The position numbers were made by a program, and so were the translations under genes. Below are positions 1-64,000 of a DNA stretch of 64,000 nt, piece by piece. The stretch spans positions 10,330,902-10,394,901 of the forward strand of contig NC_087076.1 in NCBI RefSeq assembly GCF_026151205.1. The letters run 5' to 3'. The notes beneath the pieces were generated by a model. The model did no database searches and had not been told where the DNA came from. It saw nothing but the letters and a program-made list of their open reading frames with translations. This DNA comes from Bolinopsis microptera (Eukaryota; Ctenophora; Tentaculata; Lobata; Bolinopsidae). Numbering within the stretch: position 1 is the stretch's first letter; every line of letters begins with the position of its first letter.

Positions 1-1210
1 AAGCCAGGTAGGCAGGAGGGTAGCCAGGTAGGCAGGATAACAAAAGAAAGAAAGAAACACCAGGTAGGCACGAAGCCAGGTAGGCAGGAGGGTAGCCAGG
101 TAAGCACGAAGCCAGGTAGGTAGGAAAACAAAAGAAAGAAAGAAACACCATGTAGGCACGAAGCCAGGTAGGCAGGAGGGTAGCCAGGTAGGCAGGAAAA
201 CAAAAGAAAGAAAGAAACACCAGGTAGGCACGAAGCCAGGTAGGCAGGAGGGTAGCCAGGTAAGCACGAAGCCAGGTAGGCGGGAAAACAAAAGAAAGAA
301 AGAAACACCAGGTAGGCACTAAGCCAGGTAGGCAGGAGGGTAGCCAGGTAGCCAGGAAAACAAAAGAAAGAAAGAAACACCAGGTAGGCACGAAGCCAGA
401 TAGGCAGGAGGGTAGCCAGGTAAGCACGAAGCCAGGTAGGTAGGAAAACAAAAGAAAGAAAGAAACATCAGGTAGGCACGAAACCAGGTAGGCAGGAGGG
501 TAGCCAGGTTAGGCAGGAAAACAAAATAAAGAAAGAAACACCAGGTAGGCACTAATTCAGGTAGGCAGGAGGGTAGCCAGGTAAGCACAAAGCCAGGTAG
601 GCGGGAAAACAAAAGAAAAAAGAAACACCAGGTAGGCACTAAGCCAGGTAGGCAGGAGGGTAGGCAAGTAGGCAGGAAAACAAAAGAAAGAAAGAAACAC
701 CAGGTAGGCACGAAGCCAGGTAGGCAGGAGGGTAGCCAGGTAAGCACGAAGCCAGGTAGGTAGGAAAACAAAAGAAAGAAAGGAACACCAGGTAGGCACG
801 AAGCCAGGTAGGCAGGAGGGTAGCCAGGTAGGCAGGAAAACAATAGAAAGAAAGAAACACCAGGTAGGCACGAAGCCAGGTAGGCAGGAAAACAAAAGAT
901 AGAAAGAAACACCAGGTAGGCACGAAGCCAGGTAGGCAGGAGGGTAGCCAGGTAGGCAGGATAACAAAAGAAAGAAAGAAACACCAGGTAGGCACGAAGC
1001 CAGGTAGGCAGGAGGGTAGCCAGGTAAGCACGAAGCCAGGTAGGTAGGAAAACAAAAGAAAGAAAGAAACACCAGGTAGGCACGAAGCCAGGTAGGCAGG
1101 AGGGTAGCCAGGTAAGCACGAAGCCAGGTAGGCAGGAAAACAAAAGAAAGAAAGAAACACCAGGTAGGCACGGAGCCAGGTAGGCAGGAGGGTAGCCAGG
1201 TAAGCACGAA
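1..1210. repeat. Tandem satellite with alternating 88/72-bp units (160-bp higher-order repeat)
   Basis: Built from the core CCAGGTAGGCA and a purine spacer AACAAAAGAAAGAAAG. The marker CGAAGCCAGG recurs near 71, 159, 231, 319 and 391, so spacings alternate 88 and 72 bp and make a 160-bp dimer. Units vary mainly at the third CAGGTA copy (GGCAGGA versus AAGCACGAAGCC), and a shortened unit occurs near 870-900. The array runs off the left edge. No unit contains a stop codon in any minus-strand frame, which yields three long spurious reading frames rich in Pro, Trp, Leu and Tyr; I do not regard these as genes. Confidence 0.93.
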
Positions 1211-1840
1211 CACCAGGAGGGTAAATATAAACGGAGATGAGTATGTTAGAAACCAAGTAGGCAGGATGAACAATATAAGAAATCGCGACGGAGTTAGAAA
1301 AGCAGATTAACGAGTTTAGAAAGAGCCACCTAAGCATGGAAAGCCTGGCAGGCGGAAAGACAATCAGAAAATATTATAGCCATGGGTAAGCACGAAGCCA
1401 GATGTAACAGGAAGGGACACATTGAAGGAGTTAGATATGCAGGAAGAAAAGTATTAAATGAACCGGGTAAGCATGAAGACAAGTCGGTAGAAAAATACAA
1501 GAAGAGCCAAGTAATTAGTAGGAATTAGAGTAGTCAAATAAAGGCCACGCTTTAGAAGAAAAGTATAAAGAGTGCAAAGTTGTCACGAATACAGATATTG
1601 ATAAGCAGGAAGAAAAGTAAACGTAAATAGAAAGGTATACCTTTCTATTTACGTTTACTTTTCTTCCTGCTTATCAATATCTGTATAGGCACGAAGTGAA
1701 GTAGGAATTAGGAATAAAAATGAAAATATAACCAGTTAAGCACGAAGTCAGGTAGGCAGAAAGAATTGTAGAAAATAGCCAGGTAGGCACTAAGCCGGTT
1801 AGCCGGATATAATAAGGAGGAAAAATACAGAAAGAAAGTG
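1211..1840. repeat. Degenerate margin of the satellite
   Basis: Scattered, mutated copies of the satellite core (AAGCACGAAGCCAGRTA, GCCAGGTAGGCA) occur to about 1835, mixed with unique sequence. This is the usual picture of a decaying array edge. No gene is seen here. Confidence 0.7.
1589..1686. repeat. Perfect 98-bp palindrome, 49-bp arms, no spacer
   Basis: Base-by-base pairing from the centre (GGTATACC, between 1637 and 1638) is uninterrupted for 49 bp each way and stops at 1588/1687. It lies inside the decayed satellite margin. It could extrude as a cruciform. It may also be a recent inverted duplication or a fold-back artefact of library or assembly. Confidence 0.95.
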
Positions 1841-2663
1841 GAAAGGATATGAGCCAGGACAGCTACAGGCCGTGTTGTACTTGTATAAATACAATACCAG
1901 AAAAGCATTTTTAAAGAACGAAACTGGATTTTACCTTTTTTGTTGCTGTTGACTTTCACACGGGCGTTGCTAAAAGACTTTCAATCCGTCGGGCCGCAGA
2001 AACTTCCAATTTGGGTTTCTGAATAGAAGGTTATGTTTGCCTGCAGTTCAATGTTCTCAAGTTTTGCAGTGCCTTTGCCCTTTGTTATGGTGCTCTTTTA
2101 GAATCCGAAACAAGGTTTATTCCGCTCTTTGTTTAACTTTAATTCCTTGACAGCTTGTTCACCTGTTCGTTGTGAAACTTCTCGGTGAAGGTCGAGCTAG
2201 TGGAGTTCTATATTTCTATATATACCTTCCAAGAAATACGAATAAGTGCAAAGTGGTTAGTGGCTCTTTCTTTGTGATCGTTATAATAATTTAACAACGC
2301 CAACGCTATAAATAGCGTTGGCGTTGTTAAATTCACTGGCAAGGGTCATCCTTTAATAAGGGTGTCGTAGCTTTCATAAGGGTGTCGTAGCTTTCATTGA
2401 TTTATGTTGCTTCCCATTTCAAGCCAATCATTCAACATTTTCTTCAATACCTTTTCCATTGTCAGACGCTGCTCGACCGATCTGCATCTCTTCGTACATC
2501 GTAGCCGGGCCGTTAGAGGGGGTGCGAAGCCTTACATTTACATCAATATACCCAGAGTTTTTTATCTAGACACTTATTTTACTTCGGAGTATTCCATTTC
2601 CAACAGCCATATTGTTACACAAGTGCAACCAGCCAATTACAGGAAGCCGAAGGATTTGTTTTT
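1841..2663. other. No gene recognised
   Basis: Unique sequence with two exact copies of AAGGGTGTCGTAGCTTTCAT (near 2358-2397) and the hairpin at 2288-2333. Short open frames here show no family resemblance or splice context that I can support. Confidence 0.5.
2288..2333. repeat. Inverted repeat, 22-bp perfect arms, 2-nt loop
   Basis: Arms built on AACAACGCCAACGCTAT pair perfectly from 2288/2333 inward to an AA loop at 2310-2311. No flanking tail or target duplication was seen. Confidence 0.93.
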
Positions 2664-2940
2664 AGCCAGTGACGGTTAAGGTAGTGTGTACCATACTTTC
2701 TTCGCCCGAGACTTTGCTGCATGCAACATGTGCAGCTCCTCATTTAACCCTCACACCCGATTTCTCGAGTATTCGGCTGAGTACACCGGGGGGCTGCATA
2801 GACCCCTCACGATCCTTAGCTGAATGTCAACGACACTCACCCCACGACCAGGCAGGCAGTAGGATTTGAACCCGCAACCTCACGATTGCAAAGCTGGCTA
2901 ACCAACTGCGCTACCTGGCCGTTTGCGCTACCTGGCCGTT
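2664..2940 (-). mobile_element. tRNA-derived SINE (probable)
   Basis: The minus strand from 2920 to about 2851 looks like a tRNA. It has an A box TAGCGCAGTTGG and a B box GGTTCAAATCC at tRNA spacing, and a TTTGCAA anticodon-loop-like segment. The acceptor and anticodon stems do not pair properly, so a working tRNA is unlikely. The first 17 bp of the head are tandemly duplicated (2907-2923 and 2924-2940). A body follows that includes GAGGGTTAAATGAGGAG, which is shared with the element near 26800-26965. Boundaries are approximate. Confidence 0.6.
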
Positions 2941-4802
2941 CTTCACCTTCGATACTTTACAGAATACAGACGCTTGCTCTTGAGTCTTGCCTGCTTACAC
3001 TTTATTCAACTATAACGGATAACCTTCTTTCAAACTGAATAACTTAAGCTGTCAATGCTTAATAAGTGCTCACTGATACTCATCCGACATCCACTGCTCC
3101 CTTCCGACAGTTCCGTTCGGCGGTCTGCCAGCGCACACCCTCTTTCTGCCGTTCTCTCATATGGGTATTGACCATCTAGCTTGTGCAATCCTTACTTCCG
3201 AAAAGCATTACAAAAAATTTAAATGAAAGGTATGATCTAAACGCATTGTATTTATACTGTCTTGCACGTGCAAAATAATTTTGTGTTTTGGCGGCCGGCC
3301 AAAATTAATTTATGAATCTTCAACCTAATTGCACGTGCAGGTGTAAATCCTTGGCATGGCACTGATCCAGGTTTAAAGACTGTCGTGGCGTCATAATGCA
3401 CGTGCGAACTTTTGGCAATTTTTCCAAATCTTAACTTGGAGGACGTCGCCGCTTCGACGCGAACTATCATTCTTGCTTCGCTTCTGAGGAGATCGTAATG
3501 TTCTGCTTCGCCGAGCAACGATCTGGAAGGGTTGGCATCGTCAATCAAGGCTTTACCTGTCGAAACGATAGCAGGTAGATCGATATTCGATCGTCCTAAC
3601 CAGTAATATTATATAACCGGCCGAATCGACCATGCGCGCCGGCTGGCCTGGGCCGCGTGCGCGCGCGCGTAATAAACCGCGAGTTGCGCATATACGATCA
3701 CAGAAATGACAATGCGCCTTCCAATATAGGTATCGGTAGACCCTTTCATTTTAATTTCCACAAGTTCTCGTCGTGAAGTTTAATAATTTACTGCAATACG
3801 GAATGAAGCTTTGTTCCTCGTCAATTTGATCAGAATGTCGACTTTTAAATTATTTGCAGTTGGGGGAGTGCGCATGGTCGTTACTGAGAGCTCCACTGAG
3901 GGGGAATTAACCAACTTAACAAAGAACACAGCAAATTATGACAAATAAAGATTTTACACAATACATCAAAACTTCTCAATACGGAATACCAAATCAATCT
4001 ACAGTTGCAGCACTAAATTCGCGTAGATAATTTAACTATTCCACGAAAAAAGGGAACGTCAGTCAGCATTTAGAAGGGTAAAATATCGATTAATTTGAGA
4101 AAAATAAATCTTTAATCAAGTTAACTTTCCAAAACAATCATTAGATTGGTATCCATAGCACACAAATATTTAAATAATCGATCAAGCCCGAAAAATAAAA
4201 AAGATTCCTGTATTTCGGGTGATATGAAAAATCAAACGTACAGTCATTGATTAACTTTGAATGCTAAGGACAAAAATGATATTTCTTCGTTAAATCTACA
4301 CGCCACAAAATTGATTGACATAGTTAATATCTAAAATGATCTTAAAGCAGAATCCATTATCTATCCCACTGCTAAGGTTAGACAGTCAGACTGCTTCAAC
4401 TCGCACAGCAAAATATAATATGGGTGGAACACAAAGTAGCCGACTGTTCAATGACAGTTATTCTCACGAAAAGTGTAAAATGAAATAATTGATTGGGGCA
4501 TGGATGTTGGATTAAGTAAAAAATCGCCCGATTGACAGAGTTCACTACAGGTGACGAAAATTTCTTCTTTTTTAGAAGAGTATTTACGCCACCTAGTCAA
4601 GGTTTTCAAAACAAAATTACAATATGGTTAAACCCCAGACCTAATTGCTTGCCATGCACTACTGATAGGACAGGCATTTTTACAAGGAGAGAAAATAATT
4701 TTACTTAAAAAACAATCCACACTTAACTAACACTCCTCGAAATGTGCCCACTTTAAATTGAAATGGTTAATGATCCTAGAGTTTAGAATGTAGAAGATTA
4801 TG
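2941..4802. other. RAP1GDS1 3' flank; three evenly spaced TGCACGTGC palindromes
   Basis: No gene recognised. TGCACGTGC, an extended CACGTG E-box, occurs at 3263, 3330 and 3398, spaced 67 and 68 bp, in otherwise poorly conserved 67-bp blocks. A GC-rich patch with GCGCGCGCG lies near 3655. I found no clear AATAAA signal on the minus strand just after the RAP1GDS1 stop. Confidence 0.5.
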
Positions 4803-7800
4803 TCAGTTGAACGGTTTGGACTGTTTTATTTCCGTAGCCAGTTGCTTGGCAGGGAGGTCGGCGTTGGATACCGCCAGTCGGTTCAAATGTTCTGTTATTT
4901 CGTGCAGATCTTCTTCCTTTGTAATACTGCTACTCAGCAATCTGAGAGAGGTTATTTATAATCCACCATGTTCCATGGAATTGGATAGTCTAAAAAGTTA
5001 AAATAAACCCCGCCACGACACATGTGACGGGAACTGAATATCAAATTTTGCGAGACGAAAATATCATTATATTTGGAATATTTAAACATATTAAATGTCA
5101 CACCGATATAATAGTGGTATAACGTGCAGTTTTACTTAATGATTGATATAACATCTGTTGTTTTTAAATAGGTTCATAGTTGTGGGATGTCTGGTAACAC
5201 CAGCTGTAGATCACACTTCAATGACTTTATAAATTACTATCATATCTCAGTTTTTATGGTATAAACGTTATTTATTTATGTCAAAATAAATATGATCGTC
5301 CTTTTCTAAAAATGTAGAATTCCTGAAAATAAACATCACTGATAACTCTGACAACATTTTTTGTCGTAAGCTAAGATTCCGAGGTAGAATAATAAATAAT
5401 CAATTGAATGGCACACTATCTTACTAAACAATTGAAAACAACTGCTGATTTTAACTTTTTAATTGTTTTTATTTAATATTGGGAATATTATGTATAATTA
5501 ATTAATACCTGATGATGTTAAGCGCGAGTATTCGAACGTTAGGATTAGTATCGTCGGTCAGGGAGCCCTCACAAAACTTTAGAACTTTCTCAGAGACAAG
5601 AGAGGAGCCGTCTCCTTGCGTGTGTATTATCTGTGGTAATAATCACAATCTGGTTATCTGATCTGTTTTATAGTATGTAGTATTGCTACCTATCACAATT
5701 ATACAGTTCATATTAGAATGGTAATCTTATATTTGATCCTTCGAACAGCTGTTGAGCAATGAAACGCAAACATAATCTTAGCAAAATGAATATATTTCTT
5801 TTATCTTCAGCATTTAATCAGTCACATAATCTGAGAATATCAATGGTTAGTTTGAAAATGTCAAAAATTCTCATCAAAAATGTAGTAAAGTCTCAAAAAA
5901 TTCTCAAAAAATTATCAAAAAATTAATTTAGCATCTCGTAAAAATGGAATAGTTTAAAATCGGAACAAAATTAATCGCATATACTATAATAATGTGGAGT
6001 CTGCAGTAGTTCATTAAATCAAAAAGACGCAATTCAAAAATTGATAGACTGCATATATAAACAAAAAATGGACGATTTAAAAATAAAATTCGGGACACCA
6101 TGAAAAATTAACTTCCAGAAACGGAATTCACATTGTTCAGGCCAAACGGATAAAGTGTCTTCAATTTGTTAATATAAAACTGTTCTGACTTTCTAATATT
6201 ATCTGGGGATGTAGAACACAAAATATCAAAATGGAAACTTTCATTGAAAACAGATCTCTCCCTCAAATTATGAACTGAAAAAAGATGTGCCCCTAAAACA
6301 TTCTCGTCATCAAAATCTCTGTGGCTCTCAACATTCCCCTTACTACTCGCCTCTAAAATCTCATAATATTTACTGCGATGACCATTCACACGTTGGCTGA
6401 GGCTGGTGACTGTTTTTCCCACGTATACGTTATTAACAGTACAAAGTTTGCATGTCGCGCCGTACACAATGTTGCGTGTCTTACAGTTACCACCTTGAGT
6501 TCTGACTGAGTGTCCATTATTGGAGACCATGGAATTGCCACTAACAAGGTGACAAGTTTGGCAGGGTCTGCCTTTCTTCTTCTCACCAGGTTTGGTGCAT
6601 GGGTCAGTTGTTCTTGACTCTGAACCTAAGAGTTAGAATGGAAGTAACTAATCTCAGCCTCTTGGCCAGAATCGCTGAATCTCGCCCCTGGACGATTAGT
6701 GGTCCCACTAGATTCCAAAGAGTCTGAACACCTGCAATCTATAATTACATGCTCACCACGTTCCAAAGAGATGTGACAGGTGCGAAAAGTTACGTACGCG
6801 CAATTAGGCCATTTCAGAAAAGTGAACCCGTTTTAAATGGATGCAGATGGTAGCTAGGAATTTAGAGTGATTCACCATTTGTATTGTGGTATGTGATTTA
6901 ACATAATATTACAATCCTACAACATGAACAATCATTTACCTTTTGAATAGCGAGCCAGCCTTCGACTTGGATTTGAGGGAATTCTTTAGTCGTTGTCATT
7001 TGCAATATTAGCGGCATAATCTTACATTCAATCTGCAAAATTGAATATGTAAATGCTTTCAAAAATACATTACGCCAACAAGAAGCTCTCTGGCTAGCAT
7101 TTTAATTAATGTATAAATATTAAATATCTACAAATGCTCAAATGTCATGAGCTAACGAATTTATTCTTTATGATTTATTTTCGCAATTCAAAACAAATCT
7201 CATGAACATGATGATTGATGCTAGGCATCTTTAAAAGGTAATATTATACACAAAACATCTCATAATGACATCATATTATGTTGAAATCGTGTAATTTCTG
7301 GGTTCCATATGTTGTCTGATCATATTGTTAAATACTAATGACCCCAACGTGACGCGCGAATGATCACACATCTAAGAACCGCCATCAGAAATGTCTCGCG
7401 AAATATTCTGACCTTTTCATTTTTTGTCGTCGGACACTTCAAACAGCTACGACATATAAATAAATAGATAAATAAATTGTTAAAAACTGATTTATTATTA
7501 ACAAATGAGGTAAAGAGAAAGTAACCATTTGTGTGATAGTTTGAGGGTTGTGTTTTCCCTCTACGATCAGAGTACTGATGAGGCGGGGTACTTCTCCCTG
7601 GATACCGTTGTGATACTTGTACTTGTCTACCAGTCCAACTAGAGTCTGGAATAATAGTGGTGTTAAAGTGGTTAATAGTGGTTAATAGTGGTTAATAGTG
7701 GTTAATAGTGGTTAATAGTGGTGTTAAAGTGGTTAACAGTGGTTAATAGTGGTTAATAGTGGTTAACAGTGGTTAACAGTGGTTAACAGTGGTAAATAGT

Positions 7801-10800
7801 GGTAAATAGTGGTGTTAAAGTGGTTAATAGTGGTTAATAGTGGTTAATAGTGGTGTTAATCCGAGGGTAATCTGAGGGTAAATGAGTCTAGTAATACATG
7901 CATTCGTATCTGCACAGATGTTTGAACGAATTCATATAATCTTACAATATTGACAATAACATCAACCCATGATTGTAAAATATGCTTACAATTCTTTGTA
8001 GGTTCACAATTCAATCTTACAATCTTGAAAATAACACCAACTCTCGCTCCTGATTGCTAACTACGCTTACAGTTCATTGTATATTATCCACTATTCCAGT
8101 ATCCAGCGGTATAAAAGCAACCAATAGCCCTACGATTATAGCTATCTATATGATAACAGTAGCAGACTATAAATTTCCCTGAAAATGAACTGAACCGCTA
8201 CCTTAGCGATGATAAATGCAATTTTCTGCTAATTAATTAGAACCACCAGATCAAAAGAGGCCGATGAGAGATGCATCTAGATGCACTGATTGTGCAATGT
8301 GCTGGTTCTAATAAAAGAACGGAATAGTTGATTATATATTCAGAATTAGAGGCGTGAGTATTTGGTAAACTGTGGGTGTATACTGAAACATATTGTAGAC
8401 AAGTAGGCGCTGTAATAGGCACTTCTATACTAGGCACTGTATATCATTAGGTACTGTAATAAGCAATAGTAGGTACTAAATAGTAGGCACTAGCACTCTA
8501 TCTTTCACAAGTTATCACAAAGATGAGAGAATCCTAAAGGCCACTTTAACTGCGCTCAGGTATGTTTCGTTATATTAAGATAGATAAATTATGTCATATT
8601 ATATATTATATACAATATTTTGAGTAAACATTGGCTGGAACTTCGGGCCACTCCCCAACAAAAAAGAATTTAGACAGGGACGTGGAATATATACTCAGAC
8701 TCAAATTTCCCACGTACTACCATCTTTCCAGGTCTTTATTTAAGAAAATTCAGAAACATAAACTCAATAGCCACTCACAGGCCACAGCACCTCGTGTATC
8801 TAATTTCTGTGACATGTGGTGAAATAAATGACCTGTGAAATGATGTTAATGAGGTGAATAAACAGCAGTTTGTATTTGAATAACTAAAACATGTAAAAGC
8901 CTCCACAAAATATTATCTTCTCAGGTAAGATACTCCATTCTTTTATATATGTATGTATTATATTAATAATCTTCTTGTAATTCTAAGATCTATCCTGGCA
9001 CAGCCACGTGAACTGTAAGCTCCTTGTTAAATTAGAGTCCCAAATAGCTGGCTAACTATCGTACACTAACATTTATAGTTGGGCCCTCACTGTAGCGAAT
9101 TCCACTAGTAGCCTGATCTATTCTACTGGCCTGATCAGCAAATCAGCGGCTGAAGGGCGCTACTACAGGATAATAATAATATAACCATTGTATTGGAGGA
9201 ACAGCATTTTCTGCTATGAACACCACTAACCCTAGCCTCTATTATATTAATTATTACCAATTCAGTATCCTGTATTATCTACCTATAAGGCTCCTATTGT
9301 TAATATACCTAGTTACCTTTAACCCGTTACTATATAATACATGAGCTCTGTTTGACAAAGTGTCGTACCTCATAACTTCTGCCATATAACCGAGTCTCCA
9401 CGATAGCTCCATGCTCATTGCACACGACCACAATTTCCATGATGCGTATAATATATTAAGTTATTATTATTTAAATAACTGTACTAGCTGCTACCCACAC
9501 TGTACACTGTACACACTATGTTCCGCCCGGATACAACCTACTATTGTTATTTTAACAAATCAGATCCACCTTTTGTTATCTTATTATAGCAGTACATGCA
9601 CGTGCAGCGCGGCGTGATTATTTAACGGTTCGTTTTAAATTTCCTCGCAGATCAGTGCTTTTCCATAAAAATTATGCCCTTAAAAAGAAAGAATTATAAA
9701 AAAGGTCAGATGTTCTAAAAATCTCTTTTGTACCTAATTTTAAATTTCCTCAAAACTTTCCTCGCAGATTATCTGCCGATCCGTCGTCTTTCTGTACATG
9801 TGGGTTCACAGTTCCTACATGGTACGTATGAGCTACTGGCTTTACTGATATATAAAACAGTAAATGATATAAATTGTGACAGTAAAATAAAGGGAAGTGT
9901 TTATTTATGTGCTGTGTATACCTGACACTGTAACACGTATAGTAAGCAATGAACTAGTAGTCGTTAGTAATTACTCGTTATAACTGCAAGTCCTAACTTA
10001 TTATGAAAATATGTGTAATACATTGATTTTAGTAACACAACTAGTCATGACTCATGAGGTAAATCTGCTGGCAGTCATTCCATAAACATTTTGTATAGCA
10101 TAAATTGATGATTATCGTGTCTTATGCGATCCATATTCCATAGTAATCTGACAAATGGTTCAATGGATTCAGGAAATAAACTAGATTAAAATTTATTTAC
10201 TGCTGGTGATAACACTCAACCTAATCAACCTAATCTCGACCCAATCTCGAACTAATCTCAAGCTAAATTCGAAGGCACGGAACAATCTGTGAAGGCACGT
10301 CTTGCGGTAGAGTAGATCGACTCTTAACTTGGTTAGATCCTAACTAAGGCGAGTAACAATGTTATCTACATTCTACATTTAAATGTGCTACTCAAGCTAG
10401 TATTTAGATACACCAAATGCAACTATTGTACAATGTAATAGTTATACATTAACATAACGTTTCAAGTGTAGAAAAATACATCAACGTTTTCTATTTAATG
10501 CCAAAGCGTGTGTAGGAATTGACTTTTATATAAGTTAGTGTAGAATAACGAAATATTTACAGTTATTAGGAGAATCTTTCATCTTACAGAGGAGTATTGT
10601 GGCTCAAACTGTCCATTATATTCCGGTTCTTGTATCGTTACTAATTGGGTGATAATTACTAGATAATTGGTGCTCCACACTGCATGAAATGTGCTTCTTA
10701 AGAACCACAAAGAAGTTATTATTGCTTTCTTGTACTTGTAGACAAGACAGCATTTTTACTCCAGAAAGTCTGTGTAGTATATAATAAGTTTAAAAGAGGA

Positions 10801-13800
10801 CTATGTTACTTATAATAGCAAACATCAATAAGAACCAAAAAAAATCAAAAATCAATTAAACGAACGTATCCTCAATAAATAAAACATAACTAAACTGTAA
10901 ATCATCATCAACAAAACCTTAAAAACATGGCAAACAAACTGTACCTGTAAAAGTGTAAGATTAACAGCGAGCTCAGTAGCAATCTCAGAGTCTCCCCTGG
11001 TCAGGCACCTGACACACCCCACACTCTTAAACACCAACATGGGCATGTCACATGACACGTAGCCTAGCAACGTCTCCAAGTGGGGACGGATACGGGGCTT
11101 GGCTACCTCGCATATGGAGAGGTTGCGTAGTGCGGAGAGAGCTGCGTGTTTTACCTGCGAGTATAGCGTGACGTTATATTATACTGTTATACTTTTTAAT
11201 CATTCTTTAATAATTTAGTACTGAGGACAAATTTTATCCTCTTCAGTCTGTGTTATCTTTTATTTCTTGTCTTGACAAGCAAATATTATTAAAATTATTT
11301 CAGTCAATGATTGATAGATATTCACATTTCACAAGGATCTAAATATTGAGCCAACAGAACTGAAACATCAGGGTCCTGACACAACTTATAAACTATATCT
11401 ATAAATCTAAATCGTGATCCCGATAAAGTCATCTACAGAACAGGTCATACAGCTCACTGCTCAGGAGAATTATAGAAATACCTAGTGTTGACAGAACTAA
11501 AATTAAACAACCACACTCACATTGACAAGGTACTTAACACCTACTGTACCGTGTAACCTTGATTTTAATTCAAGTTTAATGAGCGCGCTAAGCGTAACAC
11601 GTGATCACTAGGTACCTGGTATATCAGAGGTGAATATATTACACGATCTTAAAATCTGGTGTATATTGTATAACTAATACTATCAGTTTATTTCTGGGCA
11701 TATTTAATTTGATGGGCATGAGCTGGGAAATCGGACGTCAAATTACTAGATCTAACCGTAGAAATTAATGATTGATTGGGGGACTGGTCCGTAGTACCAG
11801 CCAATGTTTACTCAAAAGTAATATACATATAATTGAAATAAGTTAAAATATTCATCCCCGAGGGGCACGCAGATTATAATTGTGATGTTATCTATTAAAA
11901 CTATTCAATTAAAATTTTATTGGTCGAGTCGACTGGCCCTGATCTGCAAACATATTTGATATTAGTAACTTTATGATGCTGCCTCACCGCAATTAGGTGT
12001 GTTATCAGTGTAGATATGCGCTATGTGGCAGTGAAATAAGGAAATGTGGAATGTGCTGTTAGAATGGCAGGTGGTTTGAAATGTTGTCCTGATTCAGATT
12101 GTTTAATTTGAGCTGTTTGAGTTTGGTTTTGAGTGATTATTGACTATGTTCTTTGTGATTTACGTAATCCAGGTAGGTTGTGGAGTAAAAATGGTGGCCA
12201 TTCGTCGTTGCAGCCAGCACTTTGCAAGTCTAGTAGTACTTTTTTTGACGAATTCTTATATATGTTGATAGAAAATATACTGGATGGGCATGTAATGCGA
12301 GTGTTATGCTCTGAAATAGCGAGCATTGGGCCTTTATAAAAGATGCTAGATCTCAGGTCAGTCTGTGAGTAAATTGATAACCAGTCTAAGTTTTGTTCGT
12401 GTGTCGTTCCTTGTTTGGGTGTGTTAGGAGGGAAAAGTTCTGAAATCGATTTAGGTAACAAACTAGACATATTTCGAACTTTGTGCAGTAAAATAAGTGC
12501 GTTTTTAACGATAACCCCTTGAACGGTTAAGACCTCGTGTTCTTTAAATGCTAGTTTTGTGTGCTCTGGCAGTTTTCCGTCCTTGTAGTAGTAGTTCACA
12601 TTTCCGGCCATAACTGCCCTCATACCTTGTTTTTGTTTAGCAAAAAGAGATTCTATAAGAGATTTTGAAGCAAATCCCCAGACAAGTGAGCAGAAGTTTA
12701 AATGGGACTGAACAAAACTTTGGAAAATCTGTAAACGGGCCTTCATTGGCAATTTATGTTTTATCCTGTACATCACCCCAATAAATCTTGACATCTTGCT
12801 CCTCAGTGCTTTTATGTGGTTACTCCAGTTCAGCTTTTCATCTACAATTACACCAAGAAACCGGGCTTCGGTTTTACGTTCTAATACTGTATTTTCTATT
12901 TGTACTTTAATCAATGATGGTTCTATGCGCTTTTTAGAGAAAATCATATAACACGTCTTTTTTAGATTTAGTGCTAATCCGTTGCTATTAACCCACCGTG
13001 ATAATGTTTCCGTTAATTGATTGACCCTTAGCATTAGTTCTTGGACATTGGAACCGTTAATAATGATATTTGCATCGTCTGCATAAAGTATGAATTTTAC
13101 CATCATGTTAGAAATACCGGGAAGATCGTTGATGTATATGACGAAAAGTAAGGGACCTAGTATGCTCCCTTGTGGAACACCATGCACAATAGGCTTGTGG
13201 GACGAATGTGAATTGTTTATTGCTACATATTGGCTTCTATCACTTAGGTATGACTTAAACCACTTTAGAGCTATTCCCCGGATGCCGTAGTGCTGTAATT
13301 TATTTAGCAGTGTAGCATGATCCAGGACGTCAAACGCTTTACTGTAATCTAATAATAGCAGTAGTGAAATTTGGTTTTTGCTAAGAGAGTGTAAAATTGT
13401 ACTTTGTGCATTAAGAAGAGCATGTTCACAGGACCTTCCTGGACGGAAACCATACTGATTTTCGAATAAAGAACTATTTTTGTTAAGAAATTCTAAGACA
13501 CGTCGGTGCATCAGTTTTTCGTATATTTTTGAGAAGGAACCTAAGAGAGATATGGGTCTATAATTTTCAACGTCAAGTTTAGAGCCTCCTTTATGGATGG
13601 GAGTTACTTTGGCAATTTTAAGGGCCTGTGGAAATATGCCTGTACTTAAGGATTCGTTGATAACTTTTGCTAATATAGCAAGGAAACTATCGCTGGAACT
13701 GGCTACTTTTAGTGGTTCAATTTTTGTGTCAAGGGTCGCTTTGTTCTTCAAACCAATAATAATTCTTTGAATTTCGATCGTTTCGGCAGGCTGGAGATAG

Positions 13801-16800
13801 ATTGATTGAGAACAGGATGTGGGCAGATATTCTTGGAACCCTCCAGGGTCAAAGGTCTGACGGGCACTTATCTGAGTTTTGATGTTCGTAGCAATGTTCG
13901 AGAAATAGTCATTAAACCTTTCAGCCACGGTATCTTCAGAACTCAAAATCGACCCGTCCGAACCTTTGAGTCTTAACTGCTCAGTTTTCCTGCTTCTACC
14001 AAGTAAACCGTTGATTATTTGCCATTGTTTTTTGGAGCAGTCCTGGTATTTTTCGAATTGTTTTTTATAGTATCGTTGTTTGGCAATGTTGACATGTTTT
14101 TTACAGAAAAGTTTTAGCTTTTTATAGGCCTCTATATTATTCATTGTAGGTTCAAGTACTTTACTATGATAACTTTCTTGTTTCCGCGCACATGCTTCTT
14201 CAAGCCAGGGTAGTATCCAGGGTTTAGTATTAGAACGCTCGTGCTCACGGCGAATATGATTGATTTTTAGTGGATAGGCAGTGTTATAGTGCTTGGTGTA
14301 TATATCTGCAAGTTTTCCGTATTGCAGACTAGCGTCGTCTGTACTTAATATCTCGTCCCACGTTTCCCCATCGATGAGTTCCCTAAAAGCAGCATTGTTG
14401 GCCTCATTTATGACACGTGTTTCATAACTAAGTTTAGGTTGTGTGTTAGTGGGTAGCCTGAGATGTTGTTGCGAAGAGTTACTTAGTTTAAAAGTGGTAA
14501 CGATAGCAAGATGATCCGATAAATCCACCGTTACAACGTTACTGCTTATTGTGTTACTTATATTATTTGTGTAGACATGATCAATTAAGGTAGCACTATG
14601 ATCGGTGACTCGTGTCGGCCTTGAAACCGTCTGAACAAATCCATACTTGGCAAGGAGGTCTATGAGGTTCTGTCCAGAAATATCAGTTTTGAATTTTATA
14701 AGATCAATGTTCGCGTCTCCAAAAAACATGATATGCTTGCGAGAATGTCTATCTAGACCTCGTAGCACCTTTTCCAAAGAATTTAAGAAGTTCTGAGTAC
14801 CTTTAGATGGGGACCTGTAAAAGTTTATCAATACTTTTGTTTGGTTTGTGCCTTTGCAATTATGCACCTTAACTAATTGAAATTCAGCGCACGTGTCATC
14901 GGGATCTGTGGTTGCCTTAAGATTTTCTATATTTTCGGGATCACAAACCCTCTTATTAATGTAAATTACAAGGCCACCACCTTTTCCTGATTTGCGTAAT
15001 GGTTCCTGAACAATAGGCTCGTGAAACCCTTCAATTTTAATGTCGGAGATTCCGTTTGGTAATTTATCTAACTTCAAATTGGTTTCGTTAAGACACAAAA
15101 CGTCATACTTAGTATAACTGTCGATTTCTTCACGGAAGTATGTGATGTTCTTTACTAATGATCGCACATTAAGAGAAAACACTTTCAGTTCATCACGGGA
15201 GGAACTTTTAATGTTCGATGGCTGCTGATACTTACAATTGGTTAATATATCGCTGATTTCGTTCCAGTATTGGTAACTTTCATCGTTATCCTGATCTAAA
15301 GCGTTACCAATCAAATCTAAACCATGTGAGCGGTCGTATGGATTGAAAAGAGCAGTGATTCGGCTGCTACAGTCCATAAAAAGATCATAAGATGTCACAT
15401 AATAACCTGGGATTAACGACTCACAGCACTTTATGCAGCCTAAATTATCTCTAAAACACTTTTTATGAATGTACTCATCGCACCATGGACAAAACCTAAT
15501 GTTTAATCTAGAATAACAAAACCCGTTACAGGCCATGCACTTTGTTTTAAAATTAGTCTTGTTAACACTACTTTTTTTATTCGTCGGGACATCAGAGGCA
15601 TTGATTGGGAGAATTGAGCTTATGCATTCGTAGCAGAACCATGGGTTCCCAGAATTTATAATGTGCCGGGCATCGTTTTTTGATAGTTTCTGGCATTTTA
15701 AATGTTTACGTTCAGCACATAGGTCACAAATTAGGTCAGGAGAACTTTTAGGGATACGAACATAGCATTTGTCGCAATTGGGCTGTGAGCCGTGTTGCCT
15801 ATGATTACTTCCCTCCACTTTCAGTGACAGAATAAAGTAAGAGTTGAAAACAGATTAAATAAATGAAATAAAAACTGAATAAAGAAAAATTGATATTAAT
15901 AAATAATCTGATGGGTGTAGACAGTAGGCTGGTCAGATCCGTTTGCAAGAACTTTCAGTTCTGTGTGCAAGACAAGATCGTGACGGTTGGGCCTATTTAC
16001 TACTTAAAAACTACAGATTATTATCTGCTCAAAATCAACAGGCTATGCAACTAGTTCTCTTAAAGAATTTGATAATAAATAACAGAAAAGATTGACTAAT
16101 GCGAGGGGCGCACGGACTGTGGATCAGTCATAGTCTGTCAGAAGTCGGTAGTTGGGTAGATTGTCGATGTGATTTTTCGTTTTCTGTATCATGTGTACAA
16201 TGTAATGAGATGTAATAATATACAGTAGGCCTCGTATTTTGTTTTATAAATGGAGTATTAAACGATGCGATTAAGGGACTGTAATTAGAATGACTGATAA
16301 GTGTAAAGCCGAGATTACTGATAAGGCGAAATGTTGTGACAGGTGTAAGTGAGTTGCGATAATATTAGTATTCGACGTGTTTTGAAAATGTTATGCTACG
16401 TTGGCTTAATTTGAAATATGATTGCAGATCAGTCCTTTTACAAATTGATCATAGTAGTTGTATGTGTTTAACTCTCAGCCGAAACCGCAACTATTCATAT
16501 AGTTGTTACATATATCTAAAAATGGACGTCTTAGAGGTAGTGATCCTTTACGAAATCCTAAGCTCAGTAAAATCAAATTTATCCAGCATGTCGTGAGAAC
16601 AGATTTGCCAGTGTTATTTAAATGTAGGCCATCCCGTGCAAGGTGGGGCAAACCGAAATTCAAATTGTCAAACAAAAGAAAGTTGGGCGAGCGTAGTGAG
16701 AGATGAACAAGCAGCTCGTTCAGGTTGTTAATACTGTCATTCAGCTCATGGTAAGGGTCTGCATTCAAGTTGACTGGTGATATGGCGTCGAAGATGAATT

Positions 16801-19800
16801 GAGTGCCAGAGTGACTTATGAAATATTTTAGGTGGTCATGCAGGGTCATAGGATCAGCATGACCGAATCTGAGGTCGTTCACTCCGGCACTGATGAGGAC
16901 TAGATCAGATTGTTCTATTGAGGCTTGGTGTTGTGCTAAGTCTCTCAGATGGAAGAGATCTTCTCTGAACGCAATGATCGGCTCTTTGAGGAGAGAGCAG
17001 TCGAATGTACGGTTCTTGGAGTCAGACAGTATAAGAACTCGCCGAAGTCGTTTCGGTGTTGGGTGGTCCTTGTGTGGTGATGATAGGCCTGACGACAAGG
17101 AGCCTCGTTGGGGACGTCTGCTCTTCTTGACTGTACCGGGGTCCTCTAGCAGTCTGAAGGTAATGCTCAATCGGGGCCCCTCAAATTTCTCTTCAGGGAT
17201 TCCTGGAACGGAGTGATCCCATTCATCCTGGCTTTGTCTGGACATGGTATAGAGAGAACCATGAGTAGCTGTGAATGTCTCCTTCTTGTACTCTCCAGGG
17301 ATCTTCCTCCGAAATACCACTTCTCTAGGACAGCCGAGTGACAGAGTGATGATGTTACTATCCCTACTGATACTGGGTTCGTTGTCTGAGTGGGGTGGAA
17401 TGCAGGAGCGGGGAGAATCGTATGAGGTGACCATGGCTGAGTTGAAATTAAGATCTGGATATTCGGTCTTAAGAACATTAGCAATTTCACTCAAATATGA
17501 CGATTTTGAAATGTCTCTAGCATGATGGGAACCGCCGGAATAGCGATATGAGAACTGACCATAGTAGGCAACACGTCTATTAGGAAAAGTACGGTCATAA
17601 GTTACGTCATCGTTCAGCGCAGAACTCGTAAATGTGTCAAAATGTGCACCATCAAGTGTCTCAAACGGTAGTGTACCTAAGTTTGTCGAGTTACCGTGTA
17701 GTCCTTGGCTGTGTAGTCGTTGGCTGGGCGGTGGGGGGATAGGCGTCTGCTGAGGGCTGCAGGGTGGTTGAATAGCTGTGGTAGTTGTTGAACTGAGAGT
17801 TTGGCCAATGTCTTTTTGAAGTCCTTTCAACTGCTTACTAGCGTCCTCCGTGTGCCTCGTAATGATTTCAGTTAAGTTTTCAACACAATTAGATAACAAG
17901 TTAAATAAAGAATCTTGTTCTTCGCCAATAAATTGTTGGAAATGCTCTCTTAGGGCCACACGAGCTTCGTCAATGTCCTTTTTACTACGAGTTTTACGTG
18001 GCAGATTCTTGATAAATTCAGGATTCAAAATAAGGTTGCTCTCCCTCATTATCTGATCTTCATCTAGCTTGTCGACTAGCTCTAGGCTGGTCAGCGCTGA
18101 GAATCCCCCTAGCCGTTTTGGTTCAGGTTCCATTATCAAAAACTTACTTTACTGGAAAGTTTGTGGCAGCTTTATGTAATTGGACGGTTCTGATTCCCGT
18201 ACCGCCTAGCCTCAGTCTGTCAGTCGTAGTTAGTTACCACAGTCCACGTCACAAGCACATGCAATTTAGCTGTTATCTACATACAGATAAGAGTGGACAA
18301 ACGTACTACAGAAAGAAATGTGTGTAATGATGATAATAACTTTATGTTCTTCGATTTGACAAGTTTTAAAGTTGTAACCGGTAGGATATAATATATTTGA
18401 GTATTAGAACAGTTTAATGAAGTTGTGTCTAAGAGTTAAGAGACTTTTAACTGTTACCCATCTGCCATGAAACATGCCTTATAGGGCAGTATAGAGTACA
18501 ATCTACACGGGTATTTGATTGCTTTGGATTGCTCAATGTTACAAACTGGTCCATAGATTGGCTTTATCAGTACATAGAACATAGAATATTTACATCTGCA
18601 CTGTAGGCAGCTGGCAGGTTCATAATAACAAAATATTTTCAAATTATTGCTGTCTTCCGCTCATCTGTTGATTTTGAAGCTTCAACGCTCACCAGAAACA
18701 CTCTCAGAGGCCATGCATATAATTTTGGAGACTTGAATGCATTCTAGACCATAATCTAATGATCAATTAAGATACGAATTGGATCAAATTCCGCACTCTT
18801 TGTTCAGCTGACTCCTTTATAAGTAGATTCATGAACTTATAATGGTCATGCTTTGTTGCAAAGGAAATCATGCACAGTGAGAATGACAAGAGCAGCGTGT
18901 AAACTGCGTACAATCCTGAGTGATAATTTAAAAGAATGTAAGATCCAAAATTATACTACACCATGGACTAATGTGAGGTATGAAGTTAGCCCGAAGAATT
19001 TAATACTCCGTGTATTAGAGACTGGAAGAATTGGCCGTGTTTAAGGAATTCCGGGAAATGTTTCGGCAATGATCAAGTATTCCGTGATCATAGCATGTAA
19101 CAAAATGCTTGAAATTCCGTTAGTCAGGTTAATAAGGTAATTTTGTTAATAACTGGTATTGAGACTATAACATCGGTCCGATAAGTAATACTAAGCAGTC
19201 CTAATCAGTTGTAATAATTAGCTGTGATAATACAGGGTTACAGATCTGGATATGGAAAGAAACATTTTAAAAGCGACTTGATAATTTAAAAAAGTTAAGT
19301 AAGTTGGATGATGGATCTGCTCATATTGTGTACCTCGACAATAACATAAATAAATCTAGTATATAGTCCAAGTTCTTATCTTATATTCTTTTAAGAATTT
19401 AAGATAAGAACTTGGACTATAGTACAATCTAAGTTAAAACTTATATTCTTAACTCAAGTTACGGTAAATTAATTAGCAAATCAACCAACTAACCTTAACG
19501 AGCATCTCATCGGAAGTATAATCACATGCCAGCACTTTGAACAGGGTCTCCACCAGGTCAGGAGTATCTACCAGCAGTGAGCTACGTAGGTCTGACGTTG
19601 CTAGGTTACCTATCACCAGTGCACCTGTTGAGGGAGACTTTATTTTAGTTTGTTTATGTAGATCATACTGTAGGTAAAGATATTGATTAAAGAGGTGTTT
19701 TAGACTTAACGTTATCTTTGAGCTATCGACATTCGACATTCGACGATTTTTAGAAGAAAATTATCAATGCAAGACTTATGGATTATATCAAATACATAAT

Positions 19801-22800
19801 ATTAAATACATATGAAATACATATATATTATATAGATAAACCGTCAACCGATAATTCCAGTTTCCAGTCAGAAAAACTACCAAGTAGAAAATCTACGTCG
19901 CTAATAGTAATACCTGTTCCCTTCAAGTGCTCCTGGTATCCCTTCATCCAGTCCATAGCTTCTTTAGTGAGATCCAGAGCAGTGTCTTCAAACACAAGCT
20001 GGGCTATCCCATCGTGTGACACAACCAGAACCAGAATCTGAAACATAATTAATGTAATTACATAATTACTGTTTATTCAGTTGGTTAATTAGTGATGTAA
20101 TTGTATAATGGAAGGTGAGGATGGTGATGGGAGTAAAAATCTCCGTTCATGATAACGGTGGGGGACCAGGTGAAACAAACCATTCTACTGTCATTAACTC
20201 TATCATTCCAATTTTCTGTCCAACCTTTCGTGACTCCTTTTGATATTGTCCCAGTTTTTGTTGACCATTTTACTATCGTTCAGGATTGTGGCAGATGAAC
20301 TACAGAAACTAAACTTAATAATGCTTGAGGATTTACTAAACACGGTAAAATCGTGACAGATAAACTAAGTTGTCTTCGAAGGACCTCTAATAAAAGCAAC
20401 ACTACTTCTCATTAGAATTCAAATCTAGGATCTTGGAAGCTAAAACGTTCAGAGATAATAGTTGAGAATAATAATTGATTGAATAAATCGTATCGATATT
20501 AGTAATTTTTGAGTTTTAAACATTTTGACTTTTCTTGCTTAACCAATTATATCATGATAACCAACAAAGCTATTAAACTTGCAATAGAGTAAATAGTTCA
20601 CTATAAATTGGATTTGGTAGGACAGAACTAAGACAGTACAAACAGTACATAAATCAAATATCAGCTGACGAGGGCAATCTCATAATTACCTGAAAAATTG
20701 TTATGCATGACAATGCATAAGATCTCGAATATCAGGACTTGAGCTTTTCTTACAGAATTCACGGCGATATATTTTAACAAATAAGTAGCTCCCTCTAAAC
20801 TCAGTTAGCATAGTAGTGTTCAGTGGGCGCATATTTGGCAGAATTCATCATAATATCATCATTAAGTTATGTAGAAGATTATTTGATTATGTATCGTATG
20901 ACATACCGCACATGTGCATTGTGCATGCCCCCAGTCTTAACTCAACTCAGTCATAAAAGACATGATCTTGTGATGAATATCTCTTTATTAAAATAAAATT
21001 ACATCTTCAATAAATTTGTAAAAACCCACCTCACTAGCGATCCGTTCAATGGCGGCAGTGTCAGTTTCGTCCAGAGAGGTATTAATAATCTCAACTATTT
21101 GGTTCAGCACCCCTGACTGGTAGAGCTGCATCTGTATCAGGGGCTTCTCCAACAAGTTGAAGTTTCCCAACACGTCCAGCACTGCTTCTTTTACCTGTTA
21201 ACAGTTTCGTTTTAATTGTACAGTTACACACAGTGTAGATTGCGGTAAACCGTACCTCATCCAGAAAGTTCTAAATTTCCTCTCAGTATAATGTCTTATG
21301 CCCTAAAAAATTCACTTCTGACTGCCGGTCAGGCTGCCGTGTTTCTGGATGTGGGTAGACCGTACATGGTACAAGCTATCCCAGCATTGATTACTCCTCA
21401 ATAAAAACCGATCAGACCATACTATGCCATGATCGAGCCAATTAGTGCCGCCCCGATGGTGTCATATTATTATTTTACAGCAAATATCTTTTACCAACAC
21501 CTTCTCTTATAATTAGATAATTGGACCAAAGATTTAATTAAATGATTAAAATGACAAATTTTAAATGTTTCAGAATGTTGAACTCTGAAAACATATATAA
21601 ATAAGTTGCTACAATATATTATTATGTGTGTAAGTTTAAGTTGAATTAAAGAAATGATTAAAATACAATGGTAGTTTGTAGGTTAAGCTAATTTTTGATC
21701 TATCATAGAATTGATAAAAACAAATTCCATTTCTATCATAATTAATTGACATCTCAGAATTCTTAGCTCCGTGAAATTGTAGAATTAAAAATTAAATTTC
21801 ACAAATAATCTCCTACAGCTGCTGACTTCAAGAATTATAAATCATTCAAGAGTTGAATGGTCAGATAAATAGTGATCAGGTACAATGTACATTAGAGGGG
21901 GGAGACGAAACACGTTTTACAGCTGTTAAATTTCAATTAAACTATTACAGGTGCCTCAAACTCCGAGCAGACTGCAAGAGCTAGAGGTAAGTTGTTCGCA
22001 ATAATGGAGTAACCACTGATCATAGGACCAGGGGTCAGTCTACACACACCACAACCATCTGACAATTTCCCACAAAATCAAGATTTAATGTTGTTTTAGG
22101 AGTTCATGAGAAGAAAAGTACATCGAAACAAGTAAGTTTTGGTGATCATTGTTGTCACGAAGCAATAAATTTCTAAATTGAGCCATAAGTGCAGTAAATT
22201 TGTAAAATGTAAATTTACATCTAAAATGTAAATTTCATCTTATAAAATCGGTTTGATTCTTATGAAGGCTGGTTTGCGTTTGAGTAATTTTGTATTTAAA
22301 ACCTTGTCTCTTTAAACCAGTTCCCATGTTGAATAATAATTCCCAAAACAAAGTTCAATAATAAATTGTATTAAATAAATTAAATATTAAACGTTTAATA
22401 TATTACATCATAATTATTAATTACTCATAAATTTCATTATACTATTATATTAAAATATATATAGGCTAATAATTGCACAGTGTGGAGTTCAAAGAACGAG
22501 ATTCATTGTTCAACTATTAAGGTGGTCGATTATAAAAGTTAATGTGTTCTTTGCCAAATGTCAACAATTGTCGTGGGTAATGGATGTTCGGATATTAAAC
22601 CACTACTGTAAGTAAAACTTATAAGATGTTGACATGCTCTAAAATTTACATCGCTTGACACGTGTCATACCATTAATAGGGAATTTGAAATTCGTTATTT
22701 TAGATGTACGATGGCCTTCTAACACCCGCAGTTTAATAACTGTACGTAATGTAATGAACGTTGTGAACACTGAACATGTCTTACCAAGTCCTTCCTTAAA

Positions 22801-25800
22801 ACACTACTTATTTAACTTACAATAAAACCTGAGTTATTTCCTCAGAACTTATAAAAGTATTATATTATTATCTGTTGGGAAATGTACCGCATTCTCCACA
22901 TACCACAGGTCAAACCAGACTGTAGACGGGAAATTAAGTTTGACTCACTGTGTCGTCATCCTTTTGTGTTTTGAGAATGTCTGATGCAATTGGAGCCAGG
23001 TTCAGTTGTATAGCTGCTTCTGTTATCTGAGAAAGCCATGTTTTAGGGAGCATTCCTAAAATTCCAATGAAATTAAAAATAGATTTCATAATAATAATTT
23101 CGGAATAATTGCATAAAGTTTAAGAACTATGTTAACAGTAAAAATAACCAAAAAAATTGATGAATTAAAATTAAAATTTTACTACCCCCATCTTACCTCC
23201 TCCCCGTGGTCGAGGAAAGCAGCTATAATATTCAGAACAAACCGCAACACAGTACCATCTGTACTGTATTTCAGGTATTCTACCAGTATCGGCAAACTCT
23301 TCAACTTTATCGCCTCTTTCTGGACCTGCAACATTTTAAAACCATGTTATTGGTTAAGAAGGTAACTTATCACAATGACGTGTACTTGAACCATTTATAT
23401 CCTATAAAATCAAGGATAATTGATACCAGTGAATCAGATTGCAGGTAATTCCGTCAAGTGGGTAAAGATAATGTAGGATTAATAGAGGGATAATTCTTAA
23501 CTCTATTTCAGTAGCCTATTATGGTATTTATTATAGTACTCCATTTTAAACAAAGAGTACGACGCAGGTGCACTGTATAATATTATATAATAATATCCCC
23601 TTGATTTGAGACTATCAGACTCACACGTAACACTGTACTACATTACTGGTTGAGCGAACAATACACCCACCACTATATTATGTCTAATTCGTGCTTTTGT
23701 TCTCAGGGAATATCCTCAACCCATACGGTCTTTGAGAATCAGGTTCAAAATATCACATTAATTACAACATGTATTAAATAACATGTGTAACATGTAAATA
23801 ACATGTGTTGTGTAACATGTAAAGTAAATGACGCTGATGATCCCGGGATCATTTAAAGGATATAGGAAAAGCGCTATTGATTGATCCAGGTAAAGGACCT
23901 TTTAGGGCTTTTAGCCTGGATCTAACAATTGGCTCGGTGCCGATCCAGAACCCAATTCTTTCAAACTTAATTAATTGAACAAACCTCCTCGTGATCCATA
24001 CAGATGGTATGCAGTGACCCGCACAACATGTAGTGTACATCATTTTGGGATGTAACAGTAGCTTCTTCTGGCATTAGCTGCAGAGAAGGATCTTTAGTAT
24101 TATTTACTTTAATAGTAAGGTATTAGTAACTTTAGTAAAGTGTTTAGTAGTATTACAGTGGGTTACATTAATGATCCCAATTGTGCGGTGAATATATTGT
24201 TGATTTGTAACTGTGTGTAGGATTATACAGTGTAATTAAGAGGAAGTGTAAGGAATGTAATGGTTTTATTATTAATGAGGATTAGAGAGTACCTACTGTA
24301 AAGTTGTTACAGTATAATTAGCATTATAATGACTAACTATTATTGTATGAACAGTATTAATAGCTTTGTCATTGTTCAGCTACTGGCACAATTAAAGTAC
24401 CATGATTTGATGTGCTCAGCATTGTAATGTTGTGGGGTTAATATCATAGAAGTGGTGGGATCACTGCGTCATAATATCATCACAGAAATATAACTATAAT
24501 ATCATTATACGGTATAGGTAAGGAAACATTAATACTCATTATGCTTCACTGTTACAATAAAGTAATGAACTAACAGGCCAGGGCCCAGGGTTACATGTTG
24601 CCAATAATGTAATACTTTGCTCTTATTTTACAAAGCAAGCATGATAAATTAAAATGAATCCCGCTTGAATAACCAATAAAGCAATAAGTCACAAGTCACA
24701 TCGTGTGTACTTAAATATTTACTTATTGCACCTTCAAAACGGTTAAAGCCTAAATTCTAACAAACTAACGAAATATTCATATTTTAAATAATTATTTTCA
24801 AGTCATGACAGCAGGTTCAGATAAAAATAAATAAAAATAAAATGTTCAATCTAAAATTCGAATAATTTACCTCATTGAGCCTGTTGACGAGAGCATTGAC
24901 TCCTCCCTCACTCAACACTATATCTCTACCTGATGTGCTTTCAAAGCATATGTTACCCATTGCTCGGCACGCCTGGCGGAGCACTCGTGGGGCACTGTTG
25001 TGCACCATTGCAACTAATGGTGGTATCACCTGGGTGGATGTAATGTTACTAAGACAACTAATAACCCCTCATATTCACCCACAAATCTGATTCACACTGA
25101 TTGGATCTAATGTCTGATTTGTTTAAATGTCGTTTCAATTAATTGGCCTGAAAACTAAACACCCAGAAACCCATATAATCAGCACTTTTAAGTGTAGTTG
25201 TTTATAGTTAGGTCCTGTGCTGTGTATATTATTATTAACCATTGATAAGGTGCTACATAGAGTTCTGTGTGTTCAGACTCCCCACGGCCCACATGGGGAT
25301 GGGGTGGACACCTGTGTCATTATCATACCATGTCAAAACAAACCATACATTATATCATCATTAGTTGTGTTCTTGACTTGAACTAATGATAACTAATAGC
25401 TTGGGAGTTCAATAGTTCTAGAGTTTAATGGGCTGATGACTTTACTTTTACTTTAAGAAAACTAATTGGTATTTCAACATTTTTGATGGGGGGGATACAA
25501 CGGTCATTAATGTGCATTAATGGGCATTAATGTGCATTAATGTATTATATGTATATTTCAGCAAAATTCTATAATACTGACATTAATGACCGTTGTATGC
25601 CCCCCTTTTTGATAACGGTAAATGCTTAGTGCTTACTAACATCAGATATATAAAAACTCAAGTGTGACAATAACTTGTATAAAAAAGGACAAAATATTGC
25701 AAATGGACTCACAGCTTGTTGCACCATGATGATTCTATTATCCTCAGATTTTGCCATCTCTGCGATTATTTCAGCTGCCTGCTCAGCTCGACCCGAGGTC

Positions 25801-26397
25801 GTGCTGAGCAGTTCAGCTAGCCTCTCAATAATCCCATCTGTCAATAATTCTGAGCCTGCCTGCAATTAAATAAATAAATGACTGATAGTGTGTTATGTGT
25901 ACACTGTAGAGTCGTCAATGAGATGATATTATGAGCAGTATAGAAATTTGACAATTATAAATGACACCTATTGTGAGTAAGTGATCTTCACTGATTGATG
26001 TCTTATTAAACAAAGTTAATATAATTCACTCCTTAGACATTTAAACAATTATACATAGAATAGACATCTAACTTAATTACTAGGCATGCAATATTTTGTG
26101 TTGCAGTATAATGCAGTAGCTGCCATAATAAGAAATCGATTAATATAGGACAAGATTATAATATTGTCTAATATAATATATTATATATTACTATTAGTAA
26201 TATTATAATACAGTTGTAAAATAATCTTACATAATTTAGATGAATAAAAAGTGTATCTGAGAGAACAATAATTAATAAATATTATAGAATTTTCAAACCT
26301 CAACTTCTATTGAGACAGTCTGCAATAGAGTAGATAAATGCTGGTCAATAATAGAAGGTCTTCTTAGTAACTGGTTATGCGTTTGAGGGTCGGGCAT
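4803..26397 (-). CDS. RAP1GDS1: RAP1 GTPase-GDP dissociation stimulator 1 (SmgGDS), complete spliced gene
   Basis: Cytosolic armadillo-repeat chaperone/exchange factor for small GTPases with polybasic tails (Rho, Rap). Fourteen coding exons: 26299-26397, 25713-25859, 24871-25029, 23985-24077, 23197-23325, 22949-23026, 21030-21194, 19914-20037, 19494-19624, 10945-11154, 7526-7645, 6940-7032, 5509-5630, 4803-4941. All junctions are GT-AG and phases agree (0 except after exon 8, phase 1, and exon 13, phase 2). The product is 602 aa; human is about 607. Diagnostic stretches are AEIIAEMAKSEDNRI (human AN-IIAEVAKNEFMRI), RAMGNICFES (RALGNICYDS), GALVIGNLA and HAALSALRNLSI (HAALSALRNLAI). An acceptor (ctag) sits two bases before the ATG, so a non-coding first exon lies upstream. 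Intron 9 (8.3 kb) is inflated by LINE-A in the same orientation. Homology is recalled, not searched. Confidence 0.95.
6108..6605 (-). pseudogene. Penelope-like element fragment, GIY-YIG endonuclease end
   Basis: Lies in RAP1GDS1 intron 12. The open frame from 6530 extends in frame through a Cys-rich lead-in (GRPCQTCHLV) to about 6605. It carries NIVYGATCKLC...VYVGKT and a downstream NGH, the pattern of the GIY-YIG domain at the C-terminus of EN+ Penelope-like proteins. It ends LNNVNSVSGS then stop at 6108. The reverse transcriptase portion is missing, so this is a 5'-truncated remnant. It is clearly diverged from the Penelope copies at 32-40 kb and represents another family. Confidence 0.75.
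7650..7860. repeat. 10-bp tandem repeat (GGTTAATAGT)n next to the exon 11 acceptor
   Basis: About 19 units of GGTTAATAGT or GGTTAACAGT with periodic GGTGTTAAAGT variants. On the sense strand of RAP1GDS1 the array reads ACTATTAACC and ends only a few bases before the 3' splice site of exon 11 at 7646, so it occupies the polypyrimidine/branch-point zone. Confidence 0.93.
7861..10944. other. RAP1GDS1 intron 10, no gene recognised
   Basis: AT-rich intronic sequence with short TAGGCACT/TAGGTACT repeats near 8420-8500. A segment TTTTGAGTAAACATTGGCTGG near 8617 also occurs inverted at about 11790-11812, just outside the 3' end of LINE-A; it is probably part of a small dispersed element. The short open frames here lack any support. 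Confidence 0.55.
12144..15818 (-). CDS. LINE-A ORF2: PHD-like zinc region, AP endonuclease, reverse transcriptase
   Basis: About 1224 aa. N-terminal Cys/His-rich PHD-like region (CDKC, CDLC, H, CYEC, then CMAC...CPWC...HKKC). Next comes an apurinic-type endonuclease (EEP): LNVRSL, LCLNETN, FYRSP, FGDANIDL and SDHLAI supply the Asn, Glu, Asp/Asn and His active-site residues. The reverse transcriptase follows: KVTPIHKGG, NYRPISLL, LDYSKAFD, GVPQGSILGP and the catalytic FILYADD (codons near 13072-13089). The product nicks target DNA and reverse-transcribes its own RNA. The frame is open from end to end, but the first in-frame start-like codon is GTG at 15818; no ATG lies between it and the upstream stop, and the next Met is about 90 residues in. 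Either the ATG is lost or initiation is unconventional. Confidence 0.88.
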   Translation of the reverse strand: MEGSNHRQHGSQPNCDKCYVRIPKSSPDLICDLCAERKHLKCQKLSKNDARHIINSGNPWFCYECISSILPINASDVPTNKKSSVNKTNFKTKCMACNGFCYSRLNIRFCPWCDEYIHKKCFRDNLGCIKCCESLIPGYYVTSYDLFMDCSSRITALFNPYDRSHGLDLIGNALDQDNDESYQYWNEISDILTNCKYQQPSNIKSSSRDELKVFSLNVRSLVKNITYFREEIDSYTKYDVLCLNETNLKLDKLPNGISDIKIEGFHEPIVQEPLRKSGKGGGLVIYINKRVCDPENIENLKATTDPDDTCAEFQLVKVHNCKGTNQTKVLINFYRSPSKGTQNFLNSLEKVLRGLDRHSRKHIMFFGDANIDLIKFKTDISGQNLIDLLAKYGFVQTVSRPTRVTDHSATLIDHVYTNNISNTISSNVVTVDLSDHLAIVTTFKLSNSSQQHLRLPTNTQPKLSYETRVINEANNAAFRELIDGETWDEILSTDDASLQYGKLADIYTKHYNTAYPLKINHIRREHERSNTKPWILPWLEEACARKQESYHSKVLEPTMNNIEAYKKLKLFCKKHVNIAKQRYYKKQFEKYQDCSKKQWQIINGLLGRSRKTEQLRLKGSDGSILSSEDTVAERFNDYFSNIATNIKTQISARQTFDPGGFQEYLPTSCSQSIYLQPAETIEIQRIIIGLKNKATLDTKIEPLKVASSSDSFLAILAKVINESLSTGIFPQALKIAKVTPIHKGGSKLDVENYRPISLLGSFSKIYEKLMHRRVLEFLNKNSSLFENQYGFRPGRSCEHALLNAQSTILHSLSKNQISLLLLLDYSKAFDVLDHATLLNKLQHYGIRGIALKWFKSYLSDRSQYVAINNSHSSHKPIVHGVPQGSILGPLLFVIYINDLPGISNMMVKFILYADDANIIINGSNVQELMLRVNQLTETLSRWVNSNGLALNLKKTCYMIFSKKRIEPSLIKVQIENTVLERKTEARFLGVIVDEKLNWSNHIKALRSKMSRFIGVMYRIKHKLPMKARLQIFQSFVQSHLNFCSLVWGFASKSLIESLFAKQKQGMRAVMAGNVNYYYKDGKLPEHTKLAFKEHEVLTVQGVIVKNALILLHKVRNMSSLLPKSISELFPPNTPKQGTTHEQNLDWLSIYSQTDLRSSIFYKGPMLAISEHNTRITCPSSIFSINIYKNSSKKVLLDLQSAGCNDEWPPFLLHNLPGLRKSQRT
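16475..18133 (-). CDS. LINE-A ORF1: AlkB-like dioxygenase plus SGNH hydrolase
   Basis: 552 aa from ATG at 18133. Residues 1-180 are mostly low complexity or helical, with a Pro-rich linker. Residues ~185-330 match the AlkB fold signature: NSAMVTSYDS, PPHSDNEP (H248, D250), LSLGCPREVVF, WDHSVP (H307) and GPRLSITFR (R321, R327). These are the HxD...H iron ligands and the 2-oxoglutarate/substrate Arg motif. Residues ~365-530 form an SGNH/GDSL-type hydrolase: LILSDSKNR (D371, S372), SAGVNDLR (N419, D420) and ARDGLHLN (D501, H504). ORF1 proteins bind element RNA. Esterase domains are known in CR1 ORF1; the AlkB domain is my call from motifs. No PHD finger is present here, unlike LINE-B ORF1. Confidence 0.85.
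   Translation of the reverse strand: MEPEPKRLGGFSALTSLELVDKLDEDQIMRESNLILNPEFIKNLPRKTRSKKDIDEARVALREHFQQFIGEEQDSLFNLLSNCVENLTEIITRHTEDASKQLKGLQKDIGQTLSSTTTTAIQPPCSPQQTPIPPPPSQRLHSQGLHGNSTNLGTLPFETLDGAHFDTFTSSALNDDVTYDRTFPNRRVAYYGQFSYRYSGGSHHARDISKSSYLSEIANVLKTEYPDLNFNSAMVTSYDSPRSCIPPHSDNEPSISRDSNIITLSLGCPREVVFRRKIPGEYKKETFTATHGSLYTMSRQSQDEWDHSVPGIPEEKFEGPRLSITFRLLEDPGTVKKSRRPQRGSLSSGLSSPHKDHPTPKRLRRVLILSDSKNRTFDCSLLKEPIIAFREDLFHLRDLAQHQASIEQSDLVLISAGVNDLRFGHADPMTLHDHLKYFISHSGTQFIFDAISPVNLNADPYHELNDSINNLNELLVHLSLRSPNFLLFDNLNFGLPHLARDGLHLNNTGKSVLTTCWINLILLSLGFRKGSLPLRRPFLDICNNYMNSCGFG
19362..19421. repeat. Intronic hairpin, 22-bp arms, inner 6-bp stem
   Basis: TATAGTCCAAGTTCTTATCT and its complement pair over 22 bp (19362-19383 with 19400-19421). 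Inside, ATTCTT pairs with AAGAAT around a TT loop. It lies about 70 bp downstream of the RAP1GDS1 exon 9 donor. Confidence 0.9.
25488..25605. mobile_element. 118-bp MITE with 25-bp terminal inverted repeats and 8-bp TSD (hAT-like)
   Basis: The ends read GGGGGG, then G or C, then ATACAACGGTCATTAATG, pairing over 25 bp with one mismatch. Direct repeats TTTTTGAT flank both sides (25480-25487 and 25606-25613). An 8-bp duplication is characteristic of hAT transposition. The interior holds three more GCATTAATG units. It lies in RAP1GDS1 intron 2, about 105 bp from the exon 2 donor. Confidence 0.85.
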
Positions 26398-26402
26398 GCC
26401 CT

Positions 26403-26799
26403 AGATAAAACTTCAATTAGTTCATAAAAATGTCATGCATGATTTACAAATTTATTCGGCCTGCCAATATGGTAAAAGCTACCCAAATCACGATTTTGTA
26501 GTACACCATAATCAATACACAGTAAGTTCGAATATTCGTGTTACAATTTTAAAGAAGAAGTAATTGCATAAGTAACACTGCCAAATTTCAGTGTATGCCT
26601 GGATCATGAAACCCAATGTCTCAGATACTGCCTCTACTTAAGGACCTATAAGGCAGTACTGAATAAACTGGATCAATTCTTTCACTTTTATCACTGAACT
26701 TGATCTTGTTGGTTACTAGTGATGTAGAATACTATCCATGAAGTCTGCTAAGAATGCACAATAACCTGACCACATAGTGTCATGAGCTACTTTGAGGGC
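26403..26799. other. RAP1GDS1 5' region, no further coding exon seen
   Basis: Begins with the intron acceptor that precedes the start codon. A non-coding 5' exon and promoter should lie upstream, but I could not place them. Confidence 0.45.
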
Positions 26800-26965
26800 A
26801 AGGTGGCCTCCTGGTTAGAGCTTCCGCCTTCTGTTCGGAATAATAGGAAACTAGATTGAGGGTTAAATGAGGAGGGGAACCTCTTATATTGAGGAGCTAT
26901 GGAGTAAAACTGTTATCACGTTTTCAACCAGTGAGCCAAAATTAAATTGCTTAGCGTTAGGATCC
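26800..26965 (+). mobile_element. SINE-like fragment related to the one at 2664-2940
   Basis: Contains an A-box-like GTGGCCTCCTGGTTAGAGC and the segment GAGGGTTAAATGAGGAG that is also in the SINE at 2664-2940. The B box is not convincing. Treat as a diverged relative with uncertain ends. Confidence 0.4.
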
Positions 26966-28084
26966 AATTTTTGAATAGAATTTTGCAGAGGCGGCTATTG
27001 AGGGCGTCCAGGCGTCCGTGGACACCAATCTGGTGTCTGGTGCTTAAAAATAGAAATAGTGATTAGTAATAGTGTTCGGAAATATCTTATCGCAATATAA
27101 AGCTTTTTATTCACTCAAACGTTCGAATGAAAGCGCACGCATGATCTTTGTGAAATTTTGTGCTGTTGGTTGTCCAATCCTGACTGCCTCTGGAATTTTG
27201 GGATGACATTCGTTTGTCCACAATACTGAGAGACCAAGGTCATTAAGTAAAAGCGTTGAGTTGCTTTCCTTGGACTTTGTTGGATAGGAGTTTGGCGATG
27301 ACCAGAATCAAATTCACCTTCCGAAGCAAGAAATTAAGTCAGTAAAACAAAAATTTTCAGTTAAACAAAAATTTCAATTTTACGCCATTTATTACAGAGT
27401 AAACAAGTTTACAATAAATCAATTTCATATTTAAAGGAATCCTAATTCAATGTGTAGTATGGTTTTCACTCTTTAAATAGATTAGATATAGGTTGACGGG
27501 GCAAAGGAGTGTACGTGCTGTTCGCTATTGCTCACACCAAACGGCAACCTAGTAAATGTTTTGTATGGACACCGGTCTCCATCATGATACAAAATTAGGA
27601 TTGTAGAATTTATTGTATAACTTTTAGTGCAGTGGAGGTAGTGGTGGTGTATTAATAGAGTGACAGCCTTCTGATTAAGAGTTGTTTTTAAGTGAGCATA
27701 ATGGGTTTATTTTTGGACCTAAAGGCTTTAGTATGGTAACTTTAAAATTGGTTCTTTTAATCATTTATTAAATATATCAGTTTAAAAATATATAAATCTG
27801 GAATCTGTTCACACTGTGAACCTGTCCTATAAAAAGACCCTCTCAAATTAAATATTAAAATTGTTTCAATAATGGAAATAGTCATACAATTAAGAAATTT
27901 AACAAATTCTTAATATCTACCTAAGAGAAAAATACCTACCTTAGTCAATGTCTACCTGTAATACACTAAATATTAGGTTAAATACATAAGTGGTGGAGTC
28001 AGCACACATTTACCAAAATCAAAATTTTTTAATAGGAGGAACCTGTAGGCCGAGAACACTGGATTAAATTTGTTGAAGGGGATT
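26966..28084. other. No gene recognised
   Basis: AT-rich sequence without splice-supported frames. Part of it may belong to the LINE remnant that follows. Confidence 0.45.
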
Positions 28085-28305
28085 GAGTTACCTCATCGAG
28101 TAAATTTGGTAGGGTGGAGAGTTTTTTACTAGCTAGGTCAGTGATGTTTTGGGGATGGAAGTTAAATTTGTCCCTAACTATGAGGTAGAGCGAACAGTCA
28201 ACTAGGACATGATTTTCGTCCTCACTAGGTTTAAGACATATCCTGAAGAAGTAGTTATTGCACCATCGATCTTCTCTTGGTACTCTTTGAAATGGGTTCC
28301 ATATT
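28085..28305 (-). pseudogene. LINE remnant, C-terminal zinc-knuckle end of ORF2
   Basis: The minus strand from about 28305 translates as NPFQRVPREDRWC, NNYFFRIC, EDENHVLVDCSLYLIVRDKF and so on. This fits the C-terminal pattern of many LINE ORF2 proteins (R-x-P-R-E-x-R-x-C, Cx7C, ExxHxLxxCxxYxxxR). Nothing upstream is coding, so this is a 5'-truncated or decayed copy. It is unrelated to LINE-A and LINE-B, which lack this motif. Confidence 0.65.
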
Positions 28306-28889
28306 GACCCCTATCAATGTTGTAAAGGTTTGATATGGTGTTGTGGCAATTAATACGAATTGAATGGAAGCCATGTTAAGGGTTTTCGAACACCAGGGAT
28401 TTTGATCACTCGTAGATATGTTTCTAGTTAAAAAAGATTGATTAGATTTTAGAAGATGAGTGGGGGAAGTTATTTGTTATATTTTATAAAAAGCTTGTTT
28501 GCAGGCTTCAAAGAACAATAGGTCAACGGTTATTTTAATAAGCGTTTTTCAATGATAGAAATAAATATTGATAAATCATATTGCAACCGATATGTTTTTT
28601 TTTATTAAATTTATTATGAAATTATAACTGCAGAAACAAAATTAAAAATTGAAATTTTTTACGTAAATATCAAAACTTTGTCCAAAATTTGTCCAAATTT
28701 GTTCAAAATTTGTTCAAGTATTATGAAAATACAACATTGATGATGAGTTGTGATGTATGATGTAACTTGCCGCGCTACACTAGCAACTTAAAACCTAATA
28801 TAACAACAATTCGAACCTAGGATCAAATATTAATACAAATTACGTTAAAAAAATTTTATAATTTTAAAACTTTTGATTTTTATGCTTTT

Positions 28890-30740
28890 TACCTGAGGAC
28901 TAGGCTATTATGTTCATAAACATAGCCTGGCCTGGCGTAATTATACCCTCTAAAACGCGCAAGCAAGCACGTTTATGCGATTTTAAAGTCAAATAATCAG
29001 ATTTTACTTAATTGACGATGTCAATTCATGGCAGCTCGGCGCGGCACAGTAGCGCATCGCGCTACAAGATTTTACAATCTAACTCAGCGCGCGGCTCTTG
29101 TAGCGTATACGTCACCTTTTTCCAATTAAATTGGTAATTGGAGTGCACGTGATTTTTTACCTGGCCAGGCCTGGGGACCTCAGGCTATCATGTTCATAAA
29201 CCGAATAGAGATTCGGCGGAATTGGGAATGACAGGCTGAGCGCGGCCCAGTAAGATTTCTTGCGCGGCTGTAATTGGTTCTAAACGATCGTGTGAATGCT
29301 GGTCCGGTCATGTGCGCTTTAACATTTAATGATCAGCATCCGCACTATTTTCAGGGCGATGGAAGTCGTAATTCACTCAGCTCCTAAATAGAAATTCGGT
29401 GGAATGACAGGCTGAGCGCCGCCCAGTAATGCTTTTATGCTACTAACTTAAAATTGAAAATAAATGTTCAATCGTTCGCGTAATACTTTGCGTATTCACA
29501 TAGCCATGTGTATACGCGTCCTGCGTGACGCGCTTGTTTCACAAGTAGAATATATCCCTTCGGCGGTTGCGCGCTACTGCAAGCGAGAGGGCTCTGGTTA
29601 GAGCAACTTTGCGTACTACTTTTTTAAAACATTGTTTGTATACCATTTATTGATGAAAAGCTATAATATTTAATAAGCAAAGCTAAGGGCCCAGGAACCC
29701 TGACCGGATGGGGCTTAACTTTGAAAGTAAAAGAGTTGGAGACTTCCGGTTTTTTGTAACATGTTCCTTTTTTAAAAGTAACGTTACCTCTCCAGGAGGA
29801 AAATTCAAGACAACGTAATTGTTATGTTGAGTTATATCAAAATCTCCAGAAAAGTCCCATTTCGGGCCGATCAAAAGTTTGCAACTTTAACTTTGCGGAT
29901 TCCTGTACTCTGGTTGGCTGAATTGTGTCACGTGGTAGCTGCCTGAACATTGGAATACGCCACGCGTGCAAATCATGCTTGTTGTCGCGCGCGAGGTCAA
30001 GCCGTCTGTTTAAATTAAACCAACTCTAGTACCACCACCAGCCGGTAACTTTTCATGGGTACGAAGTAACCAATTAGGGCTATTAAATGCCGAACACAAG
30101 GATATTTCGTATTCGGATCATATGCCTGCAGGCTGTCTGTCGCTTAAGACCATGGTCGCTCTTAACTGAGCGATAAATGACGTTAAGCATTAAGTGAGAC
30201 CGTGAGCACCACTTCTTGCCAATTTGCTTTTGAACTACGGCCCAATCATGAAGTTAAACAGTTCAAGTTGTGTTTTAACGGCAAAATACAGCAAATTCTA
30301 GCCCTTGAAAGTTGTAGGTTTGGAAGATCAATACGGCTGCTTTAATTCTTAAAAGTCTTAAGTTAGAACGGCCAAAACACCCTATTCGGTGTCAGCCAGC
30401 TGCACCCAGGAACCCTGACCGGATGGGACTTAACTTTAAGTAGAACAAAATTTTAAGTAAAACAAAATTTAAATTTTATTGCCATTACAATGAATAATGA
30501 TATCATAATAAATATAAGTAGACATCCGATAATAAACTTGTTACATCCAGTACAACCCAAGATGTCAGTCGACGCGACTTACAAAAATAAAGAAAGCTAG
30601 CATGTTATGTTCATTGTTCATAGTTTTTCTAACGAGTATGCTTAGCACTTAGGTTACCTGAGGACCCCAGGCTATTATGTTCATAACCGAATATAGATTT
30701 GGCGGAATGACAGGCTGAGCGCGGCCCAGTAACACTTAGG
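28890..30740. repeat. Mosaic of GC-rich short dispersed repeats
   Basis: TGACAGGCTGAGCGC plus GGCGGAAT and a CCAGGCTAT/GTTCATAA block recur near 29170-29250, 29395-29430 and 30650-30735, with a partial copy near 28893. AGGAACCCTGACCGGATGG occurs at about 29693 and 30410. Such nested fragments suggest several non-autonomous elements inserted into each other. No coding content was seen. Confidence 0.65.
29721..30059. repeat. Dispersed repeat, copy 1 (partner at 46858-47311)
   Basis: Runs from TTGAAAGTAAAAGAGTTGG to TAACTTTTCATGGG and is nearly identical to 46858-47311, except that the partner carries about 115 bp of extra GC-rich sequence. A reverse-complement relative of that extra piece lies just upstream here at about 29515-29606. 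Confidence 0.85.
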
Positions 30741-30744
30741 CTGT

Positions 30745-31984
30745 ACGGAAATAGCTTTAATTCTACGTCATATTAAAAACTTTACATCATTTTTGAGATA
30801 CAAAAATAAATTTTAAAATAAATAACTCTTTTGCTGTTTAGGCGCGGCACCGCGCTTGACCCACATGCTATACAGTGTATACACAGCGCTGAAAACAGAA
30901 GCTGAATGAGCTATAACATATAACATGTATAAGCGGTGCGTGCGCCGCGCCTAAACCTAAAACTATAAACTTTAAATATTGTCAAGATATTAAACGAGTT
31001 TTGCAAAATAATATAGCATGCTGACTTCGTAGGATATTACAATTATACCAGTGCCAGTTCCAAATGTGAGTCAGCGCTTAAACCAAAAGCAGTTGGCAAA
31101 AGGAGCCAGTTGCCTGCAAGAGCTTTACTAGCACCCGATTTACCACTTTTGGAGCACAAACTCAAACCTAAAACCGGCCAAGCACAAAAATATGTTATCG
31201 CCACGATTGGGTGGATTGATTCCCAGAATATTTATCAGCACGCGGCACTAATAATATATGAAGTTCATTATCGAATTTTAGATATGCCCTGGATCGTTTA
31301 ACACATATATAAAAGGTTATTAAAGAATAATTAATGTTTGGTTCGTATATAAATCGATATTAATCAATTATTTAAAATAGTATTTGTGTTTCTTATTATT
31401 AACTATTGAGTTGCGTTCGATTTAAATATTAAAACACTACTACAATACATTTCACAGAACAAAACGACGGGGACACAGAAAAGAGAAGGACAACACATCA
31501 CACGTAAGGAAACTGCTGCTGTTGACGAGTATCTGATTATATTAATTATGGGTCTTTTGTTCATTAAAATAAGTGTGATCATACTTCTAGAGTATATTGG
31601 GCTGACACAGTTGCTGCAAGGTTAACATTGGGGTCCAAAACCAAAACCGGGAGTGTGATACAACTTAATTTCGCGTTACACTTACGTAGTAAGAGATACA
31701 AAATATAAAATATAAGTCACTGTAGGTTCACGGATATAGCGCGGCTTCATTTCAGTATTCTGGCGCGGTAAATCACGCTGGGTAATGAAATGATAGAGTT
31801 ATACAATATTTAAGTTTCGCGCGCTACGTTTACACAATATATTTGTGAGTTCGTCCCACGTTCCAGACGAACACTCCAGACAAGTCCAGACACTAGTGTA
31901 AAGCGGATGAGCTGATCAGTGTTCTGTGTTATATGTGTGAATATATAGTTTCTATGTTTGACTGTGGTGTGTATTGTGTGTGTT
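30745..31984. other. No gene recognised; may include LINE-B 3' UTR
   Basis: The Penelope compound insertion separates this stretch from LINE-B. The short direct repeat at both edges implies that sequence left of 31985 was once continuous with sequence right of 40312, so the distal 3' UTR of LINE-B may lie here. No tail or polyadenylation hallmark was confirmed. Confidence 0.4.
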
Positions 31985-31998
31985 ATTTTGTGTGTGTA
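31985..31998. repeat. Left target-site duplication of the Penelope compound insertion
   Basis: ATTTTGTGTGTGTA, identical to 40299-40312. The site is GT-rich, so part of the match may be chance; the minimum shared core is 12 bp. Confidence 0.7.
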
Positions 31999-32626
31999 TT
32001 CTGGGTAAAATTATCTTTATCCCGGTTGTTGCGACAAGTAAAAATGCTCTTATTAGGGAAAGGAGATTACTCGACGTTTCAATGTAACTACATCGTATTC
32101 ATGATCTAAAAACAAGTGTTAAAAATTCAAAACGTAAAAAACATATATCTGAGGCAAAATTTGTGTACATTAATTTATTTTTAATCAATCAACTTTATCC
32201 AAAAATTCGATACAAAAAAGTCATAACAAAATTCATAACAAAACTAATTTATACGACGACAAACTTTTATAGTAAATACTGTACATTCCTAAAACTACTA
32301 CTAAATATACTACACATGATACAGAAGCATGGAGTGCTACAACGGTGAACAGGTGCATGATGTGAAGTGTGTAGGTATGTATCTAGTGTGGAGTGAAAAT
32401 GGCGGGAATCGTACTGACCAATGAGAAGTGTGAAACGTGGGAGCCTAATATGGTTTGATTGATGTTGTAAGGGTAGTGTGTTGAATAGGAGGCGGAAGTG
32501 TGCGTGTGTGAGATGTGGTCCCTGTACTCAGAAAGTAAACAAAACCTATAAATATCACTAAAAATCACTACATATGTGTAGACAATCCCCTGTCTGTAAA
32601 GTATAAAATATGTTACACCCTGTTTA

Positions 32627-35400
32627 TTATGTACTTGTTACTAAAAAACGTTTGATTGTTTCTAACTCATCTCTCTTGTTAATGTTAGGTTTGAACTTCA
32701 AAATAAGCATTGCTTCTGCAATCTTTCTTCTAGCTGTGTTGCTTTCTGTTTTTAAAATCTCAAATTCTAAATTGGGTTCTGACCCCCTATGTAAACTGTT
32801 ATAATGAATAGCAAAAGCTTGACTAGTGTTAGAAGGAGTTAAAGGAAATTTAGCATATCTTAGGTGCTCTCCGAGCCTATCATGTGCCCTCCTGCACGTC
32901 TCACCAATATAAATATTATTACAGATTTTACAGGTAATCTTATACACAACGTTCTTCACCTCACAATCTTTATTTTCAGTTATTAATAAAGGACAAATTT
33001 TACAGGAGTTAATAATACAGGTTCTCTTATCATACGGTCTGTTATTACACACAATATTTCTTAGTTTTCTAGCTGGGGAAAATATAACTTTAATAGGTAA
33101 ATTGTTCTGTTTAATATGATTCCTAATTCTGTTACTGATACTGTCTGAGATAAAATCTAACTTAAGCACTGTTCTGTTATCCTCCCTATTTCTATTACTA
33201 ATACTACTACGACGTCTGTTGGAATAATTTCTGGGTGTTTGATACCCGTTTCTAGTCATAAGACGGTCTAAAATGCTGTATGAATGTTCTCTCTCCTGAG
33301 GTCCTGACGAGATCTTGTCCGCTTCTTTATACAGGTTGATCACGGTGTTCGTCTTCACAGATTCTGGGTGACATGAATTCTTGTGAAGTGTGATGTCTTT
33401 CTGCTGTGGCTTACGGTACAAGCGGCTCGTCACAGTTCCATCAGGTTCCACTCTAAGCTCTGTGTTAAGGAATGGGATGAACTCTTGGTCGTTCTCCGGA
33501 AACTCTACCTCCCACTTGAGTTTCTTGTCAGGGTCCTGGTCTGCGATACTCTGAACAAGTGCTAGAGCTTCTTCTCTTGTTACAGCTGTGCTGGTGGCGT
33601 CGTCAATGTACCGCTTGTAGAAGTCAGATAAGTAGACCGACAAGTAATGTAAGTCAGTGTAAACCGAGCTTCTCTCAAACTTGTACACTCTGATCACTGC
33701 GCAAAATGGTCCCGGTCTCAATCCCATGAAAAGGCCATCCTGCTGTATCCACAGAGTCCCATTATACACAAAGTATGAACTAGTCAGGATGTGCAATAGG
33801 ATCTCGTGAACATCAGTCAGGTTCAGTCCCATGAGATCAAGTTTTTCCCGGTGCTCAGTGGCCAGTTCTATAACGTCATCAATACAACCTTGGACATTTA
33901 TGTTGGTATAAAGTGCTGAAATGTCCGCCGAGAAGATTCTCCTGCCAGCTAGCTGTTCTTTCGGAATTGCACGAAGAGTTTCCAGATGTTCAAAGAGATT
34001 ACCAAGGTGACTGGGTATTTCCTTCAGTAATGGTTTGAGGATGGTTGTCACCAGCCAGCTCAATCTCTCTGTGGGTGAGTCAACACAGCTGATAATGGGT
34101 CGTACTTTCACCTGTTCCAGAGGGATGGTGTTTCTGAAACATTCTGGAGAATTCTTGTGAGTCTTGATAAGTACATATAAGACTGGAAGAGAAACATGAT
34201 CCGGAACTCTGATTTGTCTGAAATAATCATCATCGAGCCCTCGCTGTGTCCATACTTTCTTCCACAATTGATTGGAGCTATCTACCAGTTGAGTGGTCAT
34301 TCTTTTTATGAGTTGTGAATTCTGGATGGAGGTGGGTTCCGTAACTGTCACTGTCTGACCTCGTACCTTCCTAGTTGGGAGTATCTGCAGGTAAACTGCA
34401 GTTTCCTCTAGGTGTTTCTCCGTCAGCGTTCTATGAATATCCTTGGTGGTAACTACGAACTCTCCACACTTGTCTGAAACTGAGACATGTATAGTTCTAT
34501 CCGTTCTTAGTGAATATAAGCCTTGTTTCTGTGAGCGAGTAAGGTTGTCTTTTGACTGATGGTTATTCACTAAGTTCAGGACAAAACGGTTGAAACATGC
34601 GAGTTTATCCTCAAGTTCAGGGCAAGCGGGGTCAGGGGTTCGGGTGAAGGGTGTGGGGAAGGGACAAATCCTCTTGATCTTCTTCGAGGTAGGCTCTTCT
34701 GCTTCTTCTGCTTCTTCATGATGTTCTGGAGTATTATTAGGCTGTTCTTCTGAATCCATAGACTGTTCTACTGGTTGTTGTTCAAATGCTTGCTTATGTC
34801 TGATCTTAAACACGCATTGTGCAATGTCCATGGAAACTTTGTCCTTGAACTCCTGATTAACATGTGGTGTTACTGCAAAATTAGGCCCAAGTGCAAGAAC
34901 AGATTTCTGGTTATCTGAAACTGAATCACAGTTGAGTGTAGTCACGCGATCTGCTGCAGGTTGAATAACTGTCGGTGGAGTAGGGGGCGGTGGTGGATAA
35001 TATTTACTGAGTAGCCAAGTAAACTTGTTCTGCAGGTTCATCTTATACTGTTCTTTAATAGAAATCTGGTTTCTTTCTGATATGGCTATAATTCTATGAA
35101 AAACGTGTTGTTCAACTGTATTGTATAGAGTGTTCTTGAACTGTGCAATATGAAGTTTACTGTCTGCGATAATCTGATACTGATAAGAAATATGTTGATT
35201 TAATGCTACTGTTCTGAGTCTGTTCCGATGATGTTGTATATTCCTAGATTGACAGATGGGAAATAATGACTGTTGATGTGAAAAACTGTTCAAAATGAAG
35301 ACTGGAAAAACTTGTCGTCGTTTACATCGTTTTAAGAAATTTAGTTTCTGTTCTGCGATTTTCAACTTTTCTCCAGCTGCAAGAAATGATTTCGCCGTTC
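32627..35400 (-). CDS. Penelope-like protein, copy A (RT + GIY-YIG)
   Basis: About 920 aa of the element frame; the frame runs a little further into copy B sequence (to 35452) only because of the head-to-head junction. N-terminal region with a Pro run (PPPPPTPP) and an acidic stretch, then reverse transcriptase: VLIKTHKN, VRPIISCVDSP, FSADISALYTNI and RYIDD. Last comes a GIY-YIG endonuclease: VYKITCKIC, NIYIGETCRRAHDRL and EH. The product primes reverse transcription at nicked DNA. It is identical in sequence to copy C over the shared length. No ATG starts the element frame before the first internal Met, so its start codon would have to come from the neighbouring copy or flank. Confidence 0.88.
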
Positions 35401-35401
35401 C

Positions 35402-36140
35402 AGAATCTGTGAAGACGAACACCGTGATCAACCTGTATAAAGAAGCGGACAAGATCTCGTCAGGACCTCAGGAGAGAGAACATTCATACAGCATTTTAGA
35501 CCGTCTTATGACTAGAAACGGGTATCAAACACCCAGAAATTATTCCAACAGACGTCGTAGTAGTATTAGTAATAGAAATAGGGAGGATAACAGAACAGTG
35601 CTTAAGTTAGATTTTATCTCAGACAGTATCAGTAACAGAATTAGGAATCATATTAAACAGAACAATTTACCTATTAAAGTTATATTTTCCCCAGCTAGAA
35701 AACTAAGAAATATTGTGTGTAATAACAGACCGTATGATAAGAGAACCTGTATTATTAACTCCTGTAAAATTTGTCCTTTATTAATAACTGAAAATAAAGA
35801 TTGTGAGGTGAAGAACGTTGTGTATAAGATTACCTGTAAAATCTGTAATAATATTTATATTGGTGAGACGTGCAGGAGGGCACATGATAGGCTCGGAGAG
35901 CACCTAAGATATGCTAAATTTCCTTTAACTCCTTCTAACACTAGTCAAGCTTTTGCTATTCATTATAACAGTTTACATAGGGGGTCAGAACCCAATTTAG
36001 AATTTGAGATTTTAAAAACAGAAAGCAACACAGCTAGAAGAAAGATTGCAGAAGCAATGCTTATTTTGAAGTTCAAACCTAACATTAACAAGAGAGATGA
36101 GTTAGAAACAATCAAACGTTTTTTAGTAACAAGTACATAA
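35402..36140 (+). pseudogene. Penelope-like protein, copy B (5'-truncated, C-terminal third)
   Basis: Begins at the point equivalent to 38883 in copy C (AGAATCTGTGAAGACG) and contains the segment from ESVKTNTV through the GIY-YIG domain to the shared stop codon. The RT catalytic part is absent. The reading frame happens to continue leftward through antisense copy A (to 35295), which creates a chimeric open frame with no biological support. It serves as the upstream pseudo-LTR unit for copy C. Confidence 0.88.
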
Positions 36141-36660
36141 TAAACAGGGTGTAACATATTTTATACTTTACAGACAGGGGATTGTCTACACATATGTAGT
36201 GATTTTTAGTGATATTTATAGGTTTTGTTTACTTTCTGAGTACAGGGACCACATCTCACACACGCACACTTCCGCCTCCTATTCAACACACTACCCTTAC
36301 AACATCAATCAAACCATATTAGGCTCCCACGTTTCACACTTCTCATTGGTCAGTACGATTCCCGCCATTTTCACTCCACACTAGATACATACCTACACAC
36401 TTCACATCATGCACCTGTTCACCGTTGTAGCACTCCATGCTTCTGTATCATGTGTAGTATATTTAGTAGTAGTTTTAGGAATGTACAGTATTTACTATAA
36501 AAGTTTGTCGTCGTATAAATTAGTTTTGTTATGAATTTTGTTATGACTTTTTTGTATCGAATTTTTGGATAAAGTTGATTGATTAAAAATAAATTAATGT
36601 ACACAAATTTTGCCTCAGATATATGTTTTTTACGTTTTGAATTTTTAACACTTGTTTTTA

Positions 36661-36700
36661 GATCATGAATACGATGTAGTTACATTGAAACGTCGAGTAA
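36661..36700 (+). ncRNA. Hammerhead-ribozyme-like motif in the Penelope pseudo-LTR (degenerate)
   Basis: Reads ATCATGA, then a segment containing ATGTA-GT-TACAT, then GAAACGTC. Penelope-like elements are known to carry minimal hammerhead ribozymes with core CTGATGA...GAAA...GTC. The 3' half fits, including a very short stem III. The 5' box has 5 of 7 matches and lacks the invariant G5, so activity is doubtful. Same motif at 40143-40181 (plus) and 32068-32106 (minus). Confidence 0.35.
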
Positions 36701-36780
36701 TCTCCTTTCCCTAATAAGAGCATTTTTACTTGTCGCAACAACCGGGATAAAGATAATTTTACCCAGAATACATTACAACA

Positions 36781-39621
36781 ATGCGACTCATAAATAATAC
36801 TCCAATCCGGATTTTACATGAACTTATTCAGTCCCGAGAAACTTTTGGAACGGCGAAATCATTTCTTGCAGCTGGAGAAAAGTTGAAAATCGCAGAACAG
36901 AAACTAAATTTCTTAAAACGATGTAAACGACGACAAGTTTTTCCAGTCTTCATTTTGAACAGTTTTTCACATCAACAGTCATTATTTCCCATCTGTCAAT
37001 CTAGGAATATACAACATCATCGGAACAGACTCAGAACAGTAGCATTAAATCAACATATTTCTTATCAGTATCAGATTATCGCAGACAGTAAACTTCATAT
37101 TGCACAGTTCAAGAACACTCTATACAATACAGTTGAACAACACGTTTTTCATAGAATTATAGCCATATCAGAAAGAAACCAGATTTCTATTAAAGAACAG
37201 TATAAGATGAACCTGCAGAACAAGTTTACTTGGCTACTCAGTAAATATTATCCACCACCGCCCCCTACTCCACCGACAGTTATTCAACCTGCAGCAGATC
37301 GCGTGACTACACTCAACTGTGATTCAGTTTCAGATAACCAGAAATCTGTTCTTGCACTTGGGCCTAATTTTGCAGTAACACCACATGTTAATCAGGAGTT
37401 CAAGGACAAAGTTTCCATGGACATTGCACAATGCGTGTTTAAGATCAGACATAAGCAAGCATTTGAACAACAACCAGTAGAACAGTCTATGGATTCAGAA
37501 GAACAGCCTAATAATACTCCAGAACATCATGAAGAAGCAGAAGAAGCAGAAGAGCCTACCTCGAAGAAGATCAAGAGGATTTGTCCCTTCCCCACACCCT
37601 TCACCCGAACCCCTGACCCCGCTTGCCCTGAACTTGAGGATAAACTCGCATGTTTCAACCGTTTTGTCCTGAACTTAGTGAATAACCATCAGTCAAAAGA
37701 CAACCTTACTCGCTCACAGAAACAAGGCTTATATTCACTAAGAACGGATAGAACTATACATGTCTCAGTTTCAGACAAGTGTGGAGAGTTCGTAGTTACC
37801 ACCAAGGATATTCATAGAACGCTGACGGAGAAACACCTAGAGGAAACTGCAGTTTACCTGCAGATACTCCCAACTAGGAAGGTACGAGGTCAGACAGTGA
37901 CAGTTACGGAACCCACCTCCATCCAGAATTCACAACTCATAAAAAGAATGACCACTCAACTGGTAGATAGCTCCAATCAATTGTGGAAGAAAGTATGGAC
38001 ACAGCGAGGGCTCGATGATGATTATTTCAGACAAATCAGAGTTCCGGATCATGTTTCTCTTCCAGTCTTATATGTACTTATCAAGACTCACAAGAATTCT
38101 CCAGAATGTTTCAGAAACACCATCCCTCTGGAACAGGTGAAAGTACGACCCATTATCAGCTGTGTTGACTCACCCACAGAGAGATTGAGCTGGCTGGTGA
38201 CAACCATCCTCAAACCATTACTGAAGGAAATACCCAGTCACCTTGGTAATCTCTTTGAACATCTGGAAACTCTTCGTGCAATTCCGAAAGAACAGCTAGC
38301 TGGCAGGAGAATCTTCTCGGCGGACATTTCAGCACTTTATACCAACATAAATGTCCAAGGTTGTATTGATGACGTTATAGAACTGGCCACTGAGCACCGG
38401 GAAAAACTTGATCTCATGGGACTGAACCTGACTGATGTTCACGAGATCCTATTGCACATCCTGACTAGTTCATACTTTGTGTATAATGGGACTCTGTGGA
38501 TACAGCAGGATGGCCTTTTCATGGGATTGAGACCGGGACCATTTTGCGCAGTGATCAGAGTGTACAAGTTTGAGAGAAGCTCGGTTTACACTGACTTACA
38601 TTACTTGTCGGTCTACTTATCTGACTTCTACAAGCGGTACATTGACGACGCCACCAGCACAGCTGTAACAAGAGAAGAAGCTCTAGCACTTGTTCAGAGT
38701 ATCGCAGACCAGGACCCTGACAAGAAACTCAAGTGGGAGGTAGAGTTTCCGGAGAACGACCAAGAGTTCATCCCATTCCTTAACACAGAGCTTAGAGTGG
38801 AACCTGATGGAACTGTGACGAGCCGCTTGTACCGTAAGCCACAGCAGAAAGACATCACACTTCACAAGAATTCATGTCACCCAGAATCTGTGAAGACGAA
38901 CACCGTGATCAACCTGTATAAAGAAGCGGACAAGATCTCGTCAGGACCTCAGGAGAGAGAACATTCATACAGCATTTTAGACCGTCTTATGACTAGAAAC
39001 GGGTATCAAACACCCAGAAATTATTCCAACAGACGTCGTAGTAGTATTAGTAATAGAAATAGGGAGGATAACAGAACAGTGCTTAAGTTAGATTTTATCT
39101 CAGACAGTATCAGTAACAGAATTAGGAATCATATTAAACAGAACAATTTACCTATTAAAGTTATATTTTCCCCAGCTAGAAAACTAAGAAATATTGTGTG
39201 TAATAACAGACCGTATGATAAGAGAACCTGTATTATTAACTCCTGTAAAATTTGTCCTTTATTAATAACTGAAAATAAAGATTGTGAGGTGAAGAACGTT
39301 GTGTATAAGATTACCTGTAAAATCTGTAATAATATTTATATTGGTGAGACGTGCAGGAGGGCACATGATAGGCTCGGAGAGCACCTAAGATATGCTAAAT
39401 TTCCTTTAACTCCTTCTAACACTAGTCAAGCTTTTGCTATTCATTATAACAGTTTACATAGGGGGTCAGAACCCAATTTAGAATTTGAGATTTTAAAAAC
39501 AGAAAGCAACACAGCTAGAAGAAAGATTGCAGAAGCAATGCTTATTTTGAAGTTCAAACCTAACATTAACAAGAGAGATGAGTTAGAAACAATCAAACGT
39601 TTTTTAGTAACAAGTACATAA
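36781..39621 (+). CDS. Penelope-like protein, copy C (full length, RT + GIY-YIG)
   Basis: 946 aa from ATG at 36781. Domains as in copy A: Pro-rich N-terminus (~residues 150-165), RT core with FSADISALYTN and RYIDD (codons near 38637-38654), and C-terminal GIY-YIG with YIGETCRR. No frameshift or stop, so this is the most likely functional copy. The first ~20 codons (MRLINNTPIRI...) come from the 3' tail of upstream copy B, repeated after copy C at 40262; the element-specific frame common to copy A starts at GTAKSFLA. The tandem arrangement therefore supplies the start codon and possibly the promoter. Confidence 0.9.
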   Translation: MRLINNTPIRILHELIQSRETFGTAKSFLAAGEKLKIAEQKLNFLKRCKRRQVFPVFILNSFSHQQSLFPICQSRNIQHHRNRLRTVALNQHISYQYQIIADSKLHIAQFKNTLYNTVEQHVFHRIIAISERNQISIKEQYKMNLQNKFTWLLSKYYPPPPPTPPTVIQPAADRVTTLNCDSVSDNQKSVLALGPNFAVTPHVNQEFKDKVSMDIAQCVFKIRHKQAFEQQPVEQSMDSEEQPNNTPEHHEEAEEAEEPTSKKIKRICPFPTPFTRTPDPACPELEDKLACFNRFVLNLVNNHQSKDNLTRSQKQGLYSLRTDRTIHVSVSDKCGEFVVTTKDIHRTLTEKHLEETAVYLQILPTRKVRGQTVTVTEPTSIQNSQLIKRMTTQLVDSSNQLWKKVWTQRGLDDDYFRQIRVPDHVSLPVLYVLIKTHKNSPECFRNTIPLEQVKVRPIISCVDSPTERLSWLVTTILKPLLKEIPSHLGNLFEHLETLRAIPKEQLAGRRIFSADISALYTNINVQGCIDDVIELATEHREKLDLMGLNLTDVHEILLHILTSSYFVYNGTLWIQQDGLFMGLRPGPFCAVIRVYKFERSSVYTDLHYLSVYLSDFYKRYIDDATSTAVTREEALALVQSIADQDPDKKLKWEVEFPENDQEFIPFLNTELRVEPDGTVTSRLYRKPQQKDITLHKNSCHPESVKTNTVINLYKEADKISSGPQEREHSYSILDRLMTRNGYQTPRNYSNRRRSSISNRNREDNRTVLKLDFISDSISNRIRNHIKQNNLPIKVIFSPARKLRNIVCNNRPYDKRTCIINSCKICPLLITENKDCEVKNVVYKITCKICNNIYIGETCRRAHDRLGEHLRYAKFPLTPSNTSQAFAIHYNSLHRGSEPNLEFEILKTESNTARRKIAEAMLILKFKPNINKRDELETIKRFLVTST

Positions 39622-40298
39622 TAAACAGGGTGTAACATATTTTATACTTTACAGACAGGGGATTGTCTACACATATGTAGTGATTTTTAGTGATATTTAT
39701 AGGTTTTGTTTACTTTCTGAGTACAGGGACCACATCTCACACACGCACACTTCCGCCTCCTATTCAACACACTACCCTTACAACATCAATCAAACCATAT
39801 TAGGCTCCCACGTTTCACACTTCTCATTGGTCAGTACGATTCCCGCCATTTTCACTCCACACTAGATACATACCTACACACTTCACATCATGCACCTGTT
39901 CACCGTTGTAGCACTCCATGCTTCTGTATCATGTGTAGTATATTTAGTAGTAGTTTTAGGAATGTACAGTATTTACTATAAAAGTTTGTCGTCGTATAAA
40001 TTAGTTTTGTTATGAATTTTGTTATGACTTTTTTGTATCGAATTTTTGGATAAAGTTGATTGATTAAAAATAAATTAATGTACACAAATTTTGCCTCAGA
40101 TATATGTTTTTTACGTTTTGAATTTTTAACACTTGTTTTTAGATCATGAATACGATGTAGTTACATTGAAACGTCGAGTAATCTCCTTTCCCTAATAAGA
40201 GCATTTTTACTTGTCGCAACAACCGGGATAAAGATAATTTTACCCAGAATACATTACAACAATGCGACTCATAAATAATACTCCAATCCGGATTTTAC

Positions 40299-40312
40299 AT
40301 TTTGTGTGTGTA
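40299..40312. repeat. Right target-site duplication of the Penelope compound insertion
   Basis: ATTTTGTGTGTGTA, matching 31985-31998. To its right begins the 3' UTR of LINE-B. Confidence 0.7.
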
Positions 40313-40349
40313 GTATGAAATCTATATGGACTAGTTTGTGTGTTCTTAA

Positions 40350-43300
40350 TTATAGGCACATGTCATTTCCATCAAAGTTGAGTTCTGACCATTCATCAGT
40401 GTTTCCAGCTTTTTGAGCATTGAGTAGCATAGTTTTAATGCGACCTTTAACAAGTGCAATTGGGGACGAGAAGTCAATCTTACTAGAGGGTTTAAGGAAT
40501 TTATTCCACATATTCGAGGTTTTATATACAAACAGATTGGTTGCAGCGGGGTTAATAAAGTAGTTATCACGTCGGGGTGACTTTTGAAATAAATTGTACA
40601 TCGGTATTGGAGTGTGAAGTTTGATTATTTTAAACATTTCAAGTAGACAGTGGTACTTATACAAATTATGCACGCAGAGTATTTTGTTTCTGCTGAGAAG
40701 GGGTTTACTTGATTCTCGTTTATAGAAGTCGGCTCCAAGTTTTTGGGATCCAATTGGGCGGGTTCTAGCACATGTTTTGAACTTATTACTGTATGCCTCT
40801 TGATCACCAAATAGAATACGAGTGCACTTTTTTTGAATTTTAAATATTGGTTCAAGCCTATTGTTCGATATGCCTCCCCACACTGAGATCCCATATCCTA
40901 GATGAGATTCGAAGAGGGTGTGGTAGAGGTCATTATACAGCTCTTTAGGTATAAATCTTCTCATACGGCAGAGTTTACCGACTTCACACTTTAATTTAGA
41001 ACTAAGATATGCAGTATGAGGTTTCCAGTTAAGGTTTTTATCTATAATAACGCCGAGGAATTTAGTTTCATCAACACGTTTAATGACTGTGTTATTCAAC
41101 GTTAAAATAAGATCATTACCATTACTACTACTACTAGTTACATCCTTCTTTCCTGGTGTAAAGTGAATGTAACAGCATTTCTTGATGTTAATGTGGAGAA
41201 GATTGCATTTCATATAATTGTAAACAGAATTCATTATAGTATTAGCTTTTTGGTAGAGATTCTGGACAGATTTGTCGACTACAAATATATTGGTGTCATC
41301 AGCGAAAAGTATAAATTTTCCTAGGTCTGATGAGTTATAGATATCGTTTATGTAAATTATAAACAGTAGCGGTCCTAAAACACTACCTTGTGGTACTCCA
41401 CAAATAACAGGGAGTTTATCAGATTCCTCACCTAAAACTGAAACGTACTGCTGTCTGTTAGATAGGTAACTTCCAATAAGCTCGTTTGCGTTACCTCTTA
41501 TACCATATTTGTCAAGTTTTATGAGAAGTTTATCGTGACTGATAGTGTCAAATGCCTTTGATAAGTCGATAAAGATACCTAATACATGTTGCTTTTCCTT
41601 TATATGGGAGTTTACATAGTCAACTGAGTAATTAAGGGCGTGGTTAGTTGAGTGACTCTTCCTAAAACCAAACTGGTTCTCAAACAAAACGTTCTGCGAC
41701 ACAAGAAAACTGTACAAACGGGAGTAGATTACTTTCTCAAATAACTTTCCGAACACAGCTAGGGTAGATACTGGCCTATAGTTTTCGAGATATTCTGTAC
41801 CGTCTTTTTTGTATATAGGGCTAATTTTACCAATTTTCAGTCGGTCTGGAAAAGTTCCATTTCTCATGTGTTCATTAAATAATACTGACAGGAGTGGGCT
41901 TATAATCTTAGACGTTCGTTTGATGACGTGAATAGGGATGTCACTAGCTTTTCCATTCTTGAGTTCGCTAATGATTTTCTCTATTTCTTCTGGTGTACAA
42001 TCGCTGAGAAATATACTTGAGGTATTTGGCCTTGGTAAGTAGTCCGTAAAGCATTGAATTGGACTTAGTCTAATTTGACCGGTTGTACTGTATGATTCAT
42101 TCAACTTAGGGGCAAGAGATACAAAGTAATTATTAAATTCGTTAGCTATAATTCTACGGTTCATTATTTTCTCATAATTAATAACAAACGGGGGTTTAAT
42201 TTCTCGTTTCCCTTTGCCGCGTATCTTATTGATTAGTTGCCATGTTTTCTTACTGTCACCTTGAACTTCATTAAATTTACCCATATTGTACGAAGTTTGA
42301 GCCTTTTCACGTATAACTTTGAGTTCTTTTCTATAATATTTATAAGTTAAGTACTCACTGCGCTTTTTGTTACATACTGCGCAGTGACAGAAGCCACCTT
42401 TTGTGTCAGTATCTCCTAGATTGCACTTGACTTTGCGAGCTTTGACCCAGTTTTCGTATAGTTCGTGACAGTGATTTATTGAAGTTATAATTGCTGGTGT
42501 AATCCATGGATTGTTTTGCATAGTGCGTTTTGTACATTTCGGGGTTTCTAACTTGAAACATTCGTCAAAAGCAACGTTAAATGTGTCAGCAAAGGTATCA
42601 AAACAATTTATTACAGTGTTATCAAGACTATTGGATAGTTTGTCGGTGAACTTATCTACGTTAGAGTTACAGTAGTCATAAAACTGTTCATACTTAATCT
42701 TGCAATCGTTCTGGTCAAGGTGTGTGTTGAGTGCTAAGAATATGGGGTGATGATGTGTGATTTTGTCTTTGAATGTGCCAGATGTTATAATGTTGTCTAA
42801 ATCATTGGTAATGATGTTATCGATGCATGAAGGAATACAGCCGGGTTTTTCATGGGTCATTACAGATATGAGAGGATAGAAGCCTCGACTGTAAAGAACG
42901 TGTTCATATTTAGCAACCTTGTTGCTGTCGCCGTGAAGATTGATGTTAAAGTCACCAGCTATATACGAGTGTCTGGGGACTTTGTCCAGAGTGTCGGCTA
43001 GTTCACTTAGCGCTAAGTCAAAATTGCCACTCGGAGGGCGGTATAAAACTCCAACAAAGGTGCTTGAGTTACCATTGTTGAATCTTAAAAATAGGATTTC
43101 TAGGTTTTCACTTACATAGGAGAGGGTATTATCGATTGTTGCATTTAGTGACTGGTGGATATAAATTGCAACTCCGGTGCCCTTCTTTTTCTCTCGAAAG
43201 GTTGCTTGGTAAAAACTATTGTATTCGGTTAATTGATACAAACTACTTAATTCAGGTCCTACATTTGTTTCAGCAAGTGCAATTATGGAAAACTTTTTGT

Positions 43301-44470
43301 TATATCGGCGAAGATCTATACACATACAGGGTGGGCCAAAAGTCAGTACCCATACGTTGGCCTTAATAGCTCCGCCGTGTTTTATATTTGAGAGCTGTTG
43401 CTTTGCAGATGGCATACTGTACTTACTGGTTCGAGGATTCCGTCGTCAAAATTTGAAAATTCTAATATTTTAGACCGCGCCCATTCAATATTAAAACACC
43501 TATATTGTTTTCTCTGAACATGCTGAACGCCTAATTTTTTTCAGAGACGGTAGATTATCAAATGTTGCATATGATCTGAAAACATGAGGCAAAACGGATT
43601 AGAAATAACGAAGTTATCAAGCATTTTCTGTATCTCGTTAACAAAATTGACTGGGTGATTATGTGACACCGTGACACGACACCTTAATCGGGCACCCTTA
43701 ACAATTCCCATAATGTTTAACGGGGTAGTTAACGGGGGCACCTTATCACGTGATTAGGTAAACCAATCACCTGATCACACGTAATGAATAAACTCGTTAT
43801 GCTTCATATCTCGGTCATCTGAGAAGCTACAGTTCTAATTCTTTCAGGACAAACGTAATTCGAATGGCCAAACACAATTCAATAACATTTAGCTTGATCC
43901 GACTATCCAAACTATCAAATAAATGTAAAAATGAACCTCCATTTGAAAAAAATGAACGCGAATAATTTTCGAGTTGACAAATTCCTCGAACCAGTGGTGG
44001 TACTAAGTCATACCAGAAAGAAGTATTTGAATTGGGCACTCAGTGACTGAGCTATAAAGGCCAACGTATGGGTACTGACTTTTGGCCCACCCTGTAGTAT
44101 CAAAATTACTTTTGTTACCGTCTATGTTTTGAAACATCATTGACATTTGACCTTCGGTTAAAGTTTCTAGAGTTTGATTAATTTGACTTCTGTTAAGCTG
44201 AGAACAACAGTTTAAAATTTGCGAGAGCTTAGTTATCGTATCGTCTAGATCGATTTCTTCGTCGGAGATATCATATTTGAACGGGTTGTATCGTTTGACA
44301 GCAAGATTTACACATGTATTGCAGAGAAAGTTACCGCATAAATCGGTATTGACAATATTGTAGCATTTATGATGAGTTGCATGGTTACATTCGGAACACT
44401 CGACTATGGCTTGGCCCACATAGATACCCTTGCAGCAGTGTTTACATACCTCTTTAGTTAGAGTAGTCAT
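40350..44470 (-). pseudogene. LINE-B ORF2: PHD finger, AP endonuclease, RT; disrupted by MITE
   Basis: Starts at ATG 44470, overlapping the ORF1 stop. N-terminal PHD-like finger (CKHCCKG, CSECNHATHHKC, LCNTC), then the endonuclease begins (FQNIDGNKSNFD) and is cut at 44095 by the insertion. Coding resumes at about 43326: ALAETN, GVLYRPPSG, AGDFNINL, then ITHHHPIF where SDH is usual (Ser-Asp replaced by Thr-His). The RT contains ISPIYKKDG, NYRPVSTL, IDLSKAFD, GVPQGSVLGP and FILFADD (near 41293-41309). Deleting the insert plus one TA leaves a single continuous frame, so the MITE is the only lesion seen. Confidence 0.88.
43327..44094. mobile_element. MITE (Tc1/mariner-type ends) inside LINE-B ORF2, copy 1
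   Basis: 768 bp, flanked by TA on both sides (43325-43326 and 44095-44096). The ends pair as inverted repeats beginning CAGGGTGGGCCAAAAGTCAG and continuing through the ACGTTGGCC region, more than 40 bp. TA duplication and CAGGG ends suggest mobilisation by a Tc1/mariner-class transposase, which is not encoded here. The interior is about 85-95% similar by eye to the second copy at 50373-51408 in opposite orientation; the short open frames inside are not genes. Confidence 0.88.
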
Positions 44471-46695
44471 GACGGTTGGTAGCCGTCAGGAGCACCAGAT
44501 ACTCGTTTATCAGCAGGAAGAGAGCGTGCAGTTATATCACGAAATGATGTGGAGTCCACCTGATTCCCCCCTCGTCCAGCTCTGCGTCTGTCTCGACCAC
44601 CATTAACTCTAAGAAGAATAGTATTTTTAATGATTGCTGCTAACTTTGCAACCCCCCTCCAATTGAGGTGCAAGTAATCAGGTTTCTGGAACTTCGTCAA
44701 CCTTTTTGACAAGTGTTGGCTTAATAGCCCGTTCTCATCAGCAAAGTTTGGAAACCCTTCTACCAGTCTCACACCAAAGTTGAAAGGGAGAAGCTGGGTT
44801 TGAATCAGATAGTTAAAGAAATTGACTCTTCTATTTAAATCAATACATTTAGTTGGCAGCAGCGGACATATATAAACATTAGTTTTTTTATTGACAGCTT
44901 GAATTTCAGCAATTTTACTAGTAAATTTATTGAACACTTGTTTGATGTCAGATGGAGTTTTGACATTATCCTGCCTAATATCATTGAGTCCGCAGAGAAT
45001 GACAGTGTTTTTGTAGCCGCAGGATTCGTATGGGTCAATGTGGTCTACAGTAGGTGCGAAGACTTGTTTTCCAGGAAGGAACTTTCCAAAGGATCTCTTA
45101 GGATCAAGTCCAAATTTAAGTCCACCAGTGTTCGAATCTCCCATGATGCATGTAGAAGCACGGTTTAGAGCACTAACAGATCTGAGGGTCACAGAGTATC
45201 GGACACCGGAGTCGACAGATCCTGGTTCAATTCTGTGTTCGTACAAATCCTGACTTGCCCTGGTCATAGTGTATAGTGATCGTGGTGGACAAGACTGGTT
45301 GTGATAGGGTTCTGTGGTGCCAGTCTTGCTGAAAGTGACTGTGCAATGGTGACCTAGTGAAAGTGTGTGTACTGATGAGTCGGGGTGAATGAGGGGTTCG
45401 TTGTCTGAGTGTTGTGGAAGGAAGCTTAAGTGACCATCATACCGATTGATGAGAATGCTGTTGACAGGTGGAGAGTTTGGATGATCATTGTTCAGTTGTG
45501 TTATGAGTGATTGGAGTTGGTCTGGTAGTTGGTCGGATGAGGGTGATGATTTTGTGCCAGTGTAGTGATATCTTTCTCCAAAAGCCAGAACAGATCGTCC
45601 ATTCTCATTCTTGAACTCAGATGTGCGAGAATCAAGCAGTTCTATGAGATCCTTCTCTGTCTCCTCATCAATAAAATCGAGAGTGTGTTTAGAGACAGGC
45701 GGGCGACTGTGTGGGGGCAGCTGGGTTACAACCTGGGTGTTGAGCTCTTGTAATCCAGGGATGGTCAGTGGATGCTCTGCGGAATGCTGCAGATTTGCTG
45801 TTGATTGCTTCAGCTCCTGCTTGCATACCTCTCTGAGCTCTTGTGACACCCGTTCAAGGAGCTTGTCAGATTGATCTGATGTTGGTGAGGTGGTCATGTC
45901 TGATGATAGGGATGTGACTTGCTGTTTGAGTTCATTTAGTTGGTTGGTGAGTGAGTGGAAAGTCTTGTCATGAGTTTGTAAGGCAGTTGTGAGGTTTTCA
46001 ATTGTGGTGTTGAGTGGTGGTGTGGGTGATTTATCCAGGGTAGTGGCCAACTGGTCTGAAAGGAGCTTTATATCTGAGTCTAAGGATTTCCAGGGCTGGT
46101 CTTTTAGGAGGAGGTGCTTAAGGCGTTGGTCAAATTGGCCAAGTGTGTCAATTCTGTTACTGAATTGAACAAAGTCAATATCCTTAATGAGCTTGCAACA
46201 ATTGGCTAAGGGTTCTAGTTGTGATGAAATGAGTGCTGTTTCTGCTTCCAGGTTTGACTGCTGTAGTGATAAAGTGTTTCTGCAGACGTGACAGACGTCA
46301 ACTTGGGTGGATATAGTAGCAATAGGTGATACAAAACAAAAGGGACAGGGCCATTGTGTGAGATCATTGAGCATTTTACTATTTAGTCCATTAAGGCCTA
46401 CGCAGTTCGCATGCCAATACTGTCCACACTTGGCACAGTCTAGTTTCCACGACGATTCCAGTGACTGGTCGCAGGGACATTTCCTCTTATCTCTGTGGGA
46501 GTGCTGGATGGCTGGCATTGCAATGTGTGGTGTAAGGTCCAGCTGGGGCGCTATTGAAGAAGCATCTAACTCTGATAGGGATGATGATGTGTGCTTCTTA
46601 GCAGTTTTTGTTTTATGTTGAGCTGGTGTAGAACTGGAACTGGAACTGGCGGAGAGGGCTTTGTTTCTCCCTTGCCTCTTAGCAATACCAGACAT
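44467..46695 (-). CDS. LINE-B ORF1: PHD finger, coiled region, AlkB-like dioxygenase, SGNH hydrolase
   Basis: 742 aa from ATG at 46695. Residues 73-120 form a C4HC3 PHD finger (C73, C75, C87, C90, H95, C98, C117, C120). Residues ~145-300 are helical/coiled, likely for multimerisation. Residues ~365-510 are AlkB-like: SILINRYDGH, PQHSDNEP (H429, D431), HTLSLG, YEHRIEP (H487) and VRYSVTLR (R499, R505). Residues ~515-690 are SGNH-type: CIMGDSN (D520, S521), LCGLNDIR (N571, D572) and DYLHLNWRG (D673, H676). The catalytic sets look complete. The stop codon overlaps the ORF2 start (ATGA, 44470-44467), pointing to termination-reinitiation for ORF2. AlkB assignment is from motifs, not a search. Confidence 0.87.
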   Translation of the reverse strand: MSGIAKRQGRNKALSASSSSSSTPAQHKTKTAKKHTSSSLSELDASSIAPQLDLTPHIAMPAIQHSHRDKRKCPCDQSLESSWKLDCAKCGQYWHANCVGLNGLNSKMLNDLTQWPCPFCFVSPIATISTQVDVCHVCRNTLSLQQSNLEAETALISSQLEPLANCCKLIKDIDFVQFSNRIDTLGQFDQRLKHLLLKDQPWKSLDSDIKLLSDQLATTLDKSPTPPLNTTIENLTTALQTHDKTFHSLTNQLNELKQQVTSLSSDMTTSPTSDQSDKLLERVSQELREVCKQELKQSTANLQHSAEHPLTIPGLQELNTQVVTQLPPHSRPPVSKHTLDFIDEETEKDLIELLDSRTSEFKNENGRSVLAFGERYHYTGTKSSPSSDQLPDQLQSLITQLNNDHPNSPPVNSILINRYDGHLSFLPQHSDNEPLIHPDSSVHTLSLGHHCTVTFSKTGTTEPYHNQSCPPRSLYTMTRASQDLYEHRIEPGSVDSGVRYSVTLRSVSALNRASTCIMGDSNTGGLKFGLDPKRSFGKFLPGKQVFAPTVDHIDPYESCGYKNTVILCGLNDIRQDNVKTPSDIKQVFNKFTSKIAEIQAVNKKTNVYICPLLPTKCIDLNRRVNFFNYLIQTQLLPFNFGVRLVEGFPNFADENGLLSQHLSKRLTKFQKPDYLHLNWRGVAKLAAIIKNTILLRVNGGRDRRRAGRGGNQVDSTSFRDITARSLPADKRVSGAPDGYQPS

Positions 46696-46857
46696 AGTAG
46701 AAATCAGCTATATCTATGATCTAAAATAAACACAAGTGTGCAGCGGTAATGCAGTAAGAGCTTTCACAGCCAACAAAACAACGAAAACTTACGTCTCCCC
46801 TTGGGGGGCCTTAATACATGCTATCCCTGAACTCAAATTATTTGTTATATAGTAGTG

Positions 46858-47311
46858 TTGAAAGTAAAAGAGTTGGAGACTTTCGGTTTTTTGTAACATG
46901 TTCCTCTTTTAAAAGTAACGTTACCTCTCCAGGAGGAAAATTCAAGACAACGTAATTGTTGTTGCTCTATCCAGAGCCCTTGCGCTTGCAGTGGCGCGCG
47001 CCCGCCTCACGCGCCTCTTGACTTGTGAAACAAGCGCGCCCGCAGTGGCGCAAAAGGACATGGTTAGGTGAATAATTGTTGAGTTATATCAAAATCTCCA
47101 GAAAAGTCCCCTTTCGGGCCGATCAAAAGTTTGCAACTTTAACTTTGCGGATTCCTGTACTCTGGTTGGCTGAATTGTGTCACGTGGTAGCTGCCTGAAC
47201 ATTGGAATACGCCACGCGTGCAAATCATGCTTGTTGTCGCGCGCGAGGTCAAGCCGTCTGTTTAAATTAAACCAACTCTAGTACCACCACCAGCCGGTAA
47301 CTTTTCATGGG
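46858..47311. repeat. Dispersed repeat, copy 2 (partner at 29721-30059)
   Basis: Same sequence as 29721-30059, with an additional ~115-bp GC-rich block at about 46965-47080 that contains GGCGCGCGCC and CTTGTGAAACAAGCGCG. It sits directly against the 5' end of LINE-B. Confidence 0.85.
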
Positions 47312-48079
47312 GGTGCGTGCTAAACCCTTATTAAGCTTGCTTGTAGCATGGAAAACTACTGCAAAGCTGCACTGCGCCGCGCCAAATAAATTTCGGACTA
47401 AGAATTAATATTTAATTAAAAGTTGTCAAATCAATTTATAATAAATTTTGTTTGAGAGTTTCGATTAAGCTGTTAAGGTCTGCGTTGTAGCGCGATGCAC
47501 TACTGGGTCGCGCGCGCATCAAATAATGCTTCTCGCAACCACAGTATGCAGATCGGCGAGATGCGAAGGATTGACATCGTGAATCAAGGTCTGCGCATGA
47601 TAAAATTATACATATCATTAATCTGTTTTAAGAGCTTAAAGATTTTTTTTGGAATTTGGTGCATTACCAACATTTTACTATTTTAGACTGATATCAGTAT
47701 AACAAAGAAATTATTTAGTTTGATTATTTCAAAGGAAAAAGTAAGTCAACTTTACTGAACCTATTTATTCAATCCGTGTTTAACACGAAAGGGAATCACA
47801 TGAGGAAAGACACAGCCAGAATAACTAAGATCTTGCAATAGTACCTTACCGGTAATGCAGAATGGTACTATTCGATTTCCTCTTCAGTTGTACTAAGAGT
47901 CAAGTTGTAGTGGGATAAATAATCTCAGATCCCCTATGACAGTGATCATGTTACGTTTTGATAAATGGGGTTGATAGTGAGAGTAAGTCCTTGGTGGGGT
48001 GATAGTATGGACAATTTGAAATTGGAGGGTTGCAGCTTTGTCTCGTGCCATCAATCCAACCACGTATTTTTGTTAAAGG
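47312..48079. other. No gene recognised
   Basis: Contains a GC-rich patch around 47480-47600 (GCGCGATGCACTACTGGG, GCGCGCGC) that is likely another dispersed-repeat piece. No supported coding sequence. Confidence 0.45.
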
Positions 48080-50368
48080 TATATGGACACGTTCATTTGA
48101 GTTTGAGGATATTGGTAAACAAAAATAATAGCGTTTTTGACGATAGTGGCTTAATTTTGACATCTATTAACCTAGCACGTTCAGAAGTTCTGAACATTAG
48201 CCACGTAACCCATACTCCCTTATGCACCGCTCAGAAAGAAAATCTATTGTTGTTAGGCACTATAATGTTTCAAATGTCACATTTTGTGTGACTTAGTTAA
48301 CTGCAGTTGTCTAATTATCATTCCTTGGTCTGAAATATAGTAAATTAGGTCAATCTAACAATTATGATACAACATTGGTTAATGGGCACGGATCGAACGG
48401 TTACAAGGCAATATTTGGGTAACTTTGTCACACTCATGATACCATGCCTCTATTCTACTGTGATTGTCCTAAAAACCCTTTCAACTCATTATTTTATGGT
48501 TGCGCTACCAAGCATAGCCCTAAAATATGTTATTTTGAATAGTTAGCTAATACAGGCACTTGGTTATTGGGAAATGAGGTTAATTCTGTCACAATATATG
48601 AAATTTAAAATCTTGGGCGAATAATTTATATCTGATTTTGGTTTGAAAGGCGGGAAAATTTTATATGATGACAATGTAGTTGATGCAAGTTAAGATCAGT
48701 TGATGTTTACATTGTCACAAAAATTTATACGAAATCGTAAATAGATTAAAAACAATGATTATAGAATGAAATAGTCTCTTATAATAACTCTTATAATAAC
48801 TGCACAGACCTTGGTCTACATATATATTAAATTATTAACCATTCATTCTGTATGTGCACGAAAATTTATTTCAATCAAAAACTCTTATAATAACTGATGT
48901 GACAAAGTAAACATGTCTTGCCCCTATTTTGAAGATCTATATTCTATACCTCTATTAGAATATTGTCCAGAACATCAGAGCTTAAGTTTAACAATTTTAG
49001 GTTAAATTTGTCAAAGTCACTAAAAATGTGACAAAATTAACTTTTCATGCCCCAACAATTTCAAGATAGTGTGTAAAAATTAGCATAGGCTGCTTTATTA
49101 CCTATATAAATCAATCCAAACTACAAAAAATATATGTTTATGTGATGACGATTACCTAACACTTATAATAACTGATGTGACAAAGTAAACATGTCTTGCC
49201 CCTATTTTGAAGATCTATAACTCTATTAGAATTCAACATTCTTTCAGAAACGATTGGAAGAATATTGTCCAGAACATAAGAACTCAATTTTTAAAATTTA
49301 GATTAATTTGTCAAAGACATTGAAAATGTGACAAAATTAACTTTCCCTGCCCCAACAGTATCAAGATAGTGTGTTAAAATTGGCATAGGATTTATTACAG
49401 GTATATTAAAGTATTAATCGATCCAAACTACGAAAAATATCTTTTAATCTGGTGACGATTACCTAACTCTTATAATAACTGATGTGACAAATAAAAGTAA
49501 ACATGTCTTGCCCCTATTTTGAAGAACTATACCTCTATTAGAATACTATGTAACTTTATCATCAAAAAAATTTCGATAAACTAGTTATTTTGCCAGCAAG
49601 GAGCTAACAGAGTTATAATAATTTTTTGTGACGAAATTACCCTATTTTTGACCATGTAGCGGTAGTTTAATTGTGACACTGTTAACATATTACCACCTGA
49701 TAATGATTTATGTGACTGGTGCATGGTACTAGCAGTGTTGTTTGATCCATAGTACGTATAATATAAGGGGTTTAAGCTGGTATATTATTATTTGTTCAAT
49801 TTCACACATGTTCAGATATTATCAAGATTATGTGACAAAGTAAGCTTGGTTGTGCCTTCTGTGTTTTAATTCCTTACGACTATATGATATAATAACAATT
49901 CCCAGCACTTCCAGGCCATCAAATAAACTTACACTACTCAGCATTGCTTGTCAGGGTGCCCTAAACATTAATCACATATTTTCTTTAATGTGTGACAGAG
50001 TAAACCTGAATGCACCATCTAACGAAAAAAGTCGTCAAATATGTAGGTAATGGTCATATGTACCCATCCAATTAACTGGACACTCAAAAATTTGGTCAAA
50101 AACGGCAGCAAGGGGTCCATATTTACTCCGTCACATGTTTATAGTGTGACAATGTAACCATTTCCGTGCCGGCCGTATTTAAGCGATATCTTATCACCTG
50201 ATTAAGATATCGTTATGTGACAAAGTTAGCCTAGAGGATGAGACGATTATCCTAACCATCAAGGGTTTAAGTAATTTCATAGTGTGACAAAGTCAACTAC
50301 ACTGTGCCTTTTAATAGGGTCACTTATATTTACCAATATCCTCAAACTCAAATGAACGTGTCCATATA
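48080..50368. mobile_element. 2.3-kb non-coding element with perfect 40-bp terminal inverted repeats and many TGTGACAAAGT motifs
   Basis: TATATGGACACGTTCATTTG and the next 20 bases (48080-48119) recur as an exact reverse complement at 50329-50368. Between them, TGTGACAAARTNAAC-like motifs occur at least 15 times, mostly reversed before about 48720 and forward after about 48890 (for example near 48898, 49028, 49182, 49328, 49832, 49993, 50214, 50282). No long open frame. The right end is immediately followed by a MITE. Probably a non-autonomous DNA transposon; a TATA duplication is possible but ambiguous. Confidence 0.65.
48881..49560. repeat. Three tandem units of about 280-305 bp
   Basis: CTTATAATAACTGATGTGAC, then AAAGTAAACATGTCTTGCCC and TATTTTGAAGA, starts units near 48881, 49160 and 49467. 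Each unit also carries a second TGTGACAAAATTAAC motif about 130 bp in. This is internal duplication inside the 40-bp-TIR element. Confidence 0.85.
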
Positions 50369-50372
50369 TATA

Positions 50373-51408
50373 CAGGGTGGGCCAAAAGTCAGTGTGCAAA
50401 CGTTGGCCTTAATAGCTCAGTCACTGAGTGTCCAATTGAAATACTTCCTTCTGGTATGACTTAGTACCACCACTGGTTCGAGGAATTTGTCAACTCGAAA
50501 AATATTTGCGTTCATTTTTTTCAAATGGAGGTTCATTTTCACATTTATTTGATAGTTTGGATAGTCGGATCAAGCTAAATGTTATTGAATTGTGTTTGGC
50601 CATTTGAATTACGTTTGTCCTGAAAGAATTAGAACTGTAGCTTCTCAGATGACCGAGATATGAAGCATAACGAGTTTATTCATTACGTGTGATCAGGTGA
50701 TTGGTTTACCTAATCACGTGATAAGGTGACCCCGTTAACTACCCCGTTAAACATTATGGGAATTGTTAAGGTTGCCCAATTAAGGTGTCGTGTTACGGTG
50801 TCACATAATCACCCAGTCAATTTTGTTAACGAGATACAGAAAATGCTTGATAACTTCGTCATTTCTAATCCGTTTTGCCTCATGTTTTCAGATCATATGC
50901 AACATTTGATAATCTACCGTCTCTGAAAAAATTAGGCGTTCAGCATGTTCAGAGAAAAAAATATAGGTGTTTTAATATTGAATGGGCGTGGTCTAAAATA
51001 TTCGAATTTTCAAATTTTGACGACGGAATCCTCGAACCAGTAAGTACAGTATGCCATCTGCAAAGCAACAGCTCTCAAATATAAAACACGGCGGAGGTAT
51101 AACTGGTTTGTCAATAATGATTCACAATCATTGGTAACAATGAGGTGTAAAAAGTGAAAATGAATTAAATAAAGCCAATTTTAGTCAAAAACGTCAAAAA
51201 TGACCCTCCCGCTAACCGAAAACGGGGCGGGAAATATTTATTTTGGGCTTTTTTGACCCCAAACCAAGTTATTTTTTCATTTTGGAGGTCCCTTTACCCA
51301 AAAAACAGGGCCGTTTAAAAATTCATGACATCACCCAAAAATATTGCTATCCGTGCCCACCCCTAGTATAAGACCCAACGTTTGCACACTGACTTTTGGC
51401 CCACCCTG
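50373..51408. mobile_element. MITE with CAGGGTGGGCC ends, copy 2
   Basis: 1036 bp between TA dinucleotides (50371-50372 and 51409-51410). The ends begin CAGGGTGGGCCAAAAGTCAG on both strands. The body matches copy 1 (43327-44094) in inverted orientation and has about 270 extra bp near the right end (51100-51375). It lies outside any gene, upstream of CEP135. Confidence 0.87.
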
Positions 51409-51410
51409 TA

Positions 51411-52009
51411 TATTTAGTATATATAATACCTTCTAGTAACTCTCTTGTTACTCCAAGTCTCCTAAGATATATGGTCTAAAGTTCGTGCTAGTTATATATA
51501 TAAAATATATTTTTGTCTGCTTTAATTGATACTAAATGTTGTTTTCTTGAAATTGTTGTTTTGTTGATCTAAGGAATCCATTGTGTTCAAACAGCCATTA
51601 TAACCGAACAATCTTTAGTTTTGGCTCATATTTTTACACAAGATAGATACCTTACTTTGAAGATGATGTGATCTTACTGATGACACAGCATGAATACAGT
51701 TAATTGATTGAGTTAGGATTTTCCACTATGTTTCAAGCAAGCCACTAATGAAAGTGATAGAATTTTACCAAGGCGCATATGTTTACTTTGAAATTGTTGC
51801 AGAAAATTGTGGCTGTGAGTTGATTACAGTGATTAAAGCTTTGTGTAGTAATGTAATTTCATGTTAAACAGCTTTGCTCCTATGATTGAAAGATAATTTT
51901 CTGACTTGATAGAAGTAAAGCTAACACATTAATTAGAATAATTCATTGCGTCACATTGATTATGTCAGATTTAATCGAAACTTATACTGCATTGTGTTTG
52001 TTCAGCTGC
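51411..52009 (+). other. CEP135 upstream/5' UTR intron
   Basis: An acceptor (TTTGTTCAG) ends at 52005, four bases before the CEP135 start codon. An upstream non-coding exon is therefore expected here or before the MITE; I could not place it. Confidence 0.45.
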
Positions 52010-55000
52010 ATGGGATTGGTTGAAGAGAAATACAATGTTTTACGGAAGAGACTGGACCAACTGGGATACAGGCAGACCCTGGACGTCTCATCAGTTCCTC
52101 TTGTCGAAAAGTTATTCGCTGACCTATTGCACACAACAGAGAGTTTTAAAGCAAGCAAACAGCACACTGCATCTTTAAAGGTGATCATTAATCCTGTCTA
52201 GATTCCTCGATGGAACAGTGGAATATGTTTCATAAATGACGGACATACTTTTAACACTAATATAGAAAAGTTTAAATTGACATGACGTCATCTTTTTTGA
52301 ACAACGATTTAGGCCAACATGTATTTATTTTTAAAAATATATAAAATCAAATGAAATGGTCGTTCAAGCTTGTTTTTTACTCTTATATTTCCAGGAAGAA
52401 AGCCAAGCAATCATTCAACAAGGTGATCCATACAAAGCTGAGAACACTCGACTGCTCAGAGAAAATAATGATCTACACATTCAGATTATCAAGGTATAAT
52501 GCAGCTTGTATTCAAATGAAAAAAATAGATAATTTAGATATCGTAATGATAAGAACAGCATGATGCATTATAAAGTCTAGATTATATAATGACATTGTAA
52601 GGCAAAACACAAACACTGAATAATTATACAGGAATTTTAGCTCACAAACTTCAGGTGAAAGAAGAAACTGATGGTAAAGTCAAAGATCTGAAAAGTGCCC
52701 TCAGGAAGTCAGAACATGAATGTGCAGATTTGCAGTTTTTGAATTCCCAATATGCTCATAAACTGAAAGCCTTACAAAAACAAGATCAAGCTAAATCCAC
52801 CAGAATACAACAGCTTCACGTAAGTTCCATCTGGAAATCAGGAAATTGTTCTCTGAATGCTTGCCTTAAAATTATATCATATTTTTTGCTTGTATATTAT
52901 ATTACATTATTTTAGGAACGAAATATGAATGCAGTGGTCGAAACCCCTGGTGGCAGACGACGCCACATTGCCCAAAGAAGACCTGTCCTTGAGATGAACA
53001 CTTCACTGCCCATGTCCCCTGGATCCGACATTCAAACACCCACAAAACCTCAATCAGATCCCTACATGTGTGATCTGCTTCGTGTTGCAGATCAGCAGAT
53101 TGCAGAACTCAACAGACAGGTCAAAAACATGGAGGAAGCAAATGCAGCATCTACAAGGAAGAGTGAGACGTTGGTAAAGCAGGTCACTTTAAGAGACAAG
53201 GAGATTGATAGGCTACAACATTTGTTGGAAGGTGGCAGACCTACTAAGGCCATGATAAACGATGGGATGGCTGAGAGCACTGAAAGAGTTATCTCTCATC
53301 TTAATATCCAGGTGAACACTTGTTAACCAGCTTCTTGAATTTGAATAATTCAAAAGCAAGTAATGCTAGACTTGATAAAAATTACCTAAAGCTGTACATT
53401 GTTTTTAATTTTGGGTTGATCTAAGCAATTGAGACTCATTATAAGCTTTCTGTTGTTTTTCACTTTAGACATGATCTAAGCAATTGACCAACTATGTTCA
53501 TCTAGGTCGAATATTTACAACAAGCCAACAGAGAACTGGATGCTAAATTGAGAGCCTCACTGGCTAAACAGCGAGAGGAAATGGAGGGAAATAAGGTTAT
53601 TATTCATTCACTTTATTTCACGTTATTTCCTTTTTAGAAATAAAGTTTTCCGTGCAGTGTTCATTAAACCGTATCATTCGTTCATTCTAAACCTTATCAG
53701 GCATATCAAACCAAGAACACAGACCTGCAACAAAAATACAACAAAATTCAAGAAGAGCTAGAAAAGATGAAGTTAGAAAAGAACGCACGCCTCGGAACAT
53801 ACGAAACAGAGCTTGACATGATCTTCCACAAGATAAAAGACAAAGAGAACTTGTTCGAGGAGAAAGCAGCACAGCATGTTGCTCTACAAGAGAAGGTAGA
53901 GGAGCTAAAGCTGGAGAAGAAAGATCTAGTGAAGTTGCTGACGGAGTCTCATGTTGAGACGGAGAGGTTCACTCTAGTGGTGAAGAGATTGGAGGAGGAT
54001 AAGAAGGAGGCGGGCAGACAGATCAGGGATCTGGGGGAGGAGAATAAACAGCTGAAGAGGAATGTGAACAGGTGAATAAGTGACCATCTGTTTTTTTCTT
54101 ACTCGATCACACAATTTAACAGGAATTGTAAATTGAAAAGTTTTTGCATTCGGCATGACACATTCATGCTCCCAAATTATATACTTTTACTGTGGTAAAA
54201 TTTAAATAGGATACGGTTCATTAATTGCTAAAATTAAAGATTTAACTGAGTTGTCGAATAAATCTAATATTTATCTCAGTTTGGAGCATATCACCTCGTT
54301 AAAGACAACCAACTTGGAGCAACAGAAAGGAATGGCTGAAGCTAACTGGCAGGACCAGATTGATAAGTTGACTGATGAGAGGGACTCTAATAAAAATCAG
54401 ATTACAGTTCTTTTGAAGGTTAAATTTTAAAAAGTTACAAAACTTTCAAGTATTAATTAAATCATCTGCCAAAGTTTGTTTTAAAAATGTAATTTCTATA
54501 AGCACACTGCGGTGTATCATACGTCTGTCCAAATACAGGAGGTAGACGATGTACAGAAGGAGTTGAACCTGAAATCAGAAGAAGTTATTTATTACAGACA
54601 AGAGTGCTCCAATTTACAGTCCCTTATCTCAAAATACACTATACCTGCAAGGGAGAATGAACCGGTTAGTAATTAGTTAATGAAAGATGATGATAATTAT
54701 TCACAATATATCATCTTGAATATATATAATATATATTATGTAATACATCAACAACTATGTAATTTAAACCAGTCTATGTAGCTAATACACTGTACACAAT
54801 TAAAATACTGTAAGTTTTAACAAACTCCCACCCTTGGTCTTATCTCCTTCATTCCTAGCTATCACAACTGGAGAAGCTGTCAACTGAACGAGATAAAGCA
54901 AAGCGGCAAGTTTCTGAACTGCAGAGTGAGATTCTGAACCTAAAATCTAATGTCCGTCTCGTTACCTCGGAGAGAGACAACATCGATGCTCTCTACCTTC

Positions 55001-58000
55001 AGGTTTCTAAAATCTTAACATTATAAATCTGTGGACAGACATGTACCTAAAGTGTTGCCATTTTAAATTTTACCATTACTTTAATCAAGCTATAAGTTAT
55101 TCTGAACTTTGTAAGTAACTCCATTTCTTTCTTCCTCAATTTCCTAGTTGTTTTTATGCTCCAAACCTACCACGTGTACTAATACCGTGTCTCAACCAGG
55201 CAACTGATGAAGTAAAGAGACTTCGTTCTGAACAGACTGATCAGTTACTGGCGGAGTCAGGAGCATCTCTCAAGATAGAGCGAGATAACGCCATCACCAA
55301 GCTAAAACAGGTTAGTCAGCTGTCTCGTCATAATGTTACTGGTTTACTGGTTACTATTTTGGTGAACTATTGAACAATAATTTACAATAGAATTAAATGT
55401 ATGCCAACATAATACAAAATTTTCTTATATGAAGTGGCATATTTCAACCAACAAATCAAATAATCATTGCCCAGAAATGAATATTTGACTTGTTTGCAGT
55501 TAGTCTCATTACAATAATCTAAGAAACAACTTACTGAAGCACTTTGGAAGGTCCACATCAGATGTGAACTCAGTTCCAGTCACACAGGTTACAGTAGCTT
55601 CTTCACCCGCTTGTTTCCATCCTCTAGCACACTTGACAGTTAGTGTCGAGTCTGGATCAGCTGGAAGTGTTCCCTCTGTGATCCTGTAGTTCCAGTCTTG
55701 TGGTAGTGCTGTGCACGGGTCGGGGTCATCTGAAGAGTGTGACAAATTTATTAAAAATGAATATTTTCTACTACTATTCGAGTTTAAGAACAGGTTACTT
55801 TTGTTATAGAATTAGAGATTTAAATTTCTCTTACCCGTTGAAAATCGGTATTGTTTCGAAGCTGTGTCCATAAAATTTGCCAGATGGAATTGGATACTTG
55901 TTGCCTTGTATTTCATCCAGCAATCGGCGACTTCACTAAAGTCCCAATCTACTTCAAGTTCATCATCAAACCATATTTTGAGGGTGGTCTGAGTTTTCAG
56001 GAAAGTCAGAATACCCCCTCTTGATAGAAAACCAGCTGTCGTTTTAAAAACATAGGGACCGCACTTTTTTACGTTGATTTTACTCGCTTCAAAGGTGACA
56101 AAAGCATTATTCAAGAAAAACCGAATGTCATGTCCTGGTTTAATCATCGCATCAGTTTTGATCTGGAATTTCTTTTCTTCAATAGGTCCTTCGAGTCTAA
56201 CCCCCTTCTCCGTAGGAACATCATTCCATTCAGTATATCCTGAGAGATGAGACATATGTTTGATAAGTGAAACTAAGTGAACTCTCAATGTTCTTTTCGA
56301 TCAAATTCCATCAATATTTACGGTTTGATATTGCTGTGTCATTATATTTAAACCAAAAGATGTGTATATTTTGAGTGTATTCTAACTTGAAGTTCTTAGT
56401 TTAAACGTACCTGCGTAACAGATCCCCATGAGAACCAATAAGAGAATCTCTGTAGAAACCCAGTGTCCCATTTCTGTATCTGGTTCTGCTCAGCCTGCTT
56501 TTACGATTACTTTGACTTCGGAAACTTAACGCTAAAAATGAGATATCAACGATTGAGCGATAATGTTTAAAATTACAAAAAACAACAAAAATCGAATTGA
56601 ATTGAGTCACGGTGTAACTCTTGAAAATTGCACTACAAAATGATTAAGTAGGGGATAATACCAAATATTGTGATCACAAACAATTTAACAGTAATTGTAG
56701 CACAGCTTACTTAACTAAAAATATTTAACTACGTATTTACCAAGATTTTAGGCACAATTATAGTAGAAAAGCCTATTTAAAAACAATTAGAGGCTAACAA
56801 TGTGTACAAAATGACTTTGCTGCGTGAATAGAAGCGAACTAAGCTATTTTCAGTTACGTTTCTCCTGGACGTGATCGCAAGTATTGCACGTGTTTCAATG
56901 AGGTCAGTTCATACACTGTGGGAGTCTGGGACTACGTCTGTATAGCTTAGTAGTATAGGAGTGCAATACACTGTGGGAGTCTGGGACTACGTCTGTATAG
57001 ACTAGTAGTATAGGAGTGCAATACACTGTGGGACTACGTCTGTATAGAATAGTAGTACTAGCAGTGCAATACACTGTGGGACTACGTCTATATAGACTAG
57101 TAGTATAGGAGTGCAATGCAACTGTGGGACTACGTCTGTATAGAATAGTAGTACTAGCAGTGCAATGCAACTGTGGGACTACGTCTGTATAGAATAGTAG
57201 TATAGGAGTGCAATGCAACTGTTAAGTGGTAGTATAATTATAGCACTGCCAGGAAAAGCTTCCCGCTAAATACTCCAAATTACAATAACATTAAACTAAA
57301 AGCTCGAAATTAAGAGGCCATCCGTGCTCAACTGGGCCCTGGGGCATACCGTATAGCCCGTTATAACGGGTGCTTTATTTAACGGAGGTGCAGGATAAGG
57401 GTAGTCTGTACTAGAATAAGGGATACCGCGACACAGCGTATTAGAAGGACCACATTAGCTGAGTAATTTAGTGATGGTTTTCAGATTAAGCTAATAGATA
57501 ATTGGCTAATGTATATCGTTATGGGAATTAATTATCAATTCATGCATCTTAATAAGCTCTTTTCGGTGAGCACTGAACGTGTCATTTACTATGGAAAGAG
57601 GGGGTCAGACAATTATGATTTAAGTATAACCATAGCAATGAAAAAGCAAACTTCCAGCGGTTTCAGTTATCATAGACGTCACTAACTTTTAACACAGCCT
57701 TGAGCTAGAGACCAGAGAAACACTCAACATATTTGAAGGGATGACATAATGCAGCCTCACTGCTAGAGGTCAGCTTATATACCAGACTAAGTTAACTGTA
57801 TGTGACCGGCTTGGTATGGGGTGGAAGGTGGAACGTTTCCCTAACTTTAGAGAACAATAGTCCACGTCCTGACTCACAAGCTTCCATGCATATTAATAAA
57901 TATCGGGCCTAACACCTTTGAGTTCAATCCTAATTTACCCAAATATTAATGAACTCTCGGCAATTCGGTAGTGTGGCAAAGCACGGTTAACGCACGGTTA

Positions 58001-60952
58001 AGGCACGGTTAAAGCACAGTTAAAGGCACGGTTAAGGCACAAGGGTTACATAAGGCACGGTTCTTAAGGCACGGTTGGAGGGTTCATTAAATTTATAAAT
58101 AAACATTAACTAACCCTCCAAGTACCAAGATTACTTGATAAATATTAACGAACCCTCCAAGCTAGCACATTACTTTCAGGCATTATCAGCCAAAGAAGGC
58201 CTGACAGAGCAACTAGCGCTAGACAAACAGACCGCCCAGCTGGAGACAGAACAATTGGGAGACAAGGTGAGGGAACAGGACCGTAAGATACATTCGCTCA
58301 CTGTGGAGAGAGATTTGTTGCAGAACAAAGCGAGCAATGCTAAGGAGACTATAAAGAAGTTAGAGGAACTAGTCACCACTTCTTCTACTCATCTTTATAC
58401 AGCTCAAGCAGGTAAATTGTGGACTCACATGTATTATTCATCTTCAAAAGTAAAATCCGGGACCTGGGTAAGGCTATCCCGCACCTAGATGGTGTTATTT
58501 TGGGGAGGTGCGTTGTTTTGAAAGTTGTTATAAAAGCTGCAACGTACCGTTTAGTTAGGATCTAAGAGAGCACTGACTGTTATGACAGCTACAGTATACT
58601 CAGCCTAAGTGACCAAGATGGCGGAGGCAATGTGAGTCATGATAACTAACAAAACACCTGGGCTCCTCTCTTTACAAACACTGTCATTATATATACTGAA
58701 GCTGAGGAGCGGGGGGTGGGCTAGTCTGTACTCTGCTTATTAGACCTAGCACTCTCTTAAACACGATTAGTTAGCCCTACTAATCAAATAGGGGTGCAAG
58801 GACCCCTGATGACTAGTGTATATATGACAATGCAAACACGGTATACTGGCTGAATGACTCTTGGAAAATCATAATATTAGTACCTTCACGGTATGAAGGC
58901 TCAGGGTAGGGTATCTTATCACCAGCCATATTATTTTCAAAACTTAAAAGTTTGAATCTGGATTTTGTTTAGATAATTTTGAAATGTTGTCTAGACAACA
59001 CAAAAAATTCCAGTAAATTGTCTAGACATTGTCTCCATAGAAACCCTAGCTTTACATAGGCAATTTTTATCATTAGTCACGCTCTTAAAATGAGCTATGA
59101 CATGTTGTTGTCAATAGATTGATGAGCTGTCAAACTGCAAACCTAGTTTTACAAATACATAGAAGCGTCGCGTTCATCTGGTCTCTAACCACCAGATGAT
59201 TGTGTTACCTTATATCACCTGATCAAGTGTCTTCACTAGACGTATTGTTATCATTGACTCATGAGTAATGAGTATATGTATATAATACTTGTATGAAGAT
59301 TTCTTATCTTCAACTTTCTGGAAGATATTGCCTGTAATTCCTCGTAAAGTATTGAGTGCATAAACACTAAATAGCAGGAACATTGTCCACCTCCTAAGAT
59401 AGCAGCAAAAAACAGCGAGTATACTCAAATTAAGCTGATAACAATTTACAATCCCAGGGAAATCACACACGGAGTCGCAGATAATGCATCTTAAGACGGT
59501 GGCTGGAGCCGCGCAGCGCAGCAGAGACGATCTGCACAACAAACTGTCAGAGGTCAATATGGAACTGGAGCTGGTAAATCAGCGCAACAACTTCCTCGAC
59601 AAACAGGTACACCCTTCATTTGCTGGTTCTTGACATTACCCGTGAATTCATTTTCCTCTAATTACCGGTTTTGCAGGTTAGCCATCGTAAGTAAAAACTG
59701 CGCCACAGAAATGAACAACTATTTGAAATTTGAAGAGTGTCAATTTAGTGGGTAAATTAACATTACAGTGATAACACATGTTATAGTATTCAAAGCTAAA
59801 AGTTGTAAAGCAAAAGATTAAGAACAATGAAAACTATTTCTACATCATTGGCCGTTTAAATTATTATATATCCTTGCGCAATTTACAACGTTTAAGCTAA
59901 ACGCTAATAGGATTGAACTGTTGGAATGATTAAAGTTATCGTACGAGACCTGTCACGACGACGAGAACTAATGATAAGACCTCGTCAGATCGGGATGTTT
60001 ACGTTTTACTTTACCAGAAACTTCTAACACCATCATTCAAACAGTCTTAAACAATAAACACATCATAACTTTAAAGCTTTTCATGACAATGGCTACAAAT
60101 TTAAATCAGAAGTTTTCATTGAATTGCGTTTTAAGTAGACAGAGACTTCTAATACCATTATCAGTCTCACATGAAACGTTACTGTGACAGGTGCAAGAGC
60201 TACAAGATTCGCTGCGAGGTAAGAAAAACAGCACAATCAAGATGAAGCAGACCCTTGTGGACAAGGAGAAAGAACAGGACACACTGTTACAACAGCTGGA
60301 CGAGAAAACGGAGAAGATACATGAGATAAACCAGAAGTTCATGAAGCAAGATAATGAGTTGCACGTGCTGACCATGGAGATAAAGGCTTTTGAGGACAAG
60401 TTCTCTGAGCAGAAACAACTTGTCGGACAGAAGGTTGGTTATTTGTACTTCGGTCTGGTTTTTTTCGTTCATAGCAGAGGAGTGCTTAAGGTAATTTTAG
60501 AGTTTTTTAACTGGTGACTAAGTAAGAACCGTACAAATAAACATTTTTCCCTCTAGGACCAGGAAGTTGCCAGTCTGAGAAAACAAGTGAACAAGATGAT
60601 CGAGGAACTGTCACAACTAGAAAGTGTGAAGGAATTAACCTTGAAACACAACAAACAACTAACCGATGATATTGCTAACATGACTTCTGAGAACCAGGTT
60701 TGTAACTGTGAGCGGGCGCGGCGGGGGCGGGGGGGGGGGGGGTGGGGCTCCATTCAAGCTTAGTTCAGATACAAATTACAGTATCTATCCAAATGGATTT
60801 AGTTAGTTCTATTCGTATAAACATTTAAAAACTAATTTCAGAGGCTGAATAGCGAGATGCGAGGTCTTGAGAAACAGGTTCAACTACTAAGAAAGGACTC
60901 CAACGAGAAAAGTCACGAGCTCCACAGTATTGAGCACCTGATAGGACTCAAG
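52010..60952 (+). CDS. CEP135: Centrosomal protein of 135 kDa, N-terminal ~80% (13 exons; C-terminus outside or lost)
   Basis: Centriole cartwheel/biogenesis coiled-coil protein. Exons: 52010-52180, 52395-52493, 52655-52819, 52916-53311, 53506-53595, 53701-54071, 54280-54418, 54539-54664, 54859-55002, 55200-55310, 58180-58411, 59458-59606, 60191-60433, 60557-60697, 60842-60952 (15 listed; the pairs 53701/54280 and 58180/59458 share split codons). All junctions are GT-AG and phases agree. About 896 codons are present; human CEP135 has about 1140. The opening RKRLDQLGYRQTLDV and VPLVEKLFADLLHTTES are near-identical to human; FLNSQYAHKLKAL, VVETPGG, ISHLNIQV and DEKTEKI also match. The final ~250 residues, including the end of the coiled coil, were not found before the right edge. 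Homology is recalled, not searched. Confidence 0.94.
55509..56471 (-). CDS. Small secreted protein with one sushi (CCP) domain, nested antisense in a CEP135 intron
   Basis: Three exons: 56411-56471, 55835-56239 and 55509-55729, both introns phase 1 with GT-AG ends; 228 aa if the last frame runs to the stop at 55509. The first exon encodes a signal peptide (MGHWVSTEILLLVLMGICYA). The middle exon is a ~135-residue, probably beta-rich domain (FQIKTDAMIKPGHDIRF, LKIWFDDELEVDWDF) faintly like the farnesoic-acid-methyltransferase-type domain seen beside sushi repeats in invertebrates; I cannot confirm that. The third exon holds a complete four-cysteine sushi domain (DPC, VKC, VTC, PKC). A strong donor (TTCA-gtaagt) follows the last Cys, so further exons may exist. 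Likely extracellular binding or adhesion. Confidence 0.75.
56914..57222. repeat. Six-unit tandem repeat of 47-55 bp
   Basis: Unit ACACTGTGGGACTACGTCTG plus TATAGAATAGTAGTATAGGAGTGCAAT. The first two units carry an extra GAGTCTGG. Periods are about 55, 55, 48, 47, 49 and 48. It lies in the large CEP135 intron; the antisense open frame across it is an artefact of periodicity. Confidence 0.92.
57968..58080. repeat. Short irregular repeat of GGCACGGTTAA
   Basis: About eight copies of a GGCACGGTTAA-like 11-mer with insertions, followed by an imperfect GGAGGGTT...AACCCTCC hairpin (58077-58120). It lies about 100 bp before the acceptor of the CEP135 exon at 58180. Confidence 0.8.
60708..60751 (+). 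other. G-rich run with quadruplex potential
   Basis: GCGGGCGCGGCGGGGGCG followed by a run of 13 G, then TGGGG. It lies 10-50 nt downstream of a CEP135 5' splice site (60697) on the transcribed sense strand, so the intron RNA could form a G-quadruplex next to the donor. Confidence 0.7.
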
Positions 60953-61266
60953 GTTTGCCATAATTACCAATTACCATACATATTACTAGAGTTCAGGTGG
61001 GAAAGTGATTGTTTATAAAGTGGTATCCCTACCATGTTTAACCTCGTGAATGTAGCGTTTGAGTAGGAAGATGACTCCTGAAAATTTGGGTATTCTGACG
61101 AAATTATTAAAACCATGGTCTAGAAACTTGAAATGTCTAGAAACTGGAAATATTATAAATTTACCAGATAAAAAGTAACGCAGAAAAAAAACGGAACACA
61201 TGTAGTACGTGATGGAAATGATAATGAGCTCGTCTTTAGTAGTTCTCCATAAGTACAACAGAAAGT

Positions 61267-62110
61267 GATTGATTGATTGATTGATTGATTGAGGAGCACT
61301 ACCCGAAGGCATTACTCGGCACTAACGCCTTAAAATCTTTAATTACAATCAAATATAAATATATGCACACAATGTATAAAGTATTAATAATGTATAAAAT
61401 ATTATTATGCTATTAGCAAATTTAAATAGTATTATTAAGAATTTTAAATAACTCTTATCTCTTGACATAAATTTAGAACAGCGACACAGGGTCTGAAGAA
61501 TGCGCGGTGATATTTTTATCTTTTAAAAGTTGTAAATGACAGTGAAATTGCGCGGTGTCGATAGCATTGTAAAAAATGCTCGAAGATAGTCATATTTTGT
61601 TATGAGGTTAAAGTTTTGTTGCTCGTTATTATGATCAACGTATGTTGTACCAAATTATTTAAATTTCTAAAAGTACGAAATTTGAGTTGTCCCAGTCCTT
61701 GTCATCCGGTTTATGTGCTTGTGCAGTAAGCACATGCTTGTTGACTGTAGACTTGAATGAATTTAGGAATTTGTCTTGTAGGCAAGTGGTGACATATTTT
61801 ATGTCCTTGTTAATAATGTTGACTGTTTGGTTATATAACTTAGGCCCAATGTAAGAAATGCTCTTGTCTGAATTACATAAACGGTTAAATGGTACTGCAA
61901 AGAACTCAGGTTCTCTTCTAGGTGCGTTTAAGTTTGAAACAGTGAACATTCTTATAATATTTGGTGGTGCAGTGTTAGAATAAACTTTGTGCATTAAGCA
62001 TAATATACATTTAGCTATCACGTTCGGTAAAGCTAATACTTCTAGTTTAGAATACTTCTAGTTTATGTCCGCAGTCCGAACAGATTGAAAAGGCCATAAT
62101 ATTAAACCTA
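61267..62110 (-). mobile_element. 5'-truncated LINE (CR1/L2-like) with tetranucleotide tail
   Basis: The minus-strand frame 62021-61659 (with a broken lead-in ...LEVLALPNVIAKC) resembles the extreme C-terminus of a LINE ORF2 (NIIRMF, APRREPEFFAVPF, YIGPKLYNQ). A ~330-bp 3' UTR follows, ending in GCCGAGTAATGCCTTCGGG, a short stem, and the tail (TCAA)n at 61291-61267. Tetranucleotide tails and 5' truncation are typical of such LINEs. It lies in the region that should be the next CEP135 intron. Confidence 0.78.
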
Positions 62111-62173
62111 GCAATTAAACCACACATGATGGTATTTATGTTAGCTGGTAGTATTTCTTATCGCTCCCTCAGC

Positions 62174-62255
62174 TCCCCACATGCCCTCACTCACTCCTCT
62201 CCACTGCTCGTTATCCCTCAGTATTTTAATGAGCAGTGGAGAGGGCATGTGGGGA
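62174..62255. repeat. Imperfect 15+14-bp stem-loop
   Basis: TCCCCACATGCCCTC pairs with GAGGGCATGTGGGGA, and the inner CTCTCCACTGCTC with GAGCAGTGGAGAG. A small bulge (ACTCACT) sits on one side and a 20-nt loop at the centre. Possibly a tiny fold-back element. Confidence 0.8.
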
Positions 62256-62715
62256 TGTTTTTATTTAGTTTTTATAGAGGGACTGAGTCTTTAGGTCCAC
62301 AGCAGGAAAGTATCTAGTTCTTTGCCTTCTTTAGGTTTGTCACATGAGAAAGAGGTGTTCACAAAGGAAAACAGCGTTAACGAGTAAGGAGTGCGCGGAA
62401 TCAAGTGGTCAAAACATAAAACATGAGCCCTGAGTCCGTAGTTAGTCTGTGTGAGATAACAGCTGGACTAGTCCATATAATTATCAGGCTCTCTCTTTTA
62501 TCTTTTACCCTCAGCAAGGTAAAATAATTGCATAGAATCCACCTAATTCAAGTGTTTAATCCACCTAAGCAACTATTTTTACTGCTGGTTCTCTCCTAGC
62601 ACCGGGCACCCCATCAAATTGTCGTCTCCTGGGTTTGACTTGAAGTTCATTTGTCCGATAGGGGTTCTGTCTTCTGCCGTTAGGTGGTCCTCCTGAGTGG
62701 AGAATAGTAAATTAA
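62256..62715. other. No gene recognised
   Basis: 3' flank of the receptor gene. No remaining CEP135 exon could be identified on the plus strand here. Confidence 0.45.
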
Positions 62716-63783
62716 TTAAGGTAGATTGTGGTGATTGAAATCCATCAATGACTGTGGACCATTATCAAATATACTAACGTAACAAGAAATACCATCGTGT
62801 ACGTACTGTTTGTTTTTAACAGTAAAATAAAAATGTGAATTATTACCTTTGCAGAAGAGTCTCAGTACCATTTGAGGAAGTTCTGTTCCAAGAAACCCCC
62901 TGAAGCTTCTGACAGTCAGGCTATAAATAAAGAAGTTAGCTAGAATATTCAAGTTAATGATGCCACAAGCAACTTGGAAGTACTTCATGTGGAATGGTCC
63001 TGGTGTTACGGGATCTTTAGGCACCCAAGGCTCAGCAATACAGTACACTGCGAATGGTAACAGAGAAACACTGTAAACTATGGCTGTGAGCACGACAGTA
63101 ATGATGCCTTGCCACTTGAGACTTTCAGCCCCTTTTCCTGCCACTTTCCGTGCCTCTCTCAGCAACATGACTGTTGAGAAGACCAGTATAAAGTTAGGGG
63201 CTATTATTGTGAACACACCACTTATTGGTAGGAGAATCTTCCATATCCTTGATGAGTAACCGTGGGTGCAGACGTAGATCCTGTAGTCAAAGATAACATC
63301 ATCTTTATCCACCAGGAGATGTAGAGCCGGAACATAAAGTGAGGCTATCCAAATACCTGCACAGGCTTTATGAGCCAACCTTAAATTCCAGGTGTTTGTC
63401 TTAAACGGGTACTTGAGGAGGATCAGCTTACTTAACACCATGGTGCAGGTGAGGAGTAACGTAACAGTGTTTACAAAGTAATTCAGACAGAACCTGATGT
63501 AGATCTGAACTCTATCCATGGGGGGACTGTTAGTGATCATTGATATAACACAAGGAAGAAGATGACCGGCGGAGGTAAGCAAGTCACAAGCAGCTATGTG
63601 CTGGATAAAAGCTACTATAATCTTATGAATACGAAATGCTTTGAACTTGATGGAGGCTATAAGTATGGTAGAGTCTCCGAGGAGAGAGAATGTGATGAAT
63701 AGTGTTATCCATCCCGCGTGGAGGACCCTCTCTGATTTGTTCTTTATACCAAACATGGTGTAGTTGGAGTAGTTGTACGTCAT
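62716..63783 (-). CDS. Orphan class A (rhodopsin-like) G-protein-coupled receptor, intronless
   Basis: 355 aa from ATG at 63783 (an in-frame upstream TTG at 63819 is not a likely start). The N-terminus has two N-glycosylation sequons (NYS, NYT). Seven hydrophobic segments follow: TM1 WITLFITFSLLGDSTILIAS, TM2 HIAACDLL with the usual Asp, TM3 with a Cys just before it that can bond the ECL2 Cys (YVCTHG), and TM6 with SLLPF. The DRY motif is replaced by LSKLILLKYP and NPxxY by NFFIY. Ligand unknown. A single coding exon is common for lineage-expanded receptors in invertebrates. It is antisense to and downstream of the last CEP135 exon seen, so it may sit inside a CEP135 intron. Confidence 0.88.
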   Translation of the reverse strand: MTYNYSNYTMFGIKNKSERVLHAGWITLFITFSLLGDSTILIASIKFKAFRIHKIIVAFIQHIAACDLLTSAGHLLPCVISMITNSPPMDRVQIYIRFCLNYFVNTVTLLLTCTMVLSKLILLKYPFKTNTWNLRLAHKACAGIWIASLYVPALHLLVDKDDVIFDYRIYVCTHGYSSRIWKILLPISGVFTIIAPNFILVFSTVMLLREARKVAGKGAESLKWQGIITVVLTAIVYSVSLLPFAVYCIAEPWVPKDPVTPGPFHMKYFQVACGIINLNILANFFIYSLTVRSFRGFLGTELPQMVLRLFCKGNNSHFYFTVKNKQYVHDGISCYVSIFDNGPQSLMDFNHHNLP

Positions 63784-64000
63784 CTTGCTTAGAAAGTAGG
63801 ATATCAGACATTTTACCAAGTTGGAAATTGTATCAATTAATTTATTAGCTTCAACCCAAGTGTGGGCTCAGTATGATGGACTTGTACACATGATGAAGTA
63901 TTTAAGAAAGCAAGGGAGGTCAAGTAAATGTCAAAATAATAAATCTCATACTACACTGCGTAACCAAACTAAGCTTAATTGTGTCCACCATCTAGTGTGA
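63784..64000. other. Receptor 5' flank
   Basis: Upstream sequence of the GPCR on the minus strand. No TATA box or other motif is distinctive enough to call. Confidence 0.4.

Follow-up and report, generated by a model that had tools for sequence, protein, structure and literature searches.

An AlkB-type dioxygenase domain in the ORF1 of a LINE, and in other LINEs and Helitrons, of the ctenophore Bolinopsis microptera

The window (the whole stretch of Bolinopsis microptera DNA analysed, 64,000 nucleotides) contains two LINEs with a predicted AlkB-type domain in their first open reading frame. The features of the first of these, LINE-A, are as follows:

11769..18330, minus strand: LINE-A, approximately 6.56 kb, 5′ end near 18330 and 3′ end near 11769, from genome-wide DNA matches
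16475..18133, minus strand: ORF1, 552 aa plus stop, from an ATG; long helix, AlkB and SGNH-like part in that order
17795..17983, minus strand: long predicted helix, candidate coiled coil (residues 51-113; AlphaFold2 secondary structure, pLDDT about 51-65)
17144..17608, minus strand: AlkB-type 2OG-Fe(II) dioxygenase domain, ORF1 residues 176-330 (profile, phmmer, predicted fold)
17384..17392, minus strand: HSD, with H248 and D250 as metal ligands; their aligned counterparts are H171/D173 in ALKBH2 and H191/D193 in ALKBH3
17213..17215, minus strand: metal ligand H307, aligned with ALKBH2 H236 and ALKBH3 H257
17153..17173, minus strand: RLSITFR, with R321 (2OG) and R327; S323 stands at the position of N in ALKBH2/3
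16559..17047, minus strand: SGNH/GDSL-like domain, residues about 363-525, with motifs SDS 370, GVND 417 and DGLH 501 (by pattern)
12144..15818, minus strand: ORF2, with a cysteine-rich N-terminus, APE-type endonuclease (Exo_endo_phos_2 2.5e-9) and reverse transcriptase (RVT_1 1e-37)
11767..11800, minus strand: 3′ end, a CTGGT...ACCAG hairpin followed by (CAAT)n, the number of repeats varying between copies, from the sequence

The first-pass annotation had placed a LINE ORF1 here. The frame exists on the minus strand, the residues H248, D250, H307 and R321-R327 (RLSITFR) and the motifs NSAMVTSYDS and LSLG lie where it put them, and the endonuclease and reverse transcriptase (RT) of ORF2 bear out the assignment to a LINE. 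Plus-strand frame 1 is interrupted by many stops. The stop-to-stop frame of ORF2 begins at 15854. The 3′ end (query 7825-7838, window ~11769) is common to 30 of 47 non-self matches among those listed, and their 5′ truncation is graded; identity to LINE-A is 97-99% for 28 of them and 93% and 95% for the other two. Among the longest matches, two begin at query 1271 and 1273, which places the 5′ end at window ~18330. The ORF1 frame is intact end to end in two further copies and from residue 10 in a third (L002-L004). A short tandem repeat at the 3′ end is typical of the CR1/L2 group, and LINE-A has one of this type, (CAAT)n behind a small hairpin; of two copies read, one (L006) has an extra CAAT in its tail. 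LINE-A is an APE-type LINE of two ORFs, with an endonuclease-RT ORF2 downstream of ORF1 on one strand and dispersed, 5′-truncated copies.

The Pfam AlkB profile (PF13532) matched residues 193-327 of ORF1 at E 6.4e-19 (69.4 bits, cut-off 31.2), and phmmer aligned ORF1 with human ALKBH3 (E 4.5e-12); the three metal ligands and both arginines were aligned. Searching the PDB with a profile built from 22 transposon AlkB domains retrieved ALKBH3 (1.2e-31) and ALKBH2 (5.6e-25), with ALKBH5 at E 0.06. The predicted fold of the domain (pLDDT 86.7, pTM 0.84) superposes on human ALKBH2 (Z 22.9) and ALKBH3 (Z 22.5) over 166-167 residues with rmsd 1.6/1.9 and 28% identity in the structural alignment. Superpositions on ALKBH2/3 span Z 19.4-22.9, and those on ALKBH5, FTO and AlkB reach at most 16.4. 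The AlkB domain that had been proposed from motifs is therefore upheld both by profile search and by predicted fold, the two checks that the first-pass annotation had named as able to refute it, and the domain is, as modelled, a member of the AlkB family with an ALKBH2/3-like double-stranded beta-helix.

Of the other parts of ORF1, residues 51-113 are predicted at low confidence to form one helix of 63 residues, a candidate coiled coil. The SGNH/GDSL match, absent from the earlier annotation, covers residues 396-509 (PF13472, E 1.8e-5, 25.8 bits) and falls under the Pfam cut-off of 32.9. By sequence, the SGNH part of LINE-A had no match in the PDB; that of another family (L033) weakly matched chain 4c1b, an 'ORF1-encoded protein' (E 0.13). 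In the full-length ORF1 prediction both the N-terminus and the SGNH part have block pLDDT of at most 65, and we therefore claim no fold for either.

A second AlkB-bearing LINE in the window, LINE-B, is not mentioned in the first-pass annotation of the LINE-A ORF1:

40299..46866, minus strand: LINE-B, from match bounds at query 1335-7902
44467..46695, minus strand: ORF1, 742 aa, with a cysteine-rich N-terminus, AlkB (PF13532, E 2.9e-13) and SGNH motifs
45160..45648, minus strand: AlkB domain
40350..43445, minus strand: ORF2 frame (endonuclease-RT; RVT_1 1.3e-36), its 5′ part interrupted in the window copy

Within these bounds, 33 of the 34 non-self matches of at least 1 kb are 97-100% identical and one is 64% identical. 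Both LINE-A and LINE-B thus have copies of recent origin. Across the genome, a listed AlkB match lay 1.5-7 kb upstream on the same strand at 28 of the best 150 RT matches; as controls for the same 150, one lay downstream and two on the opposite strand. AlkB was also found upstream of the RT at 8/16 loci chosen from the RT list. Many LINEs of the B. microptera genome thus carry an AlkB domain that is apparently intact by sequence. Moreover, a related AlkB occurs in some Helitrons, where SGNH, AlkB and Rep/helicase are combined (L024, L025 and, in part, L038). These differ from LINE-A in being DNA transposons with SGNH before AlkB, whereas in LINE-A SGNH follows AlkB. An LTR origin of the giant AlkB frames was considered and rejected, as those read (L024, L025, L038) are Helitrons. 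In one further frame (L039), Penelope-like text, recognised by eye, stands ahead of AlkB and was taken to be a fused insertion.

Genes similar to ALKBH2 (L021), ALKBH3 (L022) and ALKBH8 (L062), named by their best PDB matches, exist apart from the transposons in the host genome. Of two iGluR genes of this genome, L036 was most similar to vertebrate kainate receptors and L037 to the iGluR ML032222a, the latter in keeping with a Bolinopsis source. In the tree, one branch separates 25 transposon rows from ALKBH2, 3 and 8, the AlkBs of bacteria and phages and the L027/L029 family (92/83, not starred); Helitron rows L024, L035 and L044 were left out. The 25 rows do not lie inside the ALKBH2 or ALKBH3 clade. 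Most transposon AlkBs do not group with the three host genes, and capture of these host genes was rejected for them. The exception is the L027/L029 family, which groups with ALKBH2/3 (94/87 in one tree, from which partial rows L007, L008 and L071 were left out; on the ALKBH2/3 side of the branch in the 25-row tree). A topology that unites all transposon AlkBs in one clade passes the test (p-AU 0.168), so that one capture or two are both compatible with the data. The Helitron AlkBs belong to the same group as those of the LINEs and are nested among them (94/87). Searches of IMG/VR with LINE-A or an alignment (A2), and of prokaryote genomes with A2, returned pattern matches and no relative at E 1e-3.

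Conservation was scored over 68 transposon AlkB rows, the same three partial rows being left out, of which 30 differ mutually by more than 5%; the rows were collected via similarity to AlkB and decayed copies are therefore under-sampled. H-D-H-R-R is kept in 68/68, as are the equivalents of ALKBH2 Y122 and E175, and the base-stacking position (F124/Y143) is always aromatic. Other positions vary. The Asn of RxNxTxR, present in human ALKBH2/3 and in the host ALKBH2/3-like genes, is Ser in 67 of the 68 rows, LINE-A included. The ALKBH2 D174 position is Asn or Ser in 48 (Asn in LINE-A). At the position of N159, a residue that contacts 2OG in AlkB enzymes, 32 rows have Thr, LINE-A among them, another 32 have Asn, LINE-B among them, and 4 have Ser.

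For the AlkB region, dN/dS was 0.25-0.29 between LINE-A and three A′ copies, 0.116 for L026/L030, 0.058 for L028/L042 and 0.143 for two Helitrons. When three near-identical copies of LINE-A were compared with the one in the window, 8, 11 and 8 residues differed; many of these changes recur between copies, and all of the changes lie outside residues 176-330. The AlkB region is under purifying selection by this measure, with dN/dS of 0.06-0.29 where measurable. The SGNH region gave a lower value than AlkB (0.07, LINE-A vs A′), and its proportion of nonsynonymous differences was also lower in comparisons of LINE-A with L018, L011 and L014, for which dN/dS was omitted because synonymous sites were saturated. 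Constraint in the LINE-A lineage is thus tighter on SGNH, and other parts of this ORF1 are better conserved than AlkB; the idea that AlkB was the best kept, which came from the absence by pattern of SGNH motifs in several families, was given up on these results. Purifying selection on AlkB still holds, and the main reading below is therefore no less probable.

AlkB enzymes elsewhere strip methyl marks from RNA and DNA. We think it probable that the AlkB of LINE-A is a working demethylase of single-stranded nucleic acid, brought by ORF1p to the element's own RNA. ORF1p would be an RNP protein that associates with itself and packages the RNA of its own element, and its Fe(II)/2-oxoglutarate dioxygenase, of ALKBH2/3 type, would lie between the long helix (probably a coiled coil) and the SGNH-like domain. 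The AlkB domain would oxidatively strip base methyl groups from that single-stranded RNA, the likeliest being m1A/m3C and the alternative m6A. Both m1A and m3C block base pairing, reverse transcription and translation, and their removal would leave the element RNA readable by ribosome and RT. Such clearing of methyl marks from LINE RNA, as suggested in the first-pass annotation, is plausible. Moreover, the domain may give ORF1p a structured contact with nucleic acid, a feature missing from the esterase-class ORF1ps described so far. However, Helitrons also carry AlkB and are not reverse transcribed, and RT-blocking lesions therefore cannot explain everything.

The shared step of LINEs and Helitrons is mRNA rather than reverse transcription, which favours an eraser of host-placed marks (m6A or other regulatory methylation) on transposon transcripts, serving to evade host recognition and not to repair lesions. 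The AlkB of an orchid Gypsy element is reported to remove m6A from ssRNA in vitro (PMC9289625), and the change from Asn to Ser in RxNxTxR could signal an altered substrate. Against this, m6A is reported in one study to favour the movement of human LINE-1 (PMC7873242), so that its removal need not help the element. Furthermore, the nearest relatives by fold and profile are ALKBH2/3 and not the m6A erasers ALKBH5 and FTO, and we consider this reading unlikely. Action on single-stranded DNA, be it cDNA, the ssDNA of Helitrons or the target strand once displaced, would make the domain a repair enzyme linked to transposition. It would agree with the nearest folds being ALKBH2/ALKBH3 structures with DNA and with the presence of AlkB in Helitrons, which presumably move through ssDNA. 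However, ORF1p packages RNA in other LINEs and the DNA steps of human LINE-1 are performed by ORF2p, making this quite unlikely. It is very unlikely that the domain is a nucleic-acid-binding platform of ORF1p in place of an RRM, with catalysis secondary or lost: it does occupy the helix-SGNH linker, a place at which no structured domain for RNA binding is present in the esterase-class ORF1ps described so far, and N159 is not kept in 36/68 rows, LINE-A among them, but the iron ligands and both arginines are invariant and pure binding would not require iron ligands. Lastly, an assembly chimera, or the chance capture of a host ALKBH gene beside one LINE, can be dismissed almost entirely, given the open ORF1 frame in other copies (L002-L004), AlkB upstream of RT at many loci and the clustering of most transposon AlkBs apart from host genes.

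Literature searches of partial coverage did not turn up an earlier description of AlkB within LINEs or Helitrons. This agrees with the prior suggestion that AlkB is not a standard part of LINEs, yet in this genome it is common in them. We tentatively raise the possibility that the mobile elements of this ctenophore genome commonly use a nucleic-acid demethylase that has long been under selection and has been exchanged between LINEs and Helitrons, as far as searched the first animal transposon-borne epitranscriptome eraser or RNA-repair enzyme. If that is true, transposition in this lineage would be held back by methylated bases in transposon RNA (or ssDNA). The presence of the domain in many mobile elements suggests that such parasites may be able to clear or uncover the messages that they encode. 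If the enzyme is active, RNA methylation or alkylation would be a selective force on transposons.

Compared with known systems, LINE-A shares with ALKBH3/ALKBH2 the fold, HxD...H, RxxxTxR, the base-stacking aromatic and the Y122/E175 equivalents, and differs in placing the domain inside a LINE ORF1p, with Ser in place of the Asn of RxNxTxR, and Asn and Thr at the D174 and N159 positions respectively. AlkB is also present in plant RNA viruses, and positive-strand RNA viruses (Flexiviridae and others) resemble LINE-A in having it within a large protein of an RNA-based replicon (PMC544882). The only two named proteins among the best five BFVD fold matches come from Pinela virus (a polyprotein, 1.8e-14) and Riboviria sp. 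(1.8e-13), and good scores were also reached by giant DNA viruses (Yasminevirus, 1.5e-12); unlike LINE-A, the RNA viruses with AlkB are without RT, and the likeness is one of fold. A Ty3/Gypsy element of Phalaenopsis orchids is likewise a retrotransposon encoding an AlkB-family enzyme, which is reported to bind RNA and demethylate m6A in vitro (PMC9289625). It is an LTR element with AlkB in a separate ORF2, ALKBH5-like and called recent, whereas LINE-A carries an ALKBH2/3-like domain in a non-LTR ORF1, with many divergent sequences, and its EN-RT ORF2, 3′ tail and 5′ truncation set it apart from LTR/Gypsy elements. If active, the domain would mean that retrotransposons of an animal bear the cost of an enzyme that counters base methylation, as do some RNA viruses and one orchid LTR element. 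A parallel in architecture is the esterase-class (type IV) ORF1 of CR1/L2 LINEs, such as zebrafish ZfL2-1 (PMC3905857; PMC4120745), which LINE-A resembles in its predicted upstream helical segment, its putative SGNH-like C-terminus and the order of ORF1 before an EN-RT ORF2. The terms oxygenase, AlkB and 2OG do not occur in the ORF1 classification paper (PMC4120745), and LINE-A differs in that its helix and SGNH part are separated by an AlkB enzyme; this structured nucleic-acid domain therefore makes its ORF1 a putative variant of the esterase class. Schneider et al. 2013 (PMC3905857) did not settle how ORF1ps of this class, which lack such a structured domain, grip RNA; an AlkB domain in this position offers an answer.

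The AlkB domain, a 2OG-Fe(II) dioxygenase domain (PF13532), lies in the first ORF of a LINE at window positions 11769-18330 on the minus strand (LINE-A), which has two ORFs:

16475-18133, minus strand: LINE-A ORF1, an uninterrupted frame of 552 codons and a stop codon
12144-15818, minus strand, downstream of ORF1: LINE-A ORF2, an APE-type endonuclease and reverse transcriptase (RVT_1, 1e-37; Exo_endo_phos_2, 2.5e-9)

Plus-strand frame 1 is closed over 16475-18133. The first-pass annotation had assigned the AlkB-bearing ORF to a LINE, and the endonuclease-RT frame downstream on the same strand bears this out. The ends of the element were set by a genome-wide DNA match using 9.1 kb around it as query; the best 40 of 615 candidates were scored and copy counts are lower bounds. 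At least 30 of the 47 listed matches outside the window (counted as pieces) share a 3′ end (query 7825-7838, window ~11769), and these have graded start points, 28 of them being 97-99% identical. The 5′ end falls at ~18330, two of the longest listed matches beginning at query 1271 and 1273. At its 3′ terminus the element has a small hairpin and then (CAAT)n, of which the copy L006 has one repeat more. LINE-A has the anatomy of a LINE with two ORFs and recent activity; we infer that it probably belongs to the CR1/L2 group.

The copies L006, L007 and L008 belong to a LINE-A subfamily with a diverged ORF1, A', whose DNA is ~76% identical to LINE-A in ORF1 and ~98-99% identical in ORF2 and the 3′ parts. 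A suggested reading of these identities is ORF1 exchange or template switching between LINEs. In L006 (C6:297238-300441 of the genome, G000) near-end ORF1 is joined to mid-ORF2 and continues to the common 3′ end, and this copy looks like an internally deleted A' derivative. Exon-like stretches flank LINE-A at 10935-11180 and 19480-19600 (minus strand), both in the sense of the element; their text is ARM-repeat-like, presumably resembling RAP1GDS1, and LINE-A may be located within an intron.

An AlkB-type dioxygenase had been proposed in ORF1, and the Pfam profile search matched residues 193-327 to PF13532 (E 6.4e-19; 69.4 bits, cut-off 31.2). By phmmer against the PDB, ORF1 matched human ALKBH3 (4.5e-12) and ALKBH2 (1.6e-6); in a separate profile search, 22 transposon AlkB domains found ALKBH3 (1.2e-31), ALKBH2 (5.6e-25), ALKBH8 (7.5e-13) and E. 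coli AlkB (1.9e-9). The residue numbers first given for the motif were exact: in an ALKBH2-numbered alignment H248, D250, H307, R321 and R327 correspond to H171, D173, H236, R248 and R254, which we take to be the known ligand numbers of ALKBH2. An AlphaFold2 model (pLDDT 86.7, pTM 0.84), made from the two AlkB domains of the window together with ten homologues, one of them from Vibrio and nine from environmental viral sequences, agrees with a double-stranded beta-helix fold: 166 residues superpose on ALKBH2 at rmsd 1.6 (Z 22.9) and 167 on ALKBH3 at rmsd 1.9 (Z 22.5). ALKBH5 (Z 16.4), FTO (15.8) and AlkB (15.4) all scored below these two, and Foldseek agreed. The homologues are themselves ALKBH2/3-like and may bias the model in that direction; this leaves the sequence matches to ALKBH2/3 standing, since they are independent of the model.

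Conservation was assessed on an AlkB alignment of 75 rows, 68 of them counted as transposon, three partial rows having been left out beforehand; 30 of the 68 differ from one another by >5%. The two His, the Asp, the two Arg and the equivalents of ALKBH2 Y122 and E175 are present in every one of the 68, a set collected by AlkB similarity in which decayed copies are under-represented. The base-stacking position (ALKBH2 F124, ALKBH3 Y143) is Tyr in 60 rows and Phe in 8. Other positions depart from the human enzymes and speak against a plain copy of ALKBH3: the Asn of the ALKBH3/ALKBH2 RxNxTxR motif is Ser in 67/68 transposon rows, ALKBH2 D174 is replaced by Asn in 43 and by Ser in 5, and ALKBH2 N159 is Asn in 32 (LINE-B, the second AlkB LINE of the window, also has Asn here), Thr in 32 (LINE-A included) and Ser in 4. 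Nei-Gojobori dN/dS for the AlkB region, omitting pairs with saturated synonymous sites, was 0.25-0.29 between LINE-A and three A' copies, 0.116 for the LINE loci L026/L030, 0.058 for L028/L042 and 0.143 for two Helitrons. Between the window copy of LINE-A and three near-identical copies, 8, 11 and 8 residues are changed; many of these changes recur in more than one copy, and none lies within residues 176-330. Judged from these sequences, the AlkB domain is kept by selection.

The remainder of ORF1 was also modelled. In the full-length model the AlkB domain is well folded, residues 51-113 form one low-confidence helix and the C-terminus is poorly predicted. This C-terminus gave a sub-threshold SGNH/GDSL match (E 1.8e-5) and carries the motifs SDS, GVND and DGLH. 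A sequence search of the PDB with the SGNH part of LINE-A found nothing, and that of another LINE, L033, matched chain 4c1b, an 'ORF1-encoded protein', weakly (E 0.13). With a helix, an AlkB domain and an SGNH/GDSL-like C-terminus, the LINE-A protein thus looks like an esterase-class ORF1p (a coiled coil and an esterase) whose linker contains AlkB. Compared with A', LINE-A shows stronger constraint on its SGNH region (dN/dS 0.07) than on AlkB. By simple pattern, the GDS-like, GxND and DxxH motifs are partly missing from the ORF1s of L026, L030, L031, L032 and L034, and the esterase may be kept in some LINE families and decaying in others.

A search of the 264.65 Mb genome, with the best 150 of 587 candidates scored, gave at least 151 AlkB matches, their transposon nature being checked for part of them; at least four of those listed are host-like genes (L021, L022, L023 and L062). 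Of two ionotropic glutamate receptors from this genome, one has as its best match the chain ML032222a iGluR, a Mnemiopsis gene, and the other vertebrate receptors; a ctenophore host is likely. LINE-B (40299-46866, minus strand) also bears AlkB in its ORF1 (E 2.9e-13), and its bounds contain 34 matches of ≥1 kb, 33 with 97-100% identity and one with 64%. Eleven loci show an AlkB ORF followed by an RVT_1 frame on the same strand: both LINEs of the window, L026, L027, L028, L030 (counted from open frames and the RT listed at that place), L031, L032, L033, L034 and L076; in L029 ORF2 is broken. Among the 150 best RT matches, 28 had on their own strand, 1.5-7 kb upstream and usually at ~3 kb, an AlkB match from the 150 listed, against 1 in the control taken downstream on the same strand and 2 on the opposite strand. 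Loci chosen from the RT list had AlkB upstream in 3/4 and 5/12 cases (8/16), a sample selected by frame length to spread across families rather than randomly, which includes one locus (L093, RT frame 1147) of a family already known to bear AlkB, may hold several loci of one lineage and, with its fixed fetch distance, overlooks some AlkB domains.

Several further features of the window were recorded. A MITE-like insertion of ~770 bp with ~48-bp terminal inverted repeats (43326-44095) sits where the LINE-B ORF2 region starts and is absent from several other LINE-B copies. Two inverted ORFs of ~950 aa, at 32627-35467 (minus) and 36757-39621 (plus), match each other almost exactly along most of their length; they give a weak GIY-YIG match (0.0014), another partial copy lies at 35277-36140, and by eye they appear Penelope-like. 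Overlapping open frames of a repeated SCLPGFVPTWCFFLSF-like motif at 319-1373 (minus) read by eye as a tandem repeat, not genes. A 383-codon frame at 62716-63867 (minus) has hydrophobic text that is GPCR-like by eye, and no Pfam match at E 0.01.

We then considered relationships in a tree of transposon, host, human, bacterial and phage AlkBs. A branch supported at 92/83, below the star threshold, sets 25 transposon rows apart. The LINE family of L027, L028 and L029, which has ORF1 frames of 777-884 aa, falls across that branch with ALKBH2/3-like sequences and is possibly a second, independent AlkB capture; a single clade of all transposon rows was not rejected (p-AU 0.168). AlkB also occurs in three Helitrons, in a long ORF that opens with SGNH and AlkB before Helitron_like_N:

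L024:1303-8679 (C12), Helitron
L025:883-9501 (C10), Helitron
L038:1-6099 (C9), Helitron, partial fetch

The order in L024 and L025 is SGNH, AlkB, DUF6570, Helitron_like_N and PIF1 helicase, and the fetched part of L038 has the same domains except the helicase. Because the Helitron AlkBs are nested among those of LINEs, beside the family of L076 (94/87), the module seems to have crossed between the retrotransposon and rolling-circle transposon classes. Of the five best viral predicted-structure matches to the LINE-A AlkB (E 1.6e-14 to 1.3e-12), two bear a name, one being a Pinela virus polyprotein and the other a Riboviria sp. protein; a giant-virus ALKBH2-like protein comes next (1.5e-12). A possible common ancestry with RNA-virus AlkBs is a lead from these models.

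AlkB enzymes use Fe(II) and 2OG to activate O2, hydroxylating the methyl on a base nitrogen, which is released as formaldehyde. The AlkB domain of ORF1p would act by the same oxidative demethylation of bases. Going by ORF1 biology, ORF1p would multimerise on its own transcript and thereby deliver the enzyme in cis to single-stranded RNA. If its chemistry is like that of ALKBH3, the likely substrates would be m1A and m3C, marks that halt RT and ribosomes. The presence of AlkB in Helitrons cautions against an account based on RT only and keeps alive two alternatives, erasure of m6A-type marks and repair of single-stranded DNA.

In the portion of the open-access literature covered, no report of AlkB in a LINE ORF1 or a Helitron was recognised; earlier work, or an entry in a database alone, may exist. 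In the published ORF1 classification for the Jockey superfamily (PMC4120745), neither oxygenase nor AlkB nor 2OG occurs once. We describe LINE-A as a variant, a LINE whose esterase-class-like ORF1 contains an ALKBH2/3-type domain. In the esterase-class ORF1ps of Schneider et al. (PMC3905857) the linker between helix and esterase has no structured RNA-binding domain; in the LINE-A ORF1p AlkB fills such a place. The nearest published case is an orchid Gypsy element with an ALKBH5-like ORF2, for which m6A demethylation and RNA binding were shown in vitro (PMC9289625).
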